A DNA stretch of 64,000 nucleotides from Segnochrobactrum spirostomi (GTDB taxonomy: Bacteria > Pseudomonadota > Alphaproteobacteria > Rhizobiales > Segnochrobactraceae), in assembly GCF_009600605.1 (NCBI RefSeq), contig NZ_VWNA01000002.1:186001-250000 (forward strand). The letters are read 5' to 3'. The notes under the pieces were generated by a model. That model was not told the origin of the DNA. It saw only the letters and a program-made list of their open reading frames with translations, and ran no database searches. Of this stretch, positions 1 to 64,000 are shown piece after piece. Within the stretch, counting starts at the first letter, position 1. Every line of letters begins with the position of its first letter. The translations under genes and the position numbers were made by a program.

Positions 1-295
1 CACCGTCGGCAAGCAGGCCGATCTCGTCCTGATCGACACCAACCGGCTCAACATGTTCCCGATCAACCACGCGCCGGGCGCGGTGGTCGAGGCGGCCCAT
101 GTCGGCAACATCGATTCCGTGTTCGTCGCGGGCCAGGCGCGCAAGCGCCACGGCAAGCTGATCGGGGTCGATCTCGCAGACCTGCGCCGCAAGGTGGACA
201 CCGCCCGCGACGGGCTGTTCGAGCGGGCCGGCGTGCCGACCGACGGCTCCTGGCTGCCGCGTCCCTACGAGGCGCACGAAGAGTCGGAATTCTGA
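1..295 (+). CDS. Amidohydrolase, C-terminal end (5' truncated by window)
   Basis: About 97 codons are visible, read from base 2. The fragment opens with TVGKQADLVLIDTNR, the beta-strand close to the C-terminus of amidohydrolase-superfamily deaminases and chlorohydrolases (cytosine deaminase, TrzN/AtzB and MTA/SAH deaminase types). It continues through an AAHVGNIDSVFVAGQ strand to a charged tail. The catalytic metal site lies upstream of the window, so the substrate cannot be inferred. The stop is 10 bp before the following GTPase gene on the same strand, so the two are probably cotranscribed. Confidence 0.7.
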   Translation, partial: TVGKQADLVLIDTNRLNMFPINHAPGAVVEAAHVGNIDSVFVAGQARKRHGKLIGVDLADLRRKVDTARDGLFERAGVPTDGSWLPRPYEAHEESEF

Positions 296-305
296 GGGAC
301 GCGCC

Positions 306-1391
306 GTGCTCGCCTTCGAGAAGCCAGACGATCGGACAGACCACGGCCGCACGGCGCCGGCCGATCCGCCGCGCGTGCCGATCACCATCGTCACCGGCTA
401 TCTCGGAAGCGGCAAGACCACCCTCATCTCGGCGCTGTTGCAGGCGCCGGAGATGGCGGGCACGGCCGTGATCGTCAACGAGCTCGCCGATGTCGGGATC
501 GACCAGTCGGTCATCGCCGATGCGGGCGCGTCCGGCGTCGTCCTGCTCTCGAACGGCTGTCTGTGCTGCGCGCGCGGCACCGATCTCGCCAATGCGGTCC
601 GCCAGCTCCTTGCGTTCGGCCCGGCCGGCGGGCGGCCGATCGAACGGGTGCTGATCGAAACGAGCGGCGCGGCGGACCCGGGCCCGCTCGTCAGGCAGGT
701 CTGCTTCGACCCGCATCTGCGCAGCCGGCTACGCTATGGCGGCGTCTTGTGCCTGTTCGACGCGGCGTTCGGGCCGGACCATCTCGACCGCGATCCGGTC
801 GGCTACCGGCAGCTCGCGCTCGCCGACATGGTGCTCGTCACCAAAACGGACCTCGTCGACCCCGAGGCGACGGCGGCCGTGATCGCGCGGCTGCGCGCGC
901 TCAATGCCGTTCCGCTCGTCACGACCGAGCCGTCGGATGCCGGCGATTTCCTGAGCGGACGGAGCCGCGAGGCCGGCCGCGCCGGCAGCCCGACGTGGCT
1001 CGGCACCGGCGCCGAGGCGGCCGAGGTCACGCATGCGGCGGAGATCGGCTCGTGGTCGATCCGGGCGAGCGCGCCGATCGATTGGCCGATCGCCGAGCAG
1101 GCGATGCGCACCCTGTTCGACCGCCACGGCGACCACATCCTGAGGACGAAGGGCATCATCCACACCCGGGACGATGCTCGCCCGCTGGTCATCCACGGCA
1201 TCGGCCGGCACTTCCACCGGCCGCTGCGCCTGCGCGGCTGGGACGGCGCCGCCGGTGAGGGCGGCGAGGGCAGGGCGCCCGCGACGCGGCTCGTGGTGAT
1301 CGGGTTCCCGCCGTCGCAGCAGGCGGCGGAAGAGATCGCCGCCGTGCTCGGCGGCGTGGCGACCAAAGATGCGCCGCTCGCGCGGTTCTAA
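306..1391 (+). CDS. COG0523 (CobW/YeiR-type) GTP-binding metallochaperone
   Basis: A 361-residue G3E GTPase. Walker A is GYLGSGKT (residues 31-38). The family's metal-binding CxCC motif is at residues 85-88 (NGCLCC), and a TKTD guanine-specificity motif follows near residue 179. A CobW C-terminal domain ends the protein. Members use GTP to deliver Zn, Co, Fe or nitrile-hydratase metals to client enzymes. The GTG start at 306 has GAGGGA about 10 bp upstream. It sits among an amidohydrolase, an SDR, 2-oxoacid dehydrogenase genes and an M24 protein. The M24 protein and the amidohydrolase are metalloenzyme-type clients, so local metal loading is plausible but inferred. A second paralogue lies at 6919-8088. 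Confidence 0.85.
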   Translation: MLAFEKPDDRTDHGRTAPADPPRVPITIVTGYLGSGKTTLISALLQAPEMAGTAVIVNELADVGIDQSVIADAGASGVVLLSNGCLCCARGTDLANAVRQLLAFGPAGGRPIERVLIETSGAADPGPLVRQVCFDPHLRSRLRYGGVLCLFDAAFGPDHLDRDPVGYRQLALADMVLVTKTDLVDPEATAAVIARLRALNAVPLVTTEPSDAGDFLSGRSREAGRAGSPTWLGTGAEAAEVTHAAEIGSWSIRASAPIDWPIAEQAMRTLFDRHGDHILRTKGIIHTRDDARPLVIHGIGRHFHRPLRLRGWDGAAGEGGEGRAPATRLVVIGFPPSQQAAEEIAAVLGGVATKDAPLARF

Positions 1392-1417
1392 AGACAAGAA
1401 ATCGGTGGGAGGAAGAC

Positions 1418-2161
1418 ATGGCGAAGATTCTGGAGGGCAAGATCGCCCTCGTCACCGGTGGCGCCCGCGGCGTCGGCTGTGAGGTGGTCCGGCGGCTCGC
1501 CCGCGAGGGCGCCGATGTCGCGTTCCTGTACGGCACGTCTGAAGCCGCGGCGCGCGAGACGGAGAAGGAAGCGGGGGCGCTCGGCGTCCGCGCCAAGGGC
1601 TATCACGCCAACCTGGAAAATCCCGAGACGCTGCCCGACGTGGCGAAGGCGGTGCTCGCCGATTTCGGCCGGATCGACATCCTGGTCAACTGCGCCGGGA
1701 TCTTCACCGTCGGCATGATCGGCGACATCGCGTTCCCCGATTATGAGCGCGCGATGAACGTCAATCTCGACTCGGTCTATTATCTGACGAGCGAAGTCTC
1801 GAAGACGATGCAGCCGGGCAGCCGCATCATCAACATCTCGAGCACGCTCGCGGAGCGGGCCGGCGGCGCGGCGATCGCCGTCTACAACGCGACCAAGGCC
1901 GGGGTGAGCAGCCTCGCGCGGAGCTGGGCCCACGATCTCGGCGCCCGCGGCATCCTCGTCAACGCGATCCAGCCCGGCCACATCAACACCGACATGAACC
2001 CGGACACGACCGACTATCATCACGAGATGGTCAAGCGCATCCCGCTCGCCCGCTATGCCGAGCCCGCGGAGATTGCCGGCGTCGTCGCGTTCCTGGCCGG
2101 ACCGGACGCCGCCTACATCACCGGCGCGACGATCAATGTCGACGGCGGGCTGAACGGCTGA
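1418..2161 (+). CDS. SDR-family NAD(P)-dependent oxidoreductase
   Basis: A classical 247-residue short-chain dehydrogenase/reductase. It has the TGGARGVG nucleotide-binding loop (13-20), an NCAG motif (91-94) in place of NNAG, Ser141/Ser142, and the YNATK catalytic Tyr156-Lys160 pair. It ends with the usual INVDGG strand. The length matches FabG-like enzymes. GGGAGGA is a good ribosome site 5 bp before the ATG. The gene lies 26 bp after the GTPase and just before a 2-oxoacid dehydrogenase operon, so it probably reduces or oxidises a hydroxy/keto intermediate of the same pathway. The substrate is not predictable. Confidence 0.85.
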   Translation: MAKILEGKIALVTGGARGVGCEVVRRLAREGADVAFLYGTSEAAARETEKEAGALGVRAKGYHANLENPETLPDVAKAVLADFGRIDILVNCAGIFTVGMIGDIAFPDYERAMNVNLDSVYYLTSEVSKTMQPGSRIINISSTLAERAGGAAIAVYNATKAGVSSLARSWAHDLGARGILVNAIQPGHINTDMNPDTTDYHHEMVKRIPLARYAEPAEIAGVVAFLAGPDAAYITGATINVDGGLNG

Positions 2162-2252
2162 GCGCCGGATATCCAGAATGAGAATCTTTCCCAGCGTTTG
2201 ACCGGCTTCATTTGGCACTTTGCCGCGAAGCGCCGGTTCGGGAGAAAAACCA

Positions 2253-3284
2253 ATGAATCGAAAGGGCGGCACGACTGCCGTGACCGTGCAGTCGGCCAAT
2301 GACGATATCGGCATCGAGAAGAGACTCGAGCTTTACCGGCTACAAGTCGAAATTCGGGATTGCGAGAAGCGCGCCTATGATCTGTTCATGCAGAACTTGA
2401 TCAAGGGAACGAGCCATTTGTCTTTGGGGCAGGAGGCGATTGCTGCCGCCTTCGGCGTCGCGATGGAGAAGAATGACAAGTCGTTCTGCACCTATCGCGG
2501 CCATGCCCACACGCTGGCGCGCGGCGTCGGCATGGAGAAGATGCTCGGCGAACTGATGCTGCGCGATGTCGGGCTGATGCGCGGCAAAGGCGGCTCGATG
2601 CACCTGACCTCCGTCGAGCACGGTGTCATGGGATCTTACGCCATCATCGGCGCCCATCTCCCGATCGCCTGCGGCTCGGCCTGGCGGGCGCAATATCTCG
2701 GCGAGCCGGACGTCGCGGTCTGCTTCTTCGGCGACGGCACGACGAACATCGGCGCCTTCCACGAGGCGCTCAATTTCGCGGCGATTTGGAAGCTGCCGGT
2801 CGTCTTCGTCTGCGAGAACAATCTCTACATGGAATATACGCCGATCCACGAGGTGATCCCGGTCGAGAACCCGGCTGGCGACCGCGCAGGGGCCTATGGG
2901 CTCGAAAAGATCGTGATCGACGGCAACGATGCCGACGTCGTCTTCCGCACCGCGCGGGCCGCGATCGAGAAGGCGCGCGCCGGCGAGGGCCCGTCGCTCA
3001 TCGAGGCGCTGACCTATCGCCATTCCGGCCATTCGCGCGCCGATCCGGCCAAATATCGCCCGTCGGGCGAGCTCGAAAAATGGCTGGAGCGCGATCCCTT
3101 GAAGATCTACCGCGCGCGGCTCGAAGAGCACGGCGTGGCGGGCGACACGATCGCGGCCATCGAGGCGGAGAGCAAGCGCAAGGTCGACGAGGCGACGGAG
3201 GTCTGCAAGGCCTCGCCGCCGGCGCCGGTCGAGCTCCTGACGACGGACGTCTACGCCGATGGGGGCTGGGCATGGCGGAACTGA
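2253..3284 (+). CDS. Thiamine-dependent 2-oxoacid/acetoin dehydrogenase E1 alpha
   Basis: A 343-residue E1 alpha subunit of the pyruvate/acetoin dehydrogenase type. The thiamine-diphosphate motif starts GDGTTN at residues 160-165 and ends at CENN about 28 residues later. SLGQEA and RGKGGSMH are typical of the family. It forms an alpha2-beta2 E1 with the next gene and decarboxylates a 2-oxoacid or cleaves acetoin onto the lipoyl group of E2. The ATG at 2253 follows CGGGAGAAA; an in-frame codon at 2220 lacks a ribosome site. The 3' end overlaps E1 beta by 13 bp. Whether the substrate is pyruvate, acetoin or a branched oxoacid is open. Confidence 0.88.
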   Translation: MNRKGGTTAVTVQSANDDIGIEKRLELYRLQVEIRDCEKRAYDLFMQNLIKGTSHLSLGQEAIAAAFGVAMEKNDKSFCTYRGHAHTLARGVGMEKMLGELMLRDVGLMRGKGGSMHLTSVEHGVMGSYAIIGAHLPIACGSAWRAQYLGEPDVAVCFFGDGTTNIGAFHEALNFAAIWKLPVVFVCENNLYMEYTPIHEVIPVENPAGDRAGAYGLEKIVIDGNDADVVFRTARAAIEKARAGEGPSLIEALTYRHSGHSRADPAKYRPSGELEKWLERDPLKIYRARLEEHGVAGDTIAAIEAESKRKVDEATEVCKASPPAPVELLTTDVYADGGWAWRN

Positions 3285-4252
3285 GCTATCGCGACGCGGT
3301 GATCCGCGGCATCGCGCAGGAAATGGAGCGCGACGAGCGCGTCGTCATGATCGGCGAGGACATCGCCAAGGCGGGCGGCGTCTTCAAGGCGACCGTCGGT
3401 CTCTATGACCGCTTCGGGCCGCGCCGCGTCCGCGACACCCCGATCTCGGAGCAGGCCATCCTCGGTGCCGCCATGGGCGCGGCGATGACCGGCTTGAGGC
3501 CGATCGCCGAGATCATGTTCTCGGACTTCATCGCGGTCTGCTTCGACTATATCGCCAACGAATTCCCCAAGACCCGCTACATGACCAACGGCCAGATGGG
3601 CTGCCCGCTGGTGGTGCGCACCGGCAACGGCGGCGGCGTCCGCTTCGGTGCCCAGCACTCCCAGTCGGTCGAGAACTGGTCGATGATGATCCCGGGGCTG
3701 AAGGTCGTCGCGCCGTCGTCGCCGGCCGACGTGGTCGGCCTGATGGCCGCCGCCATCCGCGACAACGATCCGGTGATCTTCCATGAGCACAAGGCGCTCT
3801 ACGCCACCAAGGGCGAGGTGCCGGACGGCGAGATCATCGACACCCTCGGGACGGCGAAGATCCTGAAGGCGGGCAGCGATTGCACCATCGTCGCGCTCGC
3901 GATGATGGTGCCGCGCTCGCTCGAGGCGGCGGCGATCCTGGAACGCGACCACGGCATCAAGGCCGAGGTCGTCGACCTGCGCTCGCTGGTGCCGCTCGAC
4001 ACCCGGACGATCCTCGGTTCGGTCGCCAAGACCGGCCGGCTCTTCACCGTCGAGGAAAATCCCCGCCTATGCGGCTGGGGTGCCGAGATCGCCTCGATCG
4101 TCGCCGACGAGGCGTTCTGGGATCTCGACGGACCGATCGTCCGCATCACCACGCCGCACATCCCGCTGCCGGCCGCCGACCATCTCGAAGATCTCGCGAT
4201 CCCCTCGGTGGATCGGATCGTCGCGCGGGTCAGCCGCGTCATGAACGGGTAG
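3272..4252 (+). CDS. Thiamine-dependent 2-oxoacid/acetoin dehydrogenase E1 beta
   Basis: A 326-residue transketolase-like E1 beta subunit. It begins MAELSYRDAVIRGIAQEMER and carries the family's VVMIGEDIAKAGGVF, RVRDTPISEQAILGAAMGAA and NGGGVRFGAQHSQS segments. The start lies inside the E1 alpha gene, giving a 13-bp overlap typical of translational coupling. It is followed 4 bp later by E2. No E3 (dihydrolipoamide dehydrogenase) gene is present nearby, so the complex would have to borrow the housekeeping E3. Confidence 0.88.
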   Translation: MAELSYRDAVIRGIAQEMERDERVVMIGEDIAKAGGVFKATVGLYDRFGPRRVRDTPISEQAILGAAMGAAMTGLRPIAEIMFSDFIAVCFDYIANEFPKTRYMTNGQMGCPLVVRTGNGGGVRFGAQHSQSVENWSMMIPGLKVVAPSSPADVVGLMAAAIRDNDPVIFHEHKALYATKGEVPDGEIIDTLGTAKILKAGSDCTIVALAMMVPRSLEAAAILERDHGIKAEVVDLRSLVPLDTRTILGSVAKTGRLFTVEENPRLCGWGAEIASIVADEAFWDLDGPIVRITTPHIPLPAADHLEDLAIPSVDRIVARVSRVMNG

Positions 4253-4256
4253 GGTC

Positions 4257-5600
4257 ATGGCGGACACCATCATCATGCCGCAGCTCGGCGAGACCGTCGC
4301 CGAAGGCAAAATCCTGACCTGGTTCAAGAAGATCGGCGACGCCGTCGCGCCCGGGGACCGGCTTTTCGAGGTCGAGACCGACAAGGTGACGATCGACGTC
4401 GAGGCGATTGCGAGCGGAACCATCACGGCGATCGCCGTCGGCGACGGTGAGACGGCGACGATCGGCACGGTCGTCGCCGTGCTCGACGGCGCCGTGGCGG
4501 CGCCTGCTGCGGTCGCGCCTCCCGCGGCCGAGCCGGTGGCGAACGAAGCGCCGACCTTGCGCCACGAGCCGGTGCCACCGCCTTCGGTGACGATCCACCC
4601 GGCGGGACCGCTCGATCCGTTCGAGGAGGTTCGCACCCCCGTCGGCCGGTTCGGCAACCGCGACGGCCTCGCGGGGCTGAAGGTGACGCCGCTCGCCCGT
4701 CGGCTGATCGCCCAGAGCGGTGCCGACACGCGGGCGATCGCGGACATCGTGCGGGGCCGCCAGGGCCACCGCGTCGGCCGCGCCGATGTCGAAGCCGTCC
4801 TTGCGACCGCTAAACAGGCCCCTGCGCCGGTGCAGCCGGTGGCACCGGCGCCGCGGCCGCAGGCGCCTACACCGTCGCCGGCCGCCGCGGGCGGGACCGT
4901 GATCCCGCTCAACGCGATCCGCCAGCGCACCGGCGAACGGCTCGCCGAGAACTGGCGGACCATCCCCCACGTCTTCCAGGCGGTCGAGGTCGATTTCACC
5001 CGCATCGACAAGGCGCGGCTCGCGCATCGCGAGGCGTTCAAGGCGGCGACCGGCCTGTCGCTGACCTATCTGCCCTTCATCGCGCGGGCGACGGCGATGG
5101 CGCTCACCGCCTTCCCGCAGGCGAACGCGCGCTTCGAGGCCGGCACGCTTTATGCGAACGCGGACGTCAATCTCGGCATCGCCGTCGACCTCGGCCACAA
5201 CGGTCTCGTCGTCCCGGTGGTGCGTCAAGCCGACGGCATGACCGTCGCAGGGTTGGCCAAGGCGATCGGGCGGCTCGTCCAGAAGGCGCGCGCCGGCAAG
5301 CTCGGCCTCGACGACCTCTCCGGCGGCACCTATTCGATCAGCAACAACGGCGCCTTCGGCACCTTGTTCACGACGCCGATCATCAACGCCCCGCAGGTGG
5401 CGATCCTGTCGACCGACGCCATCCGGCCCCGACCGGCGGTGGTGCGGACCGAGGCCGGCGACGTCATCGTGCCGCGCCTCATGGGCATGGTCGGCCAGAG
5501 CTTCGACCACCGCGCCTTCGACGGCGCCTATTCGGCGGCCTTTCTCAGCCACCTCAAGACGATCCTCGAAGAACGCGACTGGCATGCGGAGCTCGCTTGA
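4257..5600 (+). CDS. Dihydrolipoamide acyltransferase E2
   Basis: A 447-residue E2 with three parts. The N-terminal lipoyl domain has ETDKVTID, lipoylated Lys43. A Pro/Ala-rich linker leads to a peripheral-subunit-binding domain around residues 140-182 (starting KVTPLARRLIAQSG). The C-terminal catalytic acyltransferase domain has the active site HRAFDG (His418, Asp422). It transfers the acyl group from lipoate to CoA. There is one lipoyl domain, as in acetoin and branched-chain complexes. It is the third gene of the E1 alpha-E1 beta-E2 unit. Confidence 0.9.
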   Translation: MADTIIMPQLGETVAEGKILTWFKKIGDAVAPGDRLFEVETDKVTIDVEAIASGTITAIAVGDGETATIGTVVAVLDGAVAAPAAVAPPAAEPVANEAPTLRHEPVPPPSVTIHPAGPLDPFEEVRTPVGRFGNRDGLAGLKVTPLARRLIAQSGADTRAIADIVRGRQGHRVGRADVEAVLATAKQAPAPVQPVAPAPRPQAPTPSPAAAGGTVIPLNAIRQRTGERLAENWRTIPHVFQAVEVDFTRIDKARLAHREAFKAATGLSLTYLPFIARATAMALTAFPQANARFEAGTLYANADVNLGIAVDLGHNGLVVPVVRQADGMTVAGLAKAIGRLVQKARAGKLGLDDLSGGTYSISNNGAFGTLFTTPIINAPQVAILSTDAIRPRPAVVRTEAGDVIVPRLMGMVGQSFDHRAFDGAYSAAFLSHLKTILEERDWHAELA

Positions 5601-5639
5601 GACCCGCCCTGACTCGCGAAGAATGCGTGGAGGAACTCG

Positions 5640-6893
5640 ATGAAATATAACAGCCCCCATTCGACCGCGTCCTGGGGTACGACCGCCAAGGACTGGGAAC
5701 AGGGCATCGACTATCACCGCCTGTCGAAGGATCGGCTGCGCCGCGCGCAGGAGGCGATCCGTTTTGCCGGGCTCGGCGGCGTGCTCTGCTTCAACTTCGA
5801 CAACATCCGCTATGTGACGTCGACCCACATCGGCGAATGGGCACGCGACAAGTTCTTCCGCTATGCGCTCTGCCCGGCCGAAGGCTCGCCGTTTCTCTGG
5901 GATCCGGCGCCGCCGGCGAAGCGGCTGTCCTCGCCCTGGATCGCGGACAATGTCGCCGCGCCGATCACGACCATGCAGGGCGCCATTCCGCCCGGCATGA
6001 ACGTCGCCCGCGACTTCGCCCGTCAGATCAAGAAGGCCCTCGTCCATTACGGCATCGACAAGGAGCCGCTCGGCATCGACATCATGGAGATCGGGATGCT
6101 CCGGGCACTCGAGGCCGAGGGCATCGAGGTCGTCGATGGTGCCCAGGCGCTGCTCGATGCGCGCGAGATCAAGACCGGGGACGAGATCGAGCTCCTGAAG
6201 ATGGCGGCCGCGATGGTCGATGCGACCTATGTCGACATCGCCCGCGCGATCCGCCCCGGCACCAAGGAGAACGAGCTCGTCGCGATCGCCAACGACCGCC
6301 TGTTCCGCATGGGCTCGGAGCGGGTGGAGTGCGTCAACTCGGTCTCGGGGCGCCGCGGCCGGCCGCATTCCCACACGTTCTCGGACCGCATGATCCAGCC
6401 GGGAGACATGATCTTTCTCGACATCATGCACTCCTTCAACGGCTACCGGACCTGCTATTATCGCACCTTCATCTGCGGCGAGCCGAACAAGCACCAGATC
6501 GACGCCTACGAGACCGCGTCGAAGTGGATCAGCGCCTCGATCGACATGATCCGCCCGGGCGTCACCCCGGACGAGGTCGCCGCGGTGTGGCCGGACGCCC
6601 ACGAGTTCGGTTATCGGGACGAGGAGGAAGCCTTCCTCCTGCAATATGGCCACGGCGTCGGCCTGTCGCTCTGGGAACGGCCGATCTTCTCCAAGCGCTT
6701 CCGCGGCCAGAACACGCCGCTCAAGGAGGGCATGGTGTTCGCCCTCGAAACGTGGAAGGGCTCGGACGACGGGTCGGGCGCCGCGCGCATCGAGGAGGAG
6801 GTCGTGGTGACCAAGGACGGGTGCGAGATCATCACCAACTTCCCGTCCGATCGCCTGATCTCCTGCGGTCTGCCCGGCTGCGAGGTGTTCTGA
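5640..6893 (+). CDS. M24 (creatinase/aminopeptidase P-fold) family protein with altered metal site
   Basis: A 417-residue pita-bread-fold protein. It has a creatinase-like N-terminal domain (about 1-170) and an M24 domain. Of the five usual metal ligands four are present: Asp261 (FLDIM), His338 (GHGVG), Glu370 (ALETW) and Glu385 (RIEEEV). The second Asp of the D-x10-D pair is replaced by Cys272 (GYRTCYYRTF). M24 includes Xaa-Pro peptidases, metal-free creatinase and the DMSP lyase DddP, so a non-peptidase role is possible. The ATG follows GGAGGAA. It lies between E2 and a His-rich GTPase, which may load its metal. Confidence 0.8.
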   Translation: MKYNSPHSTASWGTTAKDWEQGIDYHRLSKDRLRRAQEAIRFAGLGGVLCFNFDNIRYVTSTHIGEWARDKFFRYALCPAEGSPFLWDPAPPAKRLSSPWIADNVAAPITTMQGAIPPGMNVARDFARQIKKALVHYGIDKEPLGIDIMEIGMLRALEAEGIEVVDGAQALLDAREIKTGDEIELLKMAAAMVDATYVDIARAIRPGTKENELVAIANDRLFRMGSERVECVNSVSGRRGRPHSHTFSDRMIQPGDMIFLDIMHSFNGYRTCYYRTFICGEPNKHQIDAYETASKWISASIDMIRPGVTPDEVAAVWPDAHEFGYRDEEEAFLLQYGHGVGLSLWERPIFSKRFRGQNTPLKEGMVFALETWKGSDDGSGAARIEEEVVVTKDGCEIITNFPSDRLISCGLPGCEVF

Positions 6894-6918
6894 GCCGAGG
6901 TGTTCTGAGGAGCATGCG

Positions 6919-8088
6919 ATGACAAGTGGGTCCGCGGAGGCGAACGCGAGAATTCCGGTGACGCTCGTCACCGGTTTCCTCGGCAGCGGCAAGACGACGC
7001 TGATCAATGCGGCCCTGAAGGCCCCGGAGCTCGCCGACACGGTCGTCGTCGTCAACGAGTTCGGCGAGGTCGGGCTCGATCATTCGCTCTATTCGCGCTC
7101 GAACGATGCGGTGATCGTGCTCGAGAACGGCTGCCTCTGCTGCACCGTGCGCAGCGATCTCGTCGCGACCCTCAACAGCCTGTTCCACGCCCGGCAGGCG
7201 GGGGAGATCCCCCGCTTCCGGCACATGATCATCGAGACTTCGGGGCTCGCCGAGCCGGGCCCCGTCCTCCAGGCGTTCCTGTCGGAGCCGACCCTCGATG
7301 GGCTCTACCGGGTGGCGCGGGTCGTCACTTTGGTCGACGCGGTCAACTGGCGGGACACGGCGCGGGAGCATGACGAGGCGGTGCGCCAGGTCGCCTTCGC
7401 CGACGAAATCCGCATCACCAAGCTCGACATGGCGCCGGATGGTGCGGACGCGCGCCTGTCGGCCGATCTTCGCCGCATCAATTCGGCCGCCGCGATCGCG
7501 CCGGTCGAACGGACGACGGCCGCGATTGCGGCGCTCCTCTCGACGGACGGCTTCGATCCCGCCGACCCCTCCGCCGACCCGCGGCGCTGGCTCGCCCTGT
7601 CGCATTACGAGGCGCACGACGCGCACGGTCACCATCACGCCTGCGGGCCGGAATGCGACGATCCGGACCATCATCACGACCACGACGATCATCACCATCA
7701 TAACGCCGACCATTTCGCGGCGCGCGGGATCGAGTCCTTCGTGCTTAAGCGGGAGAACCCGCTGTCGCGCGACGAACTGCAGTTTCTGCTCGATGGGATC
7801 GGCCAGAATCTCGGAACCGGGCTGCTCCGCGTCAAAGGGCTCGTCAACGTGGCGGAGGAGCCCGGCCGGCCGGCGGTGATCCAGGGCGCGCAGCATCTCC
7901 TGCACACCATGACCTGGCTCGACCAATGGCCGGACGATGACCACCGCACGCGGATCGTCTTCATCACCCAAGGCATCGCGCGGCAGAGCCTGTCGGAGGT
8001 CATCGAACTCCTCGACCGCATGGCGGCCCGCACCTTCAAGGCGCGCGAGCGCGCCCGCCAAGCGCGGGCCGACCAAGCGGCGTCCTGA
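6919..8088 (+). CDS. COG0523 (CobW-type) GTPase with His-rich metal-binding insert
   Basis: A 389-residue G3E GTPase. Walker A is GFLGSGKT (19-26), CxCC is at 72-75 (NGCLCC), and a TKLD motif serves guanine specificity. A strongly His/Asp-rich insert at about residues 232-262 includes runs such as DHHHDHDDHHHH. Such inserts are typical of zinc or cobalt delivery and storage members. The C-terminal CobW domain is present. It follows the M24 gene by 25 bp on the same strand. It is a paralogue of the GTPase at 306-1391, which lacks the His-rich insert, so the two may serve different metals or clients. Confidence 0.87.
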   Translation: MTSGSAEANARIPVTLVTGFLGSGKTTLINAALKAPELADTVVVVNEFGEVGLDHSLYSRSNDAVIVLENGCLCCTVRSDLVATLNSLFHARQAGEIPRFRHMIIETSGLAEPGPVLQAFLSEPTLDGLYRVARVVTLVDAVNWRDTAREHDEAVRQVAFADEIRITKLDMAPDGADARLSADLRRINSAAAIAPVERTTAAIAALLSTDGFDPADPSADPRRWLALSHYEAHDAHGHHHACGPECDDPDHHHDHDDHHHHNADHFAARGIESFVLKRENPLSRDELQFLLDGIGQNLGTGLLRVKGLVNVAEEPGRPAVIQGAQHLLHTMTWLDQWPDDDHRTRIVFITQGIARQSLSEVIELLDRMAARTFKARERARQARADQAAS

Positions 8089-8112
8089 AGGTTCTTCCGC
8101 CCCGATGGGTCC

Positions 8113-9255
8113 TTACGGTTCGGACGTTCGCCCCGTGACGAGGCCGCAGACGTGTGCCGCAATGGCGAGCGAGGCGGTGAGGCCCGGGGATTCGATGCCG
8201 AGGAGATGGATCAGACCGGGCACGCCGTGGTCGGTCTCGCGCTGGATCAGGAAATCCGGCGCCTCGGTGCCCGGCGGCGCGATCTTCGGGCGGATGCCGC
8301 TATAGGCTGGCTGGAGCCTGTCGGGATCGATCGCCGGCCAGTAGCGGCGGATCGAGCGGACAAACGCCTCCTTGCGGGCCGGGTTCACCCCATAATCGAT
8401 CGCCTCGATCCATTCGACATCCGGGCCGAAGCGGACGCCGCCGGCGAGGTCCAAGGTCAGATGGATGCCGAGCCCGCCCGGCTCCGGCACCGGATAGACC
8501 AGATGGCTGAACCGCGTCGCGCCGGAATAAGCAAAATAGTTGCCCCGCGCGTAGTAGGCCGTCGGCCGGCTTTCGGGCCGCGCGTCCGCGACTGCCCCCG
8601 CGATCTCCGGCGCCGCGAGCCCGGCGGCATTGATGACCCAGCGGCTGGCGATCCGCGCCATCCCGTCGGATTCGATCTCGGTGACGATCCGCCCGCCCTC
8701 CGGCGCGATGCGGAGCGCCCGGCTGTGGAGCGCCAGCGTCGCGCCGGCGGCCGTCGCATCGGCTTCGAGCGCGTCGATCAACGCCTGTGTGTCGACGATC
8801 CCGGTCGAAGGGGAGAGCAGCGCGGCGACGGCGGCGACATCGGGCTCCAGGGCCGCCGCTTCGGCGCCGGAGAGGAAGGCGAGGTCGGTGACGCCGTTCG
8901 CGACGGCGCGCCGGATGAGATGGTCGAGCGTGGCGATCTCGGCCTCGGTGGTCGCGACGATGATCTTGCCGCAGCGGCGGACGGGCACGCCTTTCGCCGC
9001 CGCATAGGCATAGAGCCGGTCGCGCCCCTCGACGCAGAGCCGCGCCTTGAGGCTGTCCTTCGGATAATAGATCCCGGAATGGACGACGCCGCTGTTGCGC
9101 GACGAGGTCGCCGTCCCGAAGCGCGCTTCCTTCTCGACGAGCAGGGTCTCGATCCCGGCAAGAGCGAGGGCCCGCGCGACGGCGAGCCCGACGACCCCGC
9201 CGCCGATCACGACGCATTCGAAATCCCCGGCCACCTCGCGGTCGTCGGCCGTCAT
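8113..9255 (-). CDS. FAD-dependent oxidoreductase, L-2-hydroxyglutarate oxidase (LhgO/L2HGDH)-like
   Basis: A 380-residue DAO-superfamily flavoprotein. It has the N-terminal dinucleotide fold GGGVVGLA (about 18-25), followed by SRNSGVVHSGIYY, which is characteristic of L-2-hydroxyglutarate dehydrogenases/oxidases. The second FAD-binding segment (GIESPGLTASLAIA) is near the C-terminus. It is predicted to oxidise a 2-hydroxy acid to the 2-oxo acid, passing electrons to quinone or O2. GAGGGA precedes the ATG. It is convergent with the GTPase gene and lies 112 bp downstream of the fusion regulator on the same strand. Confidence 0.8.
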   Translation of the reverse strand: MTADDREVAGDFECVVIGGGVVGLAVARALALAGIETLLVEKEARFGTATSSRNSGVVHSGIYYPKDSLKARLCVEGRDRLYAYAAAKGVPVRRCGKIIVATTEAEIATLDHLIRRAVANGVTDLAFLSGAEAAALEPDVAAVAALLSPSTGIVDTQALIDALEADATAAGATLALHSRALRIAPEGGRIVTEIESDGMARIASRWVINAAGLAAPEIAGAVADARPESRPTAYYARGNYFAYSGATRFSHLVYPVPEPGGLGIHLTLDLAGGVRFGPDVEWIEAIDYGVNPARKEAFVRSIRRYWPAIDPDRLQPAYSGIRPKIAPPGTEAPDFLIQRETDHGVPGLIHLLGIESPGLTASLAIAAHVCGLVTGRTSEP

Positions 9256-9367
9256 GCCGTGTCCCTCATCTCAGCCCTGCGCGACCCCTCGTACCGTCTC
9301 AGTGTGGCCTACGCGGAGCGGCCGGCCGAGCGGCAAGATGTCCGAACCGGATGCCGGCGCGCCGCCC

Positions 9368-11071
9368 TCAATAATGGCCGGCGGCGCGCATGATCGCGTC
9401 GATACGGGCCTGGGCGTTCTCCAGCGCCTGCCGGTCCGTCACCTCGCCCGAGAGGGCGCGATGGATCTCGGTCCCCAGGGCGAGCTCGATCGCGAGATAT
9501 TCCGGGACCGGCGGCCGCGGCCAGGATTTCAGCATGTTGCGCTTCGCCAGCCGGTCGACGATCGAGACGATCGGCGAGGTCGCCGCCGCCTCCGGGTCGG
9601 CGGAGACGGAGAAGCGCGGCGCGACGGGGAAACCGTTGCGCACGCCCGCCTTCATCGCCTCCGGCGAGGCCATCCAGGCGATCGCCTCGAAGGCGAGTTC
9701 GACCTGTTCCTTCGGCAGGTTGCGCGGGATGCCGAGCAGGAAGCCGCCGATCGGGTTGTTGGACGTGCCGGCAGGTCCGCGCGGCTGCTGCAGATAGGCC
9801 ACCTTGTGGCGCACGACCGAGCCGATGTCGGTCTCGAACCGCGCCGCGCGCACCGTCCAGCAATAGGCCATGGCGGTCGAGCCGTTCAGGAACGCCGTGG
9901 TGCGGCGGTCCCAATCCATGGTGAGGATGTCGGGCGGCGAATATTCGACGAGGCGATGCAGATAATCGAGCACGTTGAAGCCCGCCTCGCACAGCACGTG
10001 CGGCCGGAGCTGCTCGCCGCTCGCCTTGTCCACGGTGAAGAAGGGGCGTGACTTCGGCAGGTTGAGGATCGATTCGCCGCAGCATGCCATCAGGAACATG
10101 AAGGTCGAGGCGACCGGCATGCCCGCGCCGCCGTTCCAGGCGATGCCGTAGAGCCCCCGAGCGGGATTGTGGAAATGCCGCGCGGCCGCGACCGTCTCGT
10201 CGAAGGTGGTGGGGTAGCGGTAGCCCTCGGGCTCGAAGATGTCCTTGCGCGCGGCGAGGAGTTCGATGGTGCAATAGATCGGCACGCCATATTGCTTGCC
10301 GTTCCACGTCCCCATCGACCAGACCGAGGTGTGGAAATCGAGCGGCGAGATGGTGCTGTTGTCGATGAAGTCGTCGAGCGGCAGCAGGACGTCCTTCTTG
10401 ACCGCCTCGCCGAGCCATGGCGCGTTGATCGCGACGATGTCGTAGGCCGATTTCGGCTGCTCGCTGTTCTCGATGACGCGGGCGTGGAGGTCGGGCAGCT
10501 TGCGCAGGTCGAAATTCTTCCGCGACGAGATGTTGTTGCGGAAGTCGGCCCACATGTTCGACATCGCGTGGAAATAATTGTCGTCGTTGAGCAGGAAACG
10601 CAGCTCGCGCTTGCCCGAGAACAGGCTCTCGATGAGCCGCGGCGGCGGGATGATCTGAGCGGCGAAATAGGAGCCGCCGAAATAGAAGGCCTCGTCCTCT
10701 TCTGGGTTCGAGCGCATGCCGAAGGTCTCGGCGAGCAGGGATTTCACGCGCTTGGCGTAGGCGACGAAGGTCTCACCGAGGGCTTCGCTCGGCAGGAGAA
10801 CGAAGGTGCGGCCGCCGTCACGGGCCGGCTTCTTCACGATGTGTCCCGCCGCGATCATCTCGTGGATCCGCCGCATCGCCGTCGCGTAGGGAATCTTCGC
10901 GACCGAGGCGAGCGTCGAGATCGTCACCGGCGTGCCGAGCAGGCTCTGCTTCATCAGATAGAGGATGATGTTCCAGGAGGGATCTTCCTCGGCGATCGGG
11001 ATCATGTCCTGGAAGGGGCTGCGGACGCGCTCCAGGAACGCGATGATCCGCAAGATCTCATGCTCGGTCAT
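9368..11071 (-). CDS. Cytoplasmic fusion regulator: MarR-like winged helix plus family-1 solute-binding domain
   Basis: 567 residues from the ATG at 11071; an upstream in-frame ATG at 11197 would add 42 residues of low-complexity sequence. Residues 1-118 form a winged helix-turn-helix: VTISTLASVAKIPYATAM, then RRIHEMIAAGHIVKK and a wing, DGGRTFVLLPS. Residues of about 150-560 match ABC solute-binding proteins of family 1, with AYDIVAINAPWLGEAVK, WNGKQYGVPIY and a conserved hinge pattern. There is no signal peptide or membrane segment. It is divergent from an ABC importer gene set across 229 bp that holds an inverted repeat. I infer a one-component regulator whose ligand pocket derives from an importer-binding protein. 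Confidence 0.8.
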   Translation of the reverse strand: MTEHEILRIIAFLERVRSPFQDMIPIAEEDPSWNIILYLMKQSLLGTPVTISTLASVAKIPYATAMRRIHEMIAAGHIVKKPARDGGRTFVLLPSEALGETFVAYAKRVKSLLAETFGMRSNPEEDEAFYFGGSYFAAQIIPPPRLIESLFSGKRELRFLLNDDNYFHAMSNMWADFRNNISSRKNFDLRKLPDLHARVIENSEQPKSAYDIVAINAPWLGEAVKKDVLLPLDDFIDNSTISPLDFHTSVWSMGTWNGKQYGVPIYCTIELLAARKDIFEPEGYRYPTTFDETVAAARHFHNPARGLYGIAWNGGAGMPVASTFMFLMACCGESILNLPKSRPFFTVDKASGEQLRPHVLCEAGFNVLDYLHRLVEYSPPDILTMDWDRRTTAFLNGSTAMAYCWTVRAARFETDIGSVVRHKVAYLQQPRGPAGTSNNPIGGFLLGIPRNLPKEQVELAFEAIAWMASPEAMKAGVRNGFPVAPRFSVSADPEAAATSPIVSIVDRLAKRNMLKSWPRPPVPEYLAIELALGTEIHRALSGEVTDRQALENAQARIDAIMRAAGHY

Positions 11072-11246
11072 GATCGATTTTATTGTTCTGAGGCGGCTTG
11101 TTTCGGATGGGGCGTCTTCTCCGGGGCGCACTCTAGCGCGGTTCGCAGTGCGGCTGCCACACTTCCCATCTCGCCCAAGGTGACTGCTGCGTTTCACCCA
11201 GTGGGGCGAAAATCACCGCTTGCGGAGCGAAGCGGGACATGCAAAA

Positions 11247-11270
11247 AGAGGTACATAAGAATATACCTCT
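11247..11270. promoter_or_regulatory. Inverted-repeat operator between fusion regulator and ABC importer
   Basis: A perfect inverted repeat, AGAGGTA-N10-TACCTCT, lies in the 229-bp divergent intergenic region. It is 31 bp before the start of the binding-protein gene. This is the position expected for an operator of the divergent winged-helix/solute-binding regulator. Confidence 0.55.
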
Positions 11271-11300
11271 AGCCCTTCGCCGAACATTGGGGAATGTTTC

Positions 11301-12593
11301 ATGTCGAGATCGTTCGGGGCGCTGCTTGGGGCAGCCGCCGCCGCTTTGCTCAGTACCGCGTCCGTGCAAGCCGCGAGCCTGGTGATCTTCGGGCCGAGCA
11401 CATGGGACGCGCTCGCCCCCGGGGCTTCGGAGGAGGTCAACGCGGACGTGCTGGCGAAGCTCAAGGCCGGCTTCATCGCCCAGCATCCCGACGTGACCGA
11501 TGTCACCGTGAACTCGGGCGGCACCATCACCGACGGCCTCAGCCGCCTGCGCAACGCCGTGCTCGCCGGCGACCAGATCGACGTGATCCTCTGCGCCGCG
11601 AACCCCGTCAACACGTCCTATGCCCGGCTGAACCTCATCAGCCCCGTCGACGATCTCGTCGCCTCGCTCGGGGATCGCTTCACCGCCGGCTCGATCTCGA
11701 ACTTCACCGTCGGCGGCAAGGTGTGGGCCGTGCCGGTCTCGGCGGTCAACGTCACCACCTTCTTCTACAACAAGGACATCTTCGCCAAGGCCGGCATCAC
11801 GCCCCCGGCGACTTACGAGGAGTTCGTCGCCGACGTCCCCAAGCTGACCGCGCTCGGCGTCGTCCCGGTGGTGCATCAGGGCAAGAACGCCTGGATGTGG
11901 CCGCTCTATTATATGAGCTCGCTCGCCCAGACGACCGGCGACAAGCAGATGGATTTCGTCCTGGCGACGCTTCAGGGCAAGGCGAAGTTCACCGATCCCG
12001 AGAGCGTCGAGGCCCTCAAGCTTGCCTATGGCTGGGTGAAGGACGGGCTGCTCGATCCGCAATCGAACGAACTCGACGAAGAGGCGATGAAGTCGGTGTT
12101 CTTCTCCGGCCGCGCCGCCGCCTATTTCGGCGGGTCGTGGGACGTCCCGAGCCTGACCCAGAACGCCACCTTCCAGTGGGGCGTGTTCCCGTTCCCGAAA
12201 TATCAGAAGGAACCCGGCAAGCCGGTGGCCTTCGGCGGCGCCGAGAGCGGATTGTGCGTCTCGAGCGCCTCGAAGAATCCCGAGCTCGCCAAGGCCTTCA
12301 TCGCCTATGCGGCGCAGGATGCGCAGGCGAAGATCATGCTCGATCCGATCGCGCCGATCGCGACCTCGCTCAAGGGCGTGCCCGGCGTCGACACGCCGGT
12401 CGCCAAGGAATTGTCGACCGTGCTGCCGGCCTCGAAGTTCCTCGACTGGGTGTGGCCGCGGGAACTGACCGAGGTCATCCAGCGCGAGGTCCAGTCGATG
12501 ATGGGCGGGGCGGAGACGCCCGAGCAGGCGGCGGCGAACATGCAGGCGAAGCTCGATCAGATGGTGGCCGCAGGCTACGTCTACGGCAAGTGA
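11301..12593 (+). CDS. ABC importer periplasmic sugar-binding protein (family 1)
   Basis: A 430-residue exported binding protein. Its Sec signal peptide runs MSRSFGALLGAAAAALLS then a cleavage region at SVQA-AS. The body follows the MalE/UgpB-type family (PF01547), with GGTITDGLSRLRNAVLAGDQ and GGSWDVPSL. It delivers a carbohydrate or nucleoside-like ligand to the permeases encoded immediately downstream. GGGAAT precedes the ATG. Its expression is probably governed by the divergent fusion regulator via the 11247-11270 repeat. The ligand is unknown. Confidence 0.88.
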   Translation: MSRSFGALLGAAAAALLSTASVQAASLVIFGPSTWDALAPGASEEVNADVLAKLKAGFIAQHPDVTDVTVNSGGTITDGLSRLRNAVLAGDQIDVILCAANPVNTSYARLNLISPVDDLVASLGDRFTAGSISNFTVGGKVWAVPVSAVNVTTFFYNKDIFAKAGITPPATYEEFVADVPKLTALGVVPVVHQGKNAWMWPLYYMSSLAQTTGDKQMDFVLATLQGKAKFTDPESVEALKLAYGWVKDGLLDPQSNELDEEAMKSVFFSGRAAAYFGGSWDVPSLTQNATFQWGVFPFPKYQKEPGKPVAFGGAESGLCVSSASKNPELAKAFIAYAAQDAQAKIMLDPIAPIATSLKGVPGVDTPVAKELSTVLPASKFLDWVWPRELTEVIQREVQSMMGGAETPEQAAANMQAKLDQMVAAGYVYGK

Positions 12594-12656
12594 TCGCTTG
12601 CAAGTGATCCCTGCCAAAGTGATCCCTGGGGGGAGTGAGCAGCGCGAGTGAGGGTA

Positions 12657-13532
12657 ATGGATACCAAATATCTGGCGCCCCTCGCGCTGCTCCTTCCCGG
12701 GATGACGCTGCTCGGCGTCTTCATGCTGGTGCCGATCGCCTACGGTCTCTATCTCAGCGTCCACCAGTTCGACGGCATCAATCTCGGCGCCTTCGTCGGG
12801 CTCTCGAACTACCTCTCCGTCCTCTCCGACGCGAGCTTCCTCAGCGCCCTCGGCCACACCGCGGAATTCGCCGCGATCGTCGTGGTGGGCAAGAACGTCG
12901 TCGGCCTTGCGCTTGCGGTGCTCGTCAACATGCCGCTCAAGGGCATGCGGACGGCCCGCACGGTGCTCTTCCTTCCGGTGACGCTCAACATCATCGTCAT
13001 CGGCGCGTTCTGGCAATTCTTCCTCGCCTCGTCGCGCTTCGGCGGTCCGCTGAACCTCTTTCTCGCCTCTGTGGGGTTGGGCCACTGGCAGACGTCGTGG
13101 CTGTCGGCGCCCGGAATCGCGCTCGTCAGCGTCGCGTTCATCGAAATCTGGCGCTGGGCGGGCCTCCACATGCTGATCTTCCTCGCCGGCATGCAGGCGA
13201 TCGAGCCCTCGCTTTACGAGGCCGCGAGGCTCGAGGGGGCCAACGCCTGGCAGCGCTTCCGCGCGATCACGCTGCCGGCGCTGCGGCCGATCCTGTTCGT
13301 CTCGACGCTCCTCGCCCTCATGGGGGCGTTCGTGCGCAGCTTCGACATCGTCTGGGTGCTGACCCGCGCCGGCTTCGGCACCGACGTGGTGGTGACCCGC
13401 CTCTACAACGAGGCCTTCCAGTTCGGCCGTTTCGATCGCGCGTCCGCCATGGGCTACGTCATCTTCGTGATCATCGCGGTGATCAGCTTCATCTATGTCC
13501 GCGCGGCGAAATTCGGACGCGACGATGCCTAG
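12657..13532 (+). CDS. ABC sugar transporter permease, MalF/UgpA type
   Basis: A 291-residue inner-membrane permease with six predicted hydrophobic segments. The EAA cytoplasmic loop (EAARLEGANAWQRFRAITLP) contacts the ATPase. The ATG at 12657 follows GTGAGGG; a GTG nine bases upstream is an alternative. It overlaps the next permease gene by 8 bp. Confidence 0.88.
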   Translation: MDTKYLAPLALLLPGMTLLGVFMLVPIAYGLYLSVHQFDGINLGAFVGLSNYLSVLSDASFLSALGHTAEFAAIVVVGKNVVGLALAVLVNMPLKGMRTARTVLFLPVTLNIIVIGAFWQFFLASSRFGGPLNLFLASVGLGHWQTSWLSAPGIALVSVAFIEIWRWAGLHMLIFLAGMQAIEPSLYEAARLEGANAWQRFRAITLPALRPILFVSTLLALMGAFVRSFDIVWVLTRAGFGTDVVVTRLYNEAFQFGRFDRASAMGYVIFVIIAVISFIYVRAAKFGRDDA

Positions 13533-14370
13533 TCTGCGCCGTGCCTTTCGCCTCAATCCGGTCGGGACCTCGCTCGCCTATGTCGGCCTCGCCTTCGCCA
13601 TCGTTCAGGCGATGGGGCCGGTGGTGTGGCTCATCACCGGCTCGTTGAAATCGCGGGGCGAATTCTACGCCGACCCGTGGAGCCTGCCGAAGGCCTGGCT
13701 GTTCCGGAACTATGCCGACGCCTTCGTCACCGCCCGCGTCGGCGACTATGTGCTGAACAGCGCCATCGTCGTGGTGCTCGGTCTGGCGATCCTGCTCGTC
13801 TGCGCGGCGACCACCGCCTACGCGCTGGCGCGCTTCGCCTTTCCGGGGCGCGACGCGGTGCTGGCGGTGATCCTGATGACGATGATGGTGCCGCCGGACG
13901 TGCTCACGGTGCCGTTGTTCCTGACGCTGCGCTCGCTCGGGCTGCTCGGCACCTTTCTCGGCCTCGCCTTCATCTACGCCGTCGGCGGGTTCGGCATGTC
14001 CGTGTTCCTGCTGCGCGGCTATTTCGCCGGTGTGCCGGCCGAGCTCGAGGAAGCGGCGCGGCTCGACGGGGCAGGGGCGCTGCGCATCCTCTGGCACGTC
14101 ATCCTGCCGATGAGCCTCCCGGGCTTCCTCAGCGTGGTGATCATCCAGGCGATCTCGATGTGGAACGACCTCTACCTCGCCTTCGTCTTCATCCGCGATC
14201 CCAAGATGGCGACCGTCCCGCTCGGCCTCCTCAATTTCTTCCGGCGGGATTCCGTCAATTGGCCGCTCTTGCTTGCGGCGCTCGCGATCCTGACCGTTCC
14301 CATCCTCGTCCTCTACGCCGCCGCCCAGCGCCGCTTCATCGAGGGCTTCACCAGCGGAGCGGTGAAATGA
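13525..14370 (+). CDS. ABC sugar transporter permease, MalG/UgpE type
   Basis: A 281-residue permease with six hydrophobic segments and an EAA loop (ELEEAARLDGAGALRILWHV). The chosen ATG at 13525 overlaps the end of the first permease by 8 bp, and its stop overlaps the next start (ATGA). No ATP-binding subunit gene occurs anywhere in this operon, so the pair must use an ATPase encoded elsewhere. Confidence 0.88.
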   Translation: MPSLRRAFRLNPVGTSLAYVGLAFAIVQAMGPVVWLITGSLKSRGEFYADPWSLPKAWLFRNYADAFVTARVGDYVLNSAIVVVLGLAILLVCAATTAYALARFAFPGRDAVLAVILMTMMVPPDVLTVPLFLTLRSLGLLGTFLGLAFIYAVGGFGMSVFLLRGYFAGVPAELEEAARLDGAGALRILWHVILPMSLPGFLSVVIIQAISMWNDLYLAFVFIRDPKMATVPLGLLNFFRRDSVNWPLLLAALAILTVPILVLYAAAQRRFIEGFTSGAVK

Positions 14371-15293
14371 CGGCGCCGATCCTCGTCCTCTCCAACGTCA
14401 TCATCGACGACCTGTGGCTCGCCGACGGCACCCATCTGCCGAACACCCTCGGGGGCGCGGCGACCTATGCCGCCGCCGCGGCCCGGCTGTGGTGGGACGA
14501 GGTCGCCGTGGTCGCCGGCGTCGGGGACGATTTCGACACCGTGACGGCGGGCCGGTTCCGCACCTTCGGGCTGCGTGGCGAGGGGCACCTGCGCCGCAGC
14601 CCGCACACCATCCAATCCCGGCTCGTCTACCGGTCCGACGGCAGCCGCACCGAGGTTCCGGCCTACGGCGCAGATCACTTCGCGCGCCTCCAGATCATCC
14701 CCGATGACATCCCGGCGGCGCTGCGCCCCGCGGCCGCGTCCTACGTCTTCCGCGACCTCGACGCGGTCTTCTGGGAGAGCCTGCGGCGGGTCAGGGGCGA
14801 GCTCGGCCTCGTCCTCTGGGAGCTGCACGACGACGGCATCGCCGGCCGCTGGGCGGACGTCGCGGCTCTGATGCCGCTCGTCGATCTCTTCTCGCTCAAT
14901 CTCCAGGAGGCGCGCGCCTTGTTCGGCGACGGCTCCCCCTCTCGGGTGTGCGACGCCGTCCTCGAGGCCGGTGCCGCCGCCGTGGTGCTCAGGATGGGCG
15001 CCGACGGTGCGCTGGTGGCGACCCCGGATCGCCGGTTCCGGGTCGTCCCGCCGCCGAGCCCGGTCGTCGACGTCACCGGCGGCGGCAATGCGTTCTGCGG
15101 CGGCTTCCTGGCCGGTTGGCTGCTGCGACCGGGCGAGGCCGACTTCGCGGCGCGCTGCGCCGCGGCATCCGCCGCCCACGCCCTCGGCCAGTTCGGCCCC
15201 GCCGATCCGCTCGATCGCGAACAGGCGCGCGTCTGGGCCGAGACAACCGGCATTCTCACTTTGACCGAAGGTATCCATGAGCCAGTACGCTGA
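14367..15293 (+). CDS. PfkB-family carbohydrate kinase-like protein (catalytic Asp replaced by Asn)
   Basis: 308 residues of the ribokinase/PfkB fold. It has the N-terminal substrate loop GGAATYAAAAARLWW and the C-terminal signature DVTGGGNAFCGGF (235-247). Ribokinases have GAGD here, with the Asp as catalytic base; this protein has Asn241. A GGGN motif also occurs in the MAK32-like branch of the family, so this may be a separate lineage rather than a damaged kinase. The start overlaps the permease stop (ATGA) and the end overlaps the SIS gene by 17 bp, giving tight coupling. Predicted role: phosphorylation or binding of the imported sugar. Confidence 0.75.
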   Translation: MTAPILVLSNVIIDDLWLADGTHLPNTLGGAATYAAAAARLWWDEVAVVAGVGDDFDTVTAGRFRTFGLRGEGHLRRSPHTIQSRLVYRSDGSRTEVPAYGADHFARLQIIPDDIPAALRPAAASYVFRDLDAVFWESLRRVRGELGLVLWELHDDGIAGRWADVAALMPLVDLFSLNLQEARALFGDGSPSRVCDAVLEAGAAAVVLRMGADGALVATPDRRFRVVPPPSPVVDVTGGGNAFCGGFLAGWLLRPGEADFAARCAAASAAHALGQFGPADPLDREQARVWAETTGILTLTEGIHEPVR

Positions 15294-16404
15294 CTTCGTC
15301 GCCCAGATCGACAGCCTGCCCGAGCTCGTGCGAACCGAGGCGCGGCGGATCGACGACCGCATGCGGCTCCTGCTCAAGACGCCGGAGATCTACGGCATCC
15401 GTCAGGTCGTTCTGGTCGGCTCGGGAGATTCCTACTTTGCGGCGCAGGCCGCCGTCCCCGCGATCCGGGCGTGGACGGGCTTGCCGGTCGTCGCAATGCT
15501 GGCGATGGAGGCGGCGCGTTATGTCGATGCGGGCGTCGCTCCGCTCGGGGGGCAGACACGCGGCCTCCTCGTCGTCGCCATCTCGAACTCCGGCGAGGCG
15601 GCGCGGGTGGTGGAGGCGACGCAACGCCTGCGGGCGCTCGGCGCGCTCACCCTCGCCATCACGGCGGCGCCGGACAGCCGTCTCGGCCGCAGCGCCGAAC
15701 GGGTTCTCGACATCACCGTGCCGGGCGCGGCGCCGGCGCCGGGCACCCGCAGCTACGTCGCGTCGATGCTCGCGGCCTACTCGGTCGGGCTGCGCCTCGC
15801 CGAGGTGCGCCTCGCCGTCACCATGGACGAGGCGAATGCGCTGCGCGGCGAGATCGCCGGCTTGAGCGACGCGCTCGCCACGGCCGCGCAGGTCTCCGCC
15901 GGACCGATCCGCGACGTGGTCGATCGCTGGCACGGCTTTGCGAGCGTCGACGTGCTGGGCAGCGGCCCGGCGCTCGCGAGCGCCGGCTATACGGCCGCCA
16001 AGCTGGTCGAGGCCGCCGGCCTCCACGCGACCGCCCAGGACGCCGAGGAATTCCACCACCTCAATTATTTCGTGGCCGATCTCGACCACGTGCCGGCCGT
16101 CGCCTTCGCCGCCGGGGCCGCGCGCGCGGCGAGCCGCACGCGGGAACTCGTCGGTACGCTCGAGGGCCTCGGTCGGCCGGCCCTGATCGTCACGGATCAG
16201 GCCGAGTGGCCTCCTTACGGCGTCCAGATCCGGTTGCCCGAGGTGCGCGAGTGGTTCGCACCGCTCGTCCATGCGGTGCCGGCCGCGCACCTCGCCGCGG
16301 CTTGGGCCGAGGCGATCGGCGCGATCCATTATCGCGGCCACACCGGCCGCTGGGGCCGTTCGCAGGGGGCGAACCTCGTGCGCAACAGCGCCCTCGAAGT
16401 CTGA
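15277..16404 (+). CDS. SIS-domain sugar-phosphate isomerase/deaminase (GlmS/AgaS/FrlB-like)
   Basis: A 375-residue cytoplasmic protein with two SIS (sugar isomerase) folds. The first has VLVGSGDSYFAAQA and ISNSGEAARVVEA, typical phosphosugar-binding loops. The second (about residues 215-330) has SGPALASAGYTAAKLVEAAG and a DAEEFHHLNYF segment as in GlmS-type active sites. It lacks the glutaminase domain of GlmS. In context it would isomerise or deaminate the product of the PfkB-like kinase. Confidence 0.8.
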   Translation: MSQYADFVAQIDSLPELVRTEARRIDDRMRLLLKTPEIYGIRQVVLVGSGDSYFAAQAAVPAIRAWTGLPVVAMLAMEAARYVDAGVAPLGGQTRGLLVVAISNSGEAARVVEATQRLRALGALTLAITAAPDSRLGRSAERVLDITVPGAAPAPGTRSYVASMLAAYSVGLRLAEVRLAVTMDEANALRGEIAGLSDALATAAQVSAGPIRDVVDRWHGFASVDVLGSGPALASAGYTAAKLVEAAGLHATAQDAEEFHHLNYFVADLDHVPAVAFAAGAARAASRTRELVGTLEGLGRPALIVTDQAEWPPYGVQIRLPEVREWFAPLVHAVPAAHLAAAWAEAIGAIHYRGHTGRWGRSQGANLVRNSALEV

Positions 16405-16414
16405 GGAGACGGTC

Positions 16415-16819
16415 TTGCTGCAATCTTTCCCGCTCGCCACCGATCGCAACGGGTTGTTCGACGTCACGGAGGCCGTCGCCGAGGCGGTCGGCCGGACGGG
16501 GGTCACCGACGGTCTGGTCCTCGTTTCGGTGCCCCATTCGACGGCGAGCGTCACCGTCGTCTCGCCCTGGGACGTGCTCGGCCTCGAGGATGTCCACGAC
16601 GAGATCGAGCGCCTCGTGCCGACGCGCATCAACTTCAAGCACCAATACGATACGCCGCAGGACGCCGCCGGCCACGTCAAGGCGGCGATCGTCGGCCACT
16701 CGCGCACCTTCTTCATCGAGGGCGGCAAGATCGGCCTCGGGCATTCGCAGAAGATCTATTTCTGGGAGTTCGACGGCCCGCGCAACCGCACCGTCGAGGT
16801 CAAGGTGATCGGCCGATGA
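16415..16819 (+). CDS. YjbQ/UPF0047 family protein
   Basis: 134 residues, the normal size for this family. It has the conserved PHSTASVTV and GHSRTFFIEG histidine segments and a C-terminal SQKIYFWEFDGPRNR strand. Some members show thiamine-phosphate-synthase-like activity in vivo, but the true role is unsettled. The TTG start at 16415 is chosen because GAGGAG lies just upstream and no ATG or GTG fits the family N-terminus. Its stop overlaps the start of the phosphorylase gene. Confidence 0.75.
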   Translation: MLQSFPLATDRNGLFDVTEAVAEAVGRTGVTDGLVLVSVPHSTASVTVVSPWDVLGLEDVHDEIERLVPTRINFKHQYDTPQDAAGHVKAAIVGHSRTFFIEGGKIGLGHSQKIYFWEFDGPRNRTVEVKVIGR

Positions 16820-17726
16820 CGAAGGATATCCCGGCGGTCCAACGCGAGCTCTGGGAGACCTACAAATACCGGGACAATGTCCCGCTCGACGGCCTCGCCA
16901 TCGCCGGCCGGCCCGCGCTGACCGGCATCGACCCGACGAAGGTCGGCGATTATGTCCTGATCTTCGTGCGCGATCCCTTGTGCGCCTACGACGACGACCG
17001 GCGACCCAGCTCGCCGCCCGCCTCGACGATCCCGAGCTCGCCGGGCGGACCGGCATGTTCACGAGCTGGACCGGGACCTACAAGGGCGCCCGCATCACCG
17101 CCGTCAGCGGTGGCTCCGGCTCTCCCGAGGCGGAGCTCTGCATGGTCGAATTTCTCGAGCATACGGACGCCACGACCTTTCTCCGCGTCGGCGGCTCGGG
17201 CGGGACCCACGAGGCGGTGCGGCCGGGCGATCTCGTCATCGCCAAGGGCATCGTGCGCGACGAGGGCCTCAGCGCCGCCTATGTCGGCGGTGGCTGGCCC
17301 GCGGTCTGCGATCCGGAGGTGGTCATGGCGCTGAGCGAGGCCGCGCACCGGCTCGGCGTGCCGTACCATGTTGGGCTGACGCGCTCCGTCGATTCCGATT
17401 TCGTGCAGGGCGGTCGCCCTTCGGTGCGGGGCTATCTCCGCCCGCATCAGACCGAGGTGGTCGACGATTGTCGGCGCTTCGGCATCCTCAACAGCGATCG
17501 CGAGGCGGCGGCGATCGTCACTTTGGCGACCCTGTTCGGTCGGCGCGGCGGCTCGGTCTGCTCGGTCGCCGACAACATCGCCACGGGCGAGCCGTTCGTC
17601 GCCGGCGCCGGGCATGCGGCCGCAATCGCCGTTGCCCTCGAAGGGGTCGCCGTGCTCGCCGGCATGGACCGCGCGAAGGCCCGGCAGCAGGCGACGCGCT
17701 GGCTGCCGCATATGGGCCTGGAATGA
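16816..17726 (+). pseudogene. Nucleoside phosphorylase (uridine/purine type), split by a frameshift
   Basis: The first frame, from the ATG at 16816, gives an N-terminus ending VLIFVRDPLCAYDDD. It then turns into nonsense after about base 16995. The remaining family sequence continues in another frame to 17726, through RLDDPELAGRTGMFTSW, GSGSPEAELCMVEFLEHTDA and VADNIATGE. The join needs a -1 (or +2) shift near the GAC repeat at about 16988-17000. With the shift repaired the protein would be about 303 residues, normal for this family, which converts nucleoside and phosphate to base and (deoxy)ribose-1-phosphate. Either the gene is inactivated or the base call is wrong. It ends the ABC/kinase/isomerase operon and suggests a nucleoside-like substrate. 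Confidence 0.75.
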
Positions 17727-17770
17727 GCGGGGATACCCCGGATTACCCCGGCGCGGGGCGCAGGGCGGGC

Positions 17771-18571
17771 TTATTTGAACGCGAAGTGCGGGCGCTGGCT
17801 GAGCGAACGGCGGGTCGAGAAATGGAAGCGGACATGATCCGCCCATACCGAAAAGCAGCGCTCGACCGGCACGCCTGCGGTGTCGAACGTGGTGCCGGTG
17901 ACGCGGATCAGCGTGTCGTCTTCCTCGACGTGCAGGAGCCGCGCCTCGTCGGCGGAGGCCTTCACGAGCTCGAAATGCTCTTCGGTCGCGGCGGGCGTGA
18001 TCCCGTAATTCGTCACGAGGGTCTGCCAGAGCGATCCGTCGATCAGCTCCGCCCTTTCGAGGCCCGGAAACTTTCGGGTCGGCAGCCAGGACGTGTTGAT
18101 CAGCACGGGCCGGGTGTCGGCGAAGCGGACGCGGCGGATCACGGTCGCGGTGTCGGCGGCGTCGAGCTGCAGGGCGGCGCGGATCAGGGCGGTCGGGGTC
18201 GCGATCGTCTGCACGTCGATCGCCGTGCGCGGCTCCTGGCCCTGCCGGCGGATCTGCTCGGCGATACTGATCATCGAGCTCAGGTCGACGCCGACGGGCA
18301 CGTCCGGCGGCGTCGCGATCGTGCCGATGCCGTGGAGGCGGCGGATCAGCCCGCCGCTCTCGAGCCCTTCGAGGGAGCGCCGCACCGTCATGCGGCTGAC
18401 GCCGTAGGTCGCGGCGAGTTCGGTCTCCCGGGGCAGGCGGGCTTCGGCCGGGATTTCGCCGGAGAGGATCTGACGGCGCAGATCCTGTTCGACCTGCATG
18501 AAGGCCGGCACCGGCGACTCGTGGTTGACGAAGGCCCCGATCTTCAGACTGGCCAGTTGCGGTCGCGCCAA
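17771..18571 (-). CDS. GntR-family (HutC subfamily) transcriptional regulator
   Basis: About 266 residues. It has an N-terminal winged helix (LPRETELAATYGVSRMTVRR) and a C-terminal UTRA effector-binding domain (about 100-260). The TTG at 18571 follows AGAGGA at good spacing; another in-frame TTG at 18592 has no ribosome site. It is convergent with the phosphorylase gene and divergent from the 5-formyl-THF cyclo-ligase-like gene. A perfect GntR-type palindrome lies between the divergent starts. Confidence 0.85.
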   Translation of the reverse strand: MARPQLASLKIGAFVNHESPVPAFMQVEQDLRRQILSGEIPAEARLPRETELAATYGVSRMTVRRSLEGLESGGLIRRLHGIGTIATPPDVPVGVDLSSMISIAEQIRRQGQEPRTAIDVQTIATPTALIRAALQLDAADTATVIRRVRFADTRPVLINTSWLPTRKFPGLERAELIDGSLWQTLVTNYGITPAATEEHFELVKASADEARLLHVEEDDTLIRVTGTTFDTAGVPVERCFSVWADHVRFHFSTRRSLSQRPHFAFK

Positions 18572-18653
18572 GGGGGAGTCCTCTCGTAACAAGCGCTGAA
18601 CAAGTCTCGCGCCTTCAGCCCTGTCAAGACAAGAGATTCACCCTTGCGGGATA

Positions 18654-18673
18654 AGGTCTATCACATTAGACCT
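18654..18673. promoter_or_regulatory. GntR/HutC-type operator palindrome
   Basis: A perfect inverted repeat, AGGTCTA-N6-TAGACCT, carries the GT..AC core usual for HutC-subfamily operators. It lies between the divergent gntR and cyclo-ligase-like genes, so it probably mediates autoregulation and control of the neighbour. Confidence 0.65.
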
Positions 18674-18750
18674 CTCATTGTGCAATCGCGAAGATCCGGG
18701 GACCTCGACGCGTTTCGAGGTGGCGCGCCCGGCCCCAGACGGAGACGGTG

Positions 18751-19491
18751 ATGGACCACAAGGCATCGGTGCGCGAGCGTGTCTGGAGCGAGTTGCGCAA
18801 GGTCGCCGTCCCCGACAGCCGGTTCCACTTCGATTTCGCCGAGTTCATCGCGGACTTCGAAGGCAGTGCCGACGCCGTCGCCCGGTTGACCGCGCATCCT
18901 TATTATCGCGAGGCGGACATCGTCTTCATCGCTCCCGACAATTGCATCGAGCAATTGCGCCTTCAGGCGCTGCTGGACGGCAAGCGCGTGCTGATGACGA
19001 CCTATTCGATCAAGCGGGGCTTCTGGCTGCTCGACCCGGCCGCGATTGCGCCCGCGGACTACGAGAAGGCCGCCATGCTCGACGGCATGGAGCGGCTCGG
19101 CAAGCCGGTCACGCTCGACGAGATCGCCGCCTTGGGCAGCGTCGATTATCTCGTGACCGGGACCGGCGCGATCAACCACGACGGGGTCCGGTTCGGTAAG
19201 GGCCACGGCTTCTTCGACGCCGAGTGGGGCATCCTCTATACGCTCGGCTGCATCCACGCGGGCACGCCGGCGGCGGCCGTCGTCCACGATTGCCAACTCC
19301 TCGACGAGACGCTTCATCCCGACGTGTTCGACACGGTGGTGGACGCGATCTTCACGCCGACGCGCACGATCGAGGTGAGCGACCCACAGAAGCCGACGTG
19401 CGGCATCCTCTGGGACCGTCTCGACCCTCACATGCTCGCGACCATTCCGCCGCTTCAGGACCTCAAGGCCTCCGGTCGCACCGTCGTCTGA
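18751..19491 (+). CDS. 5-formyltetrahydrofolate cyclo-ligase family protein (MTHFS/MTHFSD-like)
   Basis: 246 residues with the cyclo-ligase fold. It has the ATP/folate loop GKGHGFFDAEWGIL, corresponding to GxGGGYYD of true MTHFS, and HDCQLLDETLHPDVFDT near the C-terminus. The loop departs from the canonical sequence and the protein is longer than the usual 180-200 residues, so it may be a specialised paralogue. An in-frame GTG immediately precedes the ATG. Control by the divergent GntR regulator through the 18654-18673 palindrome is likely. Confidence 0.7.
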   Translation: MDHKASVRERVWSELRKVAVPDSRFHFDFAEFIADFEGSADAVARLTAHPYYREADIVFIAPDNCIEQLRLQALLDGKRVLMTTYSIKRGFWLLDPAAIAPADYEKAAMLDGMERLGKPVTLDEIAALGSVDYLVTGTGAINHDGVRFGKGHGFFDAEWGILYTLGCIHAGTPAAAVVHDCQLLDETLHPDVFDTVVDAIFTPTRTIEVSDPQKPTCGILWDRLDPHMLATIPPLQDLKASGRTVV

Positions 19492-19515
19492 CGGGGATCC
19501 GGCCTGGGGCGAACC

Positions 19516-19911
19516 TCAGCGGAAGCGGCCGTGGCGTTGCAGAACCTCGATCTTGTAGCCGTCCGGGTCCTCGACGAAGAAGAAGCGTGCGAACAGGCCG
19601 CCGTCGCGGTTGAATTCGACGATCTTGCGCGGCGCGAAGCCGGCTTCGGCGAAGCGGGTGTGCTCGCCGTCGAGATCGTCGACGACGATGGCAAGGTGGC
19701 CGTACCCGTCGCCGAGCGCGTAGGGCTCGGTGCGGCCCTTGTTGATCGTCAGCTCCACCTCGAAATCCGCCTCGTCGTTGCGGAGATAGACGAGAGTGAA
19801 GTCGTCGAAATCGAGCCGCTGGGCGACCGAGAGGCCGAACGCCTTCGAATAGAACGCCACGGACCGCGCCTCATCGAGAACGCGGATCATGGAATGCACT
19901 GCCTTCGCCAT
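19516..19911 (-). CDS. gloA: Lactoylglutathione lyase (glyoxalase I)
   Basis: A 131-residue VOC-fold protein. All four metal ligands of glyoxalase I are placed as in E. coli GloA: His6, Glu53 (VELT), His72 (YGHLAI) and Glu122 (KIEVLQ). It converts the methylglyoxal-glutathione hemithioacetal to S-lactoylglutathione. Methylglyoxal could arise from acetol formed when acetone is oxidised by the downstream monooxygenase, which is inference from context. Confidence 0.88.
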   Translation of the reverse strand: MAKAVHSMIRVLDEARSVAFYSKAFGLSVAQRLDFDDFTLVYLRNDEADFEVELTINKGRTEPYALGDGYGHLAIVVDDLDGEHTRFAEAGFAPRKIVEFNRDGGLFARFFFVEDPDGYKIEVLQRHGRFR

Positions 19912-19983
19912 GTCGTCTGCCTTTCTAGCCGTGTGCTGGACAGGATTCTGCGGGGACCCTAGCAGAGGTGCCCCGGTGATGTG

Positions 19984-20340
19984 TTAGCGGGATGAGACGT
20001 CGGAAGCGGCCTCGCCGTCGCCGTTCCCCGGCGCGCCGCGGGTGGCTGACGGCCCGTCGTCGCTCCGCAGGGCGTCGCTGCCGCCGCGCTCCAGGAACAG
20101 CACGCAGAGGCAGCGCAGGTGCGAGGTGAAGTTCGGCGGCTCGCCCCGGATTTCGAGGATCTCGGCATGCAGAACCGAGAGGAACCGCGGCAGCGAAAGC
20201 CCTTCGCCCGCCGCGATGCGATCGAGGATCGCCCAGAACACCCGTTCGAGGCGAATGCTGGTGCCCTGGCCGTTCAGCCGGATCGAGCGCGTTTCGAGCG
20301 CGTACCCCTCCGGCGGCACGCCGGCGAAGATGCGGCACAT
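19984..20340 (-). CDS. Ribbon-helix-helix domain protein (PF13467-like)
   Basis: 118 residues. The region RSIRLNGQGTSIRLERVFW, then AILDRIAAGEGLSLPRFLSV, matches the short RHH_4 family common in Alphaproteobacteria. The last 30 residues are low-complexity. It is probably a DNA-binding protein; its target is unknown. It is 72 bp upstream of gloA on the same strand and may be cotranscribed with it. Confidence 0.75.
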   Translation of the reverse strand: MCRIFAGVPPEGYALETRSIRLNGQGTSIRLERVFWAILDRIAAGEGLSLPRFLSVLHAEILEIRGEPPNFTSHLRCLCVLFLERGGSDALRSDDGPSATRGAPGNGDGEAASDVSSR

Positions 20341-20483
20341 CGGCGTCCTCCCTCGGGTTCATTCGTCCCATCACAAGCCCGTGTCGTTGCTGCCGATGGT
20401 GAGCCGGCATTGTTCATGCACGGATAGGTTGCTCGTCGCGAGATCATCGCGCGACGGACATAAGCAACGCGCGCGCCAGACCA

Positions 20484-20510
20484 GATTTCTCTATTTATTT
20501 CAATTATATA
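20484..20510 (+). promoter_or_regulatory. AT-rich candidate promoter for the first AcoR-like regulator
   Basis: This A/T-rich patch (TTTCTC...TTATATA) stands out in the G+C-rich background 130-155 bp before the regulator start. A hairpin-forming repeat CGTCGCG-N9-CGCGACG lies just upstream at 20434-20456. No clear -35/-10 pair with ideal spacing was found. Confidence 0.3.
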
Positions 20511-20639
20511 GGGTGCAAGTTGCGGGTCGCTGCCCGTCCAGAACCTCGACACTCGACCCCGGAAAGTGTCCAATTTCTGGTTATTGCATTCGCCTCTGAA
20601 CGGCACATACTAACCGTTAAAAAGAACAGGGAGGCGCCA

Positions 20640-22586
20640 ATGCCACGGCAGTCGACCATCTCGGAAGCGCGGACCGCGCTCGAGGCGGGACTTAGTCTGC
20701 CGTCGGCCGTGCTGGCGCCGCAGGTGGCGGCGAGCTGGCAGCGTTGCCGTGCCCTCGGGCTCGATCCGCGCGCCTCTCCACGGGACGTCGTCGTGTCGTT
20801 CGTCGAGGTCAAGCGCCGGCGCGAGGAGGAGGCGACGTTGCGCCGCCTCGCGCTCGCCGAGATGCAGCTTCTCTACGCCCAGATCGCCGGCTCGAATTTC
20901 ATGATCGCCCTCGGCGACCGCGACGGCATGGTGCTCGACACCCTGAGCGACCGCGAGTTCGCCGACAGCGCGGCCGGCCGCGCGATCGTGCCCGGCAGCT
21001 TGTGGGGCGAGGGAGAGCGCGGCACCAACGCCCTCGGCCTCGCCGCGCGGGAACGCGCCCCGGTCGCCATCCACGGGCTCGAACATTATTTCTCCGACCA
21101 CGGCCATCTGAGCTGCATGGCGGCGCCGATCCTCGATCCGCGCGGCGGGGTCCTGGGGCTCCTCGATGCATCCTGCTCCTACGAGGGGCGCCAGCAGCAC
21201 ACCCACGCCTTGGTGCGCATGGCCGCCTCGCAGATCGAGAACGGCCTGATCTTTCAGGAGTCCGTGGGGAGCTTCATCCTCGCCTTCCATCCCCGGGCCG
21301 AATATCTCGACACGCTGTCGGCCGGTCTGGTCGCGATCGGCCGCGACGGTGCGGTGTCGTCGCTCAACCGGGCGGGATCGGCCCTGCTGTCCGGCCTGCC
21401 GGCGCGCATCGGCTGCCGCTTCGAGGATCTGTTCGAGGCGCGCTTCGGCACGGTGCTCGACAGCATGCTCGGCGGCGGCATCGCCCGGATCTGTGACCGC
21501 GCCGGCAGTGCGGTCTTCATGGTCTGCCGCCGGATCGGCCAGGACGGCCTCGTCGGGGCGAAGCCGAGCCGGACGCCGATGGCCCCGCGCCCGGCGCCGC
21601 AGCCGGCCGGCATCGCCGCCGAGTTCGTCTGCGAGGACCCGCCGCTCGCGCTTGCGATCGCCGAAATTCCCCGCGTTCTCGCGCTCGGGCTCCCGGTTCA
21701 TCTCGTCGGCGAGACGGGATCGGGCAAGGAGGTGATGGCGCGGCACATCCACGGCGTAAGCGGCCGCAGCGGCGCCTTCGTCGCGCTCAATTGCGGGGCG
21801 GTTCCGGAGGCGCTGTTCGCCTCGGAGCTGTTCGGCCACGAGCGTGGCGCCTTCACCGGGGCCCGCGAGGAAGGCGCCCTCGGTCTGGCGCGCGCCGCCG
21901 ACGGCGGGACGCTCTTTCTCGACGAGGTGGCGGAGATGCCGCTCGCGGCGCAGGCGACGCTGCTGCGCTTCCTGGACGGACTGGAGGTGCGCGCCGTCGG
22001 CGCGACGAAGGCCGTGCGGGTCGACGTGCAGATCGTCTCGGCGACCAACCGGGACCTCAAGGCGCTGGTGGCCGAGCGTGCCTTCCGTGCCGACCTCTAT
22101 CATCGCCTCAACGGCATGACGATCGCGCTGCCGCCGCTCGCCGCCCGTGCCGACTTCGCGGCGATCGTGCGGCATCTGCTGACCCGGATCGCCCCCGGCA
22201 CGGCGATCACCGACGCCGCGATCCGGCGGCTCGCGTCCCGGCCGTGGCCGGGCAATGTGCGCGAGCTCGATGCCGTGCTGAAACGCGCTCTCGTCCGGCT
22301 CGACGGCGATCGTCTCGACGAGAACGCCTTCGTGGACGGCGGACCCGTCGGCGAGACGGATTGCTGCGCGAGCTGCCGGCCGAGCCTGCTCAGCCGCCAC
22401 CGATGCCGGGAGATCCGCACCGTCTACCGCGACACCGGCGGCAACGCCTCGCGCACGGCGCGCCTCCTCGGCCTGTCGCGTACCACCGTCTACAAGCACC
22501 TCGACCGGCCGGGACCGAGCGATGGCGCCTGCGCACACGATCTCGGTCGTCGCAACGCCATACCACCCGACTTGGAACGGCTCTGA
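20640..22586 (+). CDS. AcoR/MimR-like sigma-54-dependent activator (GAF-AAA+-Fis)
   Basis: 648 residues. A GAF sensory region comes first (SLWGEGERGTNALGLAARER). A PAS-like linker follows, then an AAA+ domain with Walker A GETGSGKE (357-364), the sigma-54-contacting GAFTGA loop (403-408) and Walker B GTLFLDEVAEM. The C-terminal Fis helix-turn-helix is SRTARLLGLSRTTVYKHL. There is no receiver domain, so it should sense a small molecule directly, as AcoR (acetoin) or MimR (propane/acetone monooxygenase) do. GGGAGG precedes the ATG at 20640. It is the likely activator of the sigma-54 promoter at 28217. Confidence 0.9.
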   Translation: MPRQSTISEARTALEAGLSLPSAVLAPQVAASWQRCRALGLDPRASPRDVVVSFVEVKRRREEEATLRRLALAEMQLLYAQIAGSNFMIALGDRDGMVLDTLSDREFADSAAGRAIVPGSLWGEGERGTNALGLAARERAPVAIHGLEHYFSDHGHLSCMAAPILDPRGGVLGLLDASCSYEGRQQHTHALVRMAASQIENGLIFQESVGSFILAFHPRAEYLDTLSAGLVAIGRDGAVSSLNRAGSALLSGLPARIGCRFEDLFEARFGTVLDSMLGGGIARICDRAGSAVFMVCRRIGQDGLVGAKPSRTPMAPRPAPQPAGIAAEFVCEDPPLALAIAEIPRVLALGLPVHLVGETGSGKEVMARHIHGVSGRSGAFVALNCGAVPEALFASELFGHERGAFTGAREEGALGLARAADGGTLFLDEVAEMPLAAQATLLRFLDGLEVRAVGATKAVRVDVQIVSATNRDLKALVAERAFRADLYHRLNGMTIALPPLAARADFAAIVRHLLTRIAPGTAITDAAIRRLASRPWPGNVRELDAVLKRALVRLDGDRLDENAFVDGGPVGETDCCASCRPSLLSRHRCREIRTVYRDTGGNASRTARLLGLSRTTVYKHLDRPGPSDGACAHDLGRRNAIPPDLERL

Positions 22587-22720
22587 TAAAATCGCCGACC
22601 GTCCCTTAAAAGGGAACGGATCCGGCGGCGAAGCGAAGCCGGATCCCCGACAACGACAAGAAGAAGCGCCCTCGACGCGTTCGATCCCAGCGGGGGATAT
22701 AGGGAGGAGCAGAAAAGTTC

Positions 22721-23209
22721 ATGGTAGAGTTCTTCTCGAAATCGAGTGAACCCAATCGCGACGACGCCAGGATGCGCAATATTCTGCGCGAAAACCGGTC
22801 GACCATCGTGCGGCTTGCCGACCAGTTCAGCCAGGGCGCCTATTCGGCCTCGCGGGCGCCGCGCGAGGCGCCGAAGGCCGAGGGCCTGATCATCCACACC
22901 GGCACGCGGACGCCGGTGGCCGACATTCCCGAGCCCTATGCCAAGGTCAGCCTCAACGGCCGCGTGCTCGTTGTCGACGGCGCCTCCGGCCGGCAGCTCG
23001 ACCATCTCGGCAATGTGCTGCGGGTCGTCGGCGAGAGCCACTTCCGGCTCGCGACCAGCGCCAACGGCTTCTTCGATCCGATTGACGACGACAAGGCGGA
23101 GGCTCTCGCCAGCCTTGACGGATGCCGCATCGATGCGGACTTCCCCGAATCTGCCTTTTTGGCGGAGATCGAGACCCGTCTCGGGATCAAGCCGACGACG
23201 AACGACTGA
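22721..23209 (+). CDS. Conserved-looking protein of unknown function
   Basis: 162 residues with no family I can name. It is hydrophilic, without a signal peptide or membrane segment. The N-terminal third is helical and basic; the rest has beta-rich segments (KVSLNGRVLVVDGASGRQLD). The start is convincing: GGGAGGAG lies 10 bp upstream of the ATG. It sits between two sigma-54 activator genes on the same strand, so it may be a partner or effector-handling protein of that system. This is inference from position only. Confidence 0.65.
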   Translation: MVEFFSKSSEPNRDDARMRNILRENRSTIVRLADQFSQGAYSASRAPREAPKAEGLIIHTGTRTPVADIPEPYAKVSLNGRVLVVDGASGRQLDHLGNVLRVVGESHFRLATSANGFFDPIDDDKAEALASLDGCRIDADFPESAFLAEIETRLGIKPTTND

Positions 23210-23293
23210 GTGCCCACCTTCTGAACTCATGATCGCGCCGGCGCCCTCGATGAGGAGGCCTCCCGTCGCGCGATCTGCGGATTGGACCTGCAC

Positions 23294-25402
23294 ATGGGCA
23301 TCACACCGAAGAACGACGCGACCCGAGGGCGGAACGGCAATCCCGTTCGCCTACCTTACGTCACCGCGCCCGATCGCGACCGCGGCGAACGATCGAGCTT
23401 CTATCTCGACGAACAAATCTACGACGATCGCCGCACCATGCAGGCATGGGAGGCCTTCCTCGGCTGCGGCTGGGAGGTGGGCGCCCGCACGCCGGTGCGG
23501 CGGCTGATTCACGATTCCTGGAGCCGGAGTGCCTCCGGCGGGATCGACGCCAACGGGCGGGAAGCGCCGGTCCTCGACGACCGCGGCGAACTGGAGCGCC
23601 TGACGCTCGTCAACGCCGAGTTGCTCTCGGCCGCGCGGCTGCCCTTCGCCACCATCGGCCGCATGCTCGACGGGACCGGCGCGATGCTGGTGCTCGCCGA
23701 TCAGGACGGCGTGATGATCGAGGCCGTCGGCGACCGCAAGATCCTCCACGATGGCCACGACATCAATCTGGTGATCGGCGGCAAGTGGAACGAGACGGCG
23801 GTCGGCACCAACGGCATCGGCACCGCGCTGTGGACCGGCGAGCCGGTCGTCGTTCATGCGGCCGAGCATTTCTGCGCCGGCATCAAGTCGTGGACCTGCG
23901 CCGGCGCCCCGATCCGCGACCCGTTCGACGGCAGCATCATCGGCGTCGTCGACCTGTCGGGCCATCCCTCCATCTTCAAGCCCCACAACATCGCGCTGGT
24001 GATGGCCGCGGCGCGCGAGATCGAGAAGATCCTGGAAGACCTCCGCAAGGAGGAGCGCACCCATCTCCTCGAAGCCTTCATCAATCTGGCGCCGAGCTAT
24101 CACAGCAGCGACGGCCTTCTGATCCTCAACGCCCGGGGGCGCATCGTCTACAGCCGCAACGTCTCCAAGCGGGTGTTGGACGAGGTCGCGCTGAGCCCGT
24201 TCGAGCCAGGGGAGGGGCTGCCGCAGCTCGATCTCGACCGCATCGACAAGGCCTGCGCGGCGACGGCGTCCGATCGCGACCTCAAGATGGGCGATCTCCA
24301 CGTCAACCGGCTCGCCCTCGCCAACGGTCGCCGCGGCGTCGCCCTGGTCTTTCCCTCCACCGCGCGGGACCGCCGCAGCGCCCCGCTCGCCACGCCGGCG
24401 CGGCTTTCCGCCACCCGTGCCGGCGCCATCGTCGGCCGCAGCCCGGCGCTGCTCGCCGCGATCGATCAAGCGCTCAGCGTCGCGAGTGCGCCGGTGACGA
24501 CCTCGCTCCTCATCGAAGGCGAGACCGGCGTCGGCAAGGAATTGTTCGCCCGGCTCGTCCACGAGCGCGGCCCGGCGACGGCGAAGCAGGCCTTCGTCGC
24601 GCTCAATTGCGGCGCCGTTACGCGCGATCTGTTCGGCAGCGAACTCTTCGGCCACGCCGCCGGCGCCTATACGGGCGCGACCCGCGAGGGCAAGCCCGGC
24701 GTGTTCGAGCAGGCCGACAAGGGAACACTCGCTCTCGACGAGATCGGCGAGATGCCGCTCGAGATCCAGCCCTTTCTCCTGCGGGTGCTCGAAGAGCGGG
24801 TGGTGCGCCGCCTCGGCGAGGCGCGCGAGCGGCCGGTCTCGGTCCGCCTCGTCGCCTCGACCAACCGCAACCTGCGCGCGGAGAGCGAGGCGGGGCGTTT
24901 CCGCCTCGATCTCTATTACCGTATCAGCGCCGTCTCGATCCGCGTGCCCGCGCTCAGGGACCGGGCCGAGGACGTGCCGCTCCTCGTCGATCATTTCAGC
25001 CGAAAATATGCGGCGGCGGCCGGCTGCGATCCGCTCGACTTCGACGACGCCGCGCTCGAGCTCATGACGGCCTACGACTGGCCGGGCAATGTCCGCGAAT
25101 TGCGCAATCTGGTCGACCGGCTCCACGTGCTCGCCAAGCGCCGCCGCGTCGGCGTCGCGGATTTGCCGGTCGAGATGCTGGCGCGGGGCGGGCGCGGCAG
25201 AGTCCCCACGGCCGAGCCCGTCGCGCTCGATGTCGCCCCGGTCGGCGGCGTGAGCCTCGCCGATGCCGAGCGGGCGGCGCTTTGTCAGGCGCTCGGTGCG
25301 GAGGGCGGCAACCTGAGCCGCGTCGCCCGCCGGCTCGGCATCTCGCGGCCCACCCTCTACCGCAAGCTCGACCAATACGGCATCTCACGGCAATTCGTCT
25401 GA
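23294..25402 (+). CDS. AcoR-like sigma-54-dependent activator (GAF-AAA+-Fis), second copy
   Basis: About 702 residues from the ATG at 23294; an in-frame TTG at 23282 is an alternative. Domain order is the same as in the gene at 20640. The GAF region has [20 protein letters not shown]. Walker A is GETGVGKE (409-416), the sigma-54 loop is GAYTGA (457-462) instead of GAFTGA, and Walker B is [11 protein letters not shown]. The Fis [21 protein letters not shown] is at the end. The two activators are clearly diverged paralogues. This copy ends before a palindromic repeat pair and a convergent gene block. Confidence 0.9.
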
Positions 25403-25464
25403 GCCGATGGGGCTGTGTTCGGCCGGCTGTGGCGGGATCGGTCGGTCACGACCTCTCGGCACGG

Positions 25465-25510
25465 CCCTTCTCCCCGTCGGGGAGAAGGTGCCCCGAAGGG
25501 GCAGATGAGG
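25465..25510. repeat. Palindromic intergenic repeat unit 1 (REP/BIME-like)
   Basis: A perfect hairpin CCTTCTCCCC-gtc-GGGGAGAAGG (25466-25488) is followed by a second, GCCCC-gaa-GGGGC (25490-25502). This two-hairpin unit resembles the dispersed palindromes of Hyphomicrobiales genomes. It lies between convergent genes and could act as a bidirectional terminator. Confidence 0.75.
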
Positions 25511-25564
25511 GGGCTTTGTGCTCCGGCCTATTCAGCATAAATTACTGAGATAAAAGTGTTTTCT

Positions 25565-25621
25565 CCTCTCATCCGGCCCTATCGGGCCACCTTCTCCCCG
25601 CAAGCGGGGCGAAGGAAGGGG
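25565..25621. repeat. Palindromic intergenic repeat unit 2, inverted relative to unit 1
   Basis: Hairpins GGCCC-tatc-GGGCC and CCCCGC-aa-GCGGGG, with flanking CCTTC/GAAGG, form the mirror-image unit about 55 bp after unit 1. An inverted pair of this kind is the classic BIME arrangement. The spacer is A/T-rich. Confidence 0.7.
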
Positions 25622-25682
25622 CGGCGATGATGAGGCTATGCGGTTGCAGTCCGGCGGGGCCACACGCCCCGCCGCGCAACGC

Positions 25683-25883
25683 TCACGACCGGCGCGAGGC
25701 CGCGCCCTTCACGGTGCCGGTCCTGTTCTCGGCGATCCATTGCGCCGCGAGGACGAGCGCGCCCATGGCGAAATCCTTGCCGTGGCGGGCGATCATCTCC
25801 TCGGAGATCTCGGCGATGCGGCGGAAGAAGGCATCCTTGCTGATTTCCTCTTCGTCGAGTTCGATCTTCGGTTGGGTGGACAT
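25683..25883 (-). CDS. Small hypothetical protein (66 aa)
   Basis: A 66-residue acidic then helical protein (KIELDEEEISKDAFFRRIAE). It has a GAGGA ribosome site before the ATG. There is no recognisable family and no signal peptide. It is the last of four minus-strand genes (25683-28006) that lie between the sigma-54 regulators and the monooxygenase operon. Confidence 0.55.
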   Translation of the reverse strand: MSTQPKIELDEEEISKDAFFRRIAEISEEMIARHGKDFAMGALVLAAQWIAENRTGTVKGAASRRS

Positions 25884-25977
25884 GGCTGTCGTCCTCTTCT
25901 GTGGCCGGAGCCCCGGGGAATTCGAATGTCGATGGGGCGCCGGCCGGGCCGGCGCGACGGGCTTCGCCGCCTGCGTC

Positions 25978-27090
25978 CTATTTGAACATCTGCGGCGGGA
26001 AGCCGATCAGGGCGGCGGTGCCGTCGCTGGCGCCGAAGGCGAGCTCCCGCCCGTCGGCCGACCATTCCATCGCCGTCACGCTGGCGCCCGCCGGTCGGAC
26101 GATGAGTTCGTCCGGCTTGCCGATTTGAGCGACGAGGATCTGGCCGTTCTCGTAGGCCGCCGCGACGAGCTTGCGCTTCGGATGGGCGGCGACGCGGTCG
26201 ACCGCGACGAACCCGCGCCGCCCCGTCTCGAGCGCGCCCTGCCGGGCGTCGCCGACCGGCGGCGTTTCCATCGACCATCCGGCGACGCGGAAGGCGCCGG
26301 AGGCGACGAGTGCCTTCGCTGGCCCGCTGAAGGCGACCGTCTGCACCGGGGCCGGGAAGCCGCCGACCACCGAAGAGGTGCGGCCGGCGAGGTCGATCAG
26401 GGCGAAGCCGCCCTCGATCATCGGGGCCGCGATCCAGCGCCCGTCGCCGCGCCAGGCGATCGCCGTCGGGCGAGCGGGGAGCGTGACGACGAACGGTGCT
26501 GCGCCGGCGAGGTCGGAGACGGTGAGCGCGCGATCCTCGGCGATCGCGACGAGGCCGCCATCCGGCGACAGTGCGAGACAGCCGATCGCGCTACCCGCCG
26601 CCCCTCGGATTGCACCGGGATCGCGTGGATCGTCGCTGAAGAGAAGGGTCTCCCCGTCGCTCGCGGCGACGGTGCCGGTCGCACCGTTGCGGTCGAGCGC
26701 CGTCACCGGCCGATCGAAGGCGAGGGCGGTTTCGCCCGCGATCCCCGTGGCCGAGAGGGTGAGCACCGCGCCGGCCGCCGTGCCGAGCAGAAATTCCGCC
26801 CCGGCGCCCGGTGCGATCAGCGGGGCCGAGCCGTCGCCGGGCACGAGGGTGAGCGGCGGCAGTGGGTCGCGCCGCGGCCGAATGGTGGCGCGGCCGATAT
26901 CGGCGCTGACGCGGATGCGCCGGTCGGGCGCCTCCTCGTCGGCGGTTGCCGTGATCGCCACCGTGCCGTCCGCGAGGGCGAAGGCGACCGCGCTGCCGTC
27001 GCCGGCGAAGGCGAGGGCGGTGACCGGCGCCGGGCACCGCCAGGTGCGGGCGAGGAGGTCGTAATGAGAGGTCGTCGGGACGTGGTTCAT
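25978..27090 (-). CDS. WD40-like beta-propeller protein
   Basis: 370 residues, without a signal peptide. Repeated blades have the pattern PVTALAFAGDGSAVAFALAD, SAIGCLALSPDGGLVAIAED and SVTAMEWSADGRELAFGASD, about 40-50 residues apart. This gives a predicted seven-bladed propeller. Such proteins usually serve as scaffolds. A cytosolic prokaryotic member beside a diiron monooxygenase operon is not something I recognise. Confidence 0.65.
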   Translation of the reverse strand: MNHVPTTSHYDLLARTWRCPAPVTALAFAGDGSAVAFALADGTVAITATADEEAPDRRIRVSADIGRATIRPRRDPLPPLTLVPGDGSAPLIAPGAGAEFLLGTAAGAVLTLSATGIAGETALAFDRPVTALDRNGATGTVAASDGETLLFSDDPRDPGAIRGAAGSAIGCLALSPDGGLVAIAEDRALTVSDLAGAAPFVVTLPARPTAIAWRGDGRWIAAPMIEGGFALIDLAGRTSSVVGGFPAPVQTVAFSGPAKALVASGAFRVAGWSMETPPVGDARQGALETGRRGFVAVDRVAAHPKRKLVAAAYENGQILVAQIGKPDELIVRPAGASVTAMEWSADGRELAFGASDGTAALIGFPPQMFK

Positions 27091-27141
27091 GGGCCAGACC
27101 TGTTCTCAACGCGGCGACGGCCCCTCGGGACCGGTTCGCCG

Positions 27142-27447
27142 CTAGCGCAGCGCCGCGAGCGCGCGGTCGATGTCCGCCACCGCATCCTCGACGTCGGCGA
27201 GGCGGCGATGGCAATCGGCGAGGGCGGCCTCGGCCGTGGCGAGCTCGCCCTCATAGAACGCGACGTCGTCCTCCGCCGCCGCGTCGGTCTCCGGCGGCGC
27301 CTCGGCGAGTTCAAGGCGCTGCAGATCCATTTCGAGCCCGCCGATCCGCTGATTGCACTTCAAGGCCTCGGCATTGAGGGCGGAGAGCTCGGCGACGAGC
27401 CGCAATCTCTGCTGGAGAAGGGCGACGGCGGCGGAGGGCTCCGGCAC
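27142..27447 (-). CDS. Small coiled-coil protein of unknown function (101 aa)
   Basis: About 101 residues from a GTG at 27447, preceded by GGGAGGT at ideal spacing. Longer in-frame starts upstream have no such site. Heptad-like Leu/Ala spacing (LLQQRLRLVAELSALNAEAL, LADVEDAVADIDRALAAL) predicts two long helices in a coiled coil. It is between the WD40-like gene and the 167-aa gene on the same strand, probably in the same operon. Confidence 0.55.
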   Translation of the reverse strand: MPEPSAAVALLQQRLRLVAELSALNAEALKCNQRIGGLEMDLQRLELAEAPPETDAAAEDDVAFYEGELATAEAALADCHRRLADVEDAVADIDRALAALR

Positions 27448-27502
27448 GATCAGACCTCCCTCTCGACGCGGTCGATCGCGGCGCGTCTGCACCCGGCGGC
27501 CT

Positions 27503-28006
27503 TCATGGCTGCACACTCCGCTCCGGTGGGCGGTAGCCGTCGAGCCGTCCGGCGAGGGTCGGCATCTGCTCGCGGAACTGGGCTTCGGCGGTCTCGATGT
27601 GGCGGCGCAATTGATCCCAGATATCGACGCGCAGGATCGCGGTGGTGTCGCCGAGCAGACGCTCCATCTCCTCGGCGCGAAATTGTCGGGTGAGCGCCAC
27701 GCCGGCGAACACGAAGTCGCGCATCAGAAGCGCGTGGGTCTCGGCGAAGCCGCTGATCATCGGGTGGGTGTCGCGGCCGATGCCGCGCTTCGAAAGCTCG
27801 GCGAGGATGAAGTCCTGGAAATGGCTCTGGAGCCGATATTGGCTCTCACCGAGGAACTTCATCACGAAGACGAGGTCCCGCTCCATCAACCGGGCGAGGT
27901 CGGACGCGACATCGCCGCCGCCCTGTTCGGGCAGCCAAGACGGCTCGTCGGCACCAGATTCACGTGCGGGCATCTCAATCCACGATCCGAAGACGCTGGA
28001 TGACAT
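27503..28006 (-). CDS. Helical protein of unknown function (167 aa)
   Basis: Up to 167 residues; an internal ATG at 27973 would give 156. Mostly alpha-helical, with amphipathic stretches (LARLMERDLVFVMKFLGE, ALLMRDFVFAGVALTRQF). No family recognised. It is the first gene of the minus-strand block and is divergent from the monooxygenase operon over a 596-bp region. A TTGACA lies about 30 bp before the start, so a sigma-70-type promoter is possible. Confidence 0.55.
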   Translation of the reverse strand: MSSSVFGSWIEMPARESGADEPSWLPEQGGGDVASDLARLMERDLVFVMKFLGESQYRLQSHFQDFILAELSKRGIGRDTHPMISGFAETHALLMRDFVFAGVALTRQFRAEEMERLLGDTTAILRVDIWDQLRRHIETAEAQFREQMPTLAGRLDGYRPPERSVQP

Positions 28007-28126
28007 CGCGCGATTGCATTGTATTAATCACACTCTGTCAAGAATGCGGACGAAGTAAATTTAAGTGATCATGTTTTCATGCTGCAACGCACGCGCCGTT
28101 ACGCTTTTACAGTTGTCATTCCATAT

Positions 28127-28143
28127 TGTAACGAAACGTGACA
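28127..28143. promoter_or_regulatory. Candidate enhancer (upstream activating sequence) for the prm sigma-54 promoter
   Basis: The inverted repeat TGTAAC-N5-GTGACA (11 of 12 positions symmetric) lies about 75 bp upstream of the -24 element at 28217. This is the usual distance for an EBP dimer site. A further GTTAC occurs at 28098-28102. Binding by an AcoR-like regulator is inferred. Confidence 0.45.
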
Positions 28144-28216
28144 GTCGCGCGGACAGCGGGTGGACGCTGTGGCGAACGCGGCTTGGAATCCCTCGAAAAA
28201 GCCGGCTTATTTCGAG

Positions 28217-28233
28217 TTGGCACGAGCCTTGCG
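28217..28233 (+). promoter_or_regulatory. Sigma-54 promoter of the monooxygenase operon
   Basis: TTGGCACGAGCCTTGCG matches the -24/-12 consensus YTGGCACGN4TTGCW at every core position except the final W. The invariant GG and GC are at the correct spacing. It is on the same strand as prmA, which starts about 360 bp downstream of the predicted transcription start (near 28245). The two AcoR-like EBPs upstream fit this promoter class. Confidence 0.85.
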
Positions 28234-28244
28234 ATAATCTCCGG

Positions 28245-28602
28245 CACAACAAGAAGCCATCGCAGGCGGTCGGCCGATCGAGGTCGTCCCGCCGGGCCAA
28301 CGACGCCGCTGCGATGTCATAAGAACGAAGGGATGGGAGGAGCTGCGGTCGCAGCCATCAATCTCGATCGGATCGACGGGACACGGTGCTGCGCGGAGCG
28401 GCGCCGTTTCGCGCCGACACGGATCGCCGGTTGCGACGTCTCCTTGAGCACCTTTGCCGAAGTTGATCGACCGGCCGGCGGACGGAGCGCGCGTGTTCGT
28501 GCCCGGCCGCCGGCGGGAGCCATCATTAACTTGCGGTGATCGAGGCCGCTTTACGCGGGAATGCATCCCGCGCCCCAACGCCTTTCACAGGGAGGTTCGT
28601 TC
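28245..28602 (+). other. Long 5' leader of the monooxygenase operon
   Basis: About 358 nt separate the predicted sigma-54 start site and the prmA start. No convincing gene is seen. Two perfect short palindromes occur: GCTGCG-gt-CGCAGC near 28340, and CGCGGGA-atgca-TCCCGCG at 28554-28572 just upstream of the prmA ribosome site. A nearer second promoter or a leader-based control element are the alternatives. Confidence 0.4.
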
Positions 28603-30270
28603 ATGTCGTCTTTGACGCTCAACAAGATCACCTCGCAGCGCGGAATTTCAGTCGGCGAGGCGACGAAGAAGATCGCCGACCTCGGCTGGAATCCGAGCTA
28701 CGTCCAGGAAGCGATGACGTTTCCGACCGACTACAAGATCACCAAGGCCCCGCGCGATCCGATGAAGCAGGTGCTGCGGTCCTACTTCCCCATGCAGGAG
28801 GAGAAGGACAACCGCGTCTACGGGGCGCTCGACGCGGCGCTGCGCGGCGATATGTTCCGCAACGTGGAGCCGCGCTGGGTCGAGTGGATGAAGCTCTTCC
28901 TGGCGATCATCCCCTTCCCGGAGATCTCCGCCGCCCGCTCCATGGCGATGGTCGCCCGTCTCGCCCCCGGCGAAGACCTGCGCACCGGCTTCACCATGCA
29001 GATGGTCGACGAGTTCCGCCATTCCACCATTCAGATGAACCTGAAGAAGTGGTACATGGAGAACTATATCGATCCGGCCGGCTTCGACATCACCGAGGAA
29101 GCCTTCGGCAAGTGCTACGCGACGACGATCGGTCGCCAGTTCGGTGAAGGCTTCATCACCGGCGACACGATGACCGCCGCGTGCATGTACCTGACGGTCG
29201 TGGCCGAGACGGCGTTCACCAACACGCTGTTCGTGGCGATGCCGTCGGAAGCCGCGCGCAACGGCGACTATGCCCTGCCGACGGTGTTCCTTTCGGTGCA
29301 GTCCGACGAGAGCCGCCACATCGGCAACGGCCACTCGCTTCTGATGGCCGCCCTCAAGGAGCCGGAGAACCACCTGCTGCTGGAGCGCGACCTGCGCTAT
29401 GCCTTCTGGCAGAACCACGCCATCGTCGACGCCGCGATCGGCACCTTCATCGAGTACGGCACCACCAACCGCGACAAGAACAAGGAATCTTACGCGGAGA
29501 TGTGGCACCGCTGGATCTTCGAGGACTATTACCGGACCTATATGCTGCCGCTCGAGAAGTACGGCATCAAGATCCACCACGACGACGTCCACGAAGCCTG
29601 GAACCGCATCACCAAGAAGCACTATGTGCATAAGGTGGCGCAGTTCTTCGCGGTCGGCTGGCCGGTCAATTTCTGGCGCATCGAGGCGCAGACCGATTCC
29701 GACTTCGAGTGGTTCGAGCAGAAATATCCCGGCTGGTACGCCCAGTTCGGCGAGTTCTGGAAGTGGTACGCCAAGCTCAGCCACAAGGGGCAGACGCCGA
29801 TCACGTTCTCGACCGAGACCGGCTACGTCTATCCCCATCGCTGCTGGTCGTGCCTGGTGCCGTGCCTCATCCGTGAGGACATGGTCGTCGACGAGATCGA
29901 CGGGCAGCTCCACACCTTCGCCCATGAGCTCGATCGCTGGACCGCCGTCGAGGCGTTCTCGGACGAGTACCAGGGCCGGCCGACGCCCGCGATGGGCCGC
30001 TTCAGCGGCAAGCGCGAGTGGGAGACGCTCTATCACGGCTGGGATCTCGCCGACGCGATCAAGGACCTGAACTTCGTTCGGTCCGACGGCAAGACGCTGG
30101 TCCCGCAGCCGCATCTGCGCTTCGATGACAAGGAGATGTGGACCCTCGACGACGTCCGCGGCTACACGCTCCAGTCGCCGCTCACCCTGCTGCGGCAGAT
30201 GAGCCCGGCCGAGCGCGAGAAGCACCTCGCCGAGTATCGCGCGGGCTTCACCATCAATCCCTGCAACTGA
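28603..30270 (+). CDS. prmA: Propane/acetone-type soluble diiron monooxygenase, hydroxylase alpha subunit
   Basis: 555 residues, closely resembling PrmA/MimA of actinobacterial propane monooxygenases. The carboxylate-bridged diiron ligands are all present: Glu107 (PEISA), Glu137 and His140 (DEFRH), Glu202 (AETAF), Glu236 and His239 (DESRH). It catalyses O2-dependent hydroxylation of propane to 2-propanol; the Mim branch also hydroxylates acetone and butanone. The ATG at 28603 follows CAGGGAGG; an upstream ATG at 28561 lies within a hairpin. It heads the operon driven by the sigma-54 promoter at 28217. Confidence 0.93.
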
Positions 30271-30280
30271 GCGAGACGAG

Positions 30281-30350
30281 GGGCGGGGCGCCTTCGGGCC
30301 GCCCCGCCCTGGCAGCGGACGCCCGCCGACGCGGCCCCTCGCGGGGCCGC
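30281..30350 (+). other. Two strong hairpins between prmA and prmB
   Basis: GGGCGGGGCG-N9-CGCCCCGCCC (30281-30309; 10-bp perfect stem) is followed by GCGGCCCC-tcgc-GGGGCCGC (30331-30350; 8-bp stem). No U-tract follows either. This suggests mRNA 3'-end protection or partial attenuation giving excess hydroxylase over reductase, which is inference. Confidence 0.7.
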
Positions 30351-30379
30351 GAAGGGCGGAGCTTTAGGAGAGAAAGCCG

Positions 30380-31462
30380 ATGGTTGCCGTCCATAACGTG
30401 CGTCTGGAGCCGGTTGGGATCGAGTTCGAGGTCGAGGAGGGCGAAACGGTGCTGAACGCCGCCTTCCGGCAGGGGATCTCGCTCCCGCACGGCTGCAAGG
30501 AAGGCCAGTGTTCGGCCTGCAAATGCGTTCTCAACGACGGCGACGTCGATCTGCTGCGCTATTCGACCTTCGCGCTCAACGAGATGGAGCGGGATACCGG
30601 CCATATTCTACTGTGCCGGACCCTCGCTTATTCCGACATCGAGGTCGATCTCCTCAACTATGACGAGGAGGTGCTGTCGAAGTCGATCGCCGTCAAGACG
30701 TTCTCGGGGCGGATCACGCGCATCGAATCTCTCACCCACGACATCCGCGGGATCGGCATCAAGCTCGACCAGCCGATGAAGTTCTGGGCCGGGCAATATG
30801 CCGACATCACGGTCACCACGGAAAAAGGGGAGACGATTACGCGCTCGTTCTCCATGGCAAATTCGCCGGACGAAACCGAAGAACTCTCCTTCATCATCAA
30901 GAAATATCCGCAAGGGAAGTTCTCCGGAGAGCTCGATGCCGGCGGAATCCGCCTCGGTGCCGTCGTCAGCGTCGCCGGACCCTACGGCACCTGCTTCCGC
31001 CGCGGCGGACGCGAAGGACCCGTGATCCTGGTCGGCGCCGGCTCCGGCATGTCGCCGGTCTGGTCGATCCTCAACGATCATCTGACGAGCGGCGAGGACC
31101 GGGATGTCTATTTCTTCTACGGCGCACGCACAGAGAACGACCTCTTCTATCTCGACCGCATTGCCGCGCTGACCGCGGCCCATCCCTCCGTTCACTTCAT
31201 CCCCGTCCTGTCGCACGCCGACGCGGACTCGGGCTGGAGCGGCGCGCGCGGCTTCGTTCACGAGGCCGTCGGCGCCACCCTGAAGAGCCTTGCGATCGAC
31301 GGCGCCGGCGACGTCTATGCCTGCGGCCCGCCGCCGATGATCGATGCCTTGCAGCCGGTGCTGTTCATGAACGGCTTCGACGTCGAGCGCGTGTTCTTCG
31401 ACCGCTTCACCACCACGACTTCCGTGGCGTCGGCCGAGCCGGCGCAGGCGGCGGCGCAATAG
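30380..31462 (+). CDS. prmB: Monooxygenase reductase component (2Fe-2S / FAD / NADH)
   Basis: 360 residues. The N-terminal plant-type ferredoxin domain has cluster ligands Cys39, Cys44, Cys47 and Cys79. An FAD domain (RSFSMANSP) and an NAD-binding domain (GAGSGMSPVWSIL and a C-terminal CGPPPM motif) follow. It passes electrons from NADH to the diiron hydroxylase. TAGGAGAG precedes the ATG. Gene order alpha-reductase-beta-coupling is that of the propane-monooxygenase group. Confidence 0.92.
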   Translation: MVAVHNVRLEPVGIEFEVEEGETVLNAAFRQGISLPHGCKEGQCSACKCVLNDGDVDLLRYSTFALNEMERDTGHILLCRTLAYSDIEVDLLNYDEEVLSKSIAVKTFSGRITRIESLTHDIRGIGIKLDQPMKFWAGQYADITVTTEKGETITRSFSMANSPDETEELSFIIKKYPQGKFSGELDAGGIRLGAVVSVAGPYGTCFRRGGREGPVILVGAGSGMSPVWSILNDHLTSGEDRDVYFFYGARTENDLFYLDRIAALTAAHPSVHFIPVLSHADADSGWSGARGFVHEAVGATLKSLAIDGAGDVYACGPPPMIDALQPVLFMNGFDVERVFFDRFTTTTSVASAEPAQAAAQ

Positions 31463-31522
31463 GCCCATTCGGCCAATCGCCGTCATCACCACCAACATCA
31501 AAATCTGAGGGGAGTGAAATCC

Positions 31523-32575
31523 ATGCCTGCCATCTCGAGCTCGGTCGGTTCGGGCGCCGCCGGCGCCGCGATCTTCGCGGATTCCGACAGCCGCAAATAT
31601 CGCTATTTCCAGCCGCGCGGCCGCGCCGCGTCCCATTACGAGGACGTCACCGTCGACGTTCAGCCGGACCCCGAGCGTTACCTGATCCAGAACTGGATCA
31701 TCTCGTTCGCCGACGGCAACGGCGCCTACGTCAAGGACAACACGGCGGCGCGCAGCTCCAACTGGCACGCCTTCCGCGCGCCGGATCAGGAATGGGAGCG
31801 CACCCACTATCAGCGCCAGTCGAAGATCGAGACGATGGTGCAGAGCGTCATCGCCAACGGCCGTCGTTATGGCGCGCCGAAGGCCCTCGACGGGGTGTGG
31901 CGCAAGATCCTGCAAACCCACCTGGGCGCGTGGAAGCACGCGGAGTTCGGCCTCGGCACGTCGCTGATGCAGGCGCAGCGCTACGGCTACACCCAGATGA
32001 TCAACAACGCGACGCTGACGAATTCGTCCTACAAACTGCGTCTCTCCCAGGACATCACGCTCTACCTCGCCGAGATCGGCCTCGATCTCGAGGGCTGGAA
32101 CGACGAACTCGGCAAGAAGGCCTGGCTCGAGGACGGCGTCTGGCAGGGCACCCGCGAGGCGGTCGAGACGATCATGGGGACGTCCGACTATCTCGAGCAA
32201 TATTTCGCGATCAATATCGTGTTCGAGCCGCTCGTCGGTGAACTGTTCCGCTCTGGCTTCATGATGCAGGCGGGCGCGGCGAACGGCGACTTCATGACGC
32301 CGGCGGTGATCTCGGCCGCGGAAGCCGATTACGAGCGCAACCTCGCGAACACCATCGATCTCATGTACTTGCTCGCGCACGACGAGCAGCATTCCGTCCA
32401 CAACAAGGCCCTGTTCCGGAGCTGGCTCCACAAGCACCGGGCGCTCGCCGACAAGGCGGCGAAGACCCTGCAGCCGATCTGGTCGATGCCCCACTCGAAA
32501 CCGGTGTCGTTCGAGGACGCCCGCGCGGTCTCGCAGGAGCGCATCGGCAAGATCCTCGGCGAGCTCGACATCTGA
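31523..32575 (+). CDS. prmC: Monooxygenase hydroxylase beta subunit
   Basis: 350 residues of the ferritin-like fold without the diiron ligands, as in other beta subunits. It has RYFQPRGRAASHYEDVTVDV near the N-terminus and GTSDYLEQYFAINIVFEPLVG in the middle. It pairs with PrmA in the alpha2-beta2 hydroxylase. The ATG at 31523 has GGGGAG upstream; an in-frame GTG at 31514 overlaps that site and is unlikely. Confidence 0.9.
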   Translation: MPAISSSVGSGAAGAAIFADSDSRKYRYFQPRGRAASHYEDVTVDVQPDPERYLIQNWIISFADGNGAYVKDNTAARSSNWHAFRAPDQEWERTHYQRQSKIETMVQSVIANGRRYGAPKALDGVWRKILQTHLGAWKHAEFGLGTSLMQAQRYGYTQMINNATLTNSSYKLRLSQDITLYLAEIGLDLEGWNDELGKKAWLEDGVWQGTREAVETIMGTSDYLEQYFAINIVFEPLVGELFRSGFMMQAGAANGDFMTPAVISAAEADYERNLANTIDLMYLLAHDEQHSVHNKALFRSWLHKHRALADKAAKTLQPIWSMPHSKPVSFEDARAVSQERIGKILGELDI

Positions 32576-32595
32576 CCGCCCGTCCGCCACCGCCG

Positions 32596-32616
32596 GCCGG
32601 GCCGATCGCGCCCGGC
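32596..32616 (+). other. Hairpin between prmC and prmD
   Basis: GCCGGGC-N7-GCCCGGC, a perfect 7-bp stem extended by G+C-rich flanks. No U-tract follows. Confidence 0.6.
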
Positions 32617-32683
32617 GGGCGGGGCGGGAGCCCCCATCATCCTCGGGACGATGATCTCGAGCCGACCTTCAGGAGCGAAACCC

Positions 32684-33052
32684 ATGTCGACCGTCGCCCG
32701 TGACGCAAGTCACCAGAACATCTTCAAGTCCATGAAGGACATCACCTTCGAACAGACGATCTCGCACCAGTGCGGGGTCACCATGTCGGATTCCGTCGAG
32801 GCCCGCGCCATCGCCGAATTCATGGCGACGAAGGACGGTGTCACCGTCACCTACCAGCCGGCCCTCATCCGTATCGACGGCAACGGCAAGCTGATCTTCG
32901 AGATGGACGAGATCAGTGAATTCCTCGGTCGCGATATGACGGCCGAGATGTTCGAGGTGAACACCTCGACCCATTACGGCCGCATGGTCCGGATCGACGA
33001 CAACACCGTGATCCTGTTCGGCAACATGGACGAGGTATTCGAATACATCTGA
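32684..33052 (+). CDS. prmD: Monooxygenase coupling/effector protein (MmoB/DmpM family)
   Basis: 122 residues, cofactor-free. The C-terminal two-thirds have the effector fold, with AIAEFMATKDGVTVTYQPAL and IRIDGNGKLIFEMDEISEFL. It binds the hydroxylase near the diiron site and tunes O2 activation and substrate entry. CAGGAG lies 9 bp before the ATG at 32684; an in-frame upstream ATG has no ribosome site. Confidence 0.9.
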   Translation: MSTVARDASHQNIFKSMKDITFEQTISHQCGVTMSDSVEARAIAEFMATKDGVTVTYQPALIRIDGNGKLIFEMDEISEFLGRDMTAEMFEVNTSTHYGRMVRIDDNTVILFGNMDEVFEYI

Positions 33053-33058
33053 CGAGCG

Positions 33059-33088
33059 ATCCCGGTCGGCACGCACGCCGGCCGGGAT
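33059..33088 (+). other. Hairpin after prmD
   Basis: ATCCCGGTCGGC-N6-GCCGGCCGGGAT forms a 12-bp stem with one G-U wobble, starting 6 bp after the prmD stop. No U-tract follows. It may mark the 3' boundary of the prmABCD core message. Confidence 0.65.
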
Positions 33089-33152
33089 GCGTCGCCGATC
33101 GACCCGGTGCGCGACACGGCGCTGAGAACACGACGAGTGGGAGGAACATCAC

Positions 33153-34169
33153 ATGTACATTACGCCCGAAGGCAAAGAGGTCTTCATCGTCGACGGCCAC
33201 ACCCATTTCTGGGACGGCAGTCCGGAAAACCAGCGCAATATCCATGGCAAGCAGTTCATCGATTGCTTCTATGCCTACCACACCAACCTGAGCCCGAAGG
33301 AGCAGCTCTGGGCGAAGGCGAAGTTCGAGAAATACACCGCCGACGAGCTCTACCGCGATCTGTTCATCGACGGTCCGGATGACGTCGCGATCATCCAGAC
33401 GACGGTGCTCGGCGATTTCTACAAGAACGGCTTCGGCTGCGTGAAGCGCTCCCACGAGATGGCGAAGCGTCATCCCGACCGCTTCATCGTCAACGGCGCC
33501 TTCGATCCGCGCGACGGCGAGAAGGCGCTCGAGTGGATCCACGAGATGAAGGAGACCTACGGCATCACCGGCGTGAAGATGTACACCGCCGAGTGGAACG
33601 GTGCCTCCAAGGGCTGGAAGCTCAACGATCCCGACGCCTACAAGTGCTTCGAGCTCTGCGACAAGCTCGGCATCAAGAACATCCATGTCCACAAGGGACC
33701 GACCATCATCCCCCTGAACAAGGATGCCTTCGACGTTCACGACGTCGATTATGCCGCGACCGACTTCCCGAACCTCAACTGGATCGTGGAGCATGTCGGC
33801 CTGCCGCGCCTCGACGATTTCTGCTGGATCGCGGTGCAGGAGACCAACGTCTATGGCGGCCTCGCCGTCGCGCTGCCCTTCATCCACACCCGGCCGCGTT
33901 ACTTCGCCGAAGTCATTGCGGAACTGCTGTTCTGGCTCGGCCCCGACAAGATCCTGTTCGGCTCGGACTATGCGATCTGGACGCCGCGCTGGCTCGTCGA
34001 GAAGTTCTGGGCGTTCGAACTGCCCGAGGACATCAAGAAGGAGCGCGGGGTCGATCTGACGCCGGAGATCAAGGAGAAGATCCTCGGCCTCAACGCCGCC
34101 GCCCTCTACGGGATCGACGTCGCCGCCCGCAAGCGGCTGCTCGCCAGCGATCCGATCGCCGCGGAGTGA
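33153..34169 (+). CDS. Metal-dependent amidohydrolase (TIM barrel) of the prm operon
   Basis: 338 residues of the amidohydrolase-2 family. It has the N-terminal metal motif VDGHTHFWDG and later His/Asp ligands (IHVHKGP, EHVGLPR, LFGSDYAIW). Homologues lie at the same place after the coupling protein in actinobacterial propane-monooxygenase clusters, but no reaction is established. GGGAGGAA precedes the ATG. Confidence 0.82.
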   Translation: MYITPEGKEVFIVDGHTHFWDGSPENQRNIHGKQFIDCFYAYHTNLSPKEQLWAKAKFEKYTADELYRDLFIDGPDDVAIIQTTVLGDFYKNGFGCVKRSHEMAKRHPDRFIVNGAFDPRDGEKALEWIHEMKETYGITGVKMYTAEWNGASKGWKLNDPDAYKCFELCDKLGIKNIHVHKGPTIIPLNKDAFDVHDVDYAATDFPNLNWIVEHVGLPRLDDFCWIAVQETNVYGGLAVALPFIHTRPRYFAEVIAELLFWLGPDKILFGSDYAIWTPRWLVEKFWAFELPEDIKKERGVDLTPEIKEKILGLNAAALYGIDVAARKRLLASDPIAAE

Positions 34170-34174
34170 GCGCG

Positions 34175-34987
34175 ATGAATGTCGCTCCGAGCGAGATCGA
34201 ACGGCGCGAGCACGAGCTCTGGCATGTGCTCGCGAGCGTCGACGACCCGGAACTCGACGAGCCCGTCACCACGATGGGCTTCGTCGAACGGGCCTTCGTC
34301 GCCGACGACGGGCGGGTCACGGTCGACTTTCGGCTGCCGACCTATTGGTGCTCGCCGAACTTCGCCTTCCTGATGCTCGACGATCTGCGCCGGGCGCTCG
34401 GCCGCCTGTCGTGGCAGCCGGCGTTTGACGTGGTCCTGCACGACCACATGTTCGCGGCCGAGGTCAATGCGGGCCTCGCGGCGGGGCGATCGTTCGACGA
34501 GATCTTCGGCGAACTCGCCGGAGACCAGGGGCTCGACGACCTGCGGGCGACCTTCGCCGCCAAGGCCTTCAAACGGCGGCAGGAGGCGGTGCTGCGCGGC
34601 CTTCTCGCGGAGGGCTTCGCGGAGGCGCGGGTCGTGGCGATGACGATCGCGACCCTGGAGGCGGTGCGCTTCGAGGATGCCGACGTGGCGCGGCAGAAGC
34701 CGCGCTATCTCGCGGCGCTGCGCGCGCGCCGGGGCGGACTGAAGGCGTCAGAGCCGGCCTTCCCGATGTGGGACGGTACGGCGCTCGGCATCGACACGCT
34801 CGCCGATTACCTCTCCGAGCTGCGGGGCTTGCGCATCAACATGGAGTTCAACGGCGCGCTCTGCCGGGGTCTCAAGCAGTCCCGCTACAAGGAGGTTCGG
34901 CAGGTCGACGGCGAGCCGACCTTGGTCGACTTCATCCTCGACCGGGTTCCGGAGGCCCGCGCGGGCGCGGGCAGCGGTCCCGCCTGA
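34175..34987 (+). CDS. MIP18/DUF59-type Fe-S assembly-like protein of the prm operon
   Basis: 270 residues. The first about 90 residues resemble the MIP18/PaaD fold (VLASVDDPELDEPVTTMGFV, then FRLPTYWCSPNFAF); the rest is a helical extension of unknown fold. MIP18 proteins aid Fe-S or metal-centre assembly, so a role in maturing the diiron enzyme or its reductase is plausible. The ATG at 34175 is 5 bp after the amidohydrolase stop; a GTG at 34166 is an alternative. Confidence 0.72.
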   Translation: MNVAPSEIERREHELWHVLASVDDPELDEPVTTMGFVERAFVADDGRVTVDFRLPTYWCSPNFAFLMLDDLRRALGRLSWQPAFDVVLHDHMFAAEVNAGLAAGRSFDEIFGELAGDQGLDDLRATFAAKAFKRRQEAVLRGLLAEGFAEARVVAMTIATLEAVRFEDADVARQKPRYLAALRARRGGLKASEPAFPMWDGTALGIDTLADYLSELRGLRINMEFNGALCRGLKQSRYKEVRQVDGEPTLVDFILDRVPEARAGAGSGPA

Positions 34988-35008
34988 GCGGACCGGCCGA
35001 CGAGGACA

Positions 35009-35035
35009 GCCTGCCGGGCCCGGCGTCCGGCAGGC
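35009..35035 (+). other. Hairpin between the MIP18-type gene and groEL
   Basis: GCCTGCCGG-N9-CCGGCAGGC, a perfect 9-bp stem, begins 21 bp after the stop of the upstream gene. No U-tract follows. Confidence 0.65.
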
Positions 35036-35097
35036 GGCGCGCGATCACACAAGAACAATGGACCAGCGTGCCGTCATGCGGCGCGGGAGGACGTCTC

Positions 35098-36729
35098 ATG
35101 CCCAAATTGCTGCTCCACAACTCCGCCGCCCGCAAGGCGCTCGCCCGCGGCGTGTCGCGGCTCGCCGCGGCGGTCGAGCCGACGCTCGGGCCGAAGGGCC
35201 TCAACGCGATGATCGACCGCCCAATCGGGACGCCGATGATCACCCGCGACGGCGTCTCGATCGCGAGCGAGATCGAGCTCGGCGATCGCTTCGAGAACAT
35301 GGGCGCGCAGGTCGTCCGCGAGGTCTCGATGCAGACCAACGAGGTCGCCGGCGACGGCACCACGACCGCGATCGTGCTCGCGAACGCGCTCATCCAGAAG
35401 GGCGTCGAGGCGGCCGACCGCGGCAGTCGCGCGGTCGGCCTCTGCCGCGGCATCAATCTCGCGGTCGAGGCGATCGCGACGGCGCTCGCCGCCGCCGCTC
35501 GGCCGACCAAGGACAACGGCATGCTGCGCGCGGTCGCCCGCATCGCGGCGACCGACGCCAAGCTCGGCGATCTCGTCGCCGAGGCGTTCGAGCGGGTCGG
35601 TGCCGACGGCGTCATCACCACCGATTTCAGCGTCACCACCGAGACTTGGCTCGACGTCGTCGAGGGCATGTCGTTCGACCGCGGCTATCTCTCCCACCAC
35701 ATGGTGACGGATCAGGAGCGCATGGAGGCCGTGCTCGAACGGCCCCTGATCCTGATGACGGACACCAAGATCAAGGACCCGGCCGCGCTCGACACGGCCC
35801 GCGCCATCGCCGTCCGGGCGGGCCGGCCGCTCCTCATCGTCGCCGAGGAGGTGGCGCCCGAGGTCGTCGTCACGCTGCTCGGCAAGGACGGTCCCGGCCG
35901 CTACCTGGTCATCCATCCCCCGGAATATGGCCATTGGCGCAAGGCGATGATGGAGGATCTCGCGATCCTCACCGGCGGCCGGGTGATCGCGCGGGATCTC
36001 GGCGGCACCATCGAGGCGGTGACGGTGGAGGACCTCGGCGGCGCCGAGCGGGTGCGCACCGGTTCCTCCCACACGGCGGTGATCGGTGGTGAGGGCGACC
36101 GCGGCGCCATCGCCGCCCGCCGTGCCCAGGTCCAGCGCCAACATGAGGCCGCCCCCCCCAACATCGAGCAGGACAAGCTGCGCGAGCGTCTCGCCAAGCT
36201 CTCCGGCGGCACCGCCGTGCTCTATGCCGGCGGCGTGACGCCGGTCGAGCAGAAGCGGCGGATCCAGCTCATCGAGGATTCCCTGAACGCGGTGCGCGCC
36301 GCCGCGGAGGAGGGCGTCGTCGCCGGCGGCGGCTCGGCCCTCGCCCAGATCGCGCCGGTGCTCGACGCCGTGGAGCGTAGCGCCGAGGGCGACGTGCTGG
36401 AAGGCATTCGCCTGGTGCGCTCGGTGCTGACGCGGCCCTTGTGGCGCATCGCCACCAATGCCGGCCAGGACGCCGACGAAGTCGTCGCCCAGGTCAGCCG
36501 CGTCAACGGCGGCTTCGGCTATGACGCCGCGAACGGGGCCTTCGTCAACATGTACGAGGCGGGCATCGTCGATCCGGTGCGCGTCACGATCTCGGCGCTG
36601 CGCAACGCCGCCTCGGTCGCGACCCTCATCATGACCACCGAGACGCTCATCGGGGATGCGCCGGACTACGAGGACCCGACCGCCGGGCCGGCGCTCGGCG
36701 GCGGGGCGGAGAAACTCGGCCGCGCGTGA
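35098..36729 (+). CDS. Dedicated GroEL-type chaperonin (MimG/PrmG-like)
   Basis: 543 residues with the group I chaperonin fold. It has LGPKGLNAMIDR, the nucleotide motif EVAGDGTTTAIVLANAL and GVVAGGGSALAQI. It lacks the Gly-Gly-Met tail of housekeeping GroEL and no groES is adjacent. In Mycobacterium the corresponding gene is needed for a soluble, active monooxygenase large subunit, so a dedicated role here is a strong inference. GGGAGGA precedes the ATG at 35098. Confidence 0.88.
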   Translation: MPKLLLHNSAARKALARGVSRLAAAVEPTLGPKGLNAMIDRPIGTPMITRDGVSIASEIELGDRFENMGAQVVREVSMQTNEVAGDGTTTAIVLANALIQKGVEAADRGSRAVGLCRGINLAVEAIATALAAAARPTKDNGMLRAVARIAATDAKLGDLVAEAFERVGADGVITTDFSVTTETWLDVVEGMSFDRGYLSHHMVTDQERMEAVLERPLILMTDTKIKDPAALDTARAIAVRAGRPLLIVAEEVAPEVVVTLLGKDGPGRYLVIHPPEYGHWRKAMMEDLAILTGGRVIARDLGGTIEAVTVEDLGGAERVRTGSSHTAVIGGEGDRGAIAARRAQVQRQHEAAPPNIEQDKLRERLAKLSGGTAVLYAGGVTPVEQKRRIQLIEDSLNAVRAAAEEGVVAGGGSALAQIAPVLDAVERSAEGDVLEGIRLVRSVLTRPLWRIATNAGQDADEVVAQVSRVNGGFGYDAANGAFVNMYEAGIVDPVRVTISALRNAASVATLIMTTETLIGDAPDYEDPTAGPALGGGAEKLGRA

Positions 36730-36777
36730 CGCGGCCGATGCGAATGACAGAGACCACGTCAGTCAAGGGAGGCGGCC

Positions 36778-37824
<1,047 letters not shown>

Positions 37825-37881
37825 GGGCCCACGGCGGTCGGACACAGTCCCGCCGCCGATGAAAGGCGAACGGAGGGGCGA

Positions 37882-37913
37882 GGGCCGTCGGGCGACCGGC
37901 GGCCCTGGCTTTT
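37882..37913 (+). terminator. Intrinsic terminator of the monooxygenase operon
   Basis: The stem GGGCCG-N12-CGGCCC is followed by TGGCTTTT on the plus strand. It lies between the alcohol dehydrogenase and the convergent Lrp gene. Confidence 0.55.
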
Positions 37914-37927
37914 GTCCCCGCGGCCCG

Positions 37928-38392
37928 TCATCCGATCGGCAGCACCTCGGCACGTTTGACCTGGTCGAGGGCGAAGCTGGTCTCGATCGAGGCGATGCCG
38001 TCGAGGCGGGTCAATTTCGACTTGATGAAGGCCTCGTAGGCTTCGAGATCGCGCACCACGATGCGCATCAGATAATCCCGCTGGCCGGTCATCAGGTAGC
38101 AATCGACCACCTCCGGCCAGCGCGCCACGGCCTTGGCGAAGCGGTCGAGATCCTCCTCGCGCTGGCGTTCGAGCTTGATCGAGGCGAAGGCCGAGACCGG
38201 CAGGCCGACCCTCTTCTGATCGACCACCGCGGCATAACCCTTGATCACGCCGCGATCCTCCAGGAGGCGCAGCCGGCGGGCGCAGGGCGAGGGCGACAGG
38301 CCGACCCGTGCGGCGAGGTCGGCGACGGAGATGCGGCCGTCGCTCTGGACGGCTGCGATGATCTTGCGGTCGATCGCGTCTAGGTCGGACAT
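37928..38392 (-). CDS. Lrp/AsnC-family transcriptional regulator
   Basis: About 154 residues from the ATG at 38392. It has a DNA-binding head (LDAIDRKIIAAVQSDGRISV, then LAARVGLSPSPCARRLRLLE) and an AsnC effector domain. An upstream in-frame ATG at 38431 would add 13 residues but overlaps an inverted repeat. It is divergent from the AceE-like gene. The pair resembles the mdeR-mdeB arrangement of Pseudomonas putida, where the Lrp-type regulator controls 2-oxobutyrate metabolism. Confidence 0.85.
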   Translation of the reverse strand: MSDLDAIDRKIIAAVQSDGRISVADLAARVGLSPSPCARRLRLLEDRGVIKGYAAVVDQKRVGLPVSAFASIKLERQREEDLDRFAKAVARWPEVVDCYLMTGQRDYLMRIVVRDLEAYEAFIKSKLTRLDGIASIETSFALDQVKRAEVLPIG

Positions 38393-38424
38393 TCTGGCAG
38401 CTTTCATCGCATGAAGGCTCAGCT

Positions 38425-38441
38425 TTGGCATTTATCGCCAA
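38425..38441. promoter_or_regulatory. Inverted repeat in the Lrp/AceE-like divergent region
   Basis: TTGGC-N7-GCCAA with an A/T-rich centre, the size and base composition of an Lrp-family site. It lies 82 bp before the AceE-like start and 33 bp before the preferred lrp start. Confidence 0.4.
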
Positions 38442-38522
38442 TCTTGCCTTCACGAGCAATGCGATCCGCCGAATTCCGCTGCAAGAGCGGCGCTAATCTC
38501 AGGGGAGCGGGAGGAAAAGGCG

Positions 38523-40940
38523 ATGAACGAGAACACGATCGCCGCGCTCACCGAGATCGAGCGCAAGGTCCGGTGGCTGTCGACGTGGATGATCCACCAC
38601 GCCAACCACGTCCGGCCGAACGAGGATGGGCTTAAGGTCGGCGGCCATCAGGCGTCGTCGGCGTCGCTGTCGACCATCATGACGGCGCTCTATTTCGCCG
38701 TGCTGCGCCCGGAGGACCGCGTCGCGGTCAAGCCGCACGCGAGCCCGGTCTTCCACGCCATCCAATATCTGTTCGGCAACCAGACGCGGGAGAAGCTCGA
38801 AAACTTCCGCGGCTACAAAGGCGCCCAGTCCTATCCGTCGCGCACCAAGGACGTCGACGACGTCGACTTTTCGACCGGCTCCGTCGGCCTCGGCGTCGCC
38901 CAGACGCTGTTCGCCGCGCTGACCCAGGATTATCTCGGCGCCAAGGGCTGGAGCGGCGGCGTGGAGGCACGGTCGGGGCAGGGTGCCACGGCGGGCAAGA
39001 TGGTGGCCCTCCTCGGCGATGCCGAGATGGACGAGGGCAACATCTTCGAGGCGCTGCTCGAAGGCTGGAAGCACGGCGTCCGCAACACCTGGTGGGTGGT
39101 CGATTACAATCGCCAGAGCCTCGACGCGGTGGTGCGCGAAGGGTTGTGGGCAAGGTTCGAAACGATCTTCCGCAATTTCGGCTGGGACGTCGTCATCCTC
39201 AAATATGGCGCGCTGCAACGCCGCGCCTTTGCCGAGCCCGGCGGCGACGCCCTGAAACGGTGGATCGACGCGGCCCCGAACCAGCTCTATTCGGCGCTCA
39301 CCTTCCAGGGCGGCGCGGCGTGGCGGCGGCGGCTTCTCGACGATATCGGCGACCAGGGCGCGGCCACCGCGCTCGTCGAGCGGCGCAGCGACGATGAGCT
39401 CGCCGAGTTGATGGCCAATCTCGGCGGTCACGATCCGGCTTCGCTGATCGAGGCCTTCGAGGCGGCGCGAACCCACGACCGGCCGGTCTGCTTCATCGCC
39501 TATACGATCAAGGGCTACGGCCTGCCGCTCGCCGGCCACAAGGACAACCACGCCGGCCTGATGACGCCGGCGCAGCTCGACGTCCTGCGCGAACATCTGG
39601 CGATCCGGCCGGGCCACGAATGGGACCCTTACGAGGGTCTCGCCGACCCGCAGGCGGCGCGCCGCCTCGTCGCGGCCGCGCCGTTCAACGCCACCGGACC
39701 CCGCCGCCGCACGGCGCCGCCGGTCGCGGTGCCGGAGCGTCTGGATGTGGCGATCGCGGCCGAGATGTCGACCCAGCAGGGCTTCGGCCTTTTGATGCTC
39801 GACATCGGTAAGGCGGAGGGCGCCTTCGCCGACCGCGTCGTCACCACCTCGCCGGACGTCACCGTCTCGACCAATCTCGGCGGCTGGGTCAACCGCCGGG
39901 GCCTGTTCGCCCGCGAGGCGATGGCCGATCTCTTCAAGGCCGAGCGCATTCCGTCGACCTTCAATTGGAGCTTCGCGCCGTCCGGTCAGCATCTCGAGCT
40001 CGGCATCGCCGAGATGAACCTCTTCCTGATGCTGTCCGCGCTCGGGCTTTCGCACGGGCTGTTCGGCGAACGGCTCCTGCCGGTCGGCACGCTCTACGAT
40101 CCCTTCGTGGAGCGCGGCCTCGATGCTTTGAACTATGCCTGCTACCAGGATGCCCGCTTCATCCTCGCCGCCACGCCCTCGGGCGTGACGCTCGCGCCGG
40201 AGGGCGGCGCGCATCAATCGATCGCGACGCCGCTCATCGGCATGGCTCAGGACGGGCTCGCGAGCTTCGAGCCGGCCTTCGTCGACGAACTCGCGATCAT
40301 TCTGCGCTTCGCCTTCGATTATCTGCAGCGCGACGGCGGCGACGCGCCGGATCCGGCGACCTGGCTGCCCGACGCCAGGGGCGGTGCGGTCTATCTCCGC
40401 CTGTCGACGCGGACCATCGAGCAGCCGGTGCGGACGATGGACCAAGGCCTCGCCGCCGACATCGTGAACGGCGCCTATTGGCTGCGGCGGCCGGGACCGA
40501 ACGCGGACTTGGTGATCGCCTATTCGGGGGCGGTGGCGCCGGAGGCGATCGCCGCCGTCGGGCTTCTCGGCGAGGCGCGGCGGGATGTCGGGCTCCTCGC
40601 GATCACCTCGGCCGACCGCCTGCATGGCGGCTGGACGGCGGCCCAACGCGCCCGCGAGAGCGGCTTCGTCGGCGCCGCGAGCCACATCGAGCGCCTCCTT
40701 GCCGACTTGCCGGCGCATTGCGGCCTCGTCACCGTCCAGGACGGCCACCCGGCGGCGCTCGCTTGGCTCGGGTCGGTCGCGGGTCACCGCACCCGCGCCC
40801 TCGGCGTCGAGCGCTTCGGCCAGACCGGCACGATCGCCGATCTCTACCGCCATTATGGCATCGACGCCCAAGGCATCCTGCGCGCCGCGGCGGCCCTGAC
40901 TCCCGGCCGCCCGATGCGCCACCTGTACCGGGTGGGATGA
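38523..40940 (+). CDS. AceE/MdeB-like homodimeric 2-oxoacid dehydrogenase E1
   Basis: 805 residues of the transketolase superfamily. It is somewhat shorter than AceE (about 885). The N-terminal half has VGGHQASSASLSTIMTALYF and the thiamine-diphosphate motif GDAEMDEGN with VDYNRQSLD downstream. The second half has the pyrimidine-binding and C-terminal transketolase domains. Beside an Lrp-type regulator this looks like MdeB, the E1 for 2-oxobutyrate, which would yield propionyl-CoA. No E2 or E3 is adjacent. GGGAGG precedes the ATG. Confidence 0.8.
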   Translation: MNENTIAALTEIERKVRWLSTWMIHHANHVRPNEDGLKVGGHQASSASLSTIMTALYFAVLRPEDRVAVKPHASPVFHAIQYLFGNQTREKLENFRGYKGAQSYPSRTKDVDDVDFSTGSVGLGVAQTLFAALTQDYLGAKGWSGGVEARSGQGATAGKMVALLGDAEMDEGNIFEALLEGWKHGVRNTWWVVDYNRQSLDAVVREGLWARFETIFRNFGWDVVILKYGALQRRAFAEPGGDALKRWIDAAPNQLYSALTFQGGAAWRRRLLDDIGDQGAATALVERRSDDELAELMANLGGHDPASLIEAFEAARTHDRPVCFIAYTIKGYGLPLAGHKDNHAGLMTPAQLDVLREHLAIRPGHEWDPYEGLADPQAARRLVAAAPFNATGPRRRTAPPVAVPERLDVAIAAEMSTQQGFGLLMLDIGKAEGAFADRVVTTSPDVTVSTNLGGWVNRRGLFAREAMADLFKAERIPSTFNWSFAPSGQHLELGIAEMNLFLMLSALGLSHGLFGERLLPVGTLYDPFVERGLDALNYACYQDARFILAATPSGVTLAPEGGAHQSIATPLIGMAQDGLASFEPAFVDELAIILRFAFDYLQRDGGDAPDPATWLPDARGGAVYLRLSTRTIEQPVRTMDQGLAADIVNGAYWLRRPGPNADLVIAYSGAVAPEAIAAVGLLGEARRDVGLLAITSADRLHGGWTAAQRARESGFVGAASHIERLLADLPAHCGLVTVQDGHPAALAWLGSVAGHRTRALGVERFGQTGTIADLYRHYGIDAQGILRAAAALTPGRPMRHLYRVG

Positions 40941-40945
40941 CAGGC

Positions 40946-40978
40946 GGGCGCCGGAGCGGACGAGCCGCCCCGGCGCCC
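40946..40978. terminator. Bidirectional hairpin between convergent genes
   Basis: GGGCGCCGG-N15-CCGGCGCCC, a perfect 9-bp stem, lies exactly between the ends of the AceE-like gene and the aldehyde dehydrogenase gene. It lacks a long U-tract on either strand. Confidence 0.55.
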
Positions 40979-40989
40979 GGACCGCGAAC

Positions 40990-42495
40990 TCAGCGCAGCT
41001 CGACCCAGACCGACTTCGTCTGGGTGTATTGGGTCAGCGCTTCGAGGCACTTGTCGCGGCCGTTGCCGGTCTGCTTGAAGCCGCCCCAGATGCTCGTCAT
41101 GTCGCCGTGGTCGAAGCAGTTCACCCACACCACGCCGGCTTCGATGTCGCGGGCGAAGCGGTGGGCGCGGCTCACGTCGCGGGTCCAGATCGAGGCGGCG
41201 AGGCCGTAGATGGTGTCGTTGGCGACCGCGACGGCCTCCTCCTCGCCGTTCACCTTGAGGATGGTGCCGACCGGGCCGAAGATCTCCTCGCGGGCGATCC
41301 GCATGCCGTTGTCGACGCCGGTGAACAAGGTCGGCTCGACGAAGGCGCCGGCCTCGAGGCCCGCCGGAACGCCGCCGCCGAAGGCGAGCGCGGCGCCTTC
41401 CTCGCGCCCGATGTCGATGTAGCCGAGCACCCGCTTCTGGTGTTCCGCCGTCACCAGCGGGCCCATCGTGGTGGCCGGGTCGAGCGGATCGCCGGGCCGG
41501 AACGCCTCCGCCGCCTTGACGCGGAACAGATCGACGAAATCGTCGTGGATCGCCGCATCGACCAGGATGCGCGAACCCGCGTTGCAGACCTCGCCCTGGT
41601 TGCCGAAGATGCCGTTGACCGCATAGGTCACAGCGAGATCGAGATCCTCGACGTCGGCCATCACCACCTGCGGGGTCTTGCCGCCGCATTCCGTGGAGAC
41701 GCGCTTCATGTTGGACTGGCCGGCATAGATCATCAGAAGCTTGCCGACTTCGGTGGAGCCGGTGAAGCCGATCTTGTCGACGTCCATGTGCAGCGCGAGC
41801 GCCTTGCCGACCTCTTCGCCGAGGCCGTGGACGACGTTGAGCACGCCTGCCGGGCCGCCCGCCTCGATGAAGAGACGCGCGAGGAGGCCGGCCGAGAGCG
41901 GCGACTGCTCGGCCGCCTTCAGCACCACCGAGTTGCCGGTGACGAGCGCCGGGCCGAGCTTCCACGCGGCCATCATCAGGGGATAGTTCCACGGCACGAT
42001 GATGCCGACCACGCCGAGCGGCTGGCGCAGGATGTAGTGCAGCGCGTTCGAGGCGGTGGAGGTCACCGCGCCGTCGAGCTTGTCGGCGGTCTCGGCGAAG
42101 AATTTGAGCGAGGTGACGGAGCCCGGCACGTCGATGTTCAGCATGTCCGACACGGGCTTGCCCATGTCGAGGCTGTCGAGCACGGCGAAGTCCTCGGCGT
42201 GGGCGTCGATCAGCGCCGCGAAGCGCTCCAGCACGGCGAGACGGTCGCGCGGGGCCGCCTTCGACCAGGCGCCCGAGCGGAAGGTCTTGCGGGCGACGGC
42301 GACGGCGCGATCGACGTCCGCGGCACTGCCGCGCGCGACGCTGGTGATCGGCCGGCCGGTCGCCGGGTTGATGGTCTCGAAGCGGCGGCCGTCGAGCGAG
42401 GGCACGAAGGCGCCGTCGATGAAGTGGTCGGTGTCGAAGGCGATCGACGAGGCTTTCGCCGACCAATAGGCGCGGTCGCGGGTTTGGGCGTCCAT
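40990..42495 (-). CDS. NAD(P)-dependent aldehyde dehydrogenase
   Basis: 501 residues with the ALDH fold. Catalytic Cys304 lies in GNQGEVCNAGSR. The Glu segment is STECGGKTPQVV, and the NAD-binding GSTEVGK and IIVPWNYPLMMAAWK are present. It follows polyamine-type ABC genes in one transcription unit, so gamma-aminobutyraldehyde or betaine-aldehyde-type substrates are likely. GAGGAGA precedes the ATG. Confidence 0.88.
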   Translation of the reverse strand: MDAQTRDRAYWSAKASSIAFDTDHFIDGAFVPSLDGRRFETINPATGRPITSVARGSAADVDRAVAVARKTFRSGAWSKAAPRDRLAVLERFAALIDAHAEDFAVLDSLDMGKPVSDMLNIDVPGSVTSLKFFAETADKLDGAVTSTASNALHYILRQPLGVVGIIVPWNYPLMMAAWKLGPALVTGNSVVLKAAEQSPLSAGLLARLFIEAGGPAGVLNVVHGLGEEVGKALALHMDVDKIGFTGSTEVGKLLMIYAGQSNMKRVSTECGGKTPQVVMADVEDLDLAVTYAVNGIFGNQGEVCNAGSRILVDAAIHDDFVDLFRVKAAEAFRPGDPLDPATTMGPLVTAEHQKRVLGYIDIGREEGAALAFGGGVPAGLEAGAFVEPTLFTGVDNGMRIAREEIFGPVGTILKVNGEEEAVAVANDTIYGLAASIWTRDVSRAHRFARDIEAGVVWVNCFDHGDMTSIWGGFKQTGNGRDKCLEALTQYTQTKSVWVELR

Positions 42496-42536
42496 GGGAA
42501 GTCTCCTCTGGGTTGTCCTTGGGACGGAGAGCGGCT

Positions 42537-43319
42537 TCAGCGGCGGTCGCGGATCATCACGACCGAAACGAGGATCAGAAGGATCGACGCGGCGACGATC
42601 AGCGTGCCGATGGCGTTGATCTCCGGCGTGATGCCGCGCCGGAGCGTCGAATAGATGTAGATCGGCAGCGTGATCTCCCGGCCGGTGAGGAAATAGGTGA
42701 CCGGGATCTCGTCGAAGGAGAGCGTGAAGGTGAGCAGCGCCGAGCCGATCACCGCCGAGCGGATCGACGGCAGCGTCACCCGCCGGAAGGTCTCGAACGG
42801 CGTGGCGCCGAGATCGGCCGAGGCCTCCTCGAGCCGCCGGTTCACCTTGGCGAGGCGCGCCATCACCTGCGAGACGACGACGCCGATCAGCGCCGTGGCG
42901 TGGCCGATGACGACGGTGGCGAGGCTGAGCGGCAGGCCGATCTGCTTGTAGAAGTTCAGCATCGCGATGCCGGTGACGATGCCGGGCAGCGACAGCGGCA
43001 ACAGGAGCGTGGTCTGGAACAGGTGCTTGCCGGGGAAGTGGTGCCGGTCGAGCGCCAGCGCCGCCGGCACGCCGAGCAGCACCGCGAGCACGGTCGCCGA
43101 CACCGCGACGCTCAGGCTGTTGGCGAGCGCGTGCAGCATCTCCGTGTTGGCGAAGACGCGAGCATACCAATCGGTGGTGAAGCCCGCGAGCGGGAAGGTC
43201 GTGACCTTGCTCGCGTTGAACGAGAACAGGATCAGGACGCCGATCGGCAGGTAGAGGAAGGCGAGGGCGGCGAGCGCGGTCCCGACCAGGGAACGTTGCC
43301 ACCACAACAGGCGTGTCAT
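42537..43319 (-). CDS. ABC transporter permease, PotC type
   Basis: 260 residues, six hydrophobic segments, EAA loop EEASADLGATPFETFRRVTL. Second permease of a spermidine/putrescine-type importer, 13 bp after the PotB-type gene. Confidence 0.85.
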   Translation of the reverse strand: MTRLLWWQRSLVGTALAALAFLYLPIGVLILFSFNASKVTTFPLAGFTTDWYARVFANTEMLHALANSLSVAVSATVLAVLLGVPAALALDRHHFPGKHLFQTTLLLPLSLPGIVTGIAMLNFYKQIGLPLSLATVVIGHATALIGVVVSQVMARLAKVNRRLEEASADLGATPFETFRRVTLPSIRSAVIGSALLTFTLSFDEIPVTYFLTGREITLPIYIYSTLRRGITPEINAIGTLIVAASILLILVSVVMIRDRR

Positions 43320-43332
43320 GTCACCGCCTCCT

Positions 43333-44202
43333 TCAGGTCAGAGCCACGCGCGGCCCGGCTTCCAGCCGCTTGGCGACTTGGAGCACCAGGATCACGATGG
43401 CGAGGATGACGACGGCGAGCGCCGAGCCGAGCGGCCAATTGAGCGCGGCGCCGAACTGGGATTGCAGCACGGTGGCGACCATGGTGCCCGTCGGACCGCC
43501 GACCAGCACCGGAGCGACGAAATCGCCGAACGAGAGACAGAAGGTCATCGTGGCGCCGGCGAGCACGCCCGGCACCGAGAGCGGCAGGATCACCCGCAGG
43601 AAGGTCTCGAACGGACCGACGCCGAGGTCTTCCGAGGCCTCGATGAGGTTGCGCGGAATCCGCTCCAGCGCCGCGTAGAGCGGCATCACCATGAACGGGA
43701 TGAAGATGTAGGTGAGGGTCAGCACCATCGAGATCTGGTTGTAGAGAAACGCTTCGATCGGCTGATCGATCACGCCGAGCCAGATCAGGAGCGAGTTCAA
43801 GGCACCGTCCGTGCCGAGGATGATCTTCCAGGTATAGGCGCGCAGGAGATAGGACACCCAGAGCGGCACCACGACGAGGAAGTAGACGATGCGGCGCAGG
43901 GTCTCGCTGCGGATCGTGTAGACCAGGAAATAGGCGAGCGGATAGGCGACGATGAGGGAGAAGAAGGTCGTCAATCCGGCGATCTTCAGCGTACGCAGGA
44001 GGACGGTCGCGTATTGCGGGTCGGTGAACAGCGCGAAATAATTGCCGAATTGGAAGTCCGGCACGAAGACGGGAAATTTCCGCTTCCAGAAGCTGATCGC
44101 GATCATCACCGCGTAGGGCACGATCAGGAACACGATGGTCCAGGCGAGCGGCAGGGCGAACACCGCCCAGAAGCTCAGGATGGCGTTCCGGCGGCGGCTC
44201 AT
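43333..44202 (-). CDS. ABC transporter permease, PotB type
   Basis: 289 residues, six hydrophobic segments, EAA loop (LIEASEDLGVGPFETFLRVI). Its start overlaps the end of the ATPase gene by 4 bp. The two permeases form the membrane channel. Confidence 0.85.
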   Translation of the reverse strand: MSRRRNAILSFWAVFALPLAWTIVFLIVPYAVMIAISFWKRKFPVFVPDFQFGNYFALFTDPQYATVLLRTLKIAGLTTFFSLIVAYPLAYFLVYTIRSETLRRIVYFLVVVPLWVSYLLRAYTWKIILGTDGALNSLLIWLGVIDQPIEAFLYNQISMVLTLTYIFIPFMVMPLYAALERIPRNLIEASEDLGVGPFETFLRVILPLSVPGVLAGATMTFCLSFGDFVAPVLVGGPTGTMVATVLQSQFGAALNWPLGSALAVVILAIVILVLQVAKRLEAGPRVALT

Positions 44203-45296
44203 GCTTGCCCCTCCGGATAGACCAGCACGTCGTTCGGCGAGGTCGGGGCGAGGCGGATCCGCGCCCCGGCACCGGGCAGTTCGGCCGCGATCTCGGACGA
44301 GCGGCGCTGGATCGCCGCGAAGACCGGCTTCGCCGCCGCCGCGCAGGTGGCCTCGAGCATCAGGTTGCTGCCGTGGAACAGGTGGGCGACGACGTCGGCG
44401 GCGAGCCCCTGGTCGCCGGCCGCGGGCTGGAGGCGCTCGGGGCGGATCGCCACGATCGCCGCGTCGCCGACTGCGAGCGGGGCGAGCGCGCGGCCCGCGA
44501 GGGTGCCGACCGCGCCGAAATCGACCGCGACCTCGTCTCCGGCCACCCGGCTGATCCGGCCGCGCAACAGATTGGCCGAGCCGATGAAGTCGGCGACGTA
44601 GGGCGAGGCCGGCCGGTCGTAGAGCGATTGCGGCGTGCCCTGCTGCACGATCCGACCGGCGTGCATCACGATCACGCGGTCGGAGAGCACCAGGGCCTCC
44701 TCCTGGTCGTGGGTGACCATGACGAAGGTGATGCCGATCTTCTGGTGCAGGTGCTTGAGCTCGACCTGCATGGAATGGCGCAGCTTGACGTCGAGGGCCG
44801 ACAACGGCTCGTCGAGCAGCAGCACCTTGGGCCGCCGCACCAGCGCGCGAGCCATGGCGACACGCTGGCGCTGGCCGCCGGACAATTGCCCCGGCATCCG
44901 CCCGCCGAGATCGGCGAGCCCGACCATCGACAGCGCATCGGCGACCCGCGCGGCGCGCTCGGACTTGGGAATGCGGTTCGCCTTGACCGACAGACCGTAG
45001 GCGACGTTCTCCGCGACGCTCATGTGCGGGAACAGCGCGTAATCCTGGAAGACGGTGTTGACCGCACGGCGATAGGGCGCCGCCTCGGTCACGTCCTCAC
45101 CGGCGATCCGCACGCGGCCCGCGTCGGGTGTCTCGAAGCCGGCGATGAGGCGGAGCGTCGTGGTCTTTCCGCAGCCGGAGGGGCCGAGAAGGGTGACGAA
45201 CTCGCCCGGCCGGATCGTGAGATCCAGGCCCTCCAAGGCGGTGAAGGAACCATAGGTCTTGCGCACGCCCTCAAGGGCGACGATGGCATCGGTCAT
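44199..45296 (-). CDS. ABC transporter ATP-binding protein, PotA type
   Basis: 365 residues. Walker A is GPSGCGKTTT, the signature LSGGQRQRVAMARAL, and Walker B VLLLDEPLSALD. A C-terminal TOBE domain (about 280-360) is typical of PotA. It powers import of a polyamine or similar cation. The ATG at 45296 begins MTDAIVALEGVRKTYG, the natural family start. Confidence 0.9.
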   Translation of the reverse strand: MTDAIVALEGVRKTYGSFTALEGLDLTIRPGEFVTLLGPSGCGKTTTLRLIAGFETPDAGRVRIAGEDVTEAAPYRRAVNTVFQDYALFPHMSVAENVAYGLSVKANRIPKSERAARVADALSMVGLADLGGRMPGQLSGGQRQRVAMARALVRRPKVLLLDEPLSALDVKLRHSMQVELKHLHQKIGITFVMVTHDQEEALVLSDRVIVMHAGRIVQQGTPQSLYDRPASPYVADFIGSANLLRGRISRVAGDEVAVDFGAVGTLAGRALAPLAVGDAAIVAIRPERLQPAAGDQGLAADVVAHLFHGSNLMLEATCAAAAKPVFAAIQRRSSEIAAELPGAGARIRLAPTSPNDVLVYPEGQA

Positions 45297-45373
45297 GACA
45301 AAGCTTCCGGTGCGGCAACAGATCGGGCGATCCCGTCCGCGGACGGGATCGCCTTCCATGACTAGGCAAGCCG

Positions 45374-46435
45374 TCAGGGCGCCGCCTTCACCGCGTTCCA
45401 GACTTCGAGATATTTGTCGAGGCGGGCCGGCATCTGCCACATCTTGAGCGTCTTGACGAAGTCGACGTCGTTGACCTTGCGGTCCTTCTGCTCCTCGGGC
45501 GTCAGGCACTGCGAGACGGCGCCCGGTACGGTCGGGAAGTAGCCGGTCACCTTGATGATGCCGCACTGGCCGGCCGGCGACAGCATGTAGTTCATGAACT
45601 TGTAGGCGCAGTCCTCGTTCGGGCTGTCCTTCACGAGCTGCATCGAATCCATCCAGCCCTCGGCCTTCTCCTTGGGGCTGAACTCCTTCACCACGAAGCC
45701 CTTCTTGAGGGCGTTGATGTCCTTGCTCTGGAGCCCGGTCCAGGTGTTGGAGACCCAGACCTCCTGGTTGGCGAAGAGCTCGGTCAGCTCGCCAGCCGTC
45801 GCCCAATATTTGCGGATCAGCGGCTTCTGCTCGATCAGCTTCTCCTTGACCTTCTCGAGCTGCTCGTCCGAGAGGTCGTAGATGTTGTCGTAGCCGAGAT
45901 AGCGCGCGGTCCAGTAGATCGCCGACTTATCATCCCACATGGAGATCCGGCCCTTGTAGGCGGGATCGAACAGGATGCCGATCGAATCCGGGGTGCCCGA
46001 GACCTTGTCCGGGCGGTACATCAGCGAGATCGAGCCCCATACCAGCGGTACGGCCCAGATCTTGCCGTCGACGCTGACGTCCGGTCCGTTGGCGAAGTCC
46101 TTGTAGATGCCGCCGAAATCCTTGAGCTTCGCGGTGTCGATCGGCGCGATGTAACCGGCCTGGCGCATCAGGCCGATGGTGTCGATCGAGGGCGTGATGA
46201 TGTCGTAGACGCCGCCGCCGGCCGCGAGCTTCGGCGCGAAATCGTCGTTGGAACCGACATAGGTGGCGTTGACCTTGCAGCCGGACGCCTTCTCGAACGG
46301 CTCGACGAAGCTCTTGTCGGCATAGCCCTCCCAGGTCAGGACGTTGAGCTCCGCCGCCTGACCGATCGCCGGCAGGGTCGTCGCGAGCGTGACCATCAGC
46401 GCGGTCGCCGCCTTGCACAATTTCAGGGTGTTCAT
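45374..46435 (-). CDS. Polyamine-type ABC binding protein (PotD/PotF family)
   Basis: 353 residues. A Sec signal peptide (KLCKAATALMVTLATTLPAI, then GQA-AE) precedes ELNVLTWEGYADKSFVEPFE, the usual PotD/F opening. GAGGAG precedes the ATG. It is first of the transport genes, followed by ATPase, permeases and aldehyde dehydrogenase. The ligand may be putrescine, spermidine or a related amine. Confidence 0.87.
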   Translation of the reverse strand: MNTLKLCKAATALMVTLATTLPAIGQAAELNVLTWEGYADKSFVEPFEKASGCKVNATYVGSNDDFAPKLAAGGGVYDIITPSIDTIGLMRQAGYIAPIDTAKLKDFGGIYKDFANGPDVSVDGKIWAVPLVWGSISLMYRPDKVSGTPDSIGILFDPAYKGRISMWDDKSAIYWTARYLGYDNIYDLSDEQLEKVKEKLIEQKPLIRKYWATAGELTELFANQEVWVSNTWTGLQSKDINALKKGFVVKEFSPKEKAEGWMDSMQLVKDSPNEDCAYKFMNYMLSPAGQCGIIKVTGYFPTVPGAVSQCLTPEEQKDRKVNDVDFVKTLKMWQMPARLDKYLEVWNAVKAAP

Positions 46436-46466
46436 CGCCTACTCCTCTGGTTTTGTTCGCGAATTG

Positions 46467-46490
46467 GCGGGGCGAGCGTGTCCGCCCCGC
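46467..46490. other. Hairpin between the sigma-54 activator and the transport genes
   Basis: GCGGGGC-N10-GCCCCGC, a perfect 7-bp stem 5 bp after the activator gene's stop. It may partially separate regulatory from transport transcripts; no U-tract follows on the minus strand. Confidence 0.5.
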
Positions 46491-46494
46491 GACC

Positions 46495-47892
46495 TCAGCG
46501 GCGCGTGGTCTTGCGGACCAGCGTGCCGATATCGACGCCGAGCGCCTTCGCCGCCCGGCGCTTCGAGCCGTGGCGATCGATCGCCCGGGAAATCAGGAAA
46601 TCCTCGTATTGGCGCAACGCCTCCCGCAGCGGCGGCTCGTCTCCGTCCGGCGCGGCGGCGGGCAGCGCGTCCGGGGCGCGGGCGCTGCGAAAATGCGGCG
46701 GCAGATGCACGGCCGTCGCCCGGTTGTCGGCGACGGCGGCGACGTGCTCGAGCACGTTGGAGAGCTCGCGGATGTTGCCCGGCCAATCGTGGTCGAGGAG
46801 CGCCTCCCACAGCGCGGGGGCGAGCGACAGCGACGGTTCGCGCTCGCGGTTGATGCGTTTCAGGAACGCCTCGCCGATCGCGCGGACGAGCTCGCGTCGC
46901 CCGCGCAGCGGCGGGCATTCGAGCGAGACGACGGCGAGCCGGTAATAGAGATCGCGGCGGAACGTCCCCGCCTCGATCATCTCCGGCAGGTGCCGGTTGG
47001 TGGCCGAGATGATCTTGATCCGCGCCCGGCGGCGGACCGGGGAACCGACCCGCATGAAGGTGCCGTCTTCGAGGAAGGTCAGCAGCTTCGCCTGCATCGG
47101 CAACGGGATTTCGCCGATCTCGTCGAGGAAGAGCACCCCGTTCTCGGCCGCCTCCACATAGCCGGTCTTGCCGCGCGCCGCGGCGCCGGTGAAGGCGCCC
47201 GGCTCGTAGCCGAACATCTCGGACTCGAACAGGCTTTCGGGGATACTGCCGCAATTGACGTGGACGAACGGCATCGTCGTCGAGCCGCCGCTGACGAGGT
47301 CGCGCAGCCGCCGCGCGAGCTCCGTCTTTCCCGTCCCGGATTCGCCGGTGAGGAGCACGCGCGCATTGCGCGACAGCGCCGCCGCGCCCTGGCGGAGCAG
47401 CGTCGCGCTCTCGGCGGATTCGATGAAGACCGGGCCGGCATCGTGCCCGTCGCCGCTGAAGCGGAACGGGTCCTTGCGCCGGTCCGCCGGGGCGCGGGCG
47501 CGCGACGGATCGTTGAGGATCAACAGCGCCCCGAACGCCTCGCCCTTGTCGTCGCGCAGGATCCGCACGCTCGCGAAGACGGTGCGGCCGGATTCGAGCG
47601 TGCCGGCGACGTCGAGCTGGCGCATTCGCGAGACGGCGCCGTCGATCGCCGCGACGATCTCGTTGGTGCTGCCGAGCAGGATCAGCGGCCGCCCGCGCAT
47701 CTCGGCGATGGAGCGGTTCATCAGCCGCTCGAACGGGCGGTTGGCGGCACGCACCACGCCGTCGAGGGAGAGGACGGCGAGGCCGTCGGGCATCGCCGCG
47801 AGAAGGTCGCTCGCGGCCGCGCCGTAATAGTCGGCGGGGAGCCGGGCGGCGATCTCGGGCTGGGGCAGGAGGTCGGACGCGTAGAATTTCAT
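46495..47892 (-). CDS. Sigma-54-dependent activator (PAS-AAA+-Fis)
   Basis: 465 residues. A PAS domain (about 25-130; GLAVLSLDGVVRAANRPFER) leads to AAA+ with Walker A GESGTGKT, a GAFTGA loop (GYEPGAFTGAAARG) and Walker B GVLFLDEIGEI. The Fis HTH (KRRAAKALGVDIGTLVRKT) is at the C-terminus. There is no receiver domain. Its ATG overlaps the stop of the PAS-protein gene (ATGA), so the two proteins are probably made together and may interact. Candidate targets are its own sigma-54 promoter (49069-49083), the downstream transport genes, or the divergent mdc operon. Confidence 0.88.
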   Translation of the reverse strand: MKFYASDLLPQPEIAARLPADYYGAAASDLLAAMPDGLAVLSLDGVVRAANRPFERLMNRSIAEMRGRPLILLGSTNEIVAAIDGAVSRMRQLDVAGTLESGRTVFASVRILRDDKGEAFGALLILNDPSRARAPADRRKDPFRFSGDGHDAGPVFIESAESATLLRQGAAALSRNARVLLTGESGTGKTELARRLRDLVSGGSTTMPFVHVNCGSIPESLFESEMFGYEPGAFTGAAARGKTGYVEAAENGVLFLDEIGEIPLPMQAKLLTFLEDGTFMRVGSPVRRRARIKIISATNRHLPEMIEAGTFRRDLYYRLAVVSLECPPLRGRRELVRAIGEAFLKRINREREPSLSLAPALWEALLDHDWPGNIRELSNVLEHVAAVADNRATAVHLPPHFRSARAPDALPAAAPDGDEPPLREALRQYEDFLISRAIDRHGSKRRAAKALGVDIGTLVRKTTRR

Positions 47893-49031
47893 TCCGCCGC
47901 CTCCCGTGCCTTCTGGGCGCCGCGGACGCGCGCCCGGCGGGCGGTCGCCACGAAGCGGCGACGGGTGCCGTCGAGGATCGCGGCATGCAGGCGCCAAACA
48001 CCGGCGCCCTCGATCGCGATGTCCGCCTCGCCGTTCTCCTCGGCGATGCGGCGGATGAGATCGGTGTCGAGCCGGTCGCCGAGCGGCTGGTCGAGCAAAC
48101 GTTCGACCGGCCAGTGCCACAGGTGCTTGACGGCCGGATTGGCGGCGAGCAGGTGGCCGTCCGCGGCGATCACCAGGATCGGGTCCGGCGCGGCGGAGAG
48201 GACGTCCAGCATCGCCTCGGCGCGAGCGGCGAGCGCCTCTTCGCGCTGCCGGATCGCTCCGATGTCCCGCACCGTGCCCCACAGGCGGATCAGCCGGTCG
48301 CCGCGGATCGCGGCGCGGAAATCGTTCTCCACCATGAGTTCGGTACCGTCGTGGGTGTGGTCCACGGCGGCGGCGCGGTCGAGCCGGTAGCCGGCCCGGA
48401 TCAGCGCCCGGATCATCCTCTCGTTGACGTCGGAGCGGGGGAAATAGCGGGCGACCGGCTGGTGGTTGAAGTCGAGGTCGGGCGGCAACTGATAGAGCCG
48501 TGCCATCGCCTCGTTGCAGGCGCGCCAGCGCTGCGGATGGGAGAAGATCGCGTCGACGATGTCGTCTTCCGGCAGGGTGATGTCGACCGGCAGCAGGAAT
48601 TCGATGCACCAGCAGGCGTCGGTCGCCTCGCCGATCATCTCGGTCAGGATCTCGACGCGCTCGCGGATTTCCTGCTCGAGGCCGATCGCAGCGCCGGCGG
48701 CCGGCTGCTTGAGCACGACGAGCCCACCGTCCGCATCCGGCACCAGGCTGCACAGAACCGGCAGCTCCGTTCCCTCGGCCGTCTGCTGCCAGAGCAAGAG
48801 GGGACCCGAGGTTGCCTCCGCGAGGTTGAGATGGCGGCGTACCAGGGCGGCCGACGAGGCGCCGTAGATGGCTTCGAGCGGGGCGCCGATCAAAGCTGCG
48901 GCGGGCTGTTGCAGCAGCGCGGCTTGGGCCGAGTTGACCCAGGTCAACTGGCCGGACGCGTCGATCCGATCGACCGGCATGTCGATATCGGCGAACATCT
49001 GTTGCGGCCATCCGGCCGGCCGGGTCCTCAT
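47889..49031 (-). CDS. Multi-PAS sensor protein without an output domain
   Basis: About 380 residues from the ATG at 49031. Two clear PAS regions (about 15-95, VDRIDASGQLTWVNSAQAAL, and about 270-350, PDPILVIAADGHLLAANPAV) flank a third PAS-like middle. There is no histidine kinase, GGDEF or DNA-binding domain. An ATG at 49058 is in frame, but the sigma-54 promoter predicts transcription starting at about 49057, so the shorter start is preferred; it has GAGGGG upstream. It is coupled to the sigma-54 activator, suggesting a sensory partner. Confidence 0.75.
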   Translation of the reverse strand: MRTRPAGWPQQMFADIDMPVDRIDASGQLTWVNSAQAALLQQPAAALIGAPLEAIYGASSAALVRRHLNLAEATSGPLLLWQQTAEGTELPVLCSLVPDADGGLVVLKQPAAGAAIGLEQEIRERVEILTEMIGEATDACWCIEFLLPVDITLPEDDIVDAIFSHPQRWRACNEAMARLYQLPPDLDFNHQPVARYFPRSDVNERMIRALIRAGYRLDRAAAVDHTHDGTELMVENDFRAAIRGDRLIRLWGTVRDIGAIRQREEALAARAEAMLDVLSAAPDPILVIAADGHLLAANPAVKHLWHWPVERLLDQPLGDRLDTDLIRRIAEENGEADIAIEGAGVWRLHAAILDGTRRRFVATARRARVRGAQKAREAAE

Positions 49032-49068
49032 GGACACATCAATCCCCTCAGAGCGCATGTGAGAGATG

Positions 49069-49083
49069 GCAAACGGCGTGCCA
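49069..49083 (-). promoter_or_regulatory. Sigma-54 promoter of the PAS/activator operon
   Basis: On the minus strand TGGCACGCCGTTTGC matches TGGCACGN4TTGC perfectly. The predicted start is near 49057, immediately before the PAS gene. Autoregulation by the sigma-54 activator of the same operon is the simplest model. Confidence 0.75.
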
Positions 49084-49150
49084 CGTTCGGCGCGCTACGA
49101 AAACGCTGTCATCTCAGGGATTTATGTTCGAGCGTGGCGGGAATGAAAAG

Positions 49151-49176
49151 AAGGCGATGTGAAGTCGCATCGCCTT
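49151..49176. promoter_or_regulatory. Candidate enhancer palindrome in the PAS/mdcA divergent region
   Basis: AAGGCGATG-N8-CATCGCCTT (9-bp perfect arms) lies about 70-95 bp upstream of the sigma-54 promoter. ATGCG-N4-CGCAT follows at 49181-49194. It is placed suitably for an EBP and also upstream of mdcA. Confidence 0.45.
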
Positions 49177-49422
49177 TCGTATGCGAATCCGCATCATTCG
49201 GCCGGATCTGGCACGTCGCGGCGCGCTTGAGAGCGGGCCCCGAAGCCCTTTTTGAACGACCGTCCAGCACGCAGGCGACAACGGTCGATCGATCTGATAC
49301 CGATTTCGTGATCGGTGCGGAGGCCACCCTTGAACCGGGCTTCCTCGGCGCTCGGTGCGGTCGCAGGCGGCGTCTCGTCGCCGCTCCGATCCAAGGTTCG
49401 AGACACATCGCGGAGGAACCTC

Positions 49423-51066
49423 GTGCGCGTCTGGAATACGCAACGGGAGGAGCGGCAATCCCGTCTGAACGCCGCCGCCCACCTCGCGAAAGGCAAGGTC
49501 GTCGCCGTGGCGGACGCGCAGGCTCTGATCGAGGCCGTCGTGCGGTCGGGCGATCGCGTCTGCCTCGAAGGCGACAATCAGAAACAGGCCGATTTCCTCG
49601 CCGACGCCCTGGCGGCGGTCGATCCGGCGACGATCAACAATCTCCACGTCGTGCAGTCCGGCGTGGTGCTTCAGGCCCATCTCGACCTGTTCGAGAAGGG
49701 CATCGCCCGCAAGCTCGACTTCTCCTATGCCGGTCCGCAGAGCCACGCCATCGCCCGCGCGCTCAGCGCCGGCCAGATCGAACTCGGGGCCGTCCACACC
49801 TACATCGAGCTCTTCGCGCGCTATTTCGTCGATCTGACCCCGAACGTCGCGCTGATCGCCGCCGTCAAGGCCGACCGTGACGGCAACCTCTATACCGGGC
49901 CGAACACCGAGGACACGCCGACCATCGTGGAGGCGACCGCCTTCAAGTCCGGCATCGTGGTCGCCCAGGTCAACGAGATCGTCGACCGGGTTCCGCGCGT
50001 CGACATTCCGGCCGACATGATCGATTTCGTGATCGCGGCGGACCGGCCCTTCTATGTCGAGCCGTTGTTCACTCGCGATCCGGCCAGCGTGACCGAGACG
50101 CAGATCCTGATGGCCATGATGGCGCTGAAGGGGATCTATGCCCCCTACGGTGTGCAGCGCCTCAATCACGGCATCGGCTTCCCGACCGCCGCGATCGAAC
50201 TGATCCTGCCGACCTACGGCGAAAGCCTCGGCCTCAAGGGCAAGGTCGCCACCCATTGGGCGCTCAATCCGCATCCGACCCTGATCCCGGCGATCGAAAG
50301 CGGGTGGGTCGAGCAGATCCATTCCTTCGGCAGCGAAGTGGGCATGGATGCCTACATGCAGGCCCGCAGCGACATCTACTTCACCGGCCACGACGGGACG
50401 CTGCGCTCCAACCGCCTCATGTGCCAGACCGCCGGCCTCTATGCCTGCGACATGTTCATCGGCTCGACCCTGCAGATCGATCTGCAGGGCAACAGCTCGA
50501 CCTTCACGTCGGGGCGCATCGCCGGCTTCGGCGGCGCGCCGAACATGGGCTCCGATGCCCGCGGCCGCCGCCATGCCTCCAAGGCCTGGCTCACCGCAGG
50601 GCGCGAGGCGGTGGACGGACCGACGTCGCTGACGCGCGGCCGCAAGCTCGTGGTCCAGATGGTCGAGACGTTCGGTGAGAAGCTCGTGCCGACCTTCGTC
50701 GAAGAGCTCGACAGCGTGAAGATGGCCGAAGAGCTCGATCTCGCTCTCGCTCCGGTGATGATCTACGGCGACGACGTCAGCCACATCGTCACCGAAGAGG
50801 GCATCGCCAATCTGCTCCTCTGCCGCACGGCGGCCGAGCGCGAGCAGGCGATCCGCGGCATCGCCGGCTTCACGCCGGTCGGCCGCGCGCGCGACCGCGC
50901 CGCCGTCGAGGCGTTGCGGGCGCGGGGCGTGATCCGACGGCCGGAGGATCTCGGCATCGATCCCCTCATGGCGACGCGGCAGCTCCTCGCGGCCCATTCC
51001 ATCGAGGATCTCGCGTCCTGGTCGGGCGGGCTCTATGTCCCGCCGTCGAAATTCCGCAACTGGTAG
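49423..51066 (+). CDS. mdcA: Malonate decarboxylase alpha subunit (acetyl-S-ACP:malonate ACP transferase)
   Basis: 547 residues, close to the 551 of Klebsiella MdcA. It has KGKVVAVADAQALIEAVV, DRVCLEGDNQKQADFLADAL and long near-invariant stretches of the family. It exchanges malonate for acetate on the acyl carrier subunit. The GTG at 49423 with GGAGGAA upstream gives the family N-terminus (VRVWNTQREERQSRL); in-frame codons further upstream lack a ribosome site. It is first gene of mdcACDEGBH. Confidence 0.93.
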   Translation: MRVWNTQREERQSRLNAAAHLAKGKVVAVADAQALIEAVVRSGDRVCLEGDNQKQADFLADALAAVDPATINNLHVVQSGVVLQAHLDLFEKGIARKLDFSYAGPQSHAIARALSAGQIELGAVHTYIELFARYFVDLTPNVALIAAVKADRDGNLYTGPNTEDTPTIVEATAFKSGIVVAQVNEIVDRVPRVDIPADMIDFVIAADRPFYVEPLFTRDPASVTETQILMAMMALKGIYAPYGVQRLNHGIGFPTAAIELILPTYGESLGLKGKVATHWALNPHPTLIPAIESGWVEQIHSFGSEVGMDAYMQARSDIYFTGHDGTLRSNRLMCQTAGLYACDMFIGSTLQIDLQGNSSTFTSGRIAGFGGAPNMGSDARGRRHASKAWLTAGREAVDGPTSLTRGRKLVVQMVETFGEKLVPTFVEELDSVKMAEELDLALAPVMIYGDDVSHIVTEEGIANLLLCRTAAEREQAIRGIAGFTPVGRARDRAAVEALRARGVIRRPEDLGIDPLMATRQLLAAHSIEDLASWSGGLYVPPSKFRNW

Positions 51067-51075
51067 GAGGCGCCC

Positions 51076-51390
51076 GTGGAGCAGTTCGAGGTCCGCACAT
51101 CGAGCGCGCGCCGGGCGGCGGGAACGTGCCGGCAAGCCGTCGTCGGCGTGAACACGTCCGGCAACATCGAGGTTCTGGTCGAGCGGGTGCTGCCCGAGAC
51201 GGAGAGCGTCGTCGCCGTGACCACGGCGGTCACCGGCTACCGGGATCTCTGGCAGGCGGTGATCGAGGATTTCTTCGACCGCGCCGCGACCGGCGGTCTG
51301 CGCTTCGACATCAACGACGGCGGGGCTAAGCCCGACGTCGTCAGCCTGCGGCTGAGGCAGGGCGTTCGCCGGATGGAGATCGACGTATGA
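51076..51390 (+). CDS. mdcC: Malonate decarboxylase delta subunit (acyl carrier protein)
   Basis: 104 residues, GTG start. The prosthetic-group serine is Ser28 in VGVNTSGNIEVL, which carries 2'-(5''-phosphoribosyl)-3'-dephospho-CoA in this family. The stop overlaps the mdcD start (ATGA). Confidence 0.9.
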   Translation: MEQFEVRTSSARRAAGTCRQAVVGVNTSGNIEVLVERVLPETESVVAVTTAVTGYRDLWQAVIEDFFDRAATGGLRFDINDGGAKPDVVSLRLRQGVRRMEIDV

Positions 51391-52310
51391 GCGATCTGAT
51401 CGATCTGTTGAGCCACGATTATTACGAGGCCTCGGCGCGCGACCGCGTCCTCGGCGTCCTCGATGCCGGCTCGTTCCGCGAATTTGTCGGACCCGAGACC
51501 CGGACCATCAGTCCGCACCTCGCCTTGTTCGGCCTCACCGGCGCCTTCGACGACGGCATGGTGATCGGTGAGGGGCTGCTCGGGGGCAAGCGCGTCTACG
51601 TCGCCGCGCAGGAGGGCCGCTTCATGGGTGGTGCCTTCGGCGAGGTGCACGGCGCCAAGCTGGTGGGCCTCCTGCGTGCGGCACGCGACAACGCCGCGAA
51701 GGGCGTCGCCGCCGTCCTCATCCTGCTCGACACCGGCGGGGTGCGCCTCCAGGAGGCCAATGCGGGCGAACTCGCCATCGCGGAGACGCTGCATGCGATC
51801 GCCGCGGCGCGCCGCGCAGGCGTGCCGGTCCTCGCCCTCGTCGGCGGCCGGTCGGGCGCGTTCGGCGGTGGCGGCATCGTCACCGCCTTCTGCAGCCGCA
51901 TCATCGTGTCCGAGCACGGCCGCATCGGCGTCAGCGGCCCGGAAGTCATCGAGACCAACAAGGGCGTCGAGGAATTCGATTCCAAGGATAAGGGCCTCGT
52001 CTGGCGCGTCACCGGCGGGCGGACGCGCGCCATGATGGGCGGCGCCGACCGCTTCGTGCGCGATCGCATCGCCGATTTCCGGGCGGCCGCGATCGAAGAG
52101 ATCGGCGCGGCGGCGCCCTTCGACCTCGCCACGCTGCGCGCCGAACAGGCCCGCCTCGCGGCGCGCCTTTCCGCCTATGGTTCGTGCCGCGACGCCCCGG
52201 AGATCTGGCACAAGGCGGGCCTCGCCGAGCCTGCGGCGATCGCGACCGTGAACGAGGAGGCGTTTACCGCGCTCCCGCGGCTGAAGGAGGCCGGCCATGA
52301 CGCTCGATGA
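51387..52310 (+). CDS. mdcD: Malonate decarboxylase beta subunit
   Basis: 307 residues of the carboxyltransferase fold. It has LLGGKRVYVAAQEGRFMGGA and GRSGAFGGGGIVTAFCSRII. With gamma it decarboxylates malonyl-S-ACP to acetyl-S-ACP. It overlaps mdcC by 4 bp and mdcE by 14 bp. Confidence 0.92.
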   Translation: MSDLIDLLSHDYYEASARDRVLGVLDAGSFREFVGPETRTISPHLALFGLTGAFDDGMVIGEGLLGGKRVYVAAQEGRFMGGAFGEVHGAKLVGLLRAARDNAAKGVAAVLILLDTGGVRLQEANAGELAIAETLHAIAAARRAGVPVLALVGGRSGAFGGGGIVTAFCSRIIVSEHGRIGVSGPEVIETNKGVEEFDSKDKGLVWRVTGGRTRAMMGGADRFVRDRIADFRAAAIEEIGAAAPFDLATLRAEQARLAARLSAYGSCRDAPEIWHKAGLAEPAAIATVNEEAFTALPRLKEAGHDAR

Positions 52311-53025
52311 GGTTCTCGCCGCCCTCTTTCCCGCCGGCCACGCGGTCGCCCGCGGCCCTCACGGCACGGTGTCGGGCACGGCCAAGATCGACGGCGCTGC
52401 GGACGTCGCGGTGATCGGGATCGTCGACGGCACGTCGCTCGGCATCGACGGCGCCCTCGTGCTCGCCGGTCACGTGCTCGACCTCGTCGAGACGAAGGCC
52501 GCGTCGACCCTCGTCGTCCTCGTCGATACGTCGAGCCAGACCATGGCGCGCCGCGACGAACTGCTCGGCCTCAACGAGTTCCTGGCGCACCTCGGCAAGT
52601 GCCTCAGCCTCGCGGCGCTCGAGGGCGTCGCGACGATCGGCGTGCTCTACGGTCCCGCCGCCGCCGGCGCCTTCATTTCGACCGCGCTGTCGACCCAGAT
52701 CCTCGTCGCGCTGCCCGATGCGAGCCCGAGCGTGATGGACCTGCCGTCGATCTCGCGCGTCACCAAGCTGCCGCTCGAAGAGCTGACGGCGCTCGCCAAG
52801 ACGACGCCGATCTTCGCGCCCGGGCTCGAGCCGCTGTACGCGACCGGCGCCATCGCCGAGACGTGGAGCGTGGCGGAGGCCGCTGCCCTCTTGAAGGCGG
52901 CCGCCGCGCGCGGCGCGCCGGATTTCAACGATACCCGCGACGTCACCGGGTTCGAGCGCAAGGGGCGGCTGCAAGCCCATGCCATCGCCGCGCGCGTCGT
53001 TGCGGACGCCGCGGGGCATGGCTGA
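52297..53025 (+). CDS. mdcE: Malonate decarboxylase gamma subunit
   Basis: 242 residues of the carboxyltransferase fold (LVVLVDTSSQTMARRDELLG, YGPAAAGAFISTALSTQILV). It pairs with MdcD. Overlaps on both sides indicate tight translational coupling. Confidence 0.9.
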   Translation: MTLDEVLAALFPAGHAVARGPHGTVSGTAKIDGAADVAVIGIVDGTSLGIDGALVLAGHVLDLVETKAASTLVVLVDTSSQTMARRDELLGLNEFLAHLGKCLSLAALEGVATIGVLYGPAAAGAFISTALSTQILVALPDASPSVMDLPSISRVTKLPLEELTALAKTTPIFAPGLEPLYATGAIAETWSVAEAAALLKAAAARGAPDFNDTRDVTGFERKGRLQAHAIAARVVADAAGHG

Positions 53026-53701
53026 GCCACGCCATCGGACGGGCGGGGCCGTCGCAGCGCTGCGGCGGCACGACCTCCTCGTGCTCGATCCGACAGCGTG
53101 GACGGCCGCACTCGCCGGCACGCCTCATGCCGCCGACGATCTCGTCGCCGGTTGGGCCGCCGCCGGCTTCCCGGCGATGGTGCGGCGGCGCACGCCGGAC
53201 GAGCCGTCCGGTGTGCCGGTCGGCGTGCCCCTCCCGCCGGCGCGGGGCAAGGCGCGCATCGCCCTGATCCTGCCCGAGGCGGCGACCATCGAACGCCGCC
53301 CGCCGCTCCGTCTCGTGGAGGCCGCGGATCGCGCGCCTCCGGCTTGGGCTTCCGCACTCGACGCCCTGATGCTGGCTGGGGATGCCCATGGCAGCATGCC
53401 GCGCTGCTTCGGAAGCCTGCTCTGGCAGCATCTCACCGGTCTCGCTTATCTGACGCCCAGCTCAGACATCGATGTGATCTGGCCGATCGGGGAGGCGACC
53501 GATCGCATGGGGCTTCTCCGCGCAATCGAGGAAATCGACCGCGCCGGACCGGTGCGCATCGACGGCGAGTTCGTCTTCGCCTCCGGCGAGGCGGTGAATT
53601 GGCGCGAGCTCGTACGGTCGCGATCGGAGCCGGGCGCGGGCGAAGTGCTCGTGAAGGCGATGGACGGCGTCCGCATCGCGCCCGCCGGAGAATTGCTGTG
53701 A
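53018..53701 (+). CDS. mdcG: Holo-ACP synthase of malonate decarboxylase (phosphoribosyl-dephospho-CoA transferase)
   Basis: 227 residues from the ATG at 53018, which overlaps the mdcE stop by 8 bp. MdcG-type sequence includes HDLLVLDPTAWTAALAG, SDIDVIWPIGEATD and VNWRELV. It attaches the prosthetic group to the delta subunit. Confidence 0.88.
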   Translation: MAEPRHRTGGAVAALRRHDLLVLDPTAWTAALAGTPHAADDLVAGWAAAGFPAMVRRRTPDEPSGVPVGVPLPPARGKARIALILPEAATIERRPPLRLVEAADRAPPAWASALDALMLAGDAHGSMPRCFGSLLWQHLTGLAYLTPSSDIDVIWPIGEATDRMGLLRAIEEIDRAGPVRIDGEFVFASGEAVNWRELVRSRSEPGAGEVLVKAMDGVRIAPAGELL

Positions 53702-53715
53702 CCGGAGGGCCCTCC

Positions 53716-54651
53716 ATGCTCCACCGGAGCGACGATCGCCTCCTCGGCCTCGTGCCGAGAGGCGCCGAGGCGGCCCAGGACCTCCGCGGCCGGGCCTCCG
53801 CTGCCCGACACCCGGACGCCGCCGCCGACGAGATCGCAGCGGTCGCGGTGACCGTGCTGCGCGCCGAGCTCGCCGCCTGGCCGAAGCCCGGTTTGGTCAG
53901 CCATGTCGACCGCGGCAGCCATCGCGACATGGACGCGGGAACGCTGCGGGCGAGCATCGACGCGCTCCATCCCTTCTTCATCGAACTCGCCGCAGCCGGT
54001 GGCCGCGCCGCCGGCATGGAGACCCTGAGGGCCATCGGACTGCGCGCCGAGGCGGCGATGCTCGCGGCGACGGGCGGGATCAACACCCACCGCGGTGCGA
54101 TCTTCGGTCTCGGTCTCCTCACCGCCGCCGCCGGTGACGTCGCCGTGCGGCGGGCGGACGGTAGCCTCCTCGCCGCTACCTGCCTCGGCGGCGTCGTCGC
54201 AACGCGCTGGGGCCCGGCGATCGCAGGCGCGCCGGTGCCGGACGGCAGCCACGGTGCGGGCGTGCTGCGGCGCCACGGGGCGGGTGGGGCGCGGGCCGAA
54301 GCGGTGGGCGGCTTCCGCAGCGTCTACGGCATCGGTCTGCCGGCCTTGCGTGAAGGCCGCCGGCTCGCCGGCGAGGCCGGCGCGGCGATCCAGGCCTGCT
54401 TCGCGCTGATCGCCGGCGTCGTCGATACCAATCTCCTGCATCGCGGCGGTGCGGACGGCGCCCGCTTCGCCGCGACGACGGCCGCGGGCTTCCTCGCTGC
54501 GGGCGGCGTCGGGGCCTCCGATTGGCAGGCGCAGGCCGCGGCCATCCACGCCGCCTTCGTGGCGCGCAACCTGAGCCCCGGCGGATGCGCCGACCTTCTG
54601 GCGATGACGCTGTTCGTCGACCGCCTCGAACCCGACGAGGGCGCTTCGTGA
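53716..54651 (+). CDS. mdcB: Triphosphoribosyl-dephospho-CoA synthase
   Basis: 311 residues of the CitG/MdcB family (KPGLVSHVDRGSHRDMDAGT, GINTHRGAIFGLGLLTAAAG). It makes the prosthetic-group precursor for MdcG from ATP and dephospho-CoA. The ATG at 53716 is preceded by GGAGGG; a GTG at 53698 overlapping the mdcG stop is possible. Confidence 0.9.
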   Translation: MLHRSDDRLLGLVPRGAEAAQDLRGRASAARHPDAAADEIAAVAVTVLRAELAAWPKPGLVSHVDRGSHRDMDAGTLRASIDALHPFFIELAAAGGRAAGMETLRAIGLRAEAAMLAATGGINTHRGAIFGLGLLTAAAGDVAVRRADGSLLAATCLGGVVATRWGPAIAGAPVPDGSHGAGVLRRHGAGGARAEAVGGFRSVYGIGLPALREGRRLAGEAGAAIQACFALIAGVVDTNLLHRGGADGARFAATTAAGFLAAGGVGASDWQAQAAAIHAAFVARNLSPGGCADLLAMTLFVDRLEPDEGAS

Positions 54652-55580
54652 GCCGCCCCCTATTCGCCATTCTGTGCTCCGGGCAGGGCGCGCAGCACCC
54701 GGGCATGTTCGATCTCTTCGCCGATGCGCCCGCCGCGGCGCCGGTTTTCGCGGCGGCGGCCGCGGTGCTCGGCGAGGACCCGGTCGCCTTCGTGCGGCGC
54801 GACGGCGCCCCGATCCACGACAACGTCCCGGCTCAGATCCTGTGCTGCACCCAGGCGCTCGCGGCAATGCGGACCATCGCGTCCGGAGACGGCCGGCTGG
54901 TCATCGCCGGCTACAGCGTCGGCGAACTTGCCGCCTGGGGCTGCGCCGGTGCGCTCGACGACGGCGCGGTGCTGCGGCTCGCCCGCCTGCGCGCCGAGGC
55001 CATGGACCGCGCCGCGCCGGCGAACCACGGTTTGGCCGGCCTCGTGGGGCTGCGCCGCGGTGTGCTCGAGCCGATCCTGGGCACGGCCGGGGCGGCCATA
55101 GCGATCGTCAACGGCGAGGACAGCTTCGTCGTTGGTGGCGCCCGCGCGGCGCTCGACGAGGTCTGTGCCCGTGCCGCGGCCGCGGGCGCGACGCGCACCG
55201 TGATCCTGCCGGTCGCCGTGCCGTCTCACACCGCCTGGCTCGCCGCGGCGGTCGAGCCGTTCCGCGTAGCCCTCGACGCCGAGGGGCCGCGGCTACCCGG
55301 CGGCCGCATCCGTCTTCTCTCCGGGCTCGACGGCCGCACCGTCTGGACGCTCGCCGATGGCGTCTTAAAGCTCGCGGCGCAGATCGCGCAGCCGATCGAT
55401 TGGGCGGCCTGTCTCGAATCCTGCCGCAGCGCCGGGGCGGAGATCGCCCTCGAACTCGGCCCCGGCGGCGCGCTCGCCCGCATGGCCCAAGCCTATTTCC
55501 CGCCCGGCGCGGCCCGCACCACTGCGGATTTCGCGACGCTCGACGGCCTCAACGCTTGGCTCGCAAGGAGCGGCGGCTAA
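54648..55580 (+). CDS. mdcH: Malonate decarboxylase epsilon subunit (malonyl-CoA:ACP transacylase)
   Basis: 310 residues of the FabD-like acyltransferase fold. It has CSGQGAQHPGMF at the N-terminus, the nucleophile in GYSVGELAAWG and His in VAVPSHTAWL. It primes the carrier protein with malonyl groups. GTG start, ATGA-like 4-bp overlap with mdcB. It is the last gene of the operon. No malonate transporter (mdcF, mdcLM or madLM type) and no mdcR follows. Confidence 0.9.
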   Translation: MSRPLFAILCSGQGAQHPGMFDLFADAPAAAPVFAAAAAVLGEDPVAFVRRDGAPIHDNVPAQILCCTQALAAMRTIASGDGRLVIAGYSVGELAAWGCAGALDDGAVLRLARLRAEAMDRAAPANHGLAGLVGLRRGVLEPILGTAGAAIAIVNGEDSFVVGGARAALDEVCARAAAAGATRTVILPVAVPSHTAWLAAAVEPFRVALDAEGPRLPGGRIRLLSGLDGRTVWTLADGVLKLAAQIAQPIDWAACLESCRSAGAEIALELGPGGALARMAQAYFPPGAARTTADFATLDGLNAWLARSGG

Positions 55581-55660
55581 GCGGCCGCCGCGCCGAATTG
55601 TCCTTGGGACTGCGCCCCATCATGCACTTGATCCACGCCGAAGCGGCGTGAAGCGAGGCC

Positions 55661-55810
55661 GGTGCGCCAGGGCAGGGGACCCGGGGCGAGTTCGGCGACT
55701 TCGCGCGGGAAGGGCAGATCGTCGAGGCTGTGGGGCGTTGCGTCGAGCTCTTCGGCAAAGCGCCGGTCGGACCGGACGGCCGCCGCGATCGTGCCCGGGG
55801 CGAGGGCATT
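55661..55810 (-). pseudogene. Fragment of a trimethylamine-dehydrogenase-family gene (C-terminal end)
   Basis: 131 of 150 bases are identical, without gaps, to 60611-60760, the 3' end of the intact gene at 60602-62704. The open frame still reads TIAAAV...AEELDA...LDDLPF.REVAELA like the intact copy. The rest of the gene is missing. Everything from here to 60600 thus lies between two copies of the same gene end. Confidence 0.8.
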
Positions 55811-56752
55811 GTGGACGTGATCAGCTCAACCCCATCGGGATTGCGGCGATGATGGCGGCGCAGATCGCTGGAAGAGTCGGTTGCGGAAGTGGCTCCTGGA
55901 TTCCTTTCCCCCTTCGCCAGTTTGAGGGCCATGGGATTGGCGGAAGTGCAAGCTGTCATGGTCATCAGTTCAAATCTCGCCCGCCGAACCCCATAAGTAT
56001 TCGGCCAATTCGCATAACATGGTGAGGTGGAGGCATTCGTGCCTCGTCGTTAAACTCAAATGCGACGCGGTCGAACTGAAATTCATCCGACGCATGCTCC
56101 ACCCATCCGCACGTTCGTTGAGGCGGGCTGTCATCTTGGGCGCAACATTCGGACGGGGGCGTCGGTGGAAGGACGGATCCGAGTCAGGTGCCCATTCTGG
56201 AAATGATCGAGATTTTTGCGGCACGACAATGGCTCGCAGCGGTATGTTCTGCTTGGCGCCGGAGGGTTCGTGGCCGGGGCCATCGCGGCGCCGTCCATGG
56301 GTCGGCCGCCGAAATCCCCGTGCCGGCTGAGACCCTCTGGCTTTTTGCAAGTTCGACGCCATCAACTCACGGTGCCCTCGGCAGGAAGCGGATCGAGGCG
56401 ACCCACCGCGCCGGATTCGGCATGTGCATTCACGTCGAAGCGACACGTTCGGCATCGCCATGTCGGGGTCGACATCGACGAGATCTCACCGCTCCTGCAG
56501 TTCGAGGAGGCTCTTCTCATCGTGCGCGCGGCGAATCTCGGCGGTGTCCCGTCGGAGACTATCCACAAAGTCTGGGTCCTCGTCGTCTTGATGGGCGGCA
56601 TGGCCAAGCAAGCGGAGAGCCTGGGGAGAGACGCACCGGGACCAGCGTGTGGGTGCTTCTGTACAGAAGTGGGACTAGATGAGCCATGGCGCGGCCGCGC
56701 CGGCTAGAGAACACCCGGGGCGATCGGCCTCTCTATCCCAGGAGAAATAGTG
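55811..56752. other. Lower-G+C gap with no convincing gene
   Basis: The 942 bp hold several overlapping open frames of 80-165 codons on both strands. None has recognisable motifs or a clear ribosome site. Base composition is visibly less G+C-rich than the flanking operons. A tRNA T-loop-like string (GTTCAAATC) occurs at 55968-55976 but its stems do not pair. This is likely degenerate sequence at an island edge. Confidence 0.5.
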
Positions 56753-58582
56753 ATGTGCATCGGATGCCACTGGGCAACTTATCGGGATTGGTTCGCCGCA
56801 TCTCCAAAAACTGGGCGGAGTGGTCTAACGCGCCGTCAGGCTTTGCGCGGAGGCGGCACCGTCGCCGTCGGAGCCCTCGCAGCCACGTCTGTGCCTTCCT
56901 TCGTCGCGGAAGCGGTCGCTGAGCCCGACGACGAGACGGCCGACATCGTATTCAGGAATGGCCCAGTCTATACGGTCGATAGGGCAAGACCGTGGGCGCG
57001 CGCTGTGGCTGTGAAGGGAAAGCGTATCGTCTTCGTCGGAGAGGACGCGGGAGTTAAGCCTTTCATCGGATCGAAGACGCGCATCGTAGACCTCGAGGGC
57101 AAGATATTGCTCCCGGGCTTCGTCGAGGGCCACACTCATCCTCTCGTAGGGGCGGCCCTGACGCGCGGTGTCGATCTCCAATTCGATACCCGCGAGGAGA
57201 CGCTCGATGTGCTCAGCGCCTATCGCAGCAAGACGACGACGATGGACGTGGTCCGTGGTTTTGGCTGGCGGTACTGCGCCTTTCCGGCGAGCGGCCCACG
57301 AAAGGAGGACCTCGACGCCATCTGGCCCGACAAGCCCGTCATCCTCCTGGCGATCGACGGGCATGCCGCCTGGGTCAACTCGCTGGCACTGGTTCTCGCC
57401 GGAGTGACGAAGGACACCAAGGACCCGATCCCCGGCTTCAGCTATTTCGAGCGCGATGTTGCGACCGGCGAGCCGACCGGGTATCTCGTTGAGCCGCCGG
57501 TCGTGCTGATGGTCAGCAGCGCCATCGAGCCGTTCAGCCGGGACTATGTGGCCGCGGGTCTCGCGGACTGGCTTCCCAAGGCCGCCGCCGCGGGAATCAC
57601 CGCCGTCTTCGACGCCGGCATCCAAGTTCTGCCGGATCAAGAGGGCTTCGCGCTCTATTCGCAGCTTGAACGGGCAGGCGAGTTGTCGCTCCGGGTCGTC
57701 GGCTCGCATTACCACAACCAGCCTGACGTCGACCCCGTGCCGGTGATCCACGCGCTGCAGCGGGAATTCAACTCGGAGCTGGTGAAGGCGTCGGTGCTCA
57801 AGCTGAACATCGACGGTGGCGACCCGCAGTACACGGCGGCACTTCTCGCCCCCTATTCAGATAGGCTGGAGACGAGCGGCGACACGTTGCTTCCGCCGGA
57901 AGTATTCGCAGACATCATCAGGCGTGCCGATCGCGATGGCATCGACATCCATGTGCACTCTTTCGGTGACCGGGCAACTCGGCTGTCGCTCGACGCCATC
58001 GAGGCGGCGATAAAAGCCAATCCGCCGCGCGATCGCCGGAATGCGCTCGCTCACCTCTCTTTGGTCGACTCACAGGATGCGCCGCGCTTCGGCGAGCTCG
58101 GCGTCATCGCGCAATATTCGGCGCATTGGGCGTGTCCGGACCTACAGAACATGGGTGTCACCCGCTCGCGCTTCGGCGCGGTCCGGGGCGACGCCATGCT
58201 CACGATGAAATCGGTCCTCGACCACGGCGGCGTTCTTTCATTCGGCGCCGACTGGCCGGCCGCAGGCTATTACAGCACCTACCGTCCGCTCGACGGGATC
58301 GAGGTGGCGACAACCCGACGCGAACTCAACAAACCTCAAGGTCCGCAGCTGCGGCCGTTCGACCAAGCAATCTCGCTCGACGCCGCGATCCGGGCGAACA
58401 CGCTCGGCCCCGCCTACCAGATCCGGATGGAGCACGAAATCGGCTCGATCGAGGTTGGCAAATTCGCAGACCTCGTGGTGCTGGAAAGGAATCTATTCGA
58501 AGTCGCCCCACAGGACATCCACAAGACCCGAGTTCTGATGACGGTGATGAACGGACGGGTGACGCATCAGGCGAAAGTCTGA
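56753..58582 (+). CDS. Tat-exported amidohydrolase (YtcJ-like, Amidohydro_3), copy 1
   Basis: 609 residues. A twin-arginine signal (LTRRQALRGGG, then a hydrophobic stretch and AEA-VA) begins near residue 24, after an odd N-terminal extension MCIGCHWATYRDWFAA. The mature part has the YtcJ-type pattern: LLPGFVEGHTHPL, AIDGHAAWVNS, VLKLNIDGGD, DIHVHSFGDRA and GADWPAAGYYS. It probably hydrolyses an amide, imide or ester in the periplasm. AGGAGA precedes the ATG. It is paralogous to the next gene, and base composition is lower in G+C than the rest of the window. Confidence 0.82.
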   Translation: MCIGCHWATYRDWFAASPKTGRSGLTRRQALRGGGTVAVGALAATSVPSFVAEAVAEPDDETADIVFRNGPVYTVDRARPWARAVAVKGKRIVFVGEDAGVKPFIGSKTRIVDLEGKILLPGFVEGHTHPLVGAALTRGVDLQFDTREETLDVLSAYRSKTTTMDVVRGFGWRYCAFPASGPRKEDLDAIWPDKPVILLAIDGHAAWVNSLALVLAGVTKDTKDPIPGFSYFERDVATGEPTGYLVEPPVVLMVSSAIEPFSRDYVAAGLADWLPKAAAAGITAVFDAGIQVLPDQEGFALYSQLERAGELSLRVVGSHYHNQPDVDPVPVIHALQREFNSELVKASVLKLNIDGGDPQYTAALLAPYSDRLETSGDTLLPPEVFADIIRRADRDGIDIHVHSFGDRATRLSLDAIEAAIKANPPRDRRNALAHLSLVDSQDAPRFGELGVIAQYSAHWACPDLQNMGVTRSRFGAVRGDAMLTMKSVLDHGGVLSFGADWPAAGYYSTYRPLDGIEVATTRRELNKPQGPQLRPFDQAISLDAAIRANTLGPAYQIRMEHEIGSIEVGKFADLVVLERNLFEVAPQDIHKTRVLMTVMNGRVTHQAKV

Positions 58583-58612
58583 ACGAAGGCTTATCCAAAG
58601 AGGCGACTTGTT

Positions 58613-60430
58613 ATGTGCATAGGGTGTTATTGGGCGACCTACGGGGATTGGTTTGCGGCACCGGCGGCAATCGGACGCAAAGGTCTGACACGACGCCAGG
58701 CGCTGCACGGTGGAGGAGTCGCCGCGGTCGGTGTCTTTGCCGCCACGTCCATGCCGCTCTTTGTTGCTGAGGCAGTCGCGGCACCGGACGACGGGACCGC
58801 CGACATCGTCTTCAAGAACGGTCCGGTCTACACGGTCTCCGACGCGAATCCCTGGGCGCGAGCAGTCGCCGTCAAGGGAAAGCGTATTGTCTATGTGGGT
58901 GACGACGCCGGTGTGCAGTCCCTGATAGGGTCGAAGACCCGTGTCGTCGATCTCGCGGGCAAGATGTTGCTGCCCGGTTTCGTCGAGGGGCACATCCATC
59001 CACTGGTCGGTGCGACCTTGACCAGGGGCGTCGACCTGCAGTTCGACACAAAGGCGGAAATGCTGGCGGCGCTCAAGGCCCATGGCGACAATGGAGACGT
59101 CGTTCGTGGCTACGGCTGGCGCTACAACGCCTTCCCACCGACCGGCCCACGCAAGGAGGATCTCGACGCGCTGTGGCCCGACAAGCCGGTGATCCTTATC
59201 GCCATCGACGGACACAGCGGCTGGGTCAACTCGCAGGCTTTGGCTCTCGCCGGGATCACGAAGGATACGAAGGATCCTTTGCCCGGATTCAGCTACTTCG
59301 AACGCGATCCGTCGAGCGCCAAACCGACCGGCTATCTCGTGGAAGTTCCAGCCGTCGTCCGCGTTAACAACGCTATCGAGCCTTTCAATGCGGAATACGT
59401 CGCCGAATCGCTCGTGGAATGGCTCCCCGCCGCGTCTGCCGCCGGCATCACCACGCTTTTCGATGCTGGCATGCAAGTCATTCCGGACACAGAGGGGTTC
59501 GAAATCTACTCGAGGCTGGAGCGCGCGGGAAGATTACCGTTTCGGGTCGTCGGCTGCCACTACTACAACAACCCGGCCGTCGACCCAGTCCCAATCATCG
59601 AGGCCCTGCGTCGGGAATTCAACTCGGAGCTCGTGAAGGCTTCGGTGCTGAAGCTGAACATTGATGGCGGCGACGCGCAGCGGACCGCCGCGTTCTTCGC
59701 GCCCTATGCCGACGCACCCGAAACCAGCGGCGATACGCTGCTGTCGCCCTCGGTCTTTGCCGACATCATTCGGCGTGCCGACCTCGCTGGGATTGACATC
59801 CACATCCATTCCTACGGCGACCGCGCGACGCACCTGTCATTGGACAGCTTCGAGGCTGCCATCAAGGCCAATCCGCCGCGTGATCGGCGCAACGCTTTGG
59901 CCCATCTGTTCTTGATCGCGCCGGACGACATTCCACGTTTCGCCCAGCTCGGCGTCGTAGGGCAGTTCTCGACGCAGTGGGCGGTGCCGGATCCGTCCCA
60001 GGCGATCGCCCGAGCCCGTCTGGGGCCGCCTCGCTGCGATCAACTCTATCCTTGGGGGTCCATCCTCCGTCGAGGTGGGGTCGTGTCGCTTGGCACTGAT
60101 TGGCCGGCCGCCGGCTACTACAGCACCTATCGTCCCCTCGACGCGATCGAGGTCGCGACCACCCGGCGCGAGATGAACAAGCCGAACGGACCTCAACTGG
60201 CACCGGCCGGGGAAGTCATTTCGCTCGCGGCGGCGCTGAAGGCGGCCACGATGGGGTCGGCGTACCAGTTGGGCATGGACCACGAGGTCGGTTCCATCGA
60301 GGTCGGCAAGTTCGCCGATCTTGTGGTCATGGAGAGGAACCTCTTCGACGTCGCCCCGCACGAGATCCACAGCACCAAGGTCGCCATGACCGTGATGAAC
60401 GGCAAGGTCGTGCACGACGGTTACGCCTGA
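58613..60430 (+). CDS. Tat-exported amidohydrolase (YtcJ-like), copy 2
   Basis: 605 residues, alignable end to end with copy 1. The same extension (MCIGCYWATYGDWFAA), Tat signal (LTRRQALHGGG) and metal motifs (GHIHPLVG, DIHIHSYGDRA, GTDWPAAGYYS) are present. Synonymous differences in the N-terminal extension show it is maintained as protein. It starts 30 bp after copy 1, so this is a tandem duplication in one transcript. Confidence 0.82.
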   Translation: MCIGCYWATYGDWFAAPAAIGRKGLTRRQALHGGGVAAVGVFAATSMPLFVAEAVAAPDDGTADIVFKNGPVYTVSDANPWARAVAVKGKRIVYVGDDAGVQSLIGSKTRVVDLAGKMLLPGFVEGHIHPLVGATLTRGVDLQFDTKAEMLAALKAHGDNGDVVRGYGWRYNAFPPTGPRKEDLDALWPDKPVILIAIDGHSGWVNSQALALAGITKDTKDPLPGFSYFERDPSSAKPTGYLVEVPAVVRVNNAIEPFNAEYVAESLVEWLPAASAAGITTLFDAGMQVIPDTEGFEIYSRLERAGRLPFRVVGCHYYNNPAVDPVPIIEALRREFNSELVKASVLKLNIDGGDAQRTAAFFAPYADAPETSGDTLLSPSVFADIIRRADLAGIDIHIHSYGDRATHLSLDSFEAAIKANPPRDRRNALAHLFLIAPDDIPRFAQLGVVGQFSTQWAVPDPSQAIARARLGPPRCDQLYPWGSILRRGGVVSLGTDWPAAGYYSTYRPLDAIEVATTRREMNKPNGPQLAPAGEVISLAAALKAATMGSAYQLGMDHEVGSIEVGKFADLVVMERNLFDVAPHEIHSTKVAMTVMNGKVVHDGYA

Positions 60431-60601
60431 TGCCTCACATCTGATATTGCTGCACTGTATGTAGATTTAGGTCTGATGTTTACTACAGTAGCACGTTGTT
60501 GTGGCATCGGATGTATGGAGATGCATTCGATTTCACGCGAATATTCGCACAAAGAACGGATGATAATGCTCTGTAATTAGAGGAGGGCCAGTTGCGCGGC
60601 G

Positions 60602-62704
60602 TCACGCGCCGGCGCGCCAGGGCAGGGGCCCCGCCGCGAGTTCGGCGACCTCGCGCAGGAACGGCAGATCGTCGAGGCCGCGGGGCGGGGCGTCGAGCTC
60701 TTCGGCATAGCGCCGGCCCGACCAGACCGCCGCCGCGATCGTGCCCGGGGCGAGAGCGTCGCCGATCACGGTGACGCTCGCGAGCCCCGCGTCGGCCCAC
60801 TCGGGACGCCGCGCCTCGAGAGCCTTGGCGAGGACGTTTTCGGGCAGGCGCGCGGTCACCATCACGGTGGTGGCCGCCGGGCGCGGCTCGGTGCGCCCGG
60901 TATAGACGCAGGCGAGCGTCACATGGTCGGCCGCGACCGCCGTGACGAGCCGGTGCGGCACGATGGTGACGCCGATCTCGAGGAGCCGCGCCTGCACGCG
61001 GTGCTGCTCCATCGTCATTTCCATCCAGCTCGAGGCCTCGCCGCTCGGCGTGACGAGCGCGACCTCGCGGCCCTCGCGGGCCAGCAACTCGGCGAGCACG
61101 CCGCCCATGTAATAATGGTCGTCGTCGAAGATGACGACGGGGCCGGATTCGGGCCGCAGCCCGGCGAGGAGATCGTCGGGGTTCATCACCCGGGCGCCGG
61201 GCGCGACCGGGATCGGCTTCTGCAGCCGCCGGCCGACGCCGTCGCGCCGCCAGCGCGCGCCCGTCGCGATGACGACGTGGTCGAAGCCGAAACCGAGCAC
61301 GTCTTCGGCCGAGAGCGGGCTCTCGCGATAGACCGAGACGTTCGCCGTCTTCTCGATCTGGCCGAGGCGATAATCGACCACCCGGCCCCAGGCCGCGAGA
61401 CCGGGCAGGCGGCGTTCCGCGACGAGCCGGCCGCCGAGATGGCGCGTCGCCTCCGCGAGCGCCACCTCGTAGCCGCGCCGGCCGAGCATCATCGCTGCCT
61501 CGAGGCCCGCCGGGCCGGCGCCGATGACGAGGACCTTCGCCTCGGTCTCCCGCGCGCGGATCGCCTCCGGATGCCAGCCGCGGCGCCATTCCTCGCCCAT
61601 CGAGGGGTTCTGGGTGCAGCGGATCGGCGACATGGTGTGGTCGCCGGAGACGCAGATGTTGCAGCCGATGCACTCGCGGATGTCTTCGGGGCGACCCTCC
61701 TCGATCTTCTTCGGCAGGTACGGATCGGCGATCGAGGGGCGCGCCGCGCCGATCAGGTCGAGGATGCCCTGGCGGACCATGCGCACCATCGTGTCGGGCG
61801 AGGTGAAGCGCCCGACGCCCACCACCGGTTTGGTGGTGAGCCGCTTGATGCCGGTCACGAAGGGTTCCTGATAGGCCTCTTCGGCGAAGCGTGAGGTCTG
61901 GCTGTCGTTGTCCCAGCTCGAGAGGGTGAGGTCCCACAGATCCGGCAACTCGGCGAGGTGGCCGATGATGTCGCGCGCCTCGGCGGCGTGGATGCCTTCC
62001 TCGCCCATCAATTCGTCGACCGAGATGCGGCAGGCGACGGCCATGGTGTCGCCGACGGCGTCCTTGGTGTCCTCGATGAGCTCCTTCAAAAGACGGCAGC
62101 GATTTTCCAGCGAGCCGCCATATTCGTCGGTGCGGTCGTTGAAGCGGCGGGACAGGAAGAACATCGCCCCGCCGAAGAGTTTACCCGCATAGACGTAGGT
62201 CAGGTCGTACTCGGCGCGCTTGGCGCGCAGGGCGGCGGCGCGATGCCAATGGCGGAGCGCCTTGATGTCCGCCTTGTCCATGGCGCGGGCCTGCACCGGG
62301 TCGTTGAAGATCGAGAAGACCGGCAGGTCCGTGGGGCCGAACGGGATTTCGCGCGAGGTGAGATTGGGCGCGTTCATGCCGTTGTGGGCGAGTTGGAGCC
62401 CGGCGAGCGCCCCGCGGGCGTGAATGGCCTCCGCGATGCGCGCGAGCGCCGGCACGTCCTGATCCGACCAATTGCGTAATTCGATGAAGGGGCCGATGTC
62501 GCCGGTCGGGTGGATCTCCACCTGCTCGGTGCAGACGACGCCCCAGCCGCCGTCCGCCTTGATGGCGCGCATCGCCGCCTGGGCGGTCGGATCGCGGTAG
62601 CCCATGCCGTTGCAATGGGGCACCTGATAGAAGCGGTTCTTGGTGGTGACGGGTCCGATCCGCACGGGCTCGAACAGGATGTCGTATCGCGGATCGCGGC
62701 TCAT
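60602..62704 (-). CDS. Dimethylamine/trimethylamine dehydrogenase-family flavoprotein
   Basis: 700 residues. An N-terminal old-yellow-enzyme barrel binds FMN; Cys31 in FYQVPHCNG equals the 6-S-cysteinyl-FMN Cys30 of TMADH. Four [4Fe-4S] cysteines follow (345, 348, 351 and 363; ECIGCNIC...C), then an ADP-binding domain (VLVIGAGPAGLEAA) and an NAD-like domain. TMADH Tyr60 is Gln61 here, as recalled for dimethylamine dehydrogenase. The Trp355 position is Asp/His, so the aromatic bowl is incomplete. A secondary amine or N-methyl compound is the likely substrate. Confidence 0.87.
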   Translation of the reverse strand: MSRDPRYDILFEPVRIGPVTTKNRFYQVPHCNGMGYRDPTAQAAMRAIKADGGWGVVCTEQVEIHPTGDIGPFIELRNWSDQDVPALARIAEAIHARGALAGLQLAHNGMNAPNLTSREIPFGPTDLPVFSIFNDPVQARAMDKADIKALRHWHRAAALRAKRAEYDLTYVYAGKLFGGAMFFLSRRFNDRTDEYGGSLENRCRLLKELIEDTKDAVGDTMAVACRISVDELMGEEGIHAAEARDIIGHLAELPDLWDLTLSSWDNDSQTSRFAEEAYQEPFVTGIKRLTTKPVVGVGRFTSPDTMVRMVRQGILDLIGAARPSIADPYLPKKIEEGRPEDIRECIGCNICVSGDHTMSPIRCTQNPSMGEEWRRGWHPEAIRARETEAKVLVIGAGPAGLEAAMMLGRRGYEVALAEATRHLGGRLVAERRLPGLAAWGRVVDYRLGQIEKTANVSVYRESPLSAEDVLGFGFDHVVIATGARWRRDGVGRRLQKPIPVAPGARVMNPDDLLAGLRPESGPVVIFDDDHYYMGGVLAELLAREGREVALVTPSGEASSWMEMTMEQHRVQARLLEIGVTIVPHRLVTAVAADHVTLACVYTGRTEPRPAATTVMVTARLPENVLAKALEARRPEWADAGLASVTVIGDALAPGTIAAAVWSGRRYAEELDAPPRGLDDLPFLREVAELAAGPLPWRAGA

Positions 62705-62760
62705 CGGGGGTCCTCACGGCGGATGGTCGGCGGGGTTCGGTCGGCGGAAGCGGGGCGACG

Positions 62761-64000
62761 TCAGGCGGGGGCGAGCGCGGTCACTTCGCGGCGGAAGGGC
62801 AGGGCATCGCCCAAGGGTGCGCCGTCGAGATCGCGGGCATAGCGGTGGCCGGCGAAGGTCGCCCAGGCGATCGGGGCCGGTGCGGCGGCGTCGCCGATCA
62901 GGCTGACGGACAGGATGCCGGCGTCGGCGAAGGCGGCTTCGCGCGCCAGCAATTCCCGGTAGACGCCGTCCTCGCCGGTGCGCGACGTCACCAGGACGAC
63001 GGCGTCGCAGCCGAGCGGGCGGCGGGCGTCGGTATAGGTGCAGGCGAGCTCGACCCCGTCGGTGCCGAGGGACGCGATCCCGGTGTTGAGCACGAGATCG
63101 ACGCCGAGGCTCGCGAGGTGGCGGTGGATGGTGCCCTGTTCGAGGGTGTTGCGCGTCCAATCCGAGACATAGGGCGCGGGCGTCACCAGCGTGACCGTGG
63201 CGCCGGCCCGCACCAGGGCCTCCGCCACGACGCCGCCCATGTAGAAATGATCGTCGTCGAACACGACGACATGCCCGCTCGGCAGGGTGTTCGCCATGAT
63301 GTCGTCCGGGGTGAACACCGGCAGCACGCCGGCGGTCGGGATCGGCACCACGTGCTGGCGGGCGACGCCGTCGGAGCGCCAATGGGAGCCGGTGGCGACG
63401 CAGACGTGCTGGAAGCCGAACTCGAGGATCTCGTCGGCGGTAAGCGGCGAGTCCGCGTAGAGCTGAACATTGTCGCGCTGGCGCAACTGATAGAGCCGGT
63501 AATCGACGACGCGACCCCAGGCGGCGAGGCCGGGCAGTGCGCGCTCCAGCGTGACCCGCCCGCCGAACGCGCTGCGCGCCTCGGCGACGGCGACCTGATA
63601 GCCGCGCCGGGCGAGCCCCCACGCCGCTTCCAGCCCCGCCGGGCCGGAGCCGACGATGAGGACGCTGTCGCTGTCGCCCTTCGGGTTCATCCGCTCGGGA
63701 TGCCAGCCGCGGCGCCATTCCTCCATCCAGGTCGGGTTCTGGGTGCAGCGCCCCATGCCCTGGATCATGTCGCCGGTGACGCAGATGTTGCAGCCGATGC
63801 ACTCGCGGATGTCGTCGATGCGGCCCTCGGCGATCTTGTTGGGTAGAAACGGGTCTGCGATCGAGGGCCGGGCGCAGCCGATGAAGTCGAGCACGCCCTG
63901 GCGCACCATGCGCACCATCGTGTCGGGCGACGTGAAGCGTCCGACCCCGACGACGGGCTTCGACGACAACGCGCGGATGCCGCGCACCAGACTCTCCTGC
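62761..64000 (-). CDS. TMADH-family flavoprotein, second copy (N-terminus beyond the window)
   Basis: About 412 C-terminal residues are visible and the frame stays open to the window edge. It has KPVVGVGRFTSPDTMVRMVR, the Fe-S ligands CIGCNICVTGD...C, and VLIVGSGPAGLEAAWGLARR. Closely similar to the gene at 60602-62704, but the Cys-cluster loop differs (GDMIQGMGRC against GDHTMSPIRC), so substrate range may differ. It is 56 bp upstream of that gene on the same strand. Confidence 0.85.
   Translation of the reverse strand, partial: QESLVRGIRALSSKPVVGVGRFTSPDTMVRMVRQGVLDFIGCARPSIADPFLPNKIAEGRIDDIRECIGCNICVTGDMIQGMGRCTQNPTWMEEWRRGWHPERMNPKGDSDSVLIVGSGPAGLEAAWGLARRGYQVAVAEARSAFGGRVTLERALPGLAAWGRVVDYRLYQLRQRDNVQLYADSPLTADEILEFGFQHVCVATGSHWRSDGVARQHVVPIPTAGVLPVFTPDDIMANTLPSGHVVVFDDDHFYMGGVVAEALVRAGATVTLVTPAPYVSDWTRNTLEQGTIHRHLASLGVDLVLNTGIASLGTDGVELACTYTDARRPLGCDAVVLVTSRTGEDGVYRELLAREAAFADAGILSVSLIGDAAAPAPIAWATFAGHRYARDLDGAPLGDALPFRREVTALAPA

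What the first reader, a model, noticed from the sequence alone, without database searches (positions are those of the whole stretch)
9368..11071. Regulator built from a winged helix and an importer-type solute-binding domain
The gene divergent from an ABC importer encodes a MarR-like DNA-binding head joined to a full family-1 solute-binding fold, without any signal peptide. LacI-type regulators use a different (type I) periplasmic-binding fold, so a cytosolic type II fold as sensor is unusual. Such a protein could sense the same ligand that the divergent binding protein imports, forming a self-consistent uptake switch. I cannot name a characterised relative.
Basis: partly seen in the sequence, partly recalled or inferred. 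Interest (0 to 1): 0.78.

Follow-up and report, generated by a model that had tools for sequence, protein, structure and literature searches.

The report
Importer-receptor regulator with MarR head

Summary
In detail: window 9368-11071 (minus, 567 aa) is a MarR-type winged helix (residues ~31-95) joined to a family-1 solute-binding fold (~160-560) without a recognisable signal peptide. It belongs to a conserved family (33 full-length rows in 31 of 397 genomes of the order; 32 plasmid records, 26 named 'extracellular solute-binding protein'). The sensor tree favours one origin next to secreted importer receptors.

The proposed switch with the divergent importer is not supported. That operon's PNP gene accompanies none of the 40 other family loci labelled. 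The operon and its palindrome (11247-11270) also occur in a genome without a full-length family member.

Instead, many relatives carry RTCCANNNTGGAY, often paired at 21 bp, at the head of linked importer operons. The window's genome has exactly one perfect ATCCANNNTGGAT. It lies 184 bp before an 11-gene run (ribose-type importer, amidohydrolase, CobW, SDR, E1/E2, M24, CobW) that ends at 8088, one gene from the regulator. Most of the window's closest relatives show no such site in the DNA fetched.

Best reading: a cytosolic one-component regulator of that operon, ligand unidentified. The layout parallels SgrR but matches no SgrR-type Pfam model: new variant of a known kind.

The parts
9368..11071 (-). 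REG, the regulator: MarR-type head plus family-1 solute-binding sensor, 567 aa
10787..10981 (-). Winged helix-turn-helix, residues 31-95 (family-conserved T50, L54, A65, R67, G76)
9392..10594 (-). Solute-binding sensor domain, residues 160-560
1..295 (+). End of the amidohydrolase gene of the predicted target operon, which starts before the window (L093 10178 on; window base 1 = L093 16002)
306..1391 (+). CobW-type GTPase, predicted target operon
1418..2161 (+). SDR dehydrogenase, predicted target operon
2220..3284 (+). E1 alpha (TPP dehydrogenase), predicted target operon; true start may lie further in
3272..4252 (+). E1 beta, predicted target operon
4257..5600 (+). E2 (lipoyl + acyltransferase), predicted target operon
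5640..6893 (+). M24 peptidase-family enzyme, predicted target operon
6919..8088 (+). CobW-type GTPase, last gene of the predicted target operon
8113..9255 (-). FAD-dependent oxidoreductase (DAO) between operon and REG
11247..11270 (.). Palindrome AGAGGTA-N10-TACCTCT: not REG's motif; probable operator of the divergent operon
11301..17726 (+). Divergent operon, probably not REG's target: CUT1 receptor, two permeases, PfkB, SIS, UPF0047, PNP
18654..18675 (+). Second genomic place of AGGT-N12-ACCTCT, between the GntR/UTRA gene (17771-18592, -) and the next gene

Best explanation
REG is a cytosolic one-component transcription regulator. Its sensor descends from a secreted importer receptor that lost its leader and gained a MarR-type DNA-binding head. 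As a dimer it binds RTCCANNNTGGAY at the head of a linked importer/catabolic operon. In the window's genome this is the 11-gene run of CUT2 importer, amidohydrolase, CobW, SDR, E1/E2, M24 and CobW that starts about 5.8 kb before the window and ends at 8088. A sugar- or polyol-like substrate, or an intermediate made from it, closes the sensor lobes and changes DNA binding. Shown: domains, family, shared motif and its places. Inferred: that REG is what binds the motif, dimerisation, cytosolic location, ligand class, and sign of control (repressor more likely than activator).
For: Conserved two-domain family. Sensor tree: 36 regulators need one origin (80/88), nearest row a receptor with a signal peptide (99/98). 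Context: CUT2 parts in 32 of 41 labelled loci, M24 or E1-alpha in 22 of 41. Motif: in 17 REG-upstream regions 13 have a perfect ATCCANNNTGGAT (16 sites; 200 shuffles mean 0.01, largest 1); 11 of 17 hold a 21-bp spaced pair. Six of the 17 regions were not among those where I first saw it; 5 of these 6 have a perfect site. Own genome: the single perfect match in 5,399,732 bases is 184 bp before the CUT2 receptor gene. Perfect RTCCANNNTGGAY at importer heads in 12 of 28 further loci.
Against: No binding or expression data. The loose form RTCCANNNTGGAY was widened after seeing variants, and it also occurs 2-21 times per genome in 19 family genomes (control 0-5; list cut). Of the 28 further loci 15 have no perfect loose site, including L044-L050, L092 and L001-L003, the window's closest relatives; in several of them the importer head was not in the DNA held. 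L049 and L092, where it was, have only relaxed sites. Of three control palindromes of other letters, two were rarer but one (CATCANNNTGATG) was commoner than the motif at one mismatch (91 against 50). The own-genome site is single, not paired, and there is none beside REG. Related genomes are not independent.
Confidence: 0.75

Rival explanations
1. One reading: REG controls the divergent CUT1 importer through the 11247-11270 repeat and senses that importer's ligand.
For: Divergent arrangement and a perfect palindrome between the genes. Ten of 41 family loci, the window included, have some CUT1 SBP_bac_1 receptor nearby.
Against: The operon and palindrome are kept in G292 without a full-length REG; the motif has only two places, both in that operon's locus; no strict or relaxed family motif anywhere in the window; poor similarity of sensor and receptor.
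Confidence: 0.08
2. REG is a regulator, but the RTCCANNNTGGAY palindrome belongs to another factor of the same gene clusters.
For: The motif is linked to the clusters and is not proven to be bound by REG; several loci with REG lack it.
Against: It lies next to REG or at the head of its linked operon in clusters of two different gene contents, and REG is what the 41 loci have in common by construction; no other regulator family was seen to recur in the labelled neighbourhoods, though unlabelled genes were not all identified.
Confidence: 0.12
3. REG is an exported or inactive binding protein with a chance N-terminal extension, not a regulator.
For: Records name it so: 26 of 32 'extracellular solute-binding protein', 1 'periplasmic component'. 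MarR_2 is below the Pfam cut-off in the window protein.
Against: Conserved head residues across 31 members, winged-helix model, low N-terminal hydrophobicity in 36 members and no room for a leader in 6.
Confidence: 0.03

Closest known systems
SgrR / DsvR (HTH + SBP_bac_5 regulators)
   Same: N-terminal HTH and C-terminal solute-binding domain in one cytosolic regulator (PMC13060122, passages)
   Different: Different families at both ends: MarR-type head and SBP_bac_1 here; neither SgrR_N nor SBP_bac_5 appears among Pfam matches up to E 1
LysR-type regulators
   Same: Winged helix plus a type II periplasmic-binding sensor fold (PMC5882156, passages)
   Different: No LysR Pfam model matched; the sensor here is close to full-size sugar receptors
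MarR family
   Same: Winged-helix fold and profile matches
   Different: MarR proteins are about 140-150 residues and sense ligands at the dimer interface (recalled); here a separate 400-residue sensor follows, and the window protein scores below the Pfam cut-off
Family-1 solute-binding proteins (SBP_bac_1; PDB 5iai, 4rya, 1eu8)
   Same: Sensor domain is homologous over nearly its whole length
   Different: No signal peptide and a fused DNA-binding head

Membership tests
SgrR | SgrR-type HTH (SgrR_N) at the N-terminus | tested here: not met
   Only SBP_bac_1, SBP_bac_8 and MarR_2 at E <= 1
SgrR | SBP_bac_5 solute-binding domain | tested here: not met
LysR | LysR HTH and substrate-binding Pfam models | tested here: not met
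MarR | Winged helix of MarR type | tested here: met
   window protein itself 20.1 bits against cut-off 27
MarR | Ligand pocket at the dimer interface of a single-domain protein | tested here: not met
   A separate 400-residue sensor follows the head; dimer interface itself not testable
Transport SBP family 1 | SBP_bac_1 fold | tested here: met
   73.6 bits, cut-off 26
Transport SBP family 1 | Signal peptide / export | tested here: not met
   Hydrophobicity and in-frame stops; no predictor or localisation data
One-component regulator | Binds a specific operator | not testable with these tools
   Conserved candidate operator found; binding needs an experiment
One-component regulator | Ligand binding by the sensor domain | not testable with these tools
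   Conserved sensor positions only

The most novel reading that the evidence does not exclude
A secreted sugar-importer receptor was kept inside the cell once, fused to a MarR head and became a family of regulators found in Alphaproteobacteria and at least one other class. It was then rewired to importers whose own receptor has the other (type I) fold, so that the cell recognises related compounds with two different receptor folds, one outside and one on the DNA. It has gone unremarked because records name it an extracellular binding protein.
Probability: 0.6. Interest if true: 0.68.

Novelty: new variant of a known kind. Interest (0 to 1): 0.55.

Why it matters
It would be a second, independent type of HTH-plus-importer-receptor regulator beside SgrR, with a predicted operator that can be tested at once. 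It points to an annotation error (27 of 32 plasmid records name it an extracellular or periplasmic binding protein, none a regulator). It links a poorly understood catabolic cluster (CUT2 importer, M24 enzyme, E1/E2 complex) to its likely regulator, and so to a way of finding the substrate. L066, where a family regulator and the closest secreted receptor are neighbours, may show how a receptor turns into a regulator.

Tried and rejected
Divergent-importer switch: rejected on context, on G292 and on the two-place motif; that motif was worked out from these very sites, so its rarity, not its shape, is the evidence. As a standard HutC-type GntR site 11247-11270 does not fit: GT and AC are 12 nt apart, usually 4 nt (PMC4494728, passages); so giving it to the local GntR/UTRA gene is inference, and the G292 homologue of that gene (56%) has one TGA in its match. 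On the minus strand 11247-11270 also scans as terminator-like. No sigma-70-like promoter was found at either site. Viral contigs: no stretch matched. My first gene caller mislabelled neighbours and missed REG in two loci; cluster c4 was taken for receptors until Pfam showed M24. L004 was dropped as a copy of L044. Tree warnings: long branches (L066_REG, L066_SBP, window_SBP and others) may be misplaced. Literature: searches bore on the family (53 on the gene cluster, 93 on LysR); I saw listings only, capped at 10-20 of up to 383 papers, of an open-licence library, and none of the listed titles describes a MarR/SBP_bac_1 regulator. PMC1899371 (SgrR) is not held.

Full report
WHAT IS THERE. The gene at 11071..9368 (-) encodes 567 residues without a stop. 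Residues ~160-560 are a family-1 solute-binding protein (SBP_bac_1 73.6 bits; 31-row profile against PDB 5iai, E 2.6e-58). The head is a MarR-type winged helix: weak in Pfam for this one protein (20.1 bits, cut-off 27), clearer in the family (MarR_2 in 11 of 16 heads, MarR in 4 of 16; best PDB hit 4mnu), and in the predicted fold (mean pLDDT 81.6; Foldseek). I had no signal-peptide predictor; by hydrophobicity 36 family members (0.03-1.54, mean 0.92) differ from four receptors (1.95-2.15), and 6 of 36 have an in-frame stop 2-13 codons before the start.

A CONSERVED FAMILY. Of 397 genomes of the order 52 had a match at E <= 1e-25 (three candidates scored per genome); 33 rows in 31 genomes reach from the head to the end, 33-77% identical (own genome 100%); the other rows lack the head. 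In 398 genomes across the phylum 6 (own included) had full-length matches at E <= 1e-60: own, one of the same order, three of one other family of the class, one of another class. The own genome has one full-length copy. 32 plasmid records (Rhizobium, Sinorhizobium, Agrobacterium, Shinella, Phaeobacter, Tritonibacter, Skermanella and others) cover at least 80% of the query; 26 are named 'extracellular solute-binding protein', 1 'ABC-type sugar transport system, periplasmic component', 3 have no feature there and 2 no annotation. No NCBIfam model reaches its cut-off.

ORIGIN OF THE SENSOR. In a tree of 58 rows the 36 regulators fall together (80/88; one change in 75% of bootstrap trees), so one origin is favoured, not proven. 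The nearest other row is L066_SBP (99/98), a receptor with a leader, encoded just after a family regulator and before CUT1 permeases, 38-40% identical to its best regulator matches. Next come 18 receptors whose N-termini look like leaders by eye. The window's own divergent receptor is far away. The program warns of long branches, including L066_REG and L066_SBP.

GENE CONTEXT. I labelled neighbours in 41 loci by similarity to Pfam-scanned representatives. CUT2 (ribose-type) importer parts are in 32 of 41 and a type I receptor in 30; M24 or E1-alpha in 22; a CUT1 receptor in 10 and a CUT1 permease in 11 (window included); no labelled importer in 4; PNP in 1, the window. For the window only its first 24 kb was labelled; its CUT2 genes lie before the window. 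Stretches differ in length and related genomes are not independent. First type, Phaeobacter plasmid pP92_e: REG, SDR, M24 (Xaa-Pro peptidase), E1-alpha, E1-beta, lipoyl protein, aldehyde dehydrogenase, E2, lpdA; divergent: receptor, SDR, two permeases, ATPase, oxidoreductase, ThuA. Second type, Agrobacterium pAtCFBP6626a: REG, sugar isomerase (APE2), CUT1 receptor, two permeases, zinc dehydrogenase, ATPase. The window holds, left of REG, CobW, SDR, E1-alpha, E1-beta, E2, M24, CobW and, on the other strand, DAO.

THE OPERATOR. A palindrome repeats upstream of REG in the first type. Of 17 such regions 13 have a perfect ATCCANNNTGGAT (16 sites) and 14 one with at most one mismatch (24 sites); 200 dinucleotide shuffles give means of 0.01 and 0.34. 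Eleven regions hold two sites (up to 2 mismatches) exactly 21 bp apart. I saw the motif by eye in 11 of the regions; of the other 6 (L055, L060, L083-L086) 5 have a perfect site. In 28 further loci, RTCCANNNTGGAY is perfect at an importer-operon head in 12: L051, L057, L062, L068-L074, L090, own genome. Under the strict letters only L091 and the own genome are perfect; L057, L062, L069-L071 and L090 have one mismatch, the rest two by their printed letters. L091's site is before another gene next to REG. Fifteen have none: L044-L050, L092, L001-L003, L064, L066, L075, L087. L049 and L092 have a relaxed RTYCANNNTGRAY in the importer gap (background 0.1 per kb). L073, L074 and L091 also have a loose match elsewhere. 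Genome-wide the loose form occurs 2-21 times per genome in 19 family genomes (reversed control 0-5), so it is not unique to the cluster. In one search the motif with up to one mismatch occurred 50 times in 802,992 bases, two control palindromes 1 and 3 times, a third 91 times.

THE OWN GENOME. ATCCANNNTGGAT occurs once without mismatch in 5,399,732 bases, 24 times with up to one mismatch (reversed control 4). The perfect site, C2:179981-179993, is about 20 bases after the stop of a Gfo/Idh/MocA gene and 184 bp before a type I receptor gene. A co-directional run follows: receptor, permease, 833-aa ATPase-permease fusion, amidohydrolase, CobW, SDR, E1-alpha, E1-beta, E2, M24, CobW, ending at window 8088. 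The window itself has no strict or relaxed site. So the predicted target starts outside the window and REG lies one gene (DAO) beyond its end.

11247-11270 is the only perfect match to its own letters in the genome. AGGT-N12-ACCTCT has two places, this one and 18654-18675, next to the GntR/UTRA gene of the same locus. In G292 the divergent operon (receptor 72%, permeases, PfkB, SIS, PNP) and the palindrome with two mismatches are present, a GntR homologue (56%, one TGA in the match) lies about 7 kb away, and none of 27 scored candidates is a full-length REG. The repeat therefore belongs to that operon's own control; GntR/UTRA is my guess.

MECHANISM. REG probably dimerises through the helices that flank the winged helix, as MarR proteins do (recalled), binds the palindrome, and is switched when its lobes close on a sugar- or polyol-like compound. 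The ligand and the sign of control are open.

KNOWN OR NEW. HTH plus solute-binding domain is known from SgrR and DsvR (PMC13060122, passages), type II folds as sensors from LysR (PMC5882156, passages). REG matches neither family's Pfam models. The papers listed (capped listings, open-licence library) include none on this combination. I call it a new variant of a known kind.

Noticed in passing
L093 12389-14890 (3.6 to 1.1 kb before window base 1) and L044 747-3260: CUT2 ATPase (two ABC_tran stretches) and a BPD_transp_2 permease fused in one protein of 833-837 aa.
   Followed up: no
11247-11270 and 18654-18675: AGGT-N12-ACCTCT has only these two places in the 5.4-Mb genome: a local two-site motif of the CUT1/PfkB/SIS/PNP locus, conserved upstream of the receptor in G292.
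   Followed up: partly
L011 1432-2205 (-), own genome: A response regulator whose output winged helix resembles REG's head (33% over residues 29-95, E 5.2e-5).
   Followed up: no
306-1391 and 6919-8088 (+): Two CobW-type GTPase genes within the same predicted operon as E1/E2 and M24.
   Followed up: no
L066 7955-9697 and 9911-11173 (+): A family regulator followed by the secreted receptor closest to the family's sensors, then CUT1 permeases.
   Followed up: partly
20520-22586 (+): GAF + sigma-54 activator + Fis-type HTH regulator near the divergent operon; its target was not examined.
   Followed up: no
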